From positions 1-47,067 of IMG/VR virus record IMGVR_UViG_3300020056_000045: a stretch of DNA of 47,067 nucleotides; one strand, given 5' to 3'. The position numbers and the translations under genes are program-made. Below the pieces are notes generated by a model. The model was not told where the DNA came from. It saw nothing but the letters and a program-made list of their open reading frames with translations, and made no database searches. This DNA comes from a virus. Below are positions 1 through 47,067 of this stretch, piece after piece (position 1 is the stretch's first letter; the number at the start of each line of letters is the position of its first letter).

Positions 1-921
1 TATAAATCAAATGGGATTCAAAGAGGCGCAACATTTCCGTATGCAGTATACAGATATGAACTTCAAGGAGAAAGAGAAAGATTTTTCTTTGTGCAGCCTG
101 GCGCAAGTATTTTGAATTTTATTATTCCTAGATATACACCAGTTAAAGCAATGGATTTTCTAGCTGCTAAATCTTATCAACCAGAAACAGCATCACATAC
201 TTTTAGATTTTTTGAAAATTGGATTGGTTATTATTTTGTTACTGACGAGTTTTTCTTTGAAAGAGCAAAACAAAATAAATCTGCTATTCAGTTATTTTAT
301 TCTCCAACTGCTTCATCAGATTATACTGATACTGAGTCACAAATCGGAAGAATTGACAGTCTTTCTAATCCTGAAAGAGGTCTAAATACTGGGAAAGATA
401 TATTTAGTGGAAAATATATGGCAGACGTGTTTGAAATTGATCTGCTTAAAAGAACAACTCGTATAGAAAAATTTGATTATTTAAAAGACGGTACTAAGTT
501 CGTAGACGCAACTGGTAATACTAGAAAATTATCTAGTATGCCACATACTGAGCAGTTTATTAAAGATACATTCACGGAAGAAAATTCGCATAGATATATA
601 ATTGTAAGAGATTATCAAAGCGCAGAAGATTTGCCTTCAACGTTAAAAGCTGAAACTCATTATGCTGAAATAGCATTAAAAAGAGACTCGTACCGCGGTC
701 ATTTAATGGATATGGTTGTTAATGCAGAATTAAGAGGTCGTGCAGATATTACTCCAGGAAGAATTATAGATTTAAGCATATCTGCATCCGGAGGTAATTC
801 GGCAGAAAAACACAACCAATTAGCAGGCAAATATTTAGTATATGGAACTAGACATGCCTTTGTAAATTTTGAATTGAAAACTTCTTTAACATTAGTTAAA
901 TACGATTGGAGTACAACATAA
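1..921 (+). CDS. Baseplate hub protein, gp27/gpD-like (5'-truncated)
   Basis: The reading frame is open from base 1, so the true start lies upstream; 306 residues are visible. T4 gp27 has about 390 residues and forms the trimeric hub that carries the gp5 spike. The C-terminus (GKYLVYGTRHAF, then a run of alternating hydrophobic residues ending in LTLVKYD) is the pattern seen at the end of gpD/gp27-family hubs, where the last strand pair follows a G-K-Y-L-V motif. The next gene is the gp5-like spike, overlapping this stop codon by one base (TAATG at 919-923), which supports the hub assignment because hub and spike form a complex. A GTG at 91 is an internal codon and not a start, since the upstream codons read as normal protein. 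Another structural protein of the tail-tube end is the main alternative. Confidence 0.65.
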   Translation, partial: YKSNGIQRGATFPYAVYRYELQGERERFFFVQPGASILNFIIPRYTPVKAMDFLAAKSYQPETASHTFRFFENWIGYYFVTDEFFFERAKQNKSAIQLFYSPTASSDYTDTESQIGRIDSLSNPERGLNTGKDIFSGKYMADVFEIDLLKRTTRIEKFDYLKDGTKFVDATGNTRKLSSMPHTEQFIKDTFTEENSHRYIIVRDYQSAEDLPSTLKAETHYAEIALKRDSYRGHLMDMVVNAELRGRADITPGRIIDLSISASGGNSAEKHNQLAGKYLVYGTRHAFVNFELKTSLTLVKYDWSTT

Positions 922-2255
922 TGGAAGCTGGAATTGGTATTGCAAATCCTTTATTTTTTATAGGCGTGGTTGAAAATTGTATCGATCCTCGTAATGAAGG
1001 ACGTGTTCAAGTTCGAGCATTTAGTGTGCACGGAACTCTAGAAGAAATTCCAACAGAGCATCTACCTTGGGCTATTTGTATGAAAGGTGATTATACACCA
1101 AATGGCCAAATGATACCGGAGCTAAATGATTTTGTTTTTGGTGTTTTCTTAGATGGAAGGGATGCTCAAACTCCTATGATAATGGGATTAATTCCTACTC
1201 AATTTGCTGAAGCACCAAACCCTGAGAAAAACGGGTGGGGCACGAAAGTTGGCACTCACCATTCTAGCGAAGATAGACTTGCTAATGGCTCAAAACCACA
1301 AAATTTTGGCCAACCTCAACAAGACAGACTTGTCCGCGGTGAAAATATTGAAGAAACTTATGTTATGGAACAATCAGTGGCTGCGATAGATGTTGAAAAG
1401 GTTGCTGAGGGTGCTGTTGCTTGGAAAGAACCACAGCCAGCGTACGCTGCTCAATATCCATTTAATAAAGTTTGGAAAACGTCAGAGCACGTTATTGAAT
1501 TAGACGACACTAAAAACAACGAGCGTATTATGATTTGGCATAAAGCTGGGTCCTATATACAAATTGACTCTAATGGTAGTATGACCACCAGATCTACTGG
1601 AGATAAGTTTGATGTTAATAAAACCGGTCAACATGTTTATATCGGCGGACAATCTAATGTGACCATTATGGGTCACACATATATGTATCACGACGGAAAT
1701 GTTACACAAGAGATTAACGGTGATTATAAACAAATTATTCACGGTAACCATTATGTCGGTGTTGGAGGGCAAGGTAACTTCAATATTAGCGACTCTCTGC
1801 AAATAAAATCAAACGATATGATGTTAGATGCTCATAATGGTACGATGGGTATATACGCAAAGGATACTCTTAATATTCAGTCTAAATTAGATATGAATTT
1901 AAAAGCAAATAAAACATGGATTGATGCGGCTGCCGATCTTAACGTTTGGGCCGATAATCTTTATATGACTGGCGAAAGCGATGCCAACCTTTATGGTGCA
2001 GCAAATGTTCAAATTGGAGGAGGAGCAGAGGGCCAAGTTAGTATTTCTGCTGCTACAGTTGCAATAGACGATGTAGTCACTATGGCAAACGGCGAGGCAG
2101 ACTCTGCTACAGGCGGAGAGCAAGGCGTGGGTGCCGCTAGAACAGAATTACCTGAGCCTCCAGCTAAATCGACGGCAACGACCGCAGATAAAAGAACAAC
2201 GGAGCCGGTTACTTCAGCTGGTATTACAAGCGTTGATGAAGGAGTAATTGTCTAA
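921..2255 (+). CDS. 5: Baseplate central spike protein, gp5-like, without lysozyme domain
   Basis: This is a 444-residue spike protein. I start it at ATG 921, which overlaps the previous stop and follows a GGAG ribosome site at 908-911, rather than at the in-frame TTG at 906. Residues about 12-95 look like the gp5 N-terminal OB-fold (FIGVVENC, NEGRVQVR, DFVFGVFLDG, PMIMGLIP). Residues about 240-390 are rich in short alternating beta strands (HVYIGGQSNVTIMGHTYMYH and later units), fitting the C-terminal triple-stranded beta-helix that punctures the outer membrane. T4 gp5 carries a lysozyme domain between these parts. Here the middle segment (about 100-240) is short and shows no lysozyme-like E/D/T pattern. 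The C-terminal 50 residues are low-complexity, rich in A, T and E. The downstream gene carries a peptidase that may supply the wall-degrading step. Confidence 0.85.
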   Translation: MEAGIGIANPLFFIGVVENCIDPRNEGRVQVRAFSVHGTLEEIPTEHLPWAICMKGDYTPNGQMIPELNDFVFGVFLDGRDAQTPMIMGLIPTQFAEAPNPEKNGWGTKVGTHHSSEDRLANGSKPQNFGQPQQDRLVRGENIEETYVMEQSVAAIDVEKVAEGAVAWKEPQPAYAAQYPFNKVWKTSEHVIELDDTKNNERIMIWHKAGSYIQIDSNGSMTTRSTGDKFDVNKTGQHVYIGGQSNVTIMGHTYMYHDGNVTQEINGDYKQIIHGNHYVGVGGQGNFNISDSLQIKSNDMMLDAHNGTMGIYAKDTLNIQSKLDMNLKANKTWIDAAADLNVWADNLYMTGESDANLYGAANVQIGGGAEGQVSISAATVAIDDVVTMANGEADSATGGEQGVGAARTELPEPPAKSTATTADKRTTEPVTSAGITSVDEGVIV

Positions 2256-4033
2256 TGTCAAAATGTCCTGATCTTGATTTTAATACAAATTTTAGAACTA
2301 CAAACACTGTATCCTTATTTAATACTGGAGCTACGGGATCTTATACGAATGCGAATGGTACTTGGTCTTTAGATCAAGTAGCTGTTATTGAAAATCAGTT
2401 TTTAAATAATATAGTAACTAAACTTGATAGTAATGAGCTTATTGATGCGGTTGCTGAGTTCGGTGACAAAGAATTTTATGGATCGGTAAATAATTTAAAT
2501 AATGCATTTAGTACTAATATTAATATAAAAGAATCAGTAACTAATTCAGATGGAACAGCTAGAGAAGGTTACGAGGTAGTTTTTGGTATTATTGAAAAAG
2601 GAAGAAAAATAACACCTTTTGAAATGGCTTTGTTTATGAAAGATTATTATTATGATCCTACTAGCGTTAATAATGCAATAAATGGGAATAATACAGACAG
2701 CTTTTTATCAAGCTTAAATGACTTTTATAACGGAAGCTTTTTAAATAGTATTATGGGCGGTTTCTGTAGTGCGTTGCCAAACATATTTGGTGTTTTTGCT
2801 TTATTTGATGAGATACAAAAAGTTGCTGGTAAAGCATTAGCTATTCTATCTAAAATTAAAAACTTTGAAAATCCTTTAAAAGCTTTTTTTGATGCTTTAA
2901 AAGTTGAAGCCTTAATTACTAAAATTAAAGATCAGATTACTAAGGTTATTGATAAAACAATTAATAAAGTTAAAAAAATGGTTGAAAACTTTAGCTTAGA
3001 TAAAATGTTTAAGCAAGCAGAAGTTTTTATTAATCAGACGATTGCTCAAAATGTAATGAAAATTAAAGAAGAAGTTATGAATTTCTTCGATGGCGATTTT
3101 ATTAATAATGTAAAAGAAAAAGCTAAAAACTTAATAGATTATGCTTGTAATTTATTAAAAAATCCAACGTTAGAGCAAATTCTATTTTTAATGGCTAGAT
3201 TTTGTGGTTTAGCCAATAATATTGCTCAAGTATTTGAAGACGCTAAAAAACCATTAGATCAATTTGTACAAAAATATAAAAGAAATTATGGCATCGTCAA
3301 AAGCTCTTCAGCCGTGAACACAGGTGCGGCCATTGAAAATGGTGCGAGAAGATACAGTGATGAAAAACGCACAGAAGAGATAAATAGAATGAACGAGGAC
3401 CTTTATAAGCAACCAATTACTGATGATACTATTGTACCAAATACAGACCCACCGGTAACATATGGCGATCTCAAAACGGGTAGAATAGACCCCGTTTATC
3501 TTGCCGACGATGCTGCATATGGAGTTAAAAAATATGGTGAAAGATTAAAATTAGAATACCCGCCTACACCTGAGGAACTTGCGGCGATACCTAATTTTGA
3601 TGATTTAATTGATGGCAAAGATCCTAGATTTGTATTAACTAAGGGTGGTGCTTATCGGTACTATAAAGAAAAACCAGGCGGTGCTTCTCAAATGTGGTGG
3701 AAATGTGGACAATTAGAACGAGTAATGTTAATGAGGTTACAGAAACAGTTTGGAAAACGAATAACGATTTTGAGTGCCTTCAGGGGTGATGGTTATAATG
3801 AACATATTCGCAAAAATGGCAGCGGCGCTGTTGACAAAAGTGCACATACAAACGGAAGAGCTTTTGACTGCACTTGGAGTGGATTTAACGCAACGTCAAT
3901 TAAGAACTTTAAAGCAATTGCTGTAGCTGTTGGATTTAATGGAATAGGAACCTACATAGGGGATGGCTTCATTCATGTTGATACTAGAACAAAAATTGTT
4001 AACCCAGATGGACTTATGTTTTGGGACGGATAA
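2255..4033 (+). CDS. Baseplate-associated protein with C-terminal M15-type peptidase domain
   Basis: This 592-residue protein starts at ATG 2255, overlapping the spike stop by one base. Three parts are visible. The N-terminal region (1-185) is unrecognised. Residues about 187-345 form a lysine-rich, helical, coiled-coil-like segment. After a proline-rich linker, residues about 480-592 match the Peptidase_M15 (VanY / D-Ala-D-Ala or L-Ala-D-Glu peptidase) fold. The key signature is S529-A-H531-T-N-G534-R-A-F-D538 (SxHxxGxAxD zinc site). It is preceded by SAFR at 507-510 and followed by GIGTY and FIH574-V-D576. H531, D538 and H574 are the expected zinc ligands. The position between spike and gp25 genes, with no signal peptide or holin nearby, points to a virion-borne peptidoglycan peptidase acting during tail penetration. 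Substrate and bond are inferred from the family only. Confidence 0.8.
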   Translation: MSKCPDLDFNTNFRTTNTVSLFNTGATGSYTNANGTWSLDQVAVIENQFLNNIVTKLDSNELIDAVAEFGDKEFYGSVNNLNNAFSTNINIKESVTNSDGTAREGYEVVFGIIEKGRKITPFEMALFMKDYYYDPTSVNNAINGNNTDSFLSSLNDFYNGSFLNSIMGGFCSALPNIFGVFALFDEIQKVAGKALAILSKIKNFENPLKAFFDALKVEALITKIKDQITKVIDKTINKVKKMVENFSLDKMFKQAEVFINQTIAQNVMKIKEEVMNFFDGDFINNVKEKAKNLIDYACNLLKNPTLEQILFLMARFCGLANNIAQVFEDAKKPLDQFVQKYKRNYGIVKSSSAVNTGAAIENGARRYSDEKRTEEINRMNEDLYKQPITDDTIVPNTDPPVTYGDLKTGRIDPVYLADDAAYGVKKYGERLKLEYPPTPEELAAIPNFDDLIDGKDPRFVLTKGGAYRYYKEKPGGASQMWWKCGQLERVMLMRLQKQFGKRITILSAFRGDGYNEHIRKNGSGAVDKSAHTNGRAFDCTWSGFNATSIKNFKAIAVAVGFNGIGTYIGDGFIHVDTRTKIVNPDGLMFWDG

Positions 4034-4450
4034 ATGGTAGTTAACTTATTAACTGGAAACAGTAAGAAAATTAATTTATATTCTGATTTCAAGAAAGATC
4101 TTGAGATCAGTCCTTTGTCTGATGATTTAACGTTATTAAAAGATGAGGATGCCGTAAAGGAATCTATTAAAAATCTTATTTTAACCGACCGCGGTGAAAG
4201 ATTATTCCAACCCAACCTCGGTGGTAATATTAAGGCAATGTTATTTGAAAACATCACCCCCGGCTCATTAAAATTTATAGAAGAACAAATTACTACAACA
4301 ATTAAATTACACGAGCCAAGAGCAGAATTAATTGGCGTTACTGTTGGAACAACGAGAGACGAAAATACTGTAGCAGTCCAAGTAGAATTTTATATAACAA
4401 ACCGAGAAGCGCCAGTAGAGCTAAGTGTATTTTTAGAGAGGACACGATAA
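4034..4450 (+). CDS. 25: Baseplate wedge subunit gp25
   Basis: This 138-residue protein begins directly after the preceding stop codon. It has the hallmark of the GPW/gp25 family: a central LTDRGERLFQPNLGG segment (usual form L-x-x-x-x-G-E-R-x-x-x-P-x-x-G) followed by an amphipathic helix and a V-x-V-x-x-x-x-x-x-x-x-V-x-V-x-F strand pair. Length matches T4 gp25 (132 residues). In T4, gp25 sits in the inner baseplate, contacts gp6, gp7 and gp53, and serves as the starting point of the contractile sheath. The next gene is gp6, one base downstream, as expected for a conserved wedge pair. Confidence 0.93.
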   Translation: MVVNLLTGNSKKINLYSDFKKDLEISPLSDDLTLLKDEDAVKESIKNLILTDRGERLFQPNLGGNIKAMLFENITPGSLKFIEEQITTTIKLHEPRAELIGVTVGTTRDENTVAVQVEFYITNREAPVELSVFLERTR

Positions 4451-4451
4451 G

Positions 4452-6245
4452 ATGGCTAAATTAAATCTTGCTGAATTAGACTTTCAGTCAATTAAAGAGC
4501 AGTTTAAAATCTTTCTGCAAGATCAAACGCAGTTTAAAGATTACAACTTTGACGGCTCAAATATGAGCGTCCTTTTAGACGTCTTAGCATATAACACTTA
4601 TCAAAATAACTTTTATACTAATATGGCAATCAATGAGATGTTTATCGACTCGGCCGTATTAAGAAACTCCGTTGTCTCGCATGCAAAAGAATTAAATTAC
4701 TTACCAAGATCTCGCAAATCAGCAAGAGCTACAGTAACGGTTAAAATTTTAGATGATACTATAACTGGTACAACTGTCGTAATTCCTCAATACCAAAGTT
4801 TTAGTGCTACATATCTTGGAAATAATTACGAATTTATAACCGATAGAGTACACATTGCAAAGGCTTCGTCACCAGGAGTTTATGAAAGTGAAGAAATTAC
4901 GCTGTACGAAGGATCTATTCTTACAAGCTTTGAGCGTGAAGGTTTCTTTATTGACGATGACGGTGTTTTAAGAGTTAATCTATCTAACGAAAATTGTGAT
5001 ACCGACTCTATTGAAGTATTTGTTGATGCCGAAGCAACCGAAGATACAAACATTTTTGTAAGAAAAAATGATGTATTTGGCGTTGGAGCATTGGATAAAG
5101 TATTTTATGTTGAACCATATTTTGATGGACGTTATTCTGTTTATTTTGGCAGAAACGTATTTGGATATCAACCAACAGAACTAGAAGATGTTCGCGTAAA
5201 ATATAGAGTTACATCGGGCGCCGAAGCAAATGGTATTCAATCATTTACAGCCCAGATTACAGAAAATGGAGCCACAGTTGTTACTACAGTAACTAAAGCC
5301 CAGGGTGGGTCAGACCAGGAATCGACTGAAAGTATTCGCTTTACAGCTCCTAGAGCTTTGCAAATTCAAGAACGCGCTGTTACTCAATCGGACTATGAGC
5401 AATTGTTAAAAAATCAATTCCCAGAGATCGTGGCTGTTGCTGCATATGGTGGAGAAAAATTAGAACCTCCGCAATATGGTAAAGTTGCAATCTCAGTTTA
5501 TCTGGGTCAAGGTAACGATCTATTATCAAAATCTGCTGCAGCACAATATATCGATTACTTAGCTGATAGAACTCCGCTGGCTGTTGAGCCTATTTTTATC
5601 GATGCTCAGTATTATTATGCTGATATTACAGTAAATGCATATTACAGTAAGTCAGTTACTACAAAATCTGCTGGTCAATTAGAATCTTTAGTCAGAACCA
5701 CGATTACAAACTATTCAGACACGAACTTAGATGACTTTAATAAAACACTTAGATTATCAAAGCTTTCAACCTTAATAGATAATTCTGATATTGCTTTCCA
5801 ATCAAATGCTATTGTTGCAAAACCAATAATTGATTATACTCCTGAATTAAATGTTTCGTTAAACCCGGAATTTAATTTTAATACAGCTTTAGTCAAACCA
5901 TATGCATATAATACTACAAATAAATTTACTGATTATAAGCCTGCAATTAAATCTGGCGAATATGATTTAGATGGTGTTTGTGTATTTTTCCAGGACGATG
6001 GTAATGGCAAAATTCAAATTGTTGCTGCCGACTCTGTTAATCCCGAAGTTATTGAGCCAAATTTAGGCACAGTTGACTATACAACAGGCCAAGTTAAATT
6101 AACAGGATTTAAAACAGAATCATTTAATGGCTCAGCAATTAAAGTTGTAGCTAATACAAAAACAGACGATATTAAAGCACCTAATGGAAGAGTTTTTGCT
6201 ATAAGAGATGCAGATGTAACTGTTAAAATTATAGAGACAAAATAA
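4452..6245 (+). CDS. 6: Baseplate wedge subunit gp6
   Basis: This 597-residue protein (T4 gp6: 660) follows gp25 by one base, with a GAGAGGA ribosome site just upstream. The N-terminal 90 residues have the typical gp6 pattern: a short helix-rich lead (IKEQFKIFLQ), then DYNFDGSNMSVLLDVLAYNT, a NFYTNMAINEMFIDSA stretch and LNYLPRS. Residues about 215-400 resemble the baseplate-J fold, including ESIRFTAPRA and an ERAVTQSDYEQLL segment typical of J-like proteins. Gp6 dimers link wedges into the continuous inner ring of the baseplate and hold it through the hexagon-to-star change. Its stop overlaps the next ATG by one base, so the two genes are probably translationally coupled. Confidence 0.93.
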   Translation: MAKLNLAELDFQSIKEQFKIFLQDQTQFKDYNFDGSNMSVLLDVLAYNTYQNNFYTNMAINEMFIDSAVLRNSVVSHAKELNYLPRSRKSARATVTVKILDDTITGTTVVIPQYQSFSATYLGNNYEFITDRVHIAKASSPGVYESEEITLYEGSILTSFEREGFFIDDDGVLRVNLSNENCDTDSIEVFVDAEATEDTNIFVRKNDVFGVGALDKVFYVEPYFDGRYSVYFGRNVFGYQPTELEDVRVKYRVTSGAEANGIQSFTAQITENGATVVTTVTKAQGGSDQESTESIRFTAPRALQIQERAVTQSDYEQLLKNQFPEIVAVAAYGGEKLEPPQYGKVAISVYLGQGNDLLSKSAAAQYIDYLADRTPLAVEPIFIDAQYYYADITVNAYYSKSVTTKSAGQLESLVRTTITNYSDTNLDDFNKTLRLSKLSTLIDNSDIAFQSNAIVAKPIIDYTPELNVSLNPEFNFNTALVKPYAYNTTNKFTDYKPAIKSGEYDLDGVCVFFQDDGNGKIQIVAADSVNPEVIEPNLGTVDYTTGQVKLTGFKTESFNGSAIKVVANTKTDDIKAPNGRVFAIRDADVTVKIIETK

Positions 6246-8551
6246 TGGAAATAGAAAAAAGTATTTTATTTAAAGTCGAGCAGCAGTTTCCTGCAATATA
6301 TCGAGAGTCGGGAACCGAACTCGTTCAGCTGATTAAAGACTATTATGAGTTTTTGGAAACAGAAACTAATATGAGTCACTATAGATCAAGAAGACTTTTT
6401 GAATATAGAGATATTGCTAGAACAACTTCTGAGTTTATTATCCAATTCCATAAAATGTTTATGCCGGATATGGATTTGTTGGAACCTGATGTAGCGCGAC
6501 TTGCTGTTAGGAGTATTTTAGATCTTTATAGGCGTAAAGGTACTCCCGGCGCTATTAAAGTATTTTTTAGGCTTTTCTATCGCGAAGATGCGCAAATAAA
6601 ATATCCTGGACAGTTTATGGCCAAGCCTTCAGACTCTTCTTGGAGAAAAGGCGTTTATTTAGAAATGTATCCAAATAATAATGTTTTCTATGATAAAGAT
6701 GGAAACAAATATGATTATGGTGACTTATATGGAAAAAATATTAAGGGCGCTGCTTCTGGCGCACGAGCTGCTGTTGACACCGTAAGCTTTATCAATGTTA
6801 ATAAAACTCTTATACCTGTTCTTTATTTAAGTGACGTTAAAGGTACCTTTGAAAAATATGACGATATTGTTAGTGTTATCAATGGTAATTCAGTTTCATT
6901 TGGTAGGTTATCTGGCTCTTTAAGTAATATTAATATTACAACCGATCCTAACATTTTTAGTGGTACTACTAATCATGAAGTTGGGGAAATATTTGATGTA
7001 GAAAGTCAGACAGGATCGGGTGGCCGCGCTATTGTTACTGAAGTATTTACTACAGCAACCGGTCTTGTTTCTTATAAAATTGCAGACGGCGGCTTTGGAT
7101 ACACTGTAGCTAATACAGAACTTTTAGTTTCAGATCAGGTTATTATTATTGATAATCCTAATAAATCGTTTATTTTAGAAGAAAGATTAACAGACGATCT
7201 TGGAGCAAGTGGTCGAGTAATTGGCCAGAGCGAAGTTGCTGTTGGCGTTAAAATGAATCCGGGTGAAGCATTTAATGCTAATTCTATAGTTTTTGCTACT
7301 GACCGCGCCGGCAATCCACAAATTGATTCTTTCTTACAGGCAAACATTGCTCTTATTACTGATAAAAATGGCTCTTCTCCAGGGCCTCTTTTTCCTTTAA
7401 CTGGTAACTCTGAAGATGTTAAAGTTAATATTACCAACCAAGAAACAGTAAGTCTTATTACTGACAAAATTGCAGATTATACTTCTGTTCTTATTAATTC
7501 ATCAAATTATAATGATGTTCCTCCAGCAGTTAGACCAATGTCAGGCACGGCTGATCCAGTTACACTGGCTACTCCACTAGACGAAGCATTTGATTTACAA
7601 GATTTCCAAATTGGCACAATTAGTGAACTCGTTAATGTTAACCCAGGTGCAGATTATACTAATGATGTATGGGCAATAGCTGTTGACGAAATAATGAGAT
7701 ATTTTGATAGATATGAACAAGTTATCACGGTTGACAACTTTGCTGCTGGTTTCACAGTTGGAGAAGAAATAGAGGGAACATCCACGGGACGAAGAGGCGT
7801 TATTACAGGAATTAATGCTTCTGATCCTAAGTATATAAAGGTCAGACCTTTTAGTTATTATGGATTTACAAAAGACGATGATATTATTTTCAATGGCGTT
7901 AGATATAATGTCGTAACTGTTGCTAGAGACTATAACAGTGAAAAATTGGGTGAAAGTGCAGATATTGAAGCAACTGTTGATTACGAATCTGGAAAAATTA
8001 AAGAAGTTGAAATATACAGATCTGGACTTGGATATCCAGAAGGTGATGTAGTTTATTTGGTAGATGAAGACGGAACTAAGCACGCAAGAGGCATAGCAAA
8101 CTCATATACACAAGGTATCACAGAGGGATATTGGGCTACATTCAATTCCCATCTAAACGGATTTTCTGACAGCAACGATGATGGATATATTGACGCCACA
8201 ACAGAATATAAAGATTATGGCATGAAAATTCAAGATAGTGATTATTATCAAGAATATTCTTATGTTATTAAAACGTTGGTTGGCGAAGAAAGATTTAGAG
8301 AACCAGTTGAAAGACATCTGCATTTGGCAGGTACAAAAATGTTTGGTGATTTCTTGTATCAAAGAGATGTACCAATTGGCATTGGCGCAAGAAACATTCT
8401 TGGTATCAAAGAAGACGAAGAAGTCGGCGGAGATTACATCGTTGGACCAGATCAATACGTTGCATATGCGGGCGGCGGCTTAAGGGCGGATACTACAACA
8501 TATAGAGTTGATGATACAGATATAAGAGCTGACGCGACAGCAGAACCATAG
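6245..8551 (+). CDS. Baseplate wedge protein, probable gp7 equivalent
   Basis: This 768-residue structural protein starts one base inside the gp6 stop. The N-terminal 140 residues are compact and mostly helical (VEQQFPAIYRESG, IKDYYEFLE, LDLYRRKGTPGAIKVFFRLF), a conserved start I associate with marine T4-like virion proteins found next to gp6. The rest is beta-rich with recurring G-x-G-Y turns (DGGFGYTV, NPGADYTND, RSGLGYPEG) that look like repeated small beta modules. T4 has the order 6-7-8, and this gene sits between recognisable gp6 and gp8 genes, so gp7 (1032 residues in T4) is the best positional guess. Sequence similarity to T4 gp7 itself is not obvious to me, so no symbol is given. The alternative is a lineage-specific wedge protein. 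Confidence 0.6.
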   Translation: MEIEKSILFKVEQQFPAIYRESGTELVQLIKDYYEFLETETNMSHYRSRRLFEYRDIARTTSEFIIQFHKMFMPDMDLLEPDVARLAVRSILDLYRRKGTPGAIKVFFRLFYREDAQIKYPGQFMAKPSDSSWRKGVYLEMYPNNNVFYDKDGNKYDYGDLYGKNIKGAASGARAAVDTVSFINVNKTLIPVLYLSDVKGTFEKYDDIVSVINGNSVSFGRLSGSLSNINITTDPNIFSGTTNHEVGEIFDVESQTGSGGRAIVTEVFTTATGLVSYKIADGGFGYTVANTELLVSDQVIIIDNPNKSFILEERLTDDLGASGRVIGQSEVAVGVKMNPGEAFNANSIVFATDRAGNPQIDSFLQANIALITDKNGSSPGPLFPLTGNSEDVKVNITNQETVSLITDKIADYTSVLINSSNYNDVPPAVRPMSGTADPVTLATPLDEAFDLQDFQIGTISELVNVNPGADYTNDVWAIAVDEIMRYFDRYEQVITVDNFAAGFTVGEEIEGTSTGRRGVITGINASDPKYIKVRPFSYYGFTKDDDIIFNGVRYNVVTVARDYNSEKLGESADIEATVDYESGKIKEVEIYRSGLGYPEGDVVYLVDEDGTKHARGIANSYTQGITEGYWATFNSHLNGFSDSNDDGYIDATTEYKDYGMKIQDSDYYQEYSYVIKTLVGEERFREPVERHLHLAGTKMFGDFLYQRDVPIGIGARNILGIKEDEEVGGDYIVGPDQYVAYAGGGLRADTTTYRVDDTDIRADATAEP

Positions 8552-8557
8552 AAATAA

Positions 8558-8565
8558 GATAAATA
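8558..8565 (+). promoter_or_regulatory. T4-type late promoter element (GATAAATA)
   Basis: This is a 7-of-8 match to the T4 late promoter TATAAATA, just after the wedge-protein stop. Transcription would start about six bases downstream, giving a leader of about 17 bases before ATG 8588. The spacing agrees with the four exact copies in this window. Confidence 0.55.
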
Positions 8566-8578
8566 ACTAAAAAGTTAT
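8563..8578 (+). other. Small hairpin in leader of the 8588 gene
   Basis: ATAACT and AGTTAT form a perfect six-base-pair stem around an AAAA loop. It lies directly before the GAGGGA ribosome site at 8579-8584. There is no T-tract after it, so it is not a typical terminator. It partly overlaps the proposed late promoter. Confidence 0.35.
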
Positions 8579-8587
8579 GAGGGAAAA

Positions 8588-9310
8588 ATGGCAAAACAAA
8601 TAATTGATGTAGGCACTACAGCAGATGACGGTACAGGCGATAGACTCCGTGATGCCTTCATCAAAGTTAATGAAAACTTTACCGAGTTATATACCTTCGA
8701 CTCAAACATTAGTACGGGTATAGCATTAACAGATATTAGCGTAACCACCGGATCAGCAACAGGTGCTGGGGCATTAGCATATAATAACAGCACTGGTGTA
8801 TTTACTTTCCAACCTGCGGTTCTTCCGTCGGCATTAACAGACCTAGGAATTTCTGATGGTACTAACGGCCAGGTATTAACCACAAACGGAAGTGGCACCT
8901 TCACCTTTGAAGATGGCGGTGGCATTGGGTTAAGCTCAAGAACTACTGGCGCTAATACCTCTCCTTCTATAGCTGATGCAGCGTCTGCAGATATAAACAT
9001 TCCGGGATTTAAAGGCTATGTTTTAATGAAAATTCAAACGGACAAGGCTGCTTGGGTAAGAGTTTATACTGACGATGCTTCAAGAACAGCAGACGCTTCA
9101 AGAACAGAAACAACCGATCCTGCGGTTGACTCTGGTGTAATCGCTGAGGTTATTACCACAGGAGCTCAAACTGTATCAATGGCGCCGGCTACAATCGGTT
9201 ATAATAATGAAAGTTCTCCTACTACAACAATTCCAATAGCCGTGACAAATAAATCCGGTTCAACGGGAACCGTTACAGTAACATTAACGATCCTACAATT
9301 AGAGGCTTAA
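8588..9310 (+). CDS. Virion structural protein with GTTADDGTGD tag
   Basis: This 240-residue protein has a good ribosome site (GAGGGA, 8579-8584) before ATG 8588. Residues 1-35 carry DVGTTADDGTGDRLRDAF followed by K-V-N-E-N-F-T-E-L-Y, a well-known N-terminal tag of marine T4-like structural proteins, thought to be an attachment region. The C-terminal half (GYVLMKIQTDKAAWVRVYTD through TIPIAVTNKSGSTGTVTVTL) is a beta-sandwich-like domain that I recognise from the ends of other marine phage virion proteins. A 13-base direct repeat (GCTTCAAGAACAG) near 9077 and 9095 encodes the ASRTADASRTE stretch. There is no enzymatic motif. It lies between the wedge genes and the subtilase gene, two bases before the latter, so it may accompany that protease on the baseplate. 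Confidence 0.75.
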   Translation: MAKQIIDVGTTADDGTGDRLRDAFIKVNENFTELYTFDSNISTGIALTDISVTTGSATGAGALAYNNSTGVFTFQPAVLPSALTDLGISDGTNGQVLTTNGSGTFTFEDGGGIGLSSRTTGANTSPSIADAASADINIPGFKGYVLMKIQTDKAAWVRVYTDDASRTADASRTETTDPAVDSGVIAEVITTGAQTVSMAPATIGYNNESSPTTTIPIAVTNKSGSTGTVTVTLTILQLEA

Positions 9311-9311
9311 A

Positions 9312-10994
9312 ATGGCTAAAAAAGAATGGATCGTAACTCTTCATAGAAAAGAAGATTTGCAAGATTTCTATACTGATATGGAAACGCCTGGCGGAAGTTT
9401 GTATATTCCAGATCGTTCCGTAAGTGTTAGGCATAGAAGAAACATAAGTAGAAATACTCACTATATGTTAGATTTTGATGAAGCACTCATGATATTAGAT
9501 GATCCTAGAGTTGCCAGTGTAGAGTTAGCAGAAATTCTAGATTTATTTACTAAACCGTCCGGTTGGACCTCGTCTGGAGAAGTTTTTTCAAAAGACTTTT
9601 TTACTGATGTAGGTGATATAAACTGGGGACTATTAAGACATCAATTAGCTGCCAACATTAGTGGTTGGGGTGATGATGCTACTTCAAACGTGTCACAAGA
9701 TTTCAGTGTTACTACCGGTGGTAAAAATGTTGACGTTGTTATTGTAGACGGGCACATTGATCCTGCCCATCCAGAATTTGCAGTTAATTCTGATGGTACC
9801 GGTGGAACAAGAGTTGTTCAATATAATTGGTTGCAACATACAAACGAAGTAAGTGGCGGGGCTAATGGAACTTATGTCTATACTCCATACGTAGATCCTA
9901 GCTATCCTGACACCGATGGTAATGGTATAGCAGATAGAACTGAAGATAATAATCATGGATGCCATGTTGCAGGAACGGTAGCAGGTAATACTCAAGGATG
10001 GGCTAGAGAAGCAAACATTTATAACATAAGCCCATATTCAACTAATCAAAATAGTATTTCTTCATCTTTAATGTGGGACTATATTAGAGCTTGGCATAAT
10101 AGTAAACCAATTAATTCAGCAACCGGGAGAAGAAATCCAACTGTCACAAATAATAGTTATGGAACAACGATCACACTTAACAATGGCGATTTTGGCCCAG
10201 TTACAAGAGTAATTTATAGAGGCGTAGATTATAATCCGGGAAGAAGTCTTACATTAGCAGAATTACAAGCGCGCGGATTTTATGCAACTGATACATCCCC
10301 AACCGTACCTTATTGGTCTAGTGCAAGGGCAGCAGATATTCAAGATGCTATAGATGATGGTATTATAATTGTAGCTTCAGCAGGAAACGACTCTTTTAAA
10401 ACCGTTAGATCTACTAACCAAGATTATAACAACTTTTTTTATGCAACTTATCTCGGATTTGGTGCAACTTGGTATCTTAACAGGGGAAATCAGTCAGGAT
10501 CAGCCGTAGAAAACGTGATTAACGTTGGGGCAACGGATAACGGACAAGCAGAGTTTAAAGCAACTTTTTCTAATTGCGGAGATCTTGTTGACATATTTGC
10601 AGCAGGAGTCGCAATACAATCTAGTCTTCATACAAGTACTGGTGCCACTGCAGATCCTAGAAATGGGAGTTATTACTTAGGAAAATATCAAGGAACTAGT
10701 ATGTCTGGCCCACAAGTTTGCGGCGTATTAGCTTGTCTATTAGAACACTATCCAGGTACTACTCAAGCAGAAGCTCAAGCTTGGTTAACACAATATGCAA
10801 ACGTTAATGAAATGGGAGACAGCGGAACTGATGATCCTATGGACAGGACAAGTTTGCAAGGCGCGCCAAATTTATTTTTGCGCTGGTTTAACCAAAGATC
10901 AGACACTGGAACAGCATACCCAAGAACAGCTTTTAAAAATAGACCAACATCAGGACATGTTTATCCTCGTACTGCCATTCGTAGACGTGGATAA
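9312..10994 (+). CDS. Subtilisin-family serine protease (peptidase S8) in the baseplate operon
   Basis: This 560-residue protein shows all the main subtilase landmarks in order. The Asp site is VVIVD146GHID followed by HPEF. The His site is NNH215GCHVAGTVAG, the oxyanion Asn is ASAGN359DS, and the Ser site is GTS463MSGPQV. Residues 1-75 (WIVTLHRKED up to DDPRVASVEL) resemble an I9-type inhibitory propeptide, suggesting a zymogen that matures by self-cleavage. No signal peptide or membrane segment is seen, so it is not obviously secreted. The last 30 residues contain a doubled YPRTA motif and end basic (RRRG). It begins one base after the preceding stop and is followed by a late promoter and gp8. 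Possible roles are maturation of virion proteins or cleavage of host surface proteins. Activity is inferred from motifs only; GCH replaces the usual GTH at the His site. Confidence 0.88.
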   Translation: MAKKEWIVTLHRKEDLQDFYTDMETPGGSLYIPDRSVSVRHRRNISRNTHYMLDFDEALMILDDPRVASVELAEILDLFTKPSGWTSSGEVFSKDFFTDVGDINWGLLRHQLAANISGWGDDATSNVSQDFSVTTGGKNVDVVIVDGHIDPAHPEFAVNSDGTGGTRVVQYNWLQHTNEVSGGANGTYVYTPYVDPSYPDTDGNGIADRTEDNNHGCHVAGTVAGNTQGWAREANIYNISPYSTNQNSISSSLMWDYIRAWHNSKPINSATGRRNPTVTNNSYGTTITLNNGDFGPVTRVIYRGVDYNPGRSLTLAELQARGFYATDTSPTVPYWSSARAADIQDAIDDGIIIVASAGNDSFKTVRSTNQDYNNFFYATYLGFGATWYLNRGNQSGSAVENVINVGATDNGQAEFKATFSNCGDLVDIFAAGVAIQSSLHTSTGATADPRNGSYYLGKYQGTSMSGPQVCGVLACLLEHYPGTTQAEAQAWLTQYANVNEMGDSGTDDPMDRTSLQGAPNLFLRWFNQRSDTGTAYPRTAFKNRPTSGHVYPRTAIRRRG

Positions 10995-10999
10995 TTAAA

Positions 11000-11007
11000 T
11001 ATAAATA
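11000..11007 (+). promoter_or_regulatory. T4-type late promoter (TATAAATA) before gp8
   Basis: This is an exact TATAAATA in the 41-base gap between the protease gene and gp8. The expected start point is about 11013, with a leader of about 23 bases including AGGA at 11021-11024. An out-of-frame ATG at 11028 opens only a seven-codon frame and is unlikely to be used. Confidence 0.75.
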
Positions 11008-11035
11008 TTAGAAAAACATCAGGAAAAATGGTAGT

Positions 11036-12751
11036 ATGGCAGAGATTTTGACATCGAAATATAAGCAGGATCTTCTTAGGAATTTCTTTCTTGAAACGCA
11101 GGAAAATGCTAATACAGCATTAACCAACGAATTTTATATGATGGTAGGAAACAATTTAGATTCTTTCGGAAATAAAATCACTTCTGTTAACGCGCAGGGT
11201 AGCGAAAGCAAATTTATGAATACCATTTTGTTTGGTAAAAAAGTTGCTCCAACTGACGTTAAAATTATGTTTAAATATAATCCTTGGCAAGAAGGAACGG
11301 TATTTGATGAATATGACGATCAAGTAAATCTATCAGACAAAAAATTTATTTGTGTTGTTGGCCCAAACTTAAATAAAACTGGCGACTATCGCGTATTTAA
11401 ATGTTTAAATAACAATGGCGGCGCGGCTGTTCAAACACACCCAGAATATGATATAACAAACGAAGATCAAATTTATTCTGTTCTTACTGACGGCTATGTT
11501 TGGAAATATATGTTTAGAATTACTGCGGCTCAATTTGAAGCCTATAATGCAGTAGGCTATATCCCTATTATGGGAGATTTTATATTAGATCCATTTGATA
11601 CTGCAAATAGTGCTGCTTTGCCAACCACTACTGGATCTCCAATTAATAAAATTGAATTATCTAATGGTCTTGAAAATTTTGGATATCCAGCAATTTATGA
11701 AGGATCTGTTTATGGTATTAATAAGGCTGATAACATTGTTACTGTCGAAACACCCGCTGATTATAGATTAAGCCAAATTCAAAATTATTATGCCGGTATG
11801 ACAATGTCAATTGTTTTATCAGGACCTCAGACAGTTTTATGGGAAATTTCTAAATATGTTTATGATACAGGGTCAGGCCGCGGATTATTTACTTTAAAAG
11901 GTCAGCCTGTTATAAACAGTCCAGGCGCAAGAGATACGGCTAACGTTGAATTAACACAAGAAGTTAGCATTACACCAACCGTTATAATCGAAGGTGACGG
12001 AACAGGCTGTGAAGCTGTTTCCATAGTTGAAGATGAAGTTATTACTGGAATTAAAATAAACAGTTCTGGCGATGGATATCATAATGCTACAGCTACTATT
12101 AAAGATCCATTATACGACTTTGATCCAGATGATCCACTAACTGTAGATGTTAGAGCAACTTTAAGACCAATACTTTCACCAAAAGGTGGACATGGCACAG
12201 ACCTTATTGCTGAATTAGAAGCAAAAAGAATTTTAATGTATGCATATATCAATGAAACAAACAACTCATTGATTGGAGCAACAAACACGTTTAATACAGT
12301 TGGGCTTATTAAAAACCCAACGTGGGCTAATACGTCACCAAATTATACATCCCCAGAAACATTCGATAATAGAATTGCAGTCACTACAGATTCATCATAC
12401 GATATCTTATCTGTCGATACTCTAGTCACTCAAGTAGACGCAAATAATGACGTTATTTTTTCTGGAAAAATTCACGAAGTTGATGAGACGTCAAATACAT
12501 TTTATATTTCAGAATATATTGGCCCGTATGTTAATAACCCAGATAGTACTAGCCAAACATCTTTAAATTTAAGTTATCCTTTATTAACTTTAGATGGTAC
12601 TGCAATTCAGATAAATACACCTATAGAAGATAATGTTGTAGAATCTCCATATGTGCAGCGCTCTGGCGTATTATACTTTATGGAAGATATCACACCTCTA
12701 ACAAGAACAGACCAATCACGTGAAGAATACAAACTGGTATTGGAATTTTAA
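11036..12751 (+). CDS. 8: Baseplate wedge subunit gp8
   Basis: This is a 571-residue protein; T4 gp8 has 334 residues and marine T4-like homologues are commonly longer. The N-terminal part is characteristic of gp8: KYKQDLLRNFF, then NEFYMMVGN, a FGKKVAPTDVKIMFKYNPW segment, FICVVGPNLNKTGDYRVFKC and DGYVWKYMFRIT. In T4, gp8 is a dimeric wedge protein bound to gp7, gp6 and gp10. An NSSGDGYHNA turn near residue 345 is similar to the G-x-G-Y turns in the probable gp7. The gene lies downstream of its own late promoter and eleven bases upstream of the next large baseplate gene. Confidence 0.9.
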   Translation: MAEILTSKYKQDLLRNFFLETQENANTALTNEFYMMVGNNLDSFGNKITSVNAQGSESKFMNTILFGKKVAPTDVKIMFKYNPWQEGTVFDEYDDQVNLSDKKFICVVGPNLNKTGDYRVFKCLNNNGGAAVQTHPEYDITNEDQIYSVLTDGYVWKYMFRITAAQFEAYNAVGYIPIMGDFILDPFDTANSAALPTTTGSPINKIELSNGLENFGYPAIYEGSVYGINKADNIVTVETPADYRLSQIQNYYAGMTMSIVLSGPQTVLWEISKYVYDTGSGRGLFTLKGQPVINSPGARDTANVELTQEVSITPTVIIEGDGTGCEAVSIVEDEVITGIKINSSGDGYHNATATIKDPLYDFDPDDPLTVDVRATLRPILSPKGGHGTDLIAELEAKRILMYAYINETNNSLIGATNTFNTVGLIKNPTWANTSPNYTSPETFDNRIAVTTDSSYDILSVDTLVTQVDANNDVIFSGKIHEVDETSNTFYISEYIGPYVNNPDSTSQTSLNLSYPLLTLDGTAIQINTPIEDNVVESPYVQRSGVLYFMEDITPLTRTDQSREEYKLVLEF

Positions 12752-12762
12752 GGAAACCGTAA

Positions 12763-15700
12763 ATGCCTATTAATACAGACTTAAATATTGCACCATATTT
12801 TGATGATTTTGATGCTGAGGATCAGTTTTATCGTATCTTATTTAAACCAGGATACGCTCTTCAAGCACGTGAACTTACTCAATTGCAAACAATGTTGCAA
12901 AACCAAATTGAAACATTTGGAGATAATATTTTTAAAGAAGGTTCAATCATTAAAGGTTGTAACTTTGCACAAATTAACGGTTTGCAATATGTTAAATTAG
13001 CAGACAAAGGTGGATTTGATCCAAGAGAATATATTAGTAGACAAGCGTTAGACACAGTAGGCGGTGTTGATAATGTTGAAGTTGAATTAGTATATGAGAT
13101 TGAAGGTAGTGATAGTGGTCTTAAAGCACGTATTGTAGAAGCATCACGTGGTTTCTCTACTCGCCCACCTGATTTAAACACATTTTATATTCAATATATC
13201 AATAACACCGAAGTTAATACACAGTTTCGCTCTGGTGAGTTGCTGACTATCACAGAACGTAGATTTTCTGGCGAAGATGAATATAGCACAACTCTTAACT
13301 TAAATACAATTAACGTTACAACACAATCGCCGAGAGTTGGTTATTCATATGGTATCCAATCGACACCGGGTATTATTTTCCAAAAAGGCCAATTCATTTA
13401 TGCAGAAGCTCAATCTTTAATTGTTGAAAAATACTCAGACTCTCCAGACGATAAAGCAGTCGGATATAAAATTACAGAAACTCTAGTTACTGCTTTACAA
13501 GACAGATCACTTTATGATAATGCTGCAGGAACAACTAATGCTAACGCTCCTGGTGCAGATAGACTTAAATTAGCACCTGTTTTAACAGTATTAGATATTT
13601 CTGATGCAGAAATAGACCTTGACTTCTTTACATTAATTAAATATAATGAAGGAAAGGAAGTTACATTAAGAGACGTTTCACAATATAACGTATTAGGCGA
13701 TGAAATGGCTCGTCGTACTTATGAGGAATCAGGTGATTATATAATTGAAAAATTTAATGTAAGAACAGAAAGAAAAGCAAGTGCAAACAACGCATTAAAA
13801 GCAATCGTTGGACCAGGCTTGGCTTATATTCACGGATACCGCATTGAAAATGGTGGAGAGATTGATTTTACTATTGAGGATATTGAAGCAACAGAAACTT
13901 ATAATAACCAATCTGTTTCTATGCAATATGGACATTATATTGATGTTACAAGTTCGTTCACTGGCCATCCTACGCTAAATTTAGAAGAAGTCAATCTATT
14001 AGACTCTGGACTTGTTACGCGCGGCACTGCAATTGTAAGAAATATTACACCTAGCAAAATATATTTGACTGCTGTTAAAATGAATGGCGGTCAAGCATTC
14101 AACGATGTAAATTATATCAGCGCAAATGGTGATATTACAATCCCATCAGATTCTGTAATCAGGGATCAGGCAAAAGCTCCTGTTATTTTCCCAACTGGTG
14201 TATTTAGCACAAAAGATACAACAGACATTTCTGTTCCAGTCAGATCTAAGTTTTCTGGTTCATTTGGCGGTACAACAATTTCAATTACTCAAGGTGGATC
14301 ATCTGGTCGTGATTTTGCATGCGACAATGATGATATTGTTGTTATTGATAGTGCAGGTACTCAGCTAACAGTTACCGGATATAGCACATCTTTAAATAAT
14401 AGCGTATTAAATATTACTCTTGGTTCTTCCGGAACAGGATATGCAAACGTATTCTATAACGAAAGAATTCAATCTATCACACCATTTATTAAAACACCAG
14501 TAGAACCTTATATTAAAGTTGCATATGCAAGCGGAACAACAAGATATTCTTTAGGTTTCCCAGATGTTATTAGTATTCAAAGTATTGTTGACTCATCTGG
14601 AACTGATTTTACAAAAAGCTTCCGTTTAAAGCAGAACCAAAAAGATCATTATTATGATATTTCTTATATGGAATATATTCCTAATAGACCAGAGCCAACA
14701 GGTACTCTGACTATTAAGTTAAAAGTTCATCAAATTGGTTCGTCTCAATCTGGCGGTTATTTCTTTACAATCAGTAGTTACAAAATTGACGATGACTCAA
14801 CTACACTTCCTTCAGGATTTATTCGTTCAAACGATATATCTGTTTATCAATCGTCTAGCGGAAAGAAATATAATTTAAGAGAAAGCGTTGATTTTAGACC
14901 GTATGTTGACAAAGACGCTGCAGCCGATTATACAGCGTTAACAGCAGGTGCGGCTCCAACAATCTCAACCGCGGTTGATGCTTATACAATTTCATTTACA
15001 GATCATGCTTCTTATGGTAGGTCAAATGCTGCGGGATATTTAATTCCAGCATTAAATGAATCTATGGTCATGGACATTGAGTCCTATTTGGCTCGTGTTG
15101 ACTTAATTACAGTTGACTCTTATGGTCGCTTTAGTCTTATCAAAGGTCAAGAAGATCAATCACCAAGACCACCTACAATTGGCGACGATCAATTCATTAT
15201 TTCGCAACTGACAATTCCTGGGTATCCAGCTCTTTCACAAAAAGAAGCTGCTCAGCAAAAGAAAAATCAGTATGCTGTTAGAGCAACAACGTCTGGTGTT
15301 AGAAGATATACTATGGCAGACATTGCAGATATTGATAGAAGATCAAAAAGCTTAGAATACTATATATCACTAAATGCGCTAGAACAGTCAGTAGAAAATA
15401 TGATTATTCGCGATGGTGTCGTTAATAGATTTAAAAACGGTTATATCGCCGATCCTTTAAATGATTTAACTTTAGCTAATATGGAAAGCCCAGAGTTTAG
15501 TGCGTCAATTCTTCCTGATAGAAGAGTTATGGCCCCAGCTCTTAAAACTTATCCATTAGATATGAAATATAAAACATCATCTAATGCTACTATATTCCCA
15601 GCAACTGCAACCGCTGAAACAGCAACACTTTCTAGAAATGCTCACGTAGCAGTTATTAAACAGCCGTTTGCCACAGGAACAAGATCTTGTACAACAAACT

Positions 15701-18276
15701 TCTACAGCTATAGAGGCCAAGGACAATTATTCCCAGATCATGATTTTGTGCACGATACTGTTACCGACCCGGTACCAGTATTAGCAAACATACCTAATCA
15801 GATGGATGCATTTGTTGATGATATTCAAGAATTCTTACCACAAACGCAAACATCAACACAAAATATTGGATCAGTTCAAGTAGGAAGTTCTGATGATTTC
15901 TTCCCTGGATTTATTGAGCAGACAACAGTTACAGAAACAACTGTTGGATGGAGAACAGAGCAACAAAACGTAGGTGACTTTGTTTCTAACATTCAATTTA
16001 ATCCTTACATTCGTGGCCGTAAAGTAAGAATTTATATGACTGGTCTAAGACCAAATACTCGTCATTATTTCTATTTTGATGGTGAAGATGTTAATGCATA
16101 TGTAACACCAGGTGATCCCGATGCATCAATCCCTCGTGACATTTATACATATGGACAAAGAGGAGACGCAGTTACTACAGACGATAATGGTATTTTAAGA
16201 GCACTGTTTGACATTCCAGCTGGAACTTTCTTTGTAGGAGATAGAATATTACACGTAGCGGACGTTGACGCTTATGATGATATTCAAACTGCAGCTGTTT
16301 CTCAAGGATTTATTACTTACCACGCTTATAACATTGACATTTCGTCAAGATCATTGACAATGTCTACAAGAATTCCAGAGCTTCAAGTTAATACATCCAC
16401 TACAACACGTAACGTTCAAGGTCGTGCTAGACCACAACAGCCTGAACCAGCTGATAGTAGTAACGATAGTAACAATGGAAATAATGGTGTAGTTGGCGGC
16501 GGTGGCGGAGGCGGCGGTGGTGTTATTGCAGCCATTGCTCTTGCATTCGTTTTCTTTGATCCATTAGCACAAACATTCTACGTTAAAGAAGGTATGGGTA
16601 AAGGATCTGGCACAATTTATGCATCTAAAATTGATGTATTCTTTAAACGCAAAAGTCTTGTTAATGGTATTACACTTCAAATTAGAGAAGTTTTAAATGG
16701 CTATCCAACAAATAAAGTTATTCCATTCTCTAAAGTTCATAAGCTTCCTGGTGCTGTTAGTGTTTCTGACGACGCAAGTGTAGCAACAACGTTTGAATTT
16801 AAGAACCCGATTAAATTAAAAACAGATAGAGAATACGCAATTGTTTTGGTACCTGATGCAAACGATCCAGATTATTTAGCGTTTACATCTAAGATCGGTG
16901 GAACAGATTTAACACCAGGTGATACTCAAGGTAAAGCTGTTATCCAAGACTGGGGTGACGGTGTTCTATTTACATCCACAAATAATAAGGCTTGGAAATC
17001 TTATCAAGATGAAGATCTTAAGTTTACGTTATATCGTCACGAGTTTAATCAAAACTCTGGTTCTGTAACTCTTACAAACCAAGATCACGAATTCTTTACA
17101 CTAACAGGTTATGATGATAACGTATTTGAGCAGGGTGAACTTGTTTATCAAGAAAAAGCGTTGCAAGGTAATACAAGCGCAACTGTTAGTATTTTAAACG
17201 GAAGTAACAGTTTAACGGGAACAGACCTAGACGAAACATTTGCTGTTGGTGACTGGATTAAAGTTACAACTTCAGGCGCAGGCAGAAAAGAGCTATTTGA
17301 AGTTATAGAAATAGTTTCAGATTCTGAAATTACTTTGGATCATAAAATTGATTTTGAAGTTGCAAGCGGTTCTGCTGTTCCTATCGTTTCTGGAGAATGT
17401 GTTCAGCACAATCCAAATAAACCAGAGACTCTTATTCTAAAGAATAGTTCCGCAACAGCTACAAGAGGCTTTAGCGCAAATACTATTATTGGATATTCAA
17501 GCGGTACTTCTTGTCAGATTTCATCAGTCGATAACGTTAATTTAGGATTTGTTCAACCATTAATTCAAAAAGTTAATGATATTACAACCACAACTAAGCT
17601 GGAAGGCAGATTTACTAATCCATCTGATGTATTGACACCTTATGCAGTTCCTATGAAGTTTGCTGACTCTAACTACTTCACTCAAAATGGCGTATTAATA
17701 TACAGTAAAACAAATGACCCGACAGGTAATAAACCATTTGAAGTAAAAGTTACTCTTGACAATAGAGCAAACTCAACATCTTCTCCGATGGTGGACATTG
17801 AGACTGCTTCACTTATTGCATACGAATATCAAGTTACAAATGATGCTAATACGGCGCCAGAATTTATTACTAAAACCGTTGAATTAGCAGACGACATAGA
17901 TGCAGAAGATATGAGAGTCTTTATTCAAGCATATCGCCCAGCAAGTACTGATATTAAAGTTTACATTAAAGCACAAAATCCAACTGATAGAACTTCATTT
18001 GATACTGTGCCTTGGATTGAAATGGAATTAGTAGACGGTATTGGACAATATTCATCTGACTCAAACCTAGAAGACTTTAGAGAATATGCATTTGAAGTTC
18101 CAGAAGTCAGCCCAGGCGAAAACGGTATTAATGCAGGCGGCGTATTAGAATATACTAATGCTGAAGGAAGTACATATACAGAATACAGAAAGTTTGCTCT
18201 TAAATTTGAAATGCTATCACCTTATAAGCATAAAGTTCCAACTATTAAAAACTATAGAGGGATTGCTATCTCATGA
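12763..18276 (+). CDS. Large baseplate-periphery protein, DUF4815 type (gp10 position)
   Basis: This 1837-residue protein has an AAGGA ribosome site before ATG 12763. The N-terminus (NTDLNIAPYFDDFDAEDQFY, then FKPGYALQARELTQLQTMLQ and NIFKEGS) is the signature of DUF4815 proteins, very common in marine T4-like phages. It sits where T4 encodes gp9/gp10. Residues 1245-1253 are nine glycines in a row, immediately followed by twelve hydrophobic residues (VIAAIALAFVFF) and then DPLAQTFYV, which begins a new domain in this family. The C-terminal third (from about 1265) is beta-rich and ends in a ...FALKFEM...YRGIAIS tail. Probably it forms the outer baseplate and a fibre attachment point. No enzymatic motif is seen. 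It overlaps the next ATG by four bases (ATGA). Confidence 0.8.
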   Translation: MPINTDLNIAPYFDDFDAEDQFYRILFKPGYALQARELTQLQTMLQNQIETFGDNIFKEGSIIKGCNFAQINGLQYVKLADKGGFDPREYISRQALDTVGGVDNVEVELVYEIEGSDSGLKARIVEASRGFSTRPPDLNTFYIQYINNTEVNTQFRSGELLTITERRFSGEDEYSTTLNLNTINVTTQSPRVGYSYGIQSTPGIIFQKGQFIYAEAQSLIVEKYSDSPDDKAVGYKITETLVTALQDRSLYDNAAGTTNANAPGADRLKLAPVLTVLDISDAEIDLDFFTLIKYNEGKEVTLRDVSQYNVLGDEMARRTYEESGDYIIEKFNVRTERKASANNALKAIVGPGLAYIHGYRIENGGEIDFTIEDIEATETYNNQSVSMQYGHYIDVTSSFTGHPTLNLEEVNLLDSGLVTRGTAIVRNITPSKIYLTAVKMNGGQAFNDVNYISANGDITIPSDSVIRDQAKAPVIFPTGVFSTKDTTDISVPVRSKFSGSFGGTTISITQGGSSGRDFACDNDDIVVIDSAGTQLTVTGYSTSLNNSVLNITLGSSGTGYANVFYNERIQSITPFIKTPVEPYIKVAYASGTTRYSLGFPDVISIQSIVDSSGTDFTKSFRLKQNQKDHYYDISYMEYIPNRPEPTGTLTIKLKVHQIGSSQSGGYFFTISSYKIDDDSTTLPSGFIRSNDISVYQSSSGKKYNLRESVDFRPYVDKDAAADYTALTAGAAPTISTAVDAYTISFTDHASYGRSNAAGYLIPALNESMVMDIESYLARVDLITVDSYGRFSLIKGQEDQSPRPPTIGDDQFIISQLTIPGYPALSQKEAAQQKKNQYAVRATTSGVRRYTMADIADIDRRSKSLEYYISLNALEQSVENMIIRDGVVNRFKNGYIADPLNDLTLANMESPEFSASILPDRRVMAPALKTYPLDMKYKTSSNATIFPATATAETATLSRNAHVAVIKQPFATGTRSCTTNFYSYRGQGQLFPDHDFVHDTVTDPVPVLANIPNQMDAFVDDIQEFLPQTQTSTQNIGSVQVGSSDDFFPGFIEQTTVTETTVGWRTEQQNVGDFVSNIQFNPYIRGRKVRIYMTGLRPNTRHYFYFDGEDVNAYVTPGDPDASIPRDIYTYGQRGDAVTTDDNGILRALFDIPAGTFFVGDRILHVADVDAYDDIQTAAVSQGFITYHAYNIDISSRSLTMSTRIPELQVNTSTTTRNVQGRARPQQPEPADSSNDSNNGNNGVVGGGGGGGGGVIAAIALAFVFFDPLAQTFYVKEGMGKGSGTIYASKIDVFFKRKSLVNGITLQIREVLNGYPTNKVIPFSKVHKLPGAVSVSDDASVATTFEFKNPIKLKTDREYAIVLVPDANDPDYLAFTSKIGGTDLTPGDTQGKAVIQDWGDGVLFTSTNNKAWKSYQDEDLKFTLYRHEFNQNSGSVTLTNQDHEFFTLTGYDDNVFEQGELVYQEKALQGNTSATVSILNGSNSLTGTDLDETFAVGDWIKVTTSGAGRKELFEVIEIVSDSEITLDHKIDFEVASGSAVPIVSGECVQHNPNKPETLILKNSSATATRGFSANTIIGYSSGTSCQISSVDNVNLGFVQPLIQKVNDITTTTKLEGRFTNPSDVLTPYAVPMKFADSNYFTQNGVLIYSKTNDPTGNKPFEVKVTLDNRANSTSSPMVDIETASLIAYEYQVTNDANTAPEFITKTVELADDIDAEDMRVFIQAYRPASTDIKVYIKAQNPTDRTSFDTVPWIEMELVDGIGQYSSDSNLEDFREYAFEVPEVSPGENGINAGGVLEYTNAEGSTYTEYRKFALKFEMLSPYKHKVPTIKNYRGIAIS

Positions 18277-18464
18277 TAGTTACTAATAGAAAAAGAGATC
18301 CAAAAACCGGCGCTGTACTTAACACAGATGTAGAAGCTCTAAATAAATATAAACAAGAAAGAGCTTTGTATAAAAAAGTTAATAAGCTCGGAGAGGACGT
18401 CAATGAAATTAAAATGTTGCTTAGCGATGTTTGTGAAAGATTAGAAAAGTTAGAGAACAGATAA
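18273..18464 (+). CDS. Small coiled-coil protein, possible structural cofactor
   Basis: This 63-residue protein overlaps the preceding gene by four bases (ATGA at 18273-18276), so it is probably coupled to it. It starts with a basic NRKRDPKTGAVLNTDVEALN segment. From about residue 25 on it is a charged heptad-like helix (YKKVNKLGEDVNEIKMLLSDVCERLEKLENR), suitable for a two- or three-stranded coiled coil. It has one cysteine, no signal peptide and no known enzymatic motif. Its fixed place between the giant DUF4815 protein and the fibre genes suggests a small virion part or assembly factor. I do not recognise a named family with confidence. Confidence 0.65.
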   Translation: MIVTNRKRDPKTGAVLNTDVEALNKYKQERALYKKVNKLGEDVNEIKMLLSDVCERLEKLENR

Positions 18465-18465
18465 A

Positions 18466-19344
18466 ATGGCAAAACCTAGTTTAACAAATATTACAACTAC
18501 ACAAACGTTTCAAAACTGGTTTGATAAAACCAACGAAATGGTTGACATTTTTCGTGACGAAGCTATTACTGCATCGGCTATTGGGGACACCACAACGGGG
18601 AATGCAACATTAGTTGGGAACTTTACAGCAACAAACATCATTGGTGATACAGCAGTTAAATCTGACAGAATATCAGCGCAAACCGGTGGTGGTGTAATAG
18701 ATTTTACAGATCCAATTGAAATAACAGGTTCGTCAGATCAAGTTGTAGCCACATTTACTTATGTTGCAGACGGGCCGCGCGTCCAATTTACTGATGACTT
18801 AATTACATGGGATGTTGGATTTAAAGATACTTCTGCTGCATTTATAATTAATACTGGAGTTGGCAGTAACAAATTTGAACTTTCCACCGCTGGAACTTTA
18901 ACTGTACCAAATATCGACGTTCTTGAAGGTGTAGATATCACAACAGATTTGGATGTTGGCGGGGATATGAGAGTTACTGGGTCGTTAACTATTAATAACC
19001 TTGTAGCAAATAATGTTTATGCTATTAACGAGTTGGTTACTGGGTACTCTGGTTCAGACATACGTTTAAAAGAAAATTTAGAAATTATCCCTAACGCGCT
19101 TGAAAAACTTTCGCAAGTTAATGGTTATACATTTAACTATATTGGAAAAGAAGAAAGGGTTACTGGTGTTGTAGCTCAGGAAATAGAACAAGTATTACCT
19201 GGCATAGTTTTTGATGCAGAACACCCAGATTATGATGGTCCACACAAAGCCGTTAGATACGGACACATAGTAGCCCTTCTTATTGAAGCAGTTAAAGAAC
19301 TGCAAGGTGAGGTTGAAAGGCTAAAAGATGGCTCTTCAAAGTAG
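18466..19344 (+). CDS. Short tail fibre with S74 intramolecular chaperone
   Basis: This 292-residue protein starts one base after the preceding stop. The N-terminus has SLTNITTTQTFQNWFDKTNE, a short-fibre tag resembling other marine phage fibre starts. The middle part is beta-rich (repeated V-x-G-x-L-T strands such as DLDVGGDMRVTGSLTINNL). The C-terminal 95 residues are a Peptidase S74 / endosialidase-type chaperone: GS197-D198IRLKEN, VTGVVAQEIEQVLPGIV, then HIVALLIEAVKELQ and a coiled-coil end. By analogy with known S74 proteins, self-cleavage would fall between S197 and D198 after trimer folding. The last 17 bases overlap the start of the next gene. It may be a receptor-binding fibre or a short accessory fibre of the baseplate. 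Confidence 0.8.
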   Translation: MAKPSLTNITTTQTFQNWFDKTNEMVDIFRDEAITASAIGDTTTGNATLVGNFTATNIIGDTAVKSDRISAQTGGGVIDFTDPIEITGSSDQVVATFTYVADGPRVQFTDDLITWDVGFKDTSAAFIINTGVGSNKFELSTAGTLTVPNIDVLEGVDITTDLDVGGDMRVTGSLTINNLVANNVYAINELVTGYSGSDIRLKENLEIIPNALEKLSQVNGYTFNYIGKEERVTGVVAQEIEQVLPGIVFDAEHPDYDGPHKAVRYGHIVALLIEAVKELQGEVERLKDGSSK

Positions 19345-20635
19345 CGGCGCAATTTCATTACTAGATATTGCTCAAGAGTTTGGTGGAGGCGTGCCCCACG
19401 CTTTAAACGAGTACTATAGAAACGGCGGATTAGTGCCGGATATTTCCCCTTATAACGACAACATTCCTACTTCAGGTACAATAGCATTTGATGATTTTTA
19501 TGGCGCATTAAATGCAGCACCTTTCATTGTTCGCATGATTGGTGCTGGCGGCGGCGGGGCTTCGGGCGTAAATGACGGCACTGGATCTCCACAAAGTTCA
19601 TACGCTGGAGGGTCTGGAACATCTAGTGTTATTGCCAGTATAAACATTGACAATGTTAGTGGGATTTATTATGATAATATTAATGGCGTATTTGGCAATT
19701 ATAGTCAGTTAAATAGTCCAGGGGGTACCGGGGGAACGCATAATGCTGGAACCAATGGCAATGCGGGGGCAGCTTCCGTGTACGGCCCAGGCGGCCCGGG
19801 CGGCAATGCTAACAATTCCGCTCCATCACCTTTTACCGGTACAAACTTTGCCGATGACTCTGTGGATAGTCCTAGAAGAGTTAATAATACATCATGGAAT
19901 TATATTAAAGTACCGGCTGGCTATTCGGGTGCAGAATTAGGTCATAGCGCATCTGACAGAATTGCAGTAGAATCAACAAACGGACTTGGCGTAGGTATTC
20001 ATAGATCAACAGCAAACGCTGAGTGGATCATTAGCGGTAGTGGTACGGTGTATTATGAAGTATATGTTGATTCTGAACGATATTGGGATTTTAGTAGATT
20101 CTATTTAAACGGAACCCGATATGTTAATATTTCAGGTTCAAATACAACTAGTTCGGGCAATCTAGCAGCAAGTGCTGGTACTGTTATCAAATGGCAATAC
20201 TATAAAGATGGGTCAGTTGATCGTTATTCAGATCTAGGAAGATGCTATTTTTATGTTACTAACCAAAGTACTTTAGATTATTCTTATGGCGCAGGCGGCG
20301 GCGGTGGCGGCGGAGATGCTTCTTCTAAAAATGATCCGTCCGGCACTGGCGGTAATGGCGGTAATGCCGGGACCAACCAGACAGGACCAGTAGGAACTGT
20401 TCCGTTGCTAACAAATGGTCAGCATTGGATATATTTTAAAAGAAGTAATCCAAGCCTTACCAGTCAATATAGACCATTTGTTGGATTCCAAGGAGCAGGA
20501 AATAACCAAGGTAACCAAAATGGTGCTGCAGGTGCTAATGGACGTATACAAATAGTAGATATGCAAAATTGGGAAGAATGGAATTGGCGTGGCGCCGGTG
20601 TAAATAACTATGTTTGGCAGGTTCCCGAAGGATAA
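19328..20635 (+). CDS. Glycine-rich tail protein, putative adhesin
   Basis: This 435-residue protein overlaps the S74 fibre gene by 17 bases in another frame. Residues 1-60 (SGAISLLDIAQEFGGG, ALNEYYRNGGLVPD, NIPTSGTIAFDDFYG) are an N-terminal module found on many phage tail proteins. The rest alternates beta segments with glycine blocks: GAGGGGASG, a GGTGGTHNAGTNGNAG stretch, GPGGPGGNANN, and GAGGGGGGGDASS with GTGGNGGNAGT. Glycine-rich blocks of this sort occur in polyglycine-sandwich adhesins such as gp38 of some T-even phages, so receptor binding is a reasonable guess. The fold is not shown by sequence alone. There is a C-terminal W-rich tail (NWEEWNWRGAG). Confidence 0.7.
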   Translation: MALQSSGAISLLDIAQEFGGGVPHALNEYYRNGGLVPDISPYNDNIPTSGTIAFDDFYGALNAAPFIVRMIGAGGGGASGVNDGTGSPQSSYAGGSGTSSVIASINIDNVSGIYYDNINGVFGNYSQLNSPGGTGGTHNAGTNGNAGAASVYGPGGPGGNANNSAPSPFTGTNFADDSVDSPRRVNNTSWNYIKVPAGYSGAELGHSASDRIAVESTNGLGVGIHRSTANAEWIISGSGTVYYEVYVDSERYWDFSRFYLNGTRYVNISGSNTTSSGNLAASAGTVIKWQYYKDGSVDRYSDLGRCYFYVTNQSTLDYSYGAGGGGGGGDASSKNDPSGTGGNGGNAGTNQTGPVGTVPLLTNGQHWIYFKRSNPSLTSQYRPFVGFQGAGNNQGNQNGAAGANGRIQIVDMQNWEEWNWRGAGVNNYVWQVPEG

Positions 20636-20643
20636 AATTTAAA

Positions 20644-21432
20644 ATGACTACAAAAACGTATCCTGGGTTTGGTTGGGTTTCTGATTATGTTGAAAACATA
20701 GTCGGCGCAAATACGTATGTAATAAGCGAAGATTTAAACAATAAAATTTCAACTGTTCTTATAAGAAGAAACGATCAGGGAGCTTTTGATTGGGGCTATA
20801 CAATGCCCGCAGTTTATGCAAATACAGTAATAGATTTTTTTAGTGACAATGGCGTAGTTTTAAACGACGAATTAATAAACTTTATAAATCAATGGCAAGC
20901 AATAAATGAAGTTTGTATAAATCCAAGATTTGGTATTGATGTTTCTAGAAGTTTAAACGGAGATAATACAATATGGATTGGCGGAGTTATTCCATATGCT
21001 GCTAATTGGTGGATTCAAGATTATGATTTAGGCGATTTAAATGTTGAAGAAGCGGTAAAAGGTGGAGTTAAATTAGGTTATAATTTAACAGAAGAAAGAT
21101 TTGTAACTCTAAAACTTTATTCTAGATTTAGACTCGCGTGGGGTGACGATTCTGCAGCAACGAATTATGTATACTCAATAGATGCAGACAACAATTGTAC
21201 CCTTATAACAACACAGGGGTGCAAACACTATCCGTCAACAACAGACGTGGTTAGTGTTACCCAAAGATGGGAAGATATTTTACCGAGTATAAACACATTG
21301 CAAGCTAAATACGAGGCTTATGATTGGTGCCGCGGCACGGCAATTAAATTTAACGAGCGAGTACAAACCGGAGAAGGTGCTCAAAATCAAGGTTACTTTT
21401 ATCTTTCGGTAATGAAAAACCGCGACGCATAG
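20644..21432 (+). CDS. Virion-region protein of unknown function
   Basis: This 262-residue protein is given from ATG 20644, which follows a GAAGGA site; an in-frame TTG at 20614 lies inside the preceding gene and is less likely. I do not recognise the family. It is soluble in appearance, rich in aromatic residues (DWGYTMPAVYANTVIDFF, YAANWWIQDYDLGDL), with two cysteines in the last third (NNCTLITTQGCKHY) and one more in WCRGTAIKF. There are no transmembrane segments, signal peptide or catalytic motif. It ends the gene run before a late promoter. Because it follows the glycine-rich protein by eight bases, it could be a partner, chaperone or second tip protein for it. Confidence 0.6.
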   Translation: MTTKTYPGFGWVSDYVENIVGANTYVISEDLNNKISTVLIRRNDQGAFDWGYTMPAVYANTVIDFFSDNGVVLNDELINFINQWQAINEVCINPRFGIDVSRSLNGDNTIWIGGVIPYAANWWIQDYDLGDLNVEEAVKGGVKLGYNLTEERFVTLKLYSRFRLAWGDDSAATNYVYSIDADNNCTLITTQGCKHYPSTTDVVSVTQRWEDILPSINTLQAKYEAYDWCRGTAIKFNERVQTGEGAQNQGYFYLSVMKNRDA

Positions 21433-21446
21433 GCACGCGTATTCAT

Positions 21447-21454
21447 TATAAATA
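21447..21454 (+). promoter_or_regulatory. T4-type late promoter (TATAAATA) before the giant repeat protein
   Basis: This is an exact TATAAATA in the 53-base gap. The expected start point is about 21460, giving a leader of about 26 bases that contains AAAGGA at 21471-21476 before ATG 21486. Confidence 0.75.
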
Positions 21455-21485
21455 AAAGTAAAATATTAAAAAAGGATAGTTTAGA

Positions 21486-24400
21486 ATGTCAAAGATTTCA
21501 GAATTAGGTCCTATATTAGGGATTAATACGCGATCTGAAGACCTATTCGTTATTGTAAACCTTATTCAAGGTGATGATGGTACAAAGAACATTACAAGAA
21601 AAGAACTCGTTGAAGCTATTCAATATGAAGTTTTCTCACACATTGAAATTACGGGTGGAACTATCCGAAATGTTCAAATGTTCACTTCCGAACTTAGCAA
21701 TGTTACCATTAACGACTCAGTTATTAATAGAAATACGATCAATGATTCAACGCTAAATAATTCTCAAATTTACGTTGCAAATGCTGAGGACGTCACTGGG
21801 CTTCGTTTTGACCTAAGCAATTCATCAATTCACTATTCAGATATAGATAATACAACATTTACAGATGGATCAATATTTGATTCAACAGCTAACAATGTTA
21901 CCATTACAAGTTCATATTTCCTAGATGGAAACATGGCTCGCAGCTCAGGTAATAATATGACATTTGTCGACTCAACAATCGACAACTCTATTATTACTGC
22001 ATCAGAATTTAATGATGGCACAGCTAATAACGTCGTAATTCGTAATTCTACATTTACCAATGGAGACATGTACAACTCCACCGGTAATAATATGGTATTT
22101 ACCAACTCAACTATTGACGATTCAACTTTCAATAATATGACTATTGAAGGTGCTGTAGCTAATAACTTTACAATTACCAATCTAAATCTTGACGAAGTTG
22201 TTATGACTGACGTCGAAATTAGCCGTGGTACAATCGACAGTGTTGATATTGCTAATGCTACATTTATCGGTGGCTTAACAGATGTTACTATTGCTAACGC
22301 ACAGATTACCGACTCTGATTTCTCAAATGGTACTGGTAATAATGTAACATTTACTAACTTGGTAGACTCGACAATTCTTAGATCTGATTTCTCAGATGGA
22401 ACTGGCTCAAATAACGTATTTACGGATACAACAATTGAAGCTGGCGTATTTAGAGATGGCGTTATTGCTAACACGACATTCCAAGGTGGATTAAACGATG
22501 TTACTATTGACGACGCAACAATCACAGACTCTAATCAAGCAAACAGCAACCTTACAGACTCGACATTTAGAGATGGTACAATTGAAGATACCATTATTAA
22601 AAATTCTAAATTTGACGGTGCAATTGAAAGAGTTGAAATTGCTAACAGTGTTATTATCGATTCACAACTTATTAATTTCGATGTAAGCCTAGATCCTAAA
22701 TTTGAGCCTATGATGGATGACGAATCTTATTTCGTCATAAGAAATGCTTTAACAGGTAAAACAGAACAGCTTACATACAAGCAACTTAACGACGAGCTTG
22801 GTAAAACAACCGAAAAAGCTCTTAAAGTTCACGTAGCAGTTGATGGCGATGATAATAATCCAGGTTCAATTTTAAAACCTGTACGTACTCTTGCTAGAGC
22901 TTCCGAACTTGCTATTGAAAAAGCCGGTGGTAATCCAAACCGTAATGATATTAACAACGCCATTCATATTTCAGTTGGACCAGGTACTTATTATGTAGAT
23001 GAACCAATTGTTCTTCCAGATGATTGTGCTCTTACATCAACAGCTGGTCAGTACGCAACAGTTATTCAAAAGAAACCAGGTTGGGAACGAACCAATGGTA
23101 TCCAGGTTGGATCCGGCTGTTATGTTCAAGGCTTTGGTTATATGAACTTTGAAGTCGATAACTTTGACAATCCTGAAGGTGGATTTGCAATCGTCTATCG
23201 TCCAGGCGCTCTATTACGTCGTTCTCCATATATTCGTGACTCCTCTCAGCTTTCAAACTTTAATCGTTTGGATGTTGAACCACCACTCAATCCGTTTAAC
23301 TCAAAAGGTACAATTGCAGACCTTGGCCAAGAATTCTATCTTGAAGCTGGCCACTCTCCAGAAAACCAGTTTGAAGTAGATGATGAAGTTACATTCTCAA
23401 GTGGTGCATCAGGATACATTTCTTGGACAACTGATATTAATTCAAATCGTCAGATTTATGTTCGTAACTTAAAAGGTAACGTAGAAGTTGGTGATACATT
23501 ATATGCACAAACAGGCGGTACGGGCGTGATTGAAAGAATTGGTATCGATGACTTCCCGAACAGATTAGTTGGTCGCGGTGGCGGTTGTGCTCTTATGGAT
23601 AGAGCCGTCCTAGATACAGACTCACTATATACCTACCTGCTCTGCTTTGGTTTCACACCTCGTACTCAAAACGGTACTGGATATGTTGCTAAAAACGGTG
23701 CTGGTGTTAACGGGATTGGTTCGTTGTCAATCTTTACTCGTCAGGCATTCTTTGCTCTTAATGGTGGACAGGTTACATTGAACAACTCAGGTTCTCAGTT
23801 TGGTGACATCTCAATGAGAGCTAAAGGCAAAACAACCATTGTAAAACCAGCAGTAGGTACTGAAAGCGTATTCATTGCTAACTCAGCATTTGGTGATTTG
23901 ATAGAAGAAAAATCTGATGATATCGTTAACGATATGATTGCTCACCTAACAGCCAATACTGCAAGTGGTGGCTTGGGTTATCAAGGTTATAATGCAGATA
24001 AATGCTTTAGAGATACCGGAATTATTGTGGATAATGTTGGCTACGACGTTGCAACAAACTCTAACTATTGGGGTCGTCTAAACGGTATTACATATCGTTC
24101 ACCAATCTCATATGTAGTTGTTAATGAGCAGTTAACAGAAACAGTTGGTTCAATCGAACACTTAAAAGACGAAATGATCGATGGCATTTTTGTTAATGCT
24201 AATACACAAATACAAGATCGCATCTCAACTTCATTAGATGAAACACTAAATGTTCTTCAAAATGGAGAGCCTCTTGCAAATCCAATTACTTTTGCTGACA
24301 CTGGCGTTGGAACTCGTACTGGTGCTCGTGAAGTAGTTCAAGACAATAGAGAATTTATTATTGAAGAATTTATGGATTGGATGGATAATAATCCAGACTT

Positions 24401-27400
24401 CTTTGCATATGATTCTGATAAATGTAAGAGAGATGTTCGCGAGTACATCTTGCCAGCAGTTAAATACGACACAATGCTGGATACAAACTATAACTCAATA
24501 ACAGCAGGGTATGCTTATTATTTCAATGCTACAAGAAACGTAGCCGGTGCTCAGCGTGACGAAACAGTAGCAGCATATCAAAGATTGCGTGATACTACTG
24601 ATGACTTAGTACAAGCAAACTCGGCAGCATTTGCTGCAGAAGCATATTATAAATTTAATAACGTTATTGATATTCTTAAACAATCAGGAACAAGATACGA
24701 TCCAACAGACGCTTCATATGACCCAGCAACTGGCGATTTCACAGTCACAATTGGAACTCACGGTCTTGAGGTTGGAAACTATATCCTGTTAATGCCTGAA
24801 GGATTTACATTCACTTGTGATACAGATGGTAATAAATTAGAATTTAAACATCCACGTAAATCTGACCCAGCATTTAAATCAGCAATGCCAATTACGGCAA
24901 AGACAGCCACGACAATTACAGTTAATGTTGGCTCAACCGGCTATACTGGAGTTCATACATTCGTCGATGCACTAGATGGTTCGGTCATAGAAATGGGCGA
25001 AACATATACATTTAGTGATGATGCTGGAATTACAGCAGCTAATAGAAATGCACGCAAACAACTACAGTCAAATAAAGGCTTTATCCAAGACTATATGATG
25101 GATTGGGCTGATGATGAGTGGTTCTTCTACGACAGCAAAAAATGTCAGCGTGACACAAATGCTTATATTGTACCAGCAGTATTAAGAGATATGCAATTAG
25201 GTACAAACTTTAACTCAGTTCAAAACGGTATTGCTTATCGTCAAGCCATTACATCAGTTGTTCCAGATTCACAACTGTCAGAAACAGTCGGTGCCTTCTC
25301 TCACCTAAGAGATGAAATTTCCGAAACTTTAACTGATAATATTGCAATTGCTAAAACTGAAGAAGCATTTAACGAAATTATTGGAATTATGCAAAAAGAT
25401 GGTAGGGAATATACTCCTACTAATGCAACATATAATCCAACTACCGGCGAGTCAGTAATTACAATTGAAAATCACGAATTTGAAATTGGTGACATGATTA
25501 CCCTTGCGAAGGAAGGTTTAACTTTCTATTGTGCAAATACTGCCACAGGCGCGAACACAAGTATTTCACATCCAAGAGCAACAGATCCAGCGTATCAGAG
25601 CCCATTACAAATCACAGCGGCCACAGATACTACTATTACGGTTTATGTTGGTGATGCAAATGGATATACTGGAGCCCATACATTCCAAAGAGCTAAACTA
25701 AATGCTGTTAAACAATATGCAAATGTTAAATCATCTCATACACCAACCACAGCAACTTATAACCCAACAACTGGTATCATGGTTGCAACAATTGGCGATC
25801 ACAATATTCAGCCGGGTGATACAATTGTTATGGATAAAGAAAGCATCACATTTAGCTGTGCGAACACAGATACTTTAGTCGTAACAAATATTTCGCATCC
25901 AAGAGTTACAGATCCAGCATTTAACTCACTAACACAAGTCACAAGTGTAACTGCTAATACAATTACAATTGACGTTGGTGCTGTTCCTAATGGTTATGCA
26001 GGAGCCCATACTTTTGTAAGCGCATCGTCAAATGCAATTAAAACTATTTCTTTCGCAAATGGTAGATTTACACCGTCAACAGCAACATATGATCCAATAA
26101 CTGGTATCTTCACTGCTACAATCGGCGAGCATAATTTGGTCGTTGGAGATAAAATTAAAATCGCAGATGAAAGTATTACATTCTCTTGCGGATCTCCAGC
26201 TGAGGAAATTTCACATCCAAGACCAACAGACCCAGCTTCAGGAGCAGAGTTAGTAATTTCAGCTGTAACTGACAATACAATTACAGTTAATGTTGGTAAT
26301 GCTGGAACATATACTGGTGCTCATACATTCGTAAGTGCACAGCCATTTGCCATCACATTAGCAACACCTTATAATGGAAAATATACTCCATCTAACGCTA
26401 CTTACGATCCACAAACTGGTGACATGACAGTTGATATTGGACAGCACAACCTAAGAGTTGGTAAATGGATTTCAATAGCAGATGAGAGCATTACATTCTC
26501 TTGCGCAAATGGAGCAATTAACTCAGAGCTTTCACATCCAAGAGTTAATGAACCAGCGTTTAGACAACCAGTTAGAATTACTGGCGTAACAGGCACAGCA
26601 ATTACATTTAATGTTGGTAATGCTGGCGGCTACGCAAATACTCACACATTCGTAAGTGCGGAAACAGATTGTATTGACACAAATGCAATTTATTGGACTG
26701 ACGCGGCTAAAATTGATTCGTTCCATACTCCATCCACAGCAACCTATAACCCAGCAACTGGTGTTATGGAATTAACTATGGGTGCAGATCATGGATTTAC
26801 AACAGATGACCATATCGAATTTAAGCCAAACTCAATCACATTTAGTTGTGCTAATACATCAACTGGTCAAACTATTGAAATATCACACCCAAGAATTGGC
26901 GAGCCTAACTACCAAAAACCGCTTGCAATTTCAGCAGTAACATCCACAACAATTACTGTAAATCCTGGTGCGGTACCAAATGGATATGCTGGTGCTCATA
27001 CATTCGTATCAGCTGAAGAAGGCTCAGTTATTAAAACCAGAACAACTCGTGATGGATTAAATGCAGCAGAGCAACTTAAAAATAACAAAGTATTCTTGCA
27101 GGATGAAGTAGATGCTTGGATCCGCGATAACTATTTTGTTTACAATGACGAAAAATGCTTCAGAGATACGGGCCTTATTCTTGACTCCGTACGTAGAGAC
27201 TTTGCAACAGACTCTAACGTCAACTCTGTATTCGCTGGCTTAGCATATCGCTCAGGTAATGCATCCACAAACACAGTAATTACTGAACAGCTAACAGAAA
27301 CTGTTGGCGCAATTGCTTGGCTAAGAGATGAAATTAGAGGAAACATCTTAAGTGGAACTGCTGAAAATAGAGCAAACACAGCATTTAATGAAATCATTGA

Positions 27401-30400
27401 TATTATGCAAAATGATATTGCTGCAGCAGACACTAGAACGTTTGGCGGAGGATATGTTTCAGATGAAGCATATGAAGCAAAAGCAATACTACAAGCTAAC
27501 AAACAATTTATTATTGACGAAACAACAGCATGGATTGCAAATAACCATCCTGATTTAACCTACGACTCTGCAAAATGCGAAAGAGACGTTGGTTACTTTA
27601 TCGACTCAGTATCTTGGGATATTCAGCATGGTTCTAACGCTTCAACTGTTAATAATTCAAGACTATATTTTGACAATGCTGTTTCAGTATTAGGTAAAAA
27701 TGAAAGAGCACCAACAGCAGAAGCATTTGAGCATATCTCAAATATTGCTGGACAAATTGTAAGAAACGAATTAGTATTTGATTTACAACAAGGTGCTTCT
27801 ACTCAAACACGTGCTGATAATACAACTTATACACCAACAAATGCAACATATGATCCAACAACTGGTATCATGGTCGCAACAATTGGAACACACAGCTATG
27901 TTCCTGGTGATAGAATTAGCATTGCTGAAGAATCCATTACATTCTCTTGCGCAAACGGAGCGGTTGTAACAAACATCTCGCACCCACGCTCAACAGATCC
28001 AGCATTTAATGTGCCAATTACAATTACGGACACGACATCAACTACAATTACAGTTGACGTTGGCGCAATTCCAAATGGATACGCAAATAACCATACATTT
28101 GTAAGTGCAACTGCAAATGCTATTAAATCAGCAACAGTTCAACCAACTTATACTCCAACAAATGCTACATACGATCCAGTAACTGGTATCTTTACTGCTA
28201 CAATTGGAACGCACAGATTGGAAAAAGGCGATTACATCATTATGGATGAAGAAGCCATTACATTCTCTTGTGCAAACACAGCAACTGGAGCTATTACTCA
28301 GATTTCGCATCCAAGAGCAACAGATCCATATTTTAATAGACCAGTAGAAATTCTTGAAGCAGATGATACAACCATCACAATGAATGTTGGCGCAGCTCCT
28401 AATGGTTACGCTGGAGTTCATTACTTCGAAGGTTCAAACGCTGACGCTATTCGCAAATCTGCACCTCCAGCAATTGCTGATAAAGTTAATGATCTATTTA
28501 AAATTGTTGCTGATATGGTTCGCGGAAATGACTTTAGCGAATTACCAACAATAGTGGAACCTACATTAACTGGTACAGGTTACAATTCTGCAATCAATGC
28601 TCAATTTAACAAAGTATGGGGAAACACTCCTAAGTATCAAGAGGAAATTATCCAATTTATCAGAGAAGAGTATAATGGCTTAGCTTATGACACAGATCTT
28701 TGCTACCGTGATGTTGGACTAATAGTTGATGCTATCAGAGAAGATTTGGAATATGGTGGCGACGCTGCAACTATAGATGCTGCAGGTTATTATTTCAAGA
28801 ACGCAGTTAGTATTCTTCCATATGACCAAAGAGAACCTACTAGATTGGCGTTTGAGCACTTAGCTACTGTTGCTGAAAGTGTTATCACAGAAACTACTGT
28901 AACACCAACAACAGGTAATAGCACAGCTCAGAATACATCTGGTACAGCTGGCACATCTACCATTGCGGCAACTGCAAAAGATCTAATTAATGTAATCTCT
29001 GGATTAATTGATGATAATATTGTAATTCCTGATTATGCAGGATCTTTAGATATTACTCAAAAAGTTAATGCAAGATTGGATGAAAAATTCCCAGTAGCAA
29101 ATACTGCAACTCTTCCATTGGTTGAGCCAAGCAGAACCTTTGCTCGTAAAGCACTACAGAAAAACAAAGACTTTATACAAGACGAAGTTGTTGCTTATAT
29201 CAACAACAGATACTTCGTTTATGATGAAGATAAATGTGCAAGAGACACTGGATACATTCTTGATGCCGTAGCATACGACGTCGCAACCGGTGGAGATTAC
29301 TACGGTAAATTTGCAGGTAAAGTCTATCGCGCTGGAACGACAAGCTTAAGCAAAGTTATTGATGAACAATTAGCTGAAACAGTTCAAGCAATTGAATACC
29401 TACAAGCAGACATCGAAGGTCGTTTAACAGGCACAGCTAAAACTAGAGCTACTGCTTCTTTCAATGCAATTAAAGATGCAATGATTTACGATTATGATCC
29501 AGAAACTGAAGCATACAACTTTGGAACTGCTTATCAAAACATAAGTGCTACAAACTGTAAAGATGCTCTTCAAGCAAACAAAGCATTCTTACAGGCTGAA
29601 GCAACTGCATGGATGACTGATAACTATGGTTCAATCGTTTACGATGTAGATAAATGTGAAAGAGATGTTGGATATATGGTTGACGCGGTTTGCGCGGCTG
29701 TAATGCACAACTCAAATGCATCAATGAGAGATGTTGCAAGAGTATACTTTGAAAATGGCCTATCAACATTGCCATCAGATCAAAGAGCTGTAACTGCAGA
29801 GTTATATGAACGTTTAGGCGCAATGTCAACACAAATTGCTCTAAAACAACCAGTTACTAAATCTGCAAGCAACGCTGCGAGCCAAGTAACAACTGGATTT
29901 AATACAGGGTTTGCAACACAAGCCAACTCATTAACAGATTTCTGGACGATTGTTGCTGATATCATTACTGATGATTCTCTAATCAACCTACCAGCAGTTA
30001 CAAGACCAGGAAACTCAGCTGGAATAAATTACGATTATAATAACGAGCGTGATGCTATTAGATTGAGAACAACTTACTTAGCAGCTAACATTAACGAATA
30101 TCTACAGAAAACGTTTAATTATCTTGAGTACGATCAAGTTAAATGTCGCAGAGATGTTGGTTATATGGTTGATGCAATATCTCACGATATTCAGTACGGT
30201 GGTAACTCCGCAATGTGGAATGCTGCTCAGATCTACTTCGTGAATGCTGTTAACCTATTACCTAAAGATCAAAGAGAGCCAACAAGAGCTGCATTTACTC
30301 ATATGGCTGAAGTAATGCACGATGTTATTCGTAACAAAACAGTTCCATACAGAATTGGCAAAACATTTACAGCTGCAAACGCAACCTATGATGTAGACTC

Positions 30401-32666
30401 AGGGGAATCAGTAATTACTCTTGGAAATCACAAATTAAAAGTCGGTGATTATATCTTATTAGAAAAAGAGTCACTAACATTTAGCTGTGGTTCACCTGCT
30501 GAAAATATTTCACACCCAAGAGTTACAGATCCAGCATTTGAAAAACCACTTAAAATTACAGCAGTCACAACAAACACTGTAACTGTTCAAGTTGGTTACG
30601 CAAAAGGCTATCAAGGAGCTCATACATTCGTCAGTGCAACAACAGACGGCATTAAACAAGTTATTGGAAATACAAGCAAGCAATTCAAAGACGGATACAC
30701 AGCTCGTCGTCATATCGCGATGGAAGCAAAAGATCTTGCAATGATGGTTGCAAATATCGCTTATGATAATAATCCAACTAACTTGCCAGCAAGAGTTGAG
30801 CCATTCACTAACTGGATACCAGAAACTCTTATCGATCAGAAAAACTTGATTGATGATAAACTTACTACACTAGTGGAGAGCATGATTGAATTTATCTCAA
30901 CAGAGTATAAAGGAATTAGCTATCCTAAAGAAAAATGCCGCAGGGATGTTGGAATTATTGTTGATGCTCTATCACACGACATTAACTACTCAACAAACTA
31001 TGCTATGAGACTTGTTGCTAATATGTACTTTGATAACGCTGTAAGTGTATTACCGTTCGATCAAAGAAAACAGACAGCCGACTTCTACGCAGAAATGGCA
31101 AATCTAGTAAGTGACGTTGCACAAGAGTTGGCTATTGGCCAAGATACATCTAACCCAGCTGCTACAGTAACTCAAGGTAACGATTTAGCAGATCTTGTCA
31201 GAATGGTAGAGGAAGCAATTAGAAGAAATTCACTTGACGCTCTTCCAGAGATTGTTGAGCCAGATACATCATGGGTCTCAGCAGATAAGATTGCTGCAGG
31301 AAGATTAATTGATAATAATCTTGACGAATTAGCAGATGATGTTACTCAATATATCTCTGATAATTTCTCAATTATAGATTACAGCAAAGCAAAATGCCGC
31401 AGAGACTCAGGTTACTTAATTGATGCTATGAGTTGGGATCTTAACTATGGCGGCAACTTAGCATCTCGCTGGAACGCAGACTTCTACTATTGGAATGGAA
31501 CACTAAGAATTCCAGAAAATACAAGAGTTGCAACTGCGCAGTCTTATAGACAGCTTGGTAAAATTGTAAGTGAAGTTGTAACAGGATCTTATCCTGGCCA
31601 AAAACTTCGCCCAGAAATGGGATCTGAAGCAGAGGCAAAACAAGCTTATGAAAATGGCTTAATCTTCTATAACGCACTATTCTATAACACACCAAAATCT
31701 CTAGGCCCAACTATCGAGCCAGACTTTACATGGAATGATAATGTTACTAAACAGTTCAGATTTGCTAAAGATATTTTGGCAAATAACAAAGTTAAATTAC
31801 AACGTGAAGTTCAAAGATTTATTACACAAACTTATAAATTTATTGACTTACCAAAAACATATCGTGACGGCGGAAACTTACTTAAAATTATCGCAAACGA
31901 CTTTAGATATATCGATGCCTCTCAAACTCCACAAGAGGAAGGAACAGATAAATCTACAAGATCCTTCGCGGCCGCATTATTTAACATCGACTCACAACAC
32001 GTATTCCCAGTCTTTAATCCTCCGGCAACCTTCAGCGATTGGAGAAAATTGAGATTTAAAGGAACAGCTGCTACAGTTTCAGACTTAGCAAACCTTGAAA
32101 ATCCAAAAAGATGGTATGCACAAATTGTACCGACAGATAATAACGGAAACCGCTACGCTGGTAGAATTTACTACTATAATGGATCAACTTGGTTAGACAG
32201 TGGAGTAGATAACAATACAGATCTTCTCGATGCATTTACTGGCGCTTGGACACAGATGAAATCCTATATAAATACAAATATCGCACCAGATGTAGATCAT
32301 ATTAATATGGTTAACGAGTTAATCGATAATGTATTAATTGAAACAATATTGAGACCTGAGTTCCTAGCATTTGGATCTTTGGTTGAATCTATCGCCCACC
32401 AGTTCAATGGTGCTTCAGCTGGGGTTAACAGAAACGCATTGCCGCTTAACTTTAGAAATATCGGTTCTGCAATTTCTGCTACAGCTTCGGTTCTGTCGGA
32501 AGACGGCGGTAGAATTAGATGGTCAGGATCTGACGAATTAAACAACCAGTTCTTTGCACGAGGACTAAAAATTAATGGTAGAACCGGTAGAATTGAAGGA
32601 AGACCGTTTACCTCATCAGTTAGAAAATTAGCTAGAAGAGCTTCAAACAGTAGGGCAGTACTATAA
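21486..32666 (+). CDS. Giant repeat-built virion protein (3726 residues), probable long tail appendage
   Basis: The longest gene in the window, it starts with MSKISELGPILG, an N-terminal form shared by marine T4-like structural proteins. Residues about 51-400 are a run of N/D/S/T-rich short strands with N-N-x-T/V-I-x-x-S spacing, resembling a pentapeptide-like beta-helix. Residues about 447-790 start with VAVDGDDNNPGSILKPVRTL, the opening of pectate-lyase-like beta-helices, and hold GPGTYYVDEPIVLP and GGCALMDRAVL. From about 838 to 3456 two repeat families alternate. One is a helical unit with a K-C-x-R-D core (11 copies plus one degenerate); the other is a beta unit with A-T-Y-x-P-x-T-G, FSC, SHPR and HTFVSA (9 copies). 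The last 270 residues are unique. No catalytic residues can be assigned. It is probably a long fibre or whisker made of repeated rods. The last base overlaps the next ATG. Confidence 0.85.
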   Translation: MSKISELGPILGINTRSEDLFVIVNLIQGDDGTKNITRKELVEAIQYEVFSHIEITGGTIRNVQMFTSELSNVTINDSVINRNTINDSTLNNSQIYVANAEDVTGLRFDLSNSSIHYSDIDNTTFTDGSIFDSTANNVTITSSYFLDGNMARSSGNNMTFVDSTIDNSIITASEFNDGTANNVVIRNSTFTNGDMYNSTGNNMVFTNSTIDDSTFNNMTIEGAVANNFTITNLNLDEVVMTDVEISRGTIDSVDIANATFIGGLTDVTIANAQITDSDFSNGTGNNVTFTNLVDSTILRSDFSDGTGSNNVFTDTTIEAGVFRDGVIANTTFQGGLNDVTIDDATITDSNQANSNLTDSTFRDGTIEDTIIKNSKFDGAIERVEIANSVIIDSQLINFDVSLDPKFEPMMDDESYFVIRNALTGKTEQLTYKQLNDELGKTTEKALKVHVAVDGDDNNPGSILKPVRTLARASELAIEKAGGNPNRNDINNAIHISVGPGTYYVDEPIVLPDDCALTSTAGQYATVIQKKPGWERTNGIQVGSGCYVQGFGYMNFEVDNFDNPEGGFAIVYRPGALLRRSPYIRDSSQLSNFNRLDVEPPLNPFNSKGTIADLGQEFYLEAGHSPENQFEVDDEVTFSSGASGYISWTTDINSNRQIYVRNLKGNVEVGDTLYAQTGGTGVIERIGIDDFPNRLVGRGGGCALMDRAVLDTDSLYTYLLCFGFTPRTQNGTGYVAKNGAGVNGIGSLSIFTRQAFFALNGGQVTLNNSGSQFGDISMRAKGKTTIVKPAVGTESVFIANSAFGDLIEEKSDDIVNDMIAHLTANTASGGLGYQGYNADKCFRDTGIIVDNVGYDVATNSNYWGRLNGITYRSPISYVVVNEQLTETVGSIEHLKDEMIDGIFVNANTQIQDRISTSLDETLNVLQNGEPLANPITFADTGVGTRTGAREVVQDNREFIIEEFMDWMDNNPDFFAYDSDKCKRDVREYILPAVKYDTMLDTNYNSITAGYAYYFNATRNVAGAQRDETVAAYQRLRDTTDDLVQANSAAFAAEAYYKFNNVIDILKQSGTRYDPTDASYDPATGDFTVTIGTHGLEVGNYILLMPEGFTFTCDTDGNKLEFKHPRKSDPAFKSAMPITAKTATTITVNVGSTGYTGVHTFVDALDGSVIEMGETYTFSDDAGITAANRNARKQLQSNKGFIQDYMMDWADDEWFFYDSKKCQRDTNAYIVPAVLRDMQLGTNFNSVQNGIAYRQAITSVVPDSQLSETVGAFSHLRDEISETLTDNIAIAKTEEAFNEIIGIMQKDGREYTPTNATYNPTTGESVITIENHEFEIGDMITLAKEGLTFYCANTATGANTSISHPRATDPAYQSPLQITAATDTTITVYVGDANGYTGAHTFQRAKLNAVKQYANVKSSHTPTTATYNPTTGIMVATIGDHNIQPGDTIVMDKESITFSCANTDTLVVTNISHPRVTDPAFNSLTQVTSVTANTITIDVGAVPNGYAGAHTFVSASSNAIKTISFANGRFTPSTATYDPITGIFTATIGEHNLVVGDKIKIADESITFSCGSPAEEISHPRPTDPASGAELVISAVTDNTITVNVGNAGTYTGAHTFVSAQPFAITLATPYNGKYTPSNATYDPQTGDMTVDIGQHNLRVGKWISIADESITFSCANGAINSELSHPRVNEPAFRQPVRITGVTGTAITFNVGNAGGYANTHTFVSAETDCIDTNAIYWTDAAKIDSFHTPSTATYNPATGVMELTMGADHGFTTDDHIEFKPNSITFSCANTSTGQTIEISHPRIGEPNYQKPLAISAVTSTTITVNPGAVPNGYAGAHTFVSAEEGSVIKTRTTRDGLNAAEQLKNNKVFLQDEVDAWIRDNYFVYNDEKCFRDTGLILDSVRRDFATDSNVNSVFAGLAYRSGNASTNTVITEQLTETVGAIAWLRDEIRGNILSGTAENRANTAFNEIIDIMQNDIAAADTRTFGGGYVSDEAYEAKAILQANKQFIIDETTAWIANNHPDLTYDSAKCERDVGYFIDSVSWDIQHGSNASTVNNSRLYFDNAVSVLGKNERAPTAEAFEHISNIAGQIVRNELVFDLQQGASTQTRADNTTYTPTNATYDPTTGIMVATIGTHSYVPGDRISIAEESITFSCANGAVVTNISHPRSTDPAFNVPITITDTTSTTITVDVGAIPNGYANNHTFVSATANAIKSATVQPTYTPTNATYDPVTGIFTATIGTHRLEKGDYIIMDEEAITFSCANTATGAITQISHPRATDPYFNRPVEILEADDTTITMNVGAAPNGYAGVHYFEGSNADAIRKSAPPAIADKVNDLFKIVADMVRGNDFSELPTIVEPTLTGTGYNSAINAQFNKVWGNTPKYQEEIIQFIREEYNGLAYDTDLCYRDVGLIVDAIREDLEYGGDAATIDAAGYYFKNAVSILPYDQREPTRLAFEHLATVAESVITETTVTPTTGNSTAQNTSGTAGTSTIAATAKDLINVISGLIDDNIVIPDYAGSLDITQKVNARLDEKFPVANTATLPLVEPSRTFARKALQKNKDFIQDEVVAYINNRYFVYDEDKCARDTGYILDAVAYDVATGGDYYGKFAGKVYRAGTTSLSKVIDEQLAETVQAIEYLQADIEGRLTGTAKTRATASFNAIKDAMIYDYDPETEAYNFGTAYQNISATNCKDALQANKAFLQAEATAWMTDNYGSIVYDVDKCERDVGYMVDAVCAAVMHNSNASMRDVARVYFENGLSTLPSDQRAVTAELYERLGAMSTQIALKQPVTKSASNAASQVTTGFNTGFATQANSLTDFWTIVADIITDDSLINLPAVTRPGNSAGINYDYNNERDAIRLRTTYLAANINEYLQKTFNYLEYDQVKCRRDVGYMVDAISHDIQYGGNSAMWNAAQIYFVNAVNLLPKDQREPTRAAFTHMAEVMHDVIRNKTVPYRIGKTFTAANATYDVDSGESVITLGNHKLKVGDYILLEKESLTFSCGSPAENISHPRVTDPAFEKPLKITAVTTNTVTVQVGYAKGYQGAHTFVSATTDGIKQVIGNTSKQFKDGYTARRHIAMEAKDLAMMVANIAYDNNPTNLPARVEPFTNWIPETLIDQKNLIDDKLTTLVESMIEFISTEYKGISYPKEKCRRDVGIIVDALSHDINYSTNYAMRLVANMYFDNAVSVLPFDQRKQTADFYAEMANLVSDVAQELAIGQDTSNPAATVTQGNDLADLVRMVEEAIRRNSLDALPEIVEPDTSWVSADKIAAGRLIDNNLDELADDVTQYISDNFSIIDYSKAKCRRDSGYLIDAMSWDLNYGGNLASRWNADFYYWNGTLRIPENTRVATAQSYRQLGKIVSEVVTGSYPGQKLRPEMGSEAEAKQAYENGLIFYNALFYNTPKSLGPTIEPDFTWNDNVTKQFRFAKDILANNKVKLQREVQRFITQTYKFIDLPKTYRDGGNLLKIIANDFRYIDASQTPQEEGTDKSTRSFAAALFNIDSQHVFPVFNPPATFSDWRKLRFKGTAATVSDLANLENPKRWYAQIVPTDNNGNRYAGRIYYYNGSTWLDSGVDNNTDLLDAFTGAWTQMKSYINTNIAPDVDHINMVNELIDNVLIETILRPEFLAFGSLVESIAHQFNGASAGVNRNALPLNFRNIGSAISATASVLSEDGGRIRWSGSDELNNQFFARGLKINGRTGRIEGRPFTSSVRKLARRASNSRAVL
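21640..22690 (+). repeat. Beta-helix-like short strand repeats in the giant protein
   Basis: Encodes residues about 51-400: repeated elements such as GNNMTFVDSTIDNSI, ANNVVIRNSTFTNGD and GNNMVFTNSTIDDST at roughly 20-residue spacing. At DNA level the repeats are diverged, so they are kept by protein selection rather than recent duplication. Confidence 0.7.
23990..31470 (+). repeat. Helical KC-x-RD repeats (11 copies plus one degenerate at about 31855)
   Basis: Each unit has a W/Y-rich helix, then K-C-x-R-D followed by a G/D-Y-x-x-D-A-x-x-x-D helix and a G-x-N turn. Examples are DKCFRDTGIIVDNVGYDVA, AKCERDVGYFIDSVSWDIQ and VKCRRDVGYMVDAISHDIQ. One cysteine is kept in every one of the eleven copies. 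The final copy near 31855 reads KTYRDGG and has lost the cysteine. Confidence 0.8.
24700..30650 (+). repeat. Beta-sandwich-like repeats of about 95 residues (nine copies)
   Basis: Copies begin near 24700, 25410, 25737, 26067, 26382, 26722, 27826, 28148 and 30367. The shared frame is (T/S)-x-A-(T/S)-Y-(D/N)-x-x-(T/S)-G, G-x-H, a F-x-C strand, (S)-HPR-x-x-(D/E)-P, T-I-T-V-x-V-G and H-(T/Y)-F. Copies 2-6 follow one another directly; the others are separated by helical units. I recognise this domain from other marine phage structural proteins. Confidence 0.8.
32267..32274 (+). promoter_or_regulatory. Intragenic TATAAATA, possible extra late promoter
   Basis: This is an exact late-promoter octamer inside the giant gene, about 400 bases before ATG 32666. 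It could give separate transcription of the 146-residue protein and the collagen-like fibre, but it may be a chance match within codons (SYINTN region). Confidence 0.3.
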
Positions 32667-33106
32667 TGGCATTTGCAAACAACGATTTCGACACAATAGA
32701 AACGTCCCAGGCACCCGACGCTAAACCGGTAGCCGTCAACCTTTCGGTATCAACGAATTGGCAAATTCTTATTGAAGTTCCAAAATATGAAGTTCCGGAG
32801 CTAATCTTTGGTGGTTCTACAACCGTGGAACCTGGAGTTGGCGAAGTTATTTCTCCACTCATCGTTTGTAACTATAGTGCTAATACAGTTAAAATTGATA
32901 TTAGAACACATAGATACGCAGAAAACGATGAGTACTGGGTAGTAAGAAATATGCCAATCCCATCTTACGATACTTTTGCTTTACCATTAAATGGCCAATT
33001 CTTTTCATCAGGCGATACTTTAGAAATTAAAGCAGATCAGAACTTGTGTGCAGACGCAACATTATCATTTACATTAGGCCAATCCGAGGAAGACGATGTC
33101 GAGTAG
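32666..33106 (+). CDS. Small virion structural protein
   Basis: This 146-residue protein starts one base inside the giant gene stop (TAATG). It is beta-rich and includes WQILIEVPKYEVPELIFGG, CNYSANTVKIDIRTH and YWVVRNMPIPSYDTFALPLN followed by SSGDTLEIKADQNLCADATL. This reads like a small beta-sandwich of the type used for virion decoration or as an adaptor between fibres. Similar sequences are familiar from marine T4-like structural regions, but I cannot name a function. It ends acidic (EEDDVE) and overlaps the next gene by eleven bases. Its place between two giant appendage genes fits a connector or assembly factor. Confidence 0.7.
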   Translation: MAFANNDFDTIETSQAPDAKPVAVNLSVSTNWQILIEVPKYEVPELIFGGSTTVEPGVGEVISPLIVCNYSANTVKIDIRTHRYAENDEYWVVRNMPIPSYDTFALPLNGQFFSSGDTLEIKADQNLCADATLSFTLGQSEEDDVE

Positions 33107-36100
33107 ATTTTCAAGTTTTAGAGGGCGTACTGTTACCTTTGGAATAGGTATTCCGCAGAACGTTAATAACCTAGACCCAGTTGCATTTGAAGGTGCTATC
33201 GTCTATACTGATGATGGTAAAATCAAATATTCTGATGGTACAGCCTGGCAAGAACTTGACGGAGGTGCTGCCAATAATACCGTCCAAGGCGTTCAAGGTA
33301 TACAAGGGATCCAAGGTTTACAGGGCGATTATGGCCCTGGTTTTACAATTATTGGTTCCTCTTCTGTAGCAGCTAATAATGCATATTTAGATACAAACTT
33401 CCCAACGGCAGTTACGGGTGATACTGTTATTGACCAATCTGATGATACTCTTTGGGTATTTGATGGAACTGATTGGATTAATATTGGTTCTTTCCGTGGT
33501 GTACAAGGTTTCCAAGGTGTTCAAGGTGACCAGGGTGTACAAGGTACCATCGGTGAAGAGGGTATCCAAGGTTCTCGTGGTTATCGTGGTATTCAAGGTC
33601 TTCAAGGTTTCCAAGGTGCACAAGGTATTCAAGGCCCGATTGGTATACAAGGTGTTCAAGGCTTACAAGGACCTCAAGGTATTCAAGGCGACCAAGGTAC
33701 TCAAGGAGTCCAAGGTATCCAAGGTATCCAAGGCCTACAAGGCATAACTGGTAATACTGGTATTCAAGGTGCAACGGGTATTCAAGGTCTACAAGGTTTT
33801 CACGGAGATGATTCCGGAAACATTTTAGAATTTACTTTAAATGACGGAATTACATGGGCTGATCCTGGGGCTGGCGGTATTAGATTTAACGCGGCAGCTG
33901 CAAATACAGATACATTTAATTCTGTCACACGTATTTTCTGGGACGATGTCGATGCTTATGGTGTAGATGTAACAGGCTTATATGACGCAGTCACTGCAGC
34001 ATCTTCAACAAATAAAGCATATGTTAAAATCACAAAAAGAGGCGCGCCCGGAAAATACGTAATTTTCTCAGTCCAAGATATGGTGGACTCTGGCGGTGCC
34101 AATACTTATTATGAATCTCAAGTTACTTATGTTTCTGGCACAGCAATAAAATATGACTTTGTTGAAGCCAACTCAAGCGTAACTATTAACCACGAATTAA
34201 TGGTAGATATGGATATCAGCGGTGACCGCGGCTTCCAAGGAGTACAAGGTATCACCGGTATCCAGGGCCAAAGAGGTATCCAAGGTAATACAGGTATCCA
34301 GGGTATTCAAGGTATTTCTAATCAAGGTGTTCAAGGTATTCAAGGCCAACGCGGCATTCAAGGTAATACTGGTATCCAAGGTGTACAAGGTATTCAGGGC
34401 CCACAAGCTGCTCAAGGTATCCAAGGTATAACTGGCTTCCAAGGTACACAGGGTTTCCAAGGATTACAAGGAGACCAAGGTACGCAGGGTATTCAAGGTG
34501 ACCAAGGTACTCAAGGTATTCAAGGCGACCAAGGTACTCAAGGAGTACAAGGTATCACCGGTATCCAAGGTGGAACTGGTCTACAAGGTAATACTGGCGC
34601 TCAAGGTGTTCAGGGTATACAAGGACAGCGTGGTCTTCAAGGTAACACAGGCTTACAAGGTATACAAGGTCCGCAATCTGTGCAAGGTATTCAAGGTTTC
34701 ACCGGTATTCAAGGTGCCCAAGGACTGCAGGGTGAAAAGGGTATTTACGGTGGCTTAAGTTTCGAGTGGAACTTTACGGCTAATACTGCTGGAGCACCTG
34801 GAACAAGCAAATTCCATTTTGATAACGCTAATCCAGCATTAGCAACTACTATCTTTATTGACGATATTCCAGATGACCAATACACTTCAGAGGTTGATGA
34901 GTTATTTGATTATTTAGCAGCTATTCCTACAAGTAATGGTTCTGAAAAAGGCCATATTAAAATTCAGTTGGCTGAAAGTTCAAACGGACCAGGCGGCCAT
35001 CATTGGGTAATTTATTCGTTTGAGGATTTTCAGTGGGATTCTGGCTCTAAAAACTGGGGTTATTTTGATGTAACATATATCGATGGTAATGTTACTAACT
35101 GGCAAACAGAGGCTGCAGGCCCGCATGGCAATAAAACTGTAATTACATTTATTCCTACCGGTCCTCGTGGTATTCAGGGTCAACGTGGTATCCAAGGTAA
35201 TACGGGTATTCAAGGTTTACAAGGTATAGCTAACCAAGGTGTACAAGGTATTACAGGTCTTCAAGGTTTCACCGGTATTCAAGGTAACACGGGCCCACAG
35301 GGTGTTCAAGGTTGGCAGGGTACTACAGGTATTCAAGGTAGCACGGGCTTACAAGGTAATACTGGTGCCCAAGGTGTACAAGGTATTACTGGATCCGCCG
35401 GTGCACAGGGTACACAAGGTATCCAAGGTGTGCAAGGTCAGAAAGGTGGCTTTGGCGGTGCAACATTTGATTACACATTCGATAATACAACATCAGCTGG
35501 CGACCCAGGCGTTGGTAAACTTAGATTAAACAACTCATCTGTTTCATCTGCTACTTTAATGTTTATTGATGATCGCGATGATAACTTTAACGATATTCAA
35601 TCATATCTAAGAACGATCGATGACTCAACATCCGATATTAAAGGCCACTTTAAAATTATTGATGCGGCAGACGTTCAAAACTTTGCAATCTTTACTGTTG
35701 ATGGATTAACAGAAGCATCAGGTTACTTTGCGGTTGATTGTACTCATGTTAACTCGTCAGTTTCTGCTTTTGCTAACAACCTAGATATTCGTATTACATT
35801 TGCTAGAACTGGTGACCAAGGTGATACTGGTCCACAGGGTGCTCAAGGTACTACTGGTTTCCAGGGTGCAGATGGTTTACAAGGTGCTGACGGATCTGGT
35901 GCTCAAGGTGTTCAGGGTATACAAGGTATTACCGGCTCTCAAGGTGCAAGTGGTACTAATGGTACAAACGGTGTTCAAGGTTCTCAAGGTACCCAAGGGC
36001 ACCAAGGTATCCAAGGTATTACTGGAGATACTGGATCTGACGGTGCACAAGGTACGCAAGGTGTCCAAGGTATTACTGGTTCGGCCGCATCGCAAGGTAT

Positions 36101-37619
36101 TCAAGGACCTCAAGGTACAGACGGTGTCGGCGGGGTTGGTGTTCAAGGTCTTCAGGGTGTCCAAGGTTTAACGGGTAATACTGGTGTACAAGGTATACAA
36201 GGTATTGACGGCGGCGGCATTGCCGGTGCACAAGGTACACAGGGTTTGCAAGGTCTTATTGGTAATGACGGGCCTCAAGGTACTATCGGTATACAAGGTG
36301 TACAAGGTATTACAGGTTCTTCATCAGCTCAAGGTCCACAGGGTCCTCAAGGTGAAAGAGGCTTCCAAGGTTCCACTGGAACTGGTTCGCAAGGTACACA
36401 AGGTTTACAAGGTATTGAAGGTGGCGTAGGAGCTGGTGTTCAAGGTCCCCAAGGTACAACTGGTGCGCAAGGCCCAGGCGGTAATGACGGCGATCCTGGT
36501 ACAGACGGTCTTCAAGGTCCCCAAGGTACACAAGGTATTCAGGGTATTAATGGTGGCACAGGAACAGCTGCTCAGGGTGTTCAGGGTATTCAGGGTATTA
36601 TTGGTACCCAAGGTGCTATTGGTACTGCAGGAGTTGGATCTCAAGGTACTCAGGGTACTAAAGGTGACCAAGGTGTTCAAGGTTTCTCTGGAAATGCAAC
36701 TCCTGGTGCCCAAGGTCTACAAGGTATTCAAGGGGATCAAGGTACACAAGGTTTCCAAGGTTCTAATGGTACAAGTGTAGGCGGTTTCCAAGGTGTCCAA
36801 GGTGTTCAAGGTGATGATGGCGCTACAGGTCCACAGGGTACTACGGGTTCTCAAGGTGCTGACGGTGTCGGAACATCTATTGACATTTCTGACATTTATG
36901 CTAGTTCCCTACAAACAACGAATATGTTCATTCCGTTTGTCAGTGGTGGTACAGGAACTAAAACGGTTTATACAACGGCTTCACCCAACCCAGGCGGAGA
37001 AAGTAATTTCTATTACAACCCAGATGCAGATACATTATATCTTGAAAACTTATCACTTGGCGGTGACCTAACAGTAACTGGTTTGATTAACAGCACAACG
37101 GGTGACTTCCTACAAGCAGACGCGGCAGATGTTAAAACTGTTGGTGACTTAACGTTTGATGATGATGTTGCTATTAATTTCGGTACTGGTTCTGATGTTT
37201 CTATTAAATATGAAAATGCAAATAGTAATATGCATTTAAATGCAGCAGCAGGAATGAACTACTTCTATTGGAAAGCAAACGGTACTAACACATTCACATT
37301 TAGATTTGATACTGGTGACTTAACAATTACTGGCGATCTTGATGCAGCATCAGATGAAAGACTTAAAACCAATATTGAAACAATTGACAGTGCATTAAAT
37401 AAAGTTTTATCGATGCGCGGAGTATATTTCGAGAAAAAAGATAATCTAGGTTCGAGAAAAGTTGGTGTTATTGCTCAAGAAGTTGAGTCTGTTGTTCCTG
37501 AGTTAGTTAAAACAGACGAAGACGGAATGAAATCAGTTTCATATGCAAACATTAGCGGTTTATTAATTGAAGCAATTAAAGAACTTAAGGAAGAAATTGA
37601 CGAAATCAAAGGATCTTAA
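33096..37619 (+). CDS. Collagen-like long tail fibre with S74 chaperone tail
   Basis: This 1507-residue protein starts inside the previous gene. Residues 1-60 are a fibre-start module (TVTFGIGIPQNVNNL, AIVYTDDGKIKYSDGTAW). Collagen-like G-x-Q-G triplets fill about 131-236, 375-549, 688-784 and 906-1257, mostly G-I-Q-G, G-V-Q-G and G-T-Q-G. Three related globular domains (about 237-374, 550-687, 785-905) separate these blocks. Residues 1258-1419 form a beta-rich tip (FYYNPDADTLYLENLSLGGD, NFGTGSDVSIKYE). Residues 1420-1507 are a Peptidase S74 chaperone: AS1419-D1420ERLKTN, VGVIAQEVESVVPELV, YANISGLLIEAIKEL, with expected self-cleavage between S1419 and D1420. Gln takes the place of the prolines typical of animal collagen, as in other phage collagens. 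A strong terminator follows. Confidence 0.9.
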   Translation: MSSRFSSFRGRTVTFGIGIPQNVNNLDPVAFEGAIVYTDDGKIKYSDGTAWQELDGGAANNTVQGVQGIQGIQGLQGDYGPGFTIIGSSSVAANNAYLDTNFPTAVTGDTVIDQSDDTLWVFDGTDWINIGSFRGVQGFQGVQGDQGVQGTIGEEGIQGSRGYRGIQGLQGFQGAQGIQGPIGIQGVQGLQGPQGIQGDQGTQGVQGIQGIQGLQGITGNTGIQGATGIQGLQGFHGDDSGNILEFTLNDGITWADPGAGGIRFNAAAANTDTFNSVTRIFWDDVDAYGVDVTGLYDAVTAASSTNKAYVKITKRGAPGKYVIFSVQDMVDSGGANTYYESQVTYVSGTAIKYDFVEANSSVTINHELMVDMDISGDRGFQGVQGITGIQGQRGIQGNTGIQGIQGISNQGVQGIQGQRGIQGNTGIQGVQGIQGPQAAQGIQGITGFQGTQGFQGLQGDQGTQGIQGDQGTQGIQGDQGTQGVQGITGIQGGTGLQGNTGAQGVQGIQGQRGLQGNTGLQGIQGPQSVQGIQGFTGIQGAQGLQGEKGIYGGLSFEWNFTANTAGAPGTSKFHFDNANPALATTIFIDDIPDDQYTSEVDELFDYLAAIPTSNGSEKGHIKIQLAESSNGPGGHHWVIYSFEDFQWDSGSKNWGYFDVTYIDGNVTNWQTEAAGPHGNKTVITFIPTGPRGIQGQRGIQGNTGIQGLQGIANQGVQGITGLQGFTGIQGNTGPQGVQGWQGTTGIQGSTGLQGNTGAQGVQGITGSAGAQGTQGIQGVQGQKGGFGGATFDYTFDNTTSAGDPGVGKLRLNNSSVSSATLMFIDDRDDNFNDIQSYLRTIDDSTSDIKGHFKIIDAADVQNFAIFTVDGLTEASGYFAVDCTHVNSSVSAFANNLDIRITFARTGDQGDTGPQGAQGTTGFQGADGLQGADGSGAQGVQGIQGITGSQGASGTNGTNGVQGSQGTQGHQGIQGITGDTGSDGAQGTQGVQGITGSAASQGIQGPQGTDGVGGVGVQGLQGVQGLTGNTGVQGIQGIDGGGIAGAQGTQGLQGLIGNDGPQGTIGIQGVQGITGSSSAQGPQGPQGERGFQGSTGTGSQGTQGLQGIEGGVGAGVQGPQGTTGAQGPGGNDGDPGTDGLQGPQGTQGIQGINGGTGTAAQGVQGIQGIIGTQGAIGTAGVGSQGTQGTKGDQGVQGFSGNATPGAQGLQGIQGDQGTQGFQGSNGTSVGGFQGVQGVQGDDGATGPQGTTGSQGADGVGTSIDISDIYASSLQTTNMFIPFVSGGTGTKTVYTTASPNPGGESNFYYNPDADTLYLENLSLGGDLTVTGLINSTTGDFLQADAADVKTVGDLTFDDDVAINFGTGSDVSIKYENANSNMHLNAAAGMNYFYWKANGTNTFTFRFDTGDLTITGDLDAASDERLKTNIETIDSALNKVLSMRGVYFEKKDNLGSRKVGVIAQEVESVVPELVKTDEDGMKSVSYANISGLLIEAIKELKEEIDEIKGS
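33286..36867 (+). repeat. DNA and protein repeats coding for collagen-like triplets (four blocks)
   Basis: Main blocks lie near 33487-33804, 34219-34743, 35157-35448 and 35812-36867, with a short one near 33286-33345. The DNA is built of variants of CAAGGTATTCAAGGT, differing mostly at third codon positions. Such tracts are prone to length change by recombination or slippage. Confidence 0.85.
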
Positions 37620-37645
37620 TTGATTAGTTAAATTTAATAACGATC

Positions 37646-37668
37646 AGGGAGCTGCGGCTCCCTTTTCT
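37646..37668 (+). terminator. Strong intrinsic terminator after the collagen-like fibre gene
   Basis: The stem AGGGAGC / GCTCCCT (seven base pairs) encloses the loop TGCG and is followed by TTTTCTATTTC. It lies 27 bases after the stop codon and 20 bases before a late promoter, so it ends the upstream unit just where the next begins. Confidence 0.85.
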
Positions 37669-37687
37669 ATTTCTTTACCATCTTTTT

Positions 37688-37695
37688 TATAAATA
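37688..37695 (+). promoter_or_regulatory. T4-type late promoter (TATAAATA) after the terminator
   Basis: This is an exact TATAAATA. The expected start point is near 37701 with a leader of about 23 bases before ATG 37724; a GAGAATGAGAA stretch precedes the start codon. It drives the 109- and 1525-residue protein genes and perhaps the 867-residue fibre. Confidence 0.78.
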
Positions 37696-37723
37696 AACTA
37701 AATATCACAAAAGAGAATGAGAA

Positions 37724-38053
37724 ATGTCTTCAAGAGCAAATATTTACATAGACCAAGGTACTTCTTTCCAGTTAACACTAGAGTTATTTGACGCGGATGA
37801 TGACGAATTGAACGTGGAATATATGACGTTCTATAGCGGCATTAGAAAATTCTATTCTGAAACAAATTTAGCTTCTTTTAATCACACCCAAGCAAATAAC
37901 GATCTTATCTTGGAATTAACTGCAAACACAACTGCCACGTTTACTCCTGGCAAATATGAATATGATGTATTGATGAAGAAACAAAGTGGGGAGATCTCAA
38001 AAGTAGTTGAAGGATTGGCGTTCGTCGTCTCAACTATCTCGGAGGCATCATGA
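37724..38053 (+). CDS. Small virion structural protein, conserved in marine T4-like phages
   Basis: This 109-residue protein is the first gene after the terminator/promoter junction. It reads as a single small beta-sandwich: SSRANIYIDQGTSFQLTLEL at the start, then ATFTPGKYEYDVLMKKQSGE and VVEGLAFVVSTI at the end. I recognise this type (R-A-N-I-Y-I-D-Q-G start; G-K/R-Y-x-Y-D-V; V-V-E-G) from structural regions of cyanophages and related phages, where its exact role is not known to me. There is no catalytic motif. Its stop codon overlaps the next ATG by four bases (ATGA), so it is probably made together with the 1525-residue fibre and may attach it or help it assemble. Confidence 0.78.
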   Translation: MSSRANIYIDQGTSFQLTLELFDADDDELNVEYMTFYSGIRKFYSETNLASFNHTQANNDLILELTANTTATFTPGKYEYDVLMKKQSGEISKVVEGLAFVVSTISEAS

Positions 38054-41000
38054 GCATTAAGGTAAAAGTCGGCGGATCTAGATCTATCCGCGCGGTACCA
38101 AAGCAAGGTACCAACAGATCATTAGTTGCATTAGGCGAAAAGAAACCTTTAATTACTCCAGATTCAGTTGTTCTGGGAATTGATACTCTTGGCGCATATG
38201 TAGCAACGGCAAATGCTGGAGCTGGAATTGTAATTACTCCAGATACTCATACCGAAACAGCAAAAATTTTAATTCGTCACGCTAATACTTCTAATGAATT
38301 ACCAAGCACAAATAACAATAGCTTAGAATATATTAGAAATATTAATATTGATAACTTCGGTCATATTGTCGGATTTTCAAATCAAAGCTACAATACTGAT
38401 TATTTTACTTCTGCAAATTCTATTGTTAATATTATAGACGCGGAAGCAGACGGTGCTACAAAAGGTATAGCAACGTTTAATTCAACTAATTTTAATTCAC
38501 TAAATGGCGTCATTTCTTCGGCAGATATGACGTTTGGTAATACAGCTTTAACATTAGGTGAATCAACTAACGCCATTGAAGGACTTACATCTTTAGGCGT
38601 TGGAGAGTTAACTTTTGTACAAGGTAGAATTATTGGTACGGATGACATTCTAATTTCTCCAACTACGGGTGGTGTTGTAGATGTTGACGGACACAGAGTT
38701 GTAAATATTTCTAATCCGATAGACAATCAAGACGCTGTTACATTGTCTTGGCTTGACCAAGAATTAGATGCATTAACAATTAGTTTGAGAGTTATTGCTG
38801 ATCCAACAGATCCTACAGATGCTACTAACAAAAGATATGTTGATAACGTATTACAAGGTTTAAGAGTTAGACCTTCTATGCTTGCAGCTACAACTGCTGA
38901 TTTAGGCGGAACCTATGCTGCAGGTAATACAACAATTAATTCAACCATTACTTTACCAGCCGCATTAACTATTACGATTGACGATGTAACAAACTGGGAT
39001 ATTGGATCTCGTCTATTAGTTAAAGATCAAACGAACCCAGAAGAAAATGGCGCTTATGAAGTTACTCAGCTCGGAGATGCCTCAACAGACTGGATTTTCA
39101 CAAGAACCGATTTTAGTAACGAAAGTAGTGAGATCCCAGGATCGTTCCACTTTATTACTGATGGTACAACATATCGTGGTACTGGTTGGGTTGCTATAGT
39201 TGACGATGCTGAAACATTCCAAATTACTGTCGATGATATTAATTATACCCAGTTCCAAGGTGAGGGTACATTTACCGCTGGCGTAGGTTTAACACTTAAT
39301 GGAACACAGTTTAATGTAAATGAATCTCAAATTCTTGAGACCATTAATACTGCTAACAATAATTTAAATATTATTGGTACGGGTGCTCTTAAAATTCCAG
39401 TTGGAACAACTGCTAACAGACCAATCTCTGTTCAAGGTCAGATTAGATACAATACAACAGACGGACAGTTTGAAGGCTATGATGGAACCGCGTGGTCTGG
39501 ATTAGGCGGTGTTATTGATGTCGATCAAGATACAAAAATTACGGCTGAAAATTCACCAGGTTCTGATAATGACCAGTTAAGATTCTATACTGCGGGGACA
39601 GAAAGACTAACTGTCGATGCTCAATCAATCGTAGCTAATGTTGATTTAATTATTGATACAACCGGAGCCCTAACAATACCAAATGGCTCAACTGGAGATC
39701 GTCCTACTGCAGAGCAAGGGATGATTCGTTTTAATACATCTGATGGGCAATTTGAAGGTTATGACGGTACTGCTTGGGCAGGCCTTGGTGGTGTTATTGA
39801 CGTAGACCAAGACACAAAAATAACTGCAGAAAACAGTCCTGGATCTGATAACGACCAATTAAAATTCTTTACAGGTGGCACTTTAGCTGCTATGATAAGC
39901 GCAGCAAATACCGCTTACTTCTATGATGATGTTAATGTAACTGGAGATTTAACAGCTAACAACGCAGCATTCTCTGGAAATGTTACAATTGGTGGTAATA
40001 TTACAATTGGTGACCAAACAACAGATTCTATTACTGTTGTTGCAGACTTTGACTCAAACCTAGTTGCTAATAGCCATAACTCTTTTGACTTAGGTAAATC
40101 AGGAGTTGATTGGAGAACACTTTACGTCCAAAACATTCAAGGTCAAGGCGAAGTAGTTACGTTCAATATGAACGGTGCAATTACAATTCCAGTTGGGACT
40201 ACAGCACAAAGACCAAGTGGAAATACTGCTGCCGAAGGAATGATTCGTTATAATACAACAGACTCAAGATTTGAGTCTTATGATGGATCATTGTGGGGTG
40301 GATTAGCCGGATCGGTTATTGACGTTAATCGTGATACTTATATCATTGCGGAAGAAACTGCAGGCGCAAATAACGACGAACTTTGGTTCTACACCGCGAA
40401 CACTGAAGCATTTATAGTTTCAAATACCCAGGTTCTAACTACAAGATCGGGTGATTTAAAACTAGATGCTGCATCGGGTGAGATTGATATTGGTGGATCT
40501 TCAGTTAAAAATGGCGGTAACCTTTTAAGAATTAAAGAAACAGTATTTACCGGAGCTGGTAGAGCTATTAATTTATTTAATGAACCTACTATTACTCTCG
40601 GTCGCGGTTTAGAAGAAATTAATTATGATGCTGCTAATAACGAAATAGAATTTAGATTAACAGGGTTCCCTTCTACATTACAACCTGGTACATATGGTAA
40701 TGATGGATATACACCAAGAATTATCGTTGACGATACTGGTCGTATTACATTTGCTACAGACATTCCTGTTGAACTTCAAGCTAACGCGATTCCTGACTTT
40801 ACAGAAACGTCTCGTGATATTATTGCACTTATGTTCGTTGGCGGGAACCATTCAGGTATTACGGTTACAAACGACGATGCTAATAACGTTATTAATCTTG
40901 CTATTGCTGATTACAATTTAGATATTACAGGTGCAGTTACTGGCTCCGTTAATATAACAGGTGTTAATACTTCTATTACGACAATTGCAGATGGATTTGA

Positions 41001-42627
41001 TTACCTTAGAACAGTTACTGCCGGGAACGGCATAGATATTACCCATACACTAGGTGCAAATACTACTGCTACAATTACTCACGGTAATACATCGGACCAC
41101 CCGTCAATTAATAACTCAGGTGGATTTGTAATTCAAGATCTAACATTAGATGAGTTTGGTCACATTACGACATCCAACTCAATTGATATGGATTTAAGAT
41201 ATTTAGAACTTGCGGGCGGCGGCGATGTTATAGGTAACATCAGTTCTAATTCTTATATGTATGCTCGAAGATTTATTGATTACGATGATAATGTATACTA
41301 TCTAGATCCGAACGGTACGTCGAGAATTAACTTACTTGAAATTGGCTATAATCAAGCAACATCACAGCTTTCAATGGGTGGTAGCCTAGGTACAGCATAC
41401 CTTTGGACAAACGGTAGAAACGTTGGCTTCCTAGATAGTGTTTTTGCTTATGCTGCATACGCGGATATCCAAACGGGTGATTGGATCGTTCCAAATGGTG
41501 ATGTTAAAGCTGAAAGATTTATTGATGCAGACGCTACGACATATTTCTTGCATCCTGGTGGAACCGACTCACTTATTAAACATCTTGAGATTGAGACAAA
41601 TCTCGATGTTGGAACAGCACTCGACGTTGGAACAGATTTAACTGTTGGGGCATCAGGAGATATTGGAACAACTTTATCAGTTGGAACTTCTATTGATGTT
41701 GGCTTCTTAACAATTTCTGGAAGTACTATTGCATCAACCGGTAGTCTAACATTAGCAGCCAGTGGCAATATTGGTGCAAACGGCCAAAAAATTATAGACG
41801 TTGCGGATCCTACAGCAGCACAAGATGCAGCCACGAAAGCTTATGTTGATGCTGTAGCTCAAGGACTCAAAATTGTTCCTTCAGCATTAGTCGCTACAAC
41901 ACAAGATTTAGGAGCAACATACAATCACTCTGCTGGAACTCTTACCGCAAATACAGCAGGTGTATTGACTATTGACGGTGTTCAACCAGATGTAGGAGAT
42001 AGAATACTTGTTAAAGATCAAACAAATGCCGAAGAAAATGGCTCATATGAAGTCACAGATAAAGGTAATTTCTTTAACTCTTTTGTTCTTACTAGAGGAA
42101 GCTATTTTAATGAGTCAGCGGAAATTCCTGGTTCATTCCAATTTGTAACAGATGGTACTACAAATAATGGAACTGGTTGGGTTGCTCAGGTAACCGATGC
42201 TGAGACTTTTGCTTTAGGTACTGATGACGTTAATTGGTATCAATTCTCTGGTGCAGGTACATATTCAGGCGGAGATGGTTTAACTTTAACAGGTACTGAA
42301 TTCTCTGTAAATGTTGATGACTCAACTATAGAAATAAATACAGATATTCTTAGAGTCAAGGATGCTGGAGTTACAAATGCTAAACTCGCTAATCCAAACT
42401 TTACGATTTCTGGAGAAGCCGGAGCCAATACGAGTATTGCTCTAGGTGAAACATTGATATTTGAAGCAGGCGAAGGTGTAAATACATCAATCTCTGCTGG
42501 AAAAGTTACTATCGCAAGTGAATTAGCAACAGATACTAATATTGGTGCTGCTGCATTTAGTAATACTAACTTTGATGTTACTGCAGGAACTGTTACAGTA
42601 ACTGATATTGATGGTGGATCATTTTAA
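38050..42627 (+). CDS. Long modular tail fibre (1525 residues) with a duplicated module
   Basis: The start MSIKVKVGGSRSIRAVPK and SLVALGEKKPLITPDSVVLG is a fibre-attachment N-terminus. A module of about 155 residues occurs twice, at about 263-422 and 1265-1421. It runs from YVDNVLQGLRV / YVDAVAQGLKI through LLVKDQTNPEENGAYEV / ILVKDQTNAEENGSYEV to EIPGSF, GTGWVA and GLTL-G-T-F-V. Between them lie shorter repeats (GTAWSGLGGVIDVDQDTKIT and copies near 39790 and 40315), a D-E-F-G-H-I turn near 41147, and FIDYDDNVYYLDPNGTS-type shaft motifs. The tail is beta-rich and ends with no S74 chaperone or other recognised trimerisation domain. It is probably a receptor-contact or shaft fibre. A 42-base gap with a palindrome follows. 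Confidence 0.8.
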   Translation: MSIKVKVGGSRSIRAVPKQGTNRSLVALGEKKPLITPDSVVLGIDTLGAYVATANAGAGIVITPDTHTETAKILIRHANTSNELPSTNNNSLEYIRNINIDNFGHIVGFSNQSYNTDYFTSANSIVNIIDAEADGATKGIATFNSTNFNSLNGVISSADMTFGNTALTLGESTNAIEGLTSLGVGELTFVQGRIIGTDDILISPTTGGVVDVDGHRVVNISNPIDNQDAVTLSWLDQELDALTISLRVIADPTDPTDATNKRYVDNVLQGLRVRPSMLAATTADLGGTYAAGNTTINSTITLPAALTITIDDVTNWDIGSRLLVKDQTNPEENGAYEVTQLGDASTDWIFTRTDFSNESSEIPGSFHFITDGTTYRGTGWVAIVDDAETFQITVDDINYTQFQGEGTFTAGVGLTLNGTQFNVNESQILETINTANNNLNIIGTGALKIPVGTTANRPISVQGQIRYNTTDGQFEGYDGTAWSGLGGVIDVDQDTKITAENSPGSDNDQLRFYTAGTERLTVDAQSIVANVDLIIDTTGALTIPNGSTGDRPTAEQGMIRFNTSDGQFEGYDGTAWAGLGGVIDVDQDTKITAENSPGSDNDQLKFFTGGTLAAMISAANTAYFYDDVNVTGDLTANNAAFSGNVTIGGNITIGDQTTDSITVVADFDSNLVANSHNSFDLGKSGVDWRTLYVQNIQGQGEVVTFNMNGAITIPVGTTAQRPSGNTAAEGMIRYNTTDSRFESYDGSLWGGLAGSVIDVNRDTYIIAEETAGANNDELWFYTANTEAFIVSNTQVLTTRSGDLKLDAASGEIDIGGSSVKNGGNLLRIKETVFTGAGRAINLFNEPTITLGRGLEEINYDAANNEIEFRLTGFPSTLQPGTYGNDGYTPRIIVDDTGRITFATDIPVELQANAIPDFTETSRDIIALMFVGGNHSGITVTNDDANNVINLAIADYNLDITGAVTGSVNITGVNTSITTIADGFDYLRTVTAGNGIDITHTLGANTTATITHGNTSDHPSINNSGGFVIQDLTLDEFGHITTSNSIDMDLRYLELAGGGDVIGNISSNSYMYARRFIDYDDNVYYLDPNGTSRINLLEIGYNQATSQLSMGGSLGTAYLWTNGRNVGFLDSVFAYAAYADIQTGDWIVPNGDVKAERFIDADATTYFLHPGGTDSLIKHLEIETNLDVGTALDVGTDLTVGASGDIGTTLSVGTSIDVGFLTISGSTIASTGSLTLAASGNIGANGQKIIDVADPTAAQDAATKAYVDAVAQGLKIVPSALVATTQDLGATYNHSAGTLTANTAGVLTIDGVQPDVGDRILVKDQTNAEENGSYEVTDKGNFFNSFVLTRGSYFNESAEIPGSFQFVTDGTTNNGTGWVAQVTDAETFALGTDDVNWYQFSGAGTYSGGDGLTLTGTEFSVNVDDSTIEINTDILRVKDAGVTNAKLANPNFTISGEAGANTSIALGETLIFEAGEGVNTSISAGKVTIASELATDTNIGAAAFSNTNFDVTAGTVTVTDIDGGSF

Positions 42628-42634
42628 TTTTTAT

Positions 42635-42648
42635 TAGCTATATAGCTA
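42635..42648 (+). other. Perfect 14-base palindrome between two fibre genes
   Basis: TAGCTATATAGCTA reads the same on both strands. It could form a small hairpin in RNA but is AT-rich and lacks a following T-run, so it is a weak candidate terminator at best. The rest of the 42-base gap holds the AGGGG ribosome site (42657-42661) of the next gene. Confidence 0.35.
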
Positions 42649-42669
42649 TTATAACATAGGGGCATACAT

Positions 42670-45273
42670 ATGTCAACCACAATTAAGTTAAAACGTAGTG
42701 CGGTTCCCGGCCGTATACCTACTGTATCCCAGTTAGAGCTGGGTGAGGTTGCCATTAATACAAATGATGGTAAACTATATTTTAAGAAATATCACATAGC
42801 ATCAAATACTGAGTCGATTGTTGATATTTCCGCAGACTTAAATGCAAATTCTATTCTTACTTTACTATCAACAGTTGACGGCGCAAACTCAGGTTTAGAT
42901 GCTGACCTGCTTGATGGTCAACACGGTTCTTATTATTTAGACTATAATAACTTTTCAAATGTTCCTCCTGCGTCCCTAGATTTAACATTATCTGGAAAAG
43001 TTACTGGAACTGGTTTTTCCAACACCGGAACACTGGTTATTTCAACAGAGTTGGCAAACACGGGTGTTACTCCAGGCACATATGGCACATCGTCTCAGAT
43101 TCCTATTTTTACGGTTGACGAAGATGGTAGAATCACTGCAGCTTCAAATACAGCAGTTGCAGGCGTAGACGATTTCTTCTTTACCGATGCTAACAATACT
43201 CTTACAATCCAAACAGGCGACGGATCCAAGTTTAATGCTAAGATTGCTAAGCTTGATAGAATTGAAGAAGATCTTACTATTCAGCTTAATGGCGACGTAA
43301 CGGGAACAGTTACATCTAACACTGGTGTTATGTCGGTCACAACTGATATTGCAAATACTGGTGTTTCTGCTGGAACATATGGGTCAGCTTCTCAAATTCC
43401 AATTGTTACAGTTGGTTTAGATGGTAGAATTACTTCAATGTCTAACACGGCTGTTGCCGGTGTTGATGCTATTGATTGGTATTCTGCAAATAGCACATTT
43501 GCTGTTACAACCGGTGATGGATCTGTTTTTAGGCAAAAGATTAATGAGTTTAATGAAGTTAAAATTAATGAAACTACTAGTCACACAGCTTTAAGATTAG
43601 GCAATATTGACGGTGCGACTTCAGCAAACTTAGATATTACTTTAGATTCTGGTACAAACAGCTACGCAAGATATACTTTAAACACATCGGGTCCAACTGG
43701 GTATCATTATTTTTATGCTCCAAATATTTCTTCTCCGTTGTTTGTTGTTGGTTCTGCTACTAACGGTGCTTCGCAAACTGTTCAAACAAATTCTGACTTT
43801 ATTGTTAGTACAAATAGACTTATTAAGTTTCAAGGATCCGTTCAAGATAGCATATTCACAAGATTGCAGGTTGACAATCCAACGCAAGAACGATATATTA
43901 CATTACCAAATGCTACTGGTACCGTCGCGGTTAGTGTAAGCGATACCGCAGGGCAGCAGGGTATTGATTTAACACTAAGTTCTGCCGGTAATATAAGTGG
44001 TGTTGCATCTGGTTTAGATGCTAATTCTTCACCAACTTTTGCTGCATTAAACTTAGACGGAAACCTTGTTTTTAATAATGGTAGCTTTACAACAACTATT
44101 ACGCCAGATACAGCTACTGCAAACAGAATTTTAACTTTACCTGACGCAACAGGCACAGTATTGACAACTGGTAATGCCCAAGATGTTTTAGATACTTTAA
44201 TAACAGTAGATGGTGCAGGATCTGGATTAGATGCTGATAAATTAGATGGATACGATGCAGCAGGTATTTTAGATCAAGCGGCAAATACTGCTTCAAGTCT
44301 TGTTGGTAACGGTTTAGTTACTATCACAGCAAATAACGGTCTTACTGGTACGGGTTCATTTAATCTTAACAGTGCAAATAACTTTACAATATCTGTTGAA
44401 CATGGAGATACTTCATCAGTTCAAGATGTCAGCGTAACGTTACCAAATATTATAAATGAAATAACATTTGATGGCTTTGGTCATGTCCAATCTGTTTCTA
44501 ATACAGACATTACAACTTATCTTGACACGCGCTATTATACAGAAACAGAAACAGATACTTTACTTTCTGCAAAGGTTGATAAAACAACACAAGTAATTGC
44601 TGGAAACGGACTAACTGGCGGCGGTGCTTTGAGTGGAGATGTTACACTTAACCACCAAGATACTTCAACAGCATCTAGTGTTAATAATGCCGGTGGCACA
44701 GTTATTCAAGATTTAAATATTGACACATATGGACACGTTACGTCAATCGGCTCTTATAACTTAGATGGAAGATATTATACAGAAACAGAATTAAATAATG
44801 GCCAATTAGATAGTCGCTATTATACAGAAACCGAATTAGATAATGGTGCTTTAGATCCTCGTTATTTCACAAAAGCTCAAGCAAACGCTAACTTCGTAGA
44901 TGTTACTGGCGATACCATGTCGGGTGATCTAATCGTTAATGCTGACATTTACCAATCATATTCAAGAACAATATCTACAGAAGTAAACGCAAGCACTACA
45001 TTCCCAACTCCTATTTTGCAATTTCCACATGCAGATTGGGGTAGCGCCGAAGTAATAGTTACCGTTAAAGATGGTTCAAACAGACACGTAACAAAATTGC
45101 TAATTACTCACAATGGATCAACCGCGATTGCAACGGAATATGGTGTAATTTATACTAGTTCTGAGCTGGCTACGTTTGATGTCAGTATTTCTGGAAGCAA
45201 TGTAGGCTTGGTTGCTGTATCAGCTTCGGGTTCTTCTAATTACAAAATCGTAGCAACACTATTAAAATCATAA
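42670..45273 (+). CDS. Modular tail fibre (867 residues)
   Basis: The N-terminus is a classic phage fibre start: IKLKRSAVPGRIPTVSQLEL, then GEVAINTNDGKLYFKK. Next comes GLDADLLDGQHGSYY, a motif repeated as GLDADKLDGYDAAG near residue 515. Two related units of about 95 residues lie at about 100-200 and 203-295; both contain NTGV-x-x-GTYG, QIPI, DGRIT and SNTAVAGVD. The C-terminal third carries D-x-F/Y-G-H-V turns near 44466 and 44720 and three copies of YYTETEL-type motifs (residues about 625, 700, 716), ending in a beta-sandwich-like tip (VIVTVKDGSNRHVTKLLITH). There is no S74 domain. The ribosome site AGGGG lies eight bases upstream. Probably this is a trimeric receptor-contact fibre. The stop is followed directly by a late promoter. 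Confidence 0.83.
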   Translation: MSTTIKLKRSAVPGRIPTVSQLELGEVAINTNDGKLYFKKYHIASNTESIVDISADLNANSILTLLSTVDGANSGLDADLLDGQHGSYYLDYNNFSNVPPASLDLTLSGKVTGTGFSNTGTLVISTELANTGVTPGTYGTSSQIPIFTVDEDGRITAASNTAVAGVDDFFFTDANNTLTIQTGDGSKFNAKIAKLDRIEEDLTIQLNGDVTGTVTSNTGVMSVTTDIANTGVSAGTYGSASQIPIVTVGLDGRITSMSNTAVAGVDAIDWYSANSTFAVTTGDGSVFRQKINEFNEVKINETTSHTALRLGNIDGATSANLDITLDSGTNSYARYTLNTSGPTGYHYFYAPNISSPLFVVGSATNGASQTVQTNSDFIVSTNRLIKFQGSVQDSIFTRLQVDNPTQERYITLPNATGTVAVSVSDTAGQQGIDLTLSSAGNISGVASGLDANSSPTFAALNLDGNLVFNNGSFTTTITPDTATANRILTLPDATGTVLTTGNAQDVLDTLITVDGAGSGLDADKLDGYDAAGILDQAANTASSLVGNGLVTITANNGLTGTGSFNLNSANNFTISVEHGDTSSVQDVSVTLPNIINEITFDGFGHVQSVSNTDITTYLDTRYYTETETDTLLSAKVDKTTQVIAGNGLTGGGALSGDVTLNHQDTSTASSVNNAGGTVIQDLNIDTYGHVTSIGSYNLDGRYYTETELNNGQLDSRYYTETELDNGALDPRYFTKAQANANFVDVTGDTMSGDLIVNADIYQSYSRTISTEVNASTTFPTPILQFPHADWGSAEVIVTVKDGSNRHVTKLLITHNGSTAIATEYGVIYTSSELATFDVSISGSNVGLVAVSASGSSNYKIVATLLKS

Positions 45274-45281
45274 TATAAATA
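45274..45281 (+). promoter_or_regulatory. T4-type late promoter (TATAAATA) before the last fibre gene
   Basis: This is an exact TATAAATA beginning on the base after the TAA stop of the 867-residue fibre. The expected start point is near 45287, with a leader of about 34 bases that holds a GGGGAG ribosome site (45305-45310). Confidence 0.75.
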
Positions 45282-45320
45282 GAACTAAAATAGCACGCCA
45301 AACTGGGGAGAGTGAACCGA

Positions 45321-47067
45321 ATGGCTAATGATAAAAAGTTTATAGTCAAGAATGGTCTCTTGACAGAAGAAGATGTAATTATTGGTTCTACAACAGACAC
45401 CGGTCAACGATTACAAATTACAGGCACATCAAAATTTACTGGTGCAATAGACGCTTCTCAAACAGTTTTAGCAACACCAACCGTAACATTTACTAATTCA
45501 GGTGGAACGGGCGGCGCTGTTATTGCTAAATTTGTTGGTGACTCTGATGCTCTCCAAATTTTAAATGTCGGAACTGGCGATTATAAAATTACAAATGCTG
45601 GCCAAGATAATGGACTCATTTTTTATGATGATACATCTGGCGTTGAAATACTTTATAACGGTTCGGTAGATTTAGATTTTAATTCAACTGGTATTGACTT
45701 TAAGCGTGAGCCAAGTTATAATGGTTATGTATTCTGGAATGCTGGCAACGATGGTTCAGGCTCTGGCCTAGATGCTGACTTAATTGATGGGTTAGACTCA
45801 ACACAATTCCTTCGTTCAGATGAAGATGATACTATGACTGGCAACTTAACGGTTGACGGACAGATTATTGTAACTGGAGATCTATATGTTTCTGGCACAA
45901 CAACATATGCTAATACAGTTAATATGTTGGTTTCAGATAATATCTTTACTCTTAATGCAGACTACACATCTGGTACTCCTACAGAAAACTCTGGTTTTGA
46001 AATACGTCGCGGATCACAGGCAAACTCATCTTTACTTTGGGATGAGACAAATGATTGGTTTAAACTTATTTCTGCAGGTACTGACTTAGGTCGTATTATT
46101 ACAACTGCCGATGAAGGCGCGGGTAACGGATTTGACGCGGACTCTGTTGACGGATTACACGCGGGGCAATTCTTAAGAGCAGATGCAGATGATACTGCCA
46201 ATGGTCATATCACATTTGAAGATGATATTACTATAGGAGACGGCGTTGGCAATGCTAGAATTAGTTTTGCAACAACAGGCCAGGATAGAGATCTTTATGC
46301 AAATAATGGTGAAATTGGCTTTTTAAACGCTTCATTAAACTGGGCAGCGTATTCTGATGCATCAGATAATTGGGTTGTAACGTCTAAAGTTTTCGGTACA
46401 CAGTTTGTGGATGCTGATAATAATAATTATTATATAGATCCAGCATCAACTTCTGTAGTTAATAACATTGAATTGGGTGGAAACCTCAGTGGCGGCGGTG
46501 GTAACACCAATGACTATATTAATATTCAAAGTAGCCTGGTACGAACTTATATTGATAATATCTTAAGATGGTCTGTAGGCCTAACTGAAAACATATCAAA
46601 TGTTATAATTAAAGCTCCTGCATATTACGACTTAAATGATGAAAATTATTTTGTAGATCCCGCAGGAGATTCTGAAGTAAAAACAATTCTACTTGATGAT
46701 TATGTTAGGCATAGATTTAATGCTAATACTTACATTGGATTTGAAACAAACGACACGTTTAGAGTTTGGACAGATGCAGTACAGCGTTTAAATATAGACA
46801 ACAATAGCGCTGATTTTTCTGTAGATGTATATGGGCCTCGTTATTACGATTCTGACAATAATAACTATTATGGCGATTTTGCTTCTACGTCACAAATGGC
46901 ACAAATTGATATTGATGATTATGTGCGCCATCGCGGAAACACAACGACGTATTTTGGTTTCCCAGGAGCAGACATATTTAGAGTTTTTATAAGTGGATCC
47001 CAAGTATTCAATCTTGATAGCAACTCTGCTGACTTCACACAGTATGTGTATGCACCTCGTTATTATG
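45321..47067 (+). CDS. Modular tail fibre, 3'-truncated by window end
   Basis: The frame from ATG 45321 (ribosome site GGGGAG ten bases upstream) is open to the last base, so at least 582 residues are encoded and the C-terminus is missing. The start MANDKKFIVKNGLLTEEDVI is a known fibre-start form. Next come two copies of the G-x-x-AD-x-(I/V)-DG motif (GLDADLIDGLDSTQFLRSDE and FDADSVDGLHAGQFLRADAD) and a GNLTVDGQIIVTGDLYVSGT strand ladder. From residue about 365 there are shaft motifs of the form D-x-D/N-N-N-Y-Y-x-D with P-A-x-T-S, and a doubled unit around IDDYVRHR / LDDYVRHR ending in APRYY / GPRYYD. These repeats continue past the window edge. Probably a long receptor-contact fibre, related in modules to the 1525- and 867-residue proteins. 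Confidence 0.8.
   Translation, partial: MANDKKFIVKNGLLTEEDVIIGSTTDTGQRLQITGTSKFTGAIDASQTVLATPTVTFTNSGGTGGAVIAKFVGDSDALQILNVGTGDYKITNAGQDNGLIFYDDTSGVEILYNGSVDLDFNSTGIDFKREPSYNGYVFWNAGNDGSGSGLDADLIDGLDSTQFLRSDEDDTMTGNLTVDGQIIVTGDLYVSGTTTYANTVNMLVSDNIFTLNADYTSGTPTENSGFEIRRGSQANSSLLWDETNDWFKLISAGTDLGRIITTADEGAGNGFDADSVDGLHAGQFLRADADDTANGHITFEDDITIGDGVGNARISFATTGQDRDLYANNGEIGFLNASLNWAAYSDASDNWVVTSKVFGTQFVDADNNNYYIDPASTSVVNNIELGGNLSGGGGNTNDYINIQSSLVRTYIDNILRWSVGLTENISNVIIKAPAYYDLNDENYFVDPAGDSEVKTILLDDYVRHRFNANTYIGFETNDTFRVWTDAVQRLNIDNNSADFSVDVYGPRYYDSDNNNYYGDFASTSQMAQIDIDDYVRHRGNTTTYFGFPGADIFRVFISGSQVFNLDSNSADFTQYVYAPRYY

Follow-up and report, generated by a model that had tools for sequence, protein, structure and literature searches.

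The window analyzed here, a 47,067-nucleotide stretch of virus DNA (IMG/VR record IMGVR_UViG_3300020056_000045, positions 1 to 47,067), carries a gene for a subtilisin-like serine protease between two baseplate wedge genes. This subtilase gene is immediately preceded by a second gene, here called the adapter. The features of the locus are:

6245..8551, plus strand: gp7-like baseplate wedge gene, the upstream boundary (PHROG 17744; blastp match to phiM12 gp7)
8588..9310, plus strand: adapter gene, 240 aa, the constant subtilase partner (directly precedes the subtilase in 167/167 testable pairs)
8588..8707, plus strand: adapter residues 1-40, T4 gp9/10-like virion-attachment segment (Pfam T4_gp9_10_N, 2.5e-06)
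8930..9307, plus strand: adapter C-terminal domain (CTD), predicted all-beta, the proposed protease dock (AlphaFold2 block with pLDDT 88-98; profile present in all paired loci of the same CTD type)
9312..10994, plus strand: S8 subtilase gene, 560 aa, ATG start (PHROG 9158 family)
9312..9527, plus strand: subtilase residues 1-72, I9-propeptide-like domain (AlphaFold2 topology; local match to the BPN' propeptide)
9528..9611, plus strand: residues 73-100, the least conserved segment (conservation 0.43; pLDDT below 50 at 78-82)
9720..10802, plus strand: residues 137-497, S8 catalytic domain (Pfam Peptidase_S8; Foldseek to proteinase-K-like enzymes)
9747..9749, plus strand: catalytic Asp146 codon (invariant, 126/126)
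9954..9956, plus strand: catalytic His215 codon (invariant, 126/126)
10386..10388, plus strand: oxyanion-hole Asn359 codon (invariant, 126/126)
10698..10700, plus strand: catalytic Ser463 codon (invariant, 126/126)
10887..10991, plus strand: residues 526-560, a tail that is conserved although modelled with low confidence, in which the motif R-x-x-[STDN]-G-x-x-[YF]-P is repeated
11036..12751, plus strand: gp8-like baseplate wedge gene, the downstream boundary (PHROG 438; blastp match to phiM12 gp8)

A preliminary description of this DNA had placed the subtilase between gp7 and gp8, with one-base spacing from a virion gene. Both statements hold: the flanking products match gp7 and gp8 of Sinorhizobium phage phiM12 in blastp, and base 9311 alone separates the stop codon of the adapter, the ORF with the T4 gp9/10-like N-terminus, from the start codon of the subtilase. 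PhiM12 is collinear with the window through gp27, gp5, an M15 peptidase, gp25, gp6, gp7, gp8 and a vrlC-like gene. It has no adapter-subtilase module and a gp7-gp8 gap of 18 nt; since these two genes are adjacent there, the module occupies a junction closed in that phage. The nearest reference phages by gp6 are the Sinorhizobium phages phiN3, phiM19, phiM12 and phiM7, at about 40% identity. A 53% identical copy was found on a contig assigned to Rhodobacteraceae by binning; this contig may be mis-binned phage DNA. An alphaproteobacterial host is plausible.

Elsewhere in the window, ORF 2255-4033 has a C-terminal peptidase M15 domain, is collinear with the M15 peptidase beside gp5 in phiM12, and may be a separate cell-wall-cutting tail enzyme. 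Past the baseplate cluster lie very large ORFs at 21486-32666 (3726 aa), 33096-37619 (1507 aa) and 38050-42627 (1525 aa), which are probably fibre proteins. The tail-region ORFs 20614-21432 (272 aa) and 32666-33106 (146 aa) gave no PHROG match.

A scan keyed on gp8 returned 60 non-redundant gp8 loci, of which 7 were cut at a contig edge and 53 were informative. The subtilase stands directly before gp8 in 50 of the 53, and upstream of it the adapter and then gp7 are found in most loci that reach far enough, a few having one extra ORF in between. At the remaining three (L232, L248 and L267) gp7 directly precedes gp8 and the module is absent from the junction, which makes these relatives natural controls. 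Because the gp8 alignment was made mostly of subtilase-carrying loci plus phiM12, the figure of 50/53 holds for the lineage of the window and not for T4-like phages generally. Within that environmental T4-like lineage the module is, on the loci compared, nearly fixed. The spread of the pair among different sites favours gain of the module rather than loss. Homologues adjoining gp8, earlier suggested as something to look for in other marine myoviruses, are thus common, yet that scope was too narrow, the closest reference phages by gp6 being those of Sinorhizobium and homologues of the subtilase being common in cyanophages.

The protein itself is matched by Pfam Peptidase_S8 over residues 137-497 (E=1.6e-29) and from end to end by PHROG 9158, a function-unknown family (1.1e-109). 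Searches of PDB sequences led to aqualysin, proteinase K and subtilisins. In phmmer alignments to PDB subtilases, D146, H215 and S463 align with the motifs of the catalytic Asp, His and Ser, and N359 with the GN motif, confirming the canonical order of residues first read from the sequence. These four residues and S282 are identical in 126/126 aligned sequences, and the catalytic and oxyanion positions stay invariant even where identity to the window subtilase falls to about 25%. Residues following D146 are variable (DGH, DAH, DDP, DTG, DSG and others), and the loops between catalytic blocks differ in length. Identity at the catalytic positions in every aligned sequence is the pattern of an enzyme selected for catalysis; together with the Pfam E-value it rules out a chance S8-like motif. 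Judged by these alignments, the window subtilase is a genuine member of the S8 family with strongly constrained catalytic residues. A near-identity DNA search among phages with the window sequence gave no match.

The same alignment bears on the idea that the subtilase fold serves as a fibre-tip binding protein, for which cleavage would be unnecessary. Loops of variable length would suit such an adhesin, as would the other proteins that fill the position after the CTD in some phages (see below). However, the catalytic triad and the oxyanion Asn are retained across 126 sequences down to the lowest identities, and we regard a purely binding role as quite improbable.

The AlphaFold2 model of the subtilase, built on an alignment of 49 sequences, has a mean pLDDT of 87.3 and a pTM of 0.82, and its top matches in Foldseek, at a target-normalised TM of 0.76-0.84, are proteinase-K-like enzymes of family S8. 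Model and matches agree with the S8 fold for which structure prediction had been proposed as a check. Residues 541-560 fall below a pLDDT of 50, and the tail motif is present in 104/125 subtilases. The segment 526-560 is a possible docking tail. As a general docking signal the motif was unsupported, being missing from the alternative proteins that follow the CTD.

The preliminary description also likened the N-terminal segment to an I9 propeptide. This resemblance stands in predicted topology, AlphaFold2 secondary structure over residues 4-72 being beta-alpha-beta-beta-alpha-beta as in I9, and in a local alignment with the last part of the subtilisin BPN' propeptide, which scored 19.8 where none of 60 shuffles exceeded 14.0. 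It is weak in sequence: Pfam I9 had no match among 49 relatives, and no PDB propeptide matched the domain by sequence. In Pfam, a 2C_adapt match (19/49, best 0.0016) is weak and was taken as chance. For the modelled domain, 'I9-like' seems a fair label. Residues 73-100 would be a natural cut site because they are the least conserved and include the poorly modelled residues 78-82, which suggests a processing region. However, the mean conservation of the N-terminal domain (0.71) equals that of the pooled catalytic blocks and exceeds that of much of the remaining enzyme, which is unusually high for a disposable propeptide and counts against autoprocessing. Foldseek alignments spanning the propeptide and catalytic domain of pro-subtilisin E have an rmsd of about 20 Å, too large to fix the position of the N-terminal domain over the active site. 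For these two reasons zymogen status, which had been proposed for the protein, is treated as a hypothesis, and the N-terminal domain may serve some permanent function. The N-terminus, MAKKEWIVTLHRKEDL, was judged by inspection only and has no signal-peptide-like hydrophobic stretch, in line with the earlier reading.

Pairing of the subtilase with the adapter is constant. All 167 subtilases that stand first at a locus with upstream DNA are directly preceded by an adapter-like gene, making 121 non-redundant pairs with a modal gap of 1 nt; 163 of the 167 have the window-type CTD and 4 a second CTD type. Counts were drawn from reference phages and IMG/VR loci, which are redundant collections, and each scan took the best 80 of >500 matches, so they describe close and middle-distance relatives. 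Seven subtilases were unpaired, 3 at contig ends and 4 downstream of another subtilase. Subtilase homologues occur in hundreds of related phage sequences, and in the reciprocal search keyed on the CTD the subtilase was the next gene for 79/80 CTD genes (again the best 80 of >500 matches). On this genomic evidence the functional unit is a two-gene module of adapter and subtilase, and the upstream gene is more than a neighbour. Tandem second subtilases were seen in some viral contigs (L100:4700-5651, L105:6562-7477, L106:6562-7477 and L145:4302-5254).

Within the adapter, the CTD of about 125 aa is conserved and the N-terminus is swappable. The N-termini are very diverse and often of kinds known from virion attachment, with modules resembling gp9/10, collagen or Mtd_N; among 36 aligned adapters, a set chosen to be rich in the T4_gp9_10_N type, 29 have T4_gp9_10_N, 2 collagen and 1 Mtd_N. 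Likeness to T4 gp9/gp10-type baseplate proteins is limited to the first 40 residues. The CTD has no related entry among PDB sequences, and a fold search with the adapter model gave nothing convincing, the best match being a virus turret protein (8qpg_TD, E 5e-4, target TM 0.47). Some adapters match the subtilase profile; a protease domain was rejected in these cases, the match being due to a shared plastocyanin-like domain. That domain (GTYYYIC..H..M.G) also lies at the C-termini of the L010-L012 subtilases and is inserted in the subtilase of S-CAM1 (L181); further loci with it are L051:1807-3213, L067:4081-5991 and L072:4350-5993.

The CTD is not an exclusive subtilase partner. In S-BM3, S-SCSM1, ACG-2014i, Sf-CH1b, AG-345-P14 and L170 it ends a fibre protein whose next gene product has no subtilase match, and the CTD also occurs in PSS2, S-CBS2 and S-CRES1. 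S-CAM1, at first a candidate for this group, was rejected because its next gene is a subtilase overlooked by tblastn. That the same CTD terminates fibre proteins elsewhere, with other proteins next, supports a tail-mounted protease. Most simply, the CTD would act as a socket for a terminal protein, with the protease as its usual occupant. In the place of the subtilase, directly after CTD-bearing fibre genes, we observed a family of about 600-850 aa without a Pfam match and with the common ending KGLPI...PCPYYLPDDFV...ARTT (L182:4311-6137, L186:4319-6289, L187:4321-6651, L188:4317-6614, L170:3949-6258 and L013:1828-4383), possibly an alternative fibre-tip protein. S-BM3 has a further ORF of about 7.9 kb annotated 'peptidase S8' near its CTD-bearing fibre gene (L182:1-1349; record positions 135315-143261).

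The proteins annotated 'subtilisin-like serine protease' in cyanophages S-H38, S-CREM1, Sf-FR1 and S-WAM2 are homologous over nearly their full length, with 37-47% identity to the window subtilase. These PHROG 9158 proteins have the same catalytic residues and the same order of adapter then protease, although the window phage is itself nearest to Sinorhizobium phages by gp6. S-H38 and S-CREM1 carry the pair in a baseplate wedge cluster, like the window, whereas other cyanophages have it in fibre clusters. PSSM2_297 of P-SSM2 (T4-GC 292) shares these residues and this gene order but is a more distant homologue, and its partner has another type of C-terminal domain. An S8 peptidase cluster, T4-GC518, has been listed in P-HM1 and P-HM2 (Sullivan et al. 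2010, PMC3037559).

These distributions are relevant to whether the subtilase is a morphogenetic protease that processes proteins of the baseplate or fibres as the particle assembles, apart from a gp21-type prohead protease. Its location inside the baseplate gene cluster, the very large fibre-type genes nearby and its near-fixation in the window lineage are compatible with that role. However, collinear relatives without the module at this junction (phiM12, L232, L248 and L267) imply that this type of baseplate has no need of the protease, the pair has been relocated to fibre clusters elsewhere with different adapter N-termini, and a constant adapter would be superfluous if the enzyme served in assembly. 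A role in assembly therefore appears unlikely.

Attachment of the subtilase to the virion is supported indirectly, by the invariant pairing and by labels in one cyanophage record. Genetic linkage to a virion-attachment protein is seen in 167/167 pairs, with the gp9/10-like adapter N-terminus. The record of S-SCSM1 labels both gp144, the subtilase homologue, and gp145, its partner, as virion protein; for that phage 45 virion proteins are reported by mass spectrometry (PMC9602691). Because gp144 (1411 aa, about 32% identical to the window subtilase over the shared part) is diverged and gp145 carries the second CTD type, unlike the window adapter, S-SCSM1 gives support by homology only. An enzyme made in the infected cell to act on host proteins, outside the virion, would agree with the lack of an obvious signal peptide, and gene order by itself is no proof of virion incorporation; the constant pairing with a tail-adapter-like gene and the S-SCSM1 labels point the other way, and we consider intracellular action very improbable.

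Taken from sequence and predicted structure, the phage tail probably carries an intact subtilisin-type protease by way of a two-gene cassette. The account we favour, and think reasonably likely, is that the active protease is fixed through the adapter to the baseplate or to a short fibre, where it cleaves a protein of the host surface as the phage adsorbs. The gp9/10-like N-terminus of the adapter would plug into the baseplate, and the all-beta CTD, possibly with the conserved C-terminal tail of the subtilase, would hold the protease at the outer end. There the protease would cleave a host-surface protein, much as tailspike depolymerases act on glycans. The comparison with tailspikes is one of analogy and not membership: the likeness is an enzyme at the host-facing end of the tail, as we infer for the window phage, whereas tailspike depolymerases cut glycan and the window enzyme would cut protein, with adapter and enzyme encoded by separate genes.

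Proteinase K, aqualysin and subtilisin are made with signal peptides and act as free enzymes. The window subtilase shares their S8 catalytic fold and predicted structure, their catalytic residues and an I9-like N-terminal domain, but has no signal peptide that we could see. Its catalytic blocks are separated by additional segments, it ends in a conserved tail and has a tail-adapter partner, and its Asp motif is DGH where theirs is D-[ST]-G. In the open-licence literature we found neither a described phage tail subtilase nor a functional test or substrate of this protease, and no description of the two-gene module, its docking domain, its gp7/gp8 placement or its near-fixation. What was already known is the protease family as named in cyanophage annotations; what is new is the two-gene module as a probable tail-mounted enzyme.

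Glycans or peptidoglycan are the targets of those phage tail enzymes whose role in breaching the cell surface is best known. If the account given here is true, a baseplate-mounted protease would be a protein-cutting entry tool against abundant aquatic bacteria, and the module that encodes it is present in many cyanophages as well as nearly fixed in an environmental T4-like lineage. The question of which host surface protein requires cleavage is thereby made concrete, and the adapter CTD offers a sequence handle for fibre-tip proteins in unannotated phage genomes. More broadly, and with somewhat less than an even chance in our estimation, the module would belong to a widespread modular system in which the CTD is a general-purpose socket on the host-facing tip of fibres, filled by an active protease or by another tip protein, and T4-superfamily phages that infect aquatic bacteria would gain entry through proteolysis of a surface protein. 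Were this socket reading true, the module would be a protein-directed counterpart of the tailspike depolymerases.
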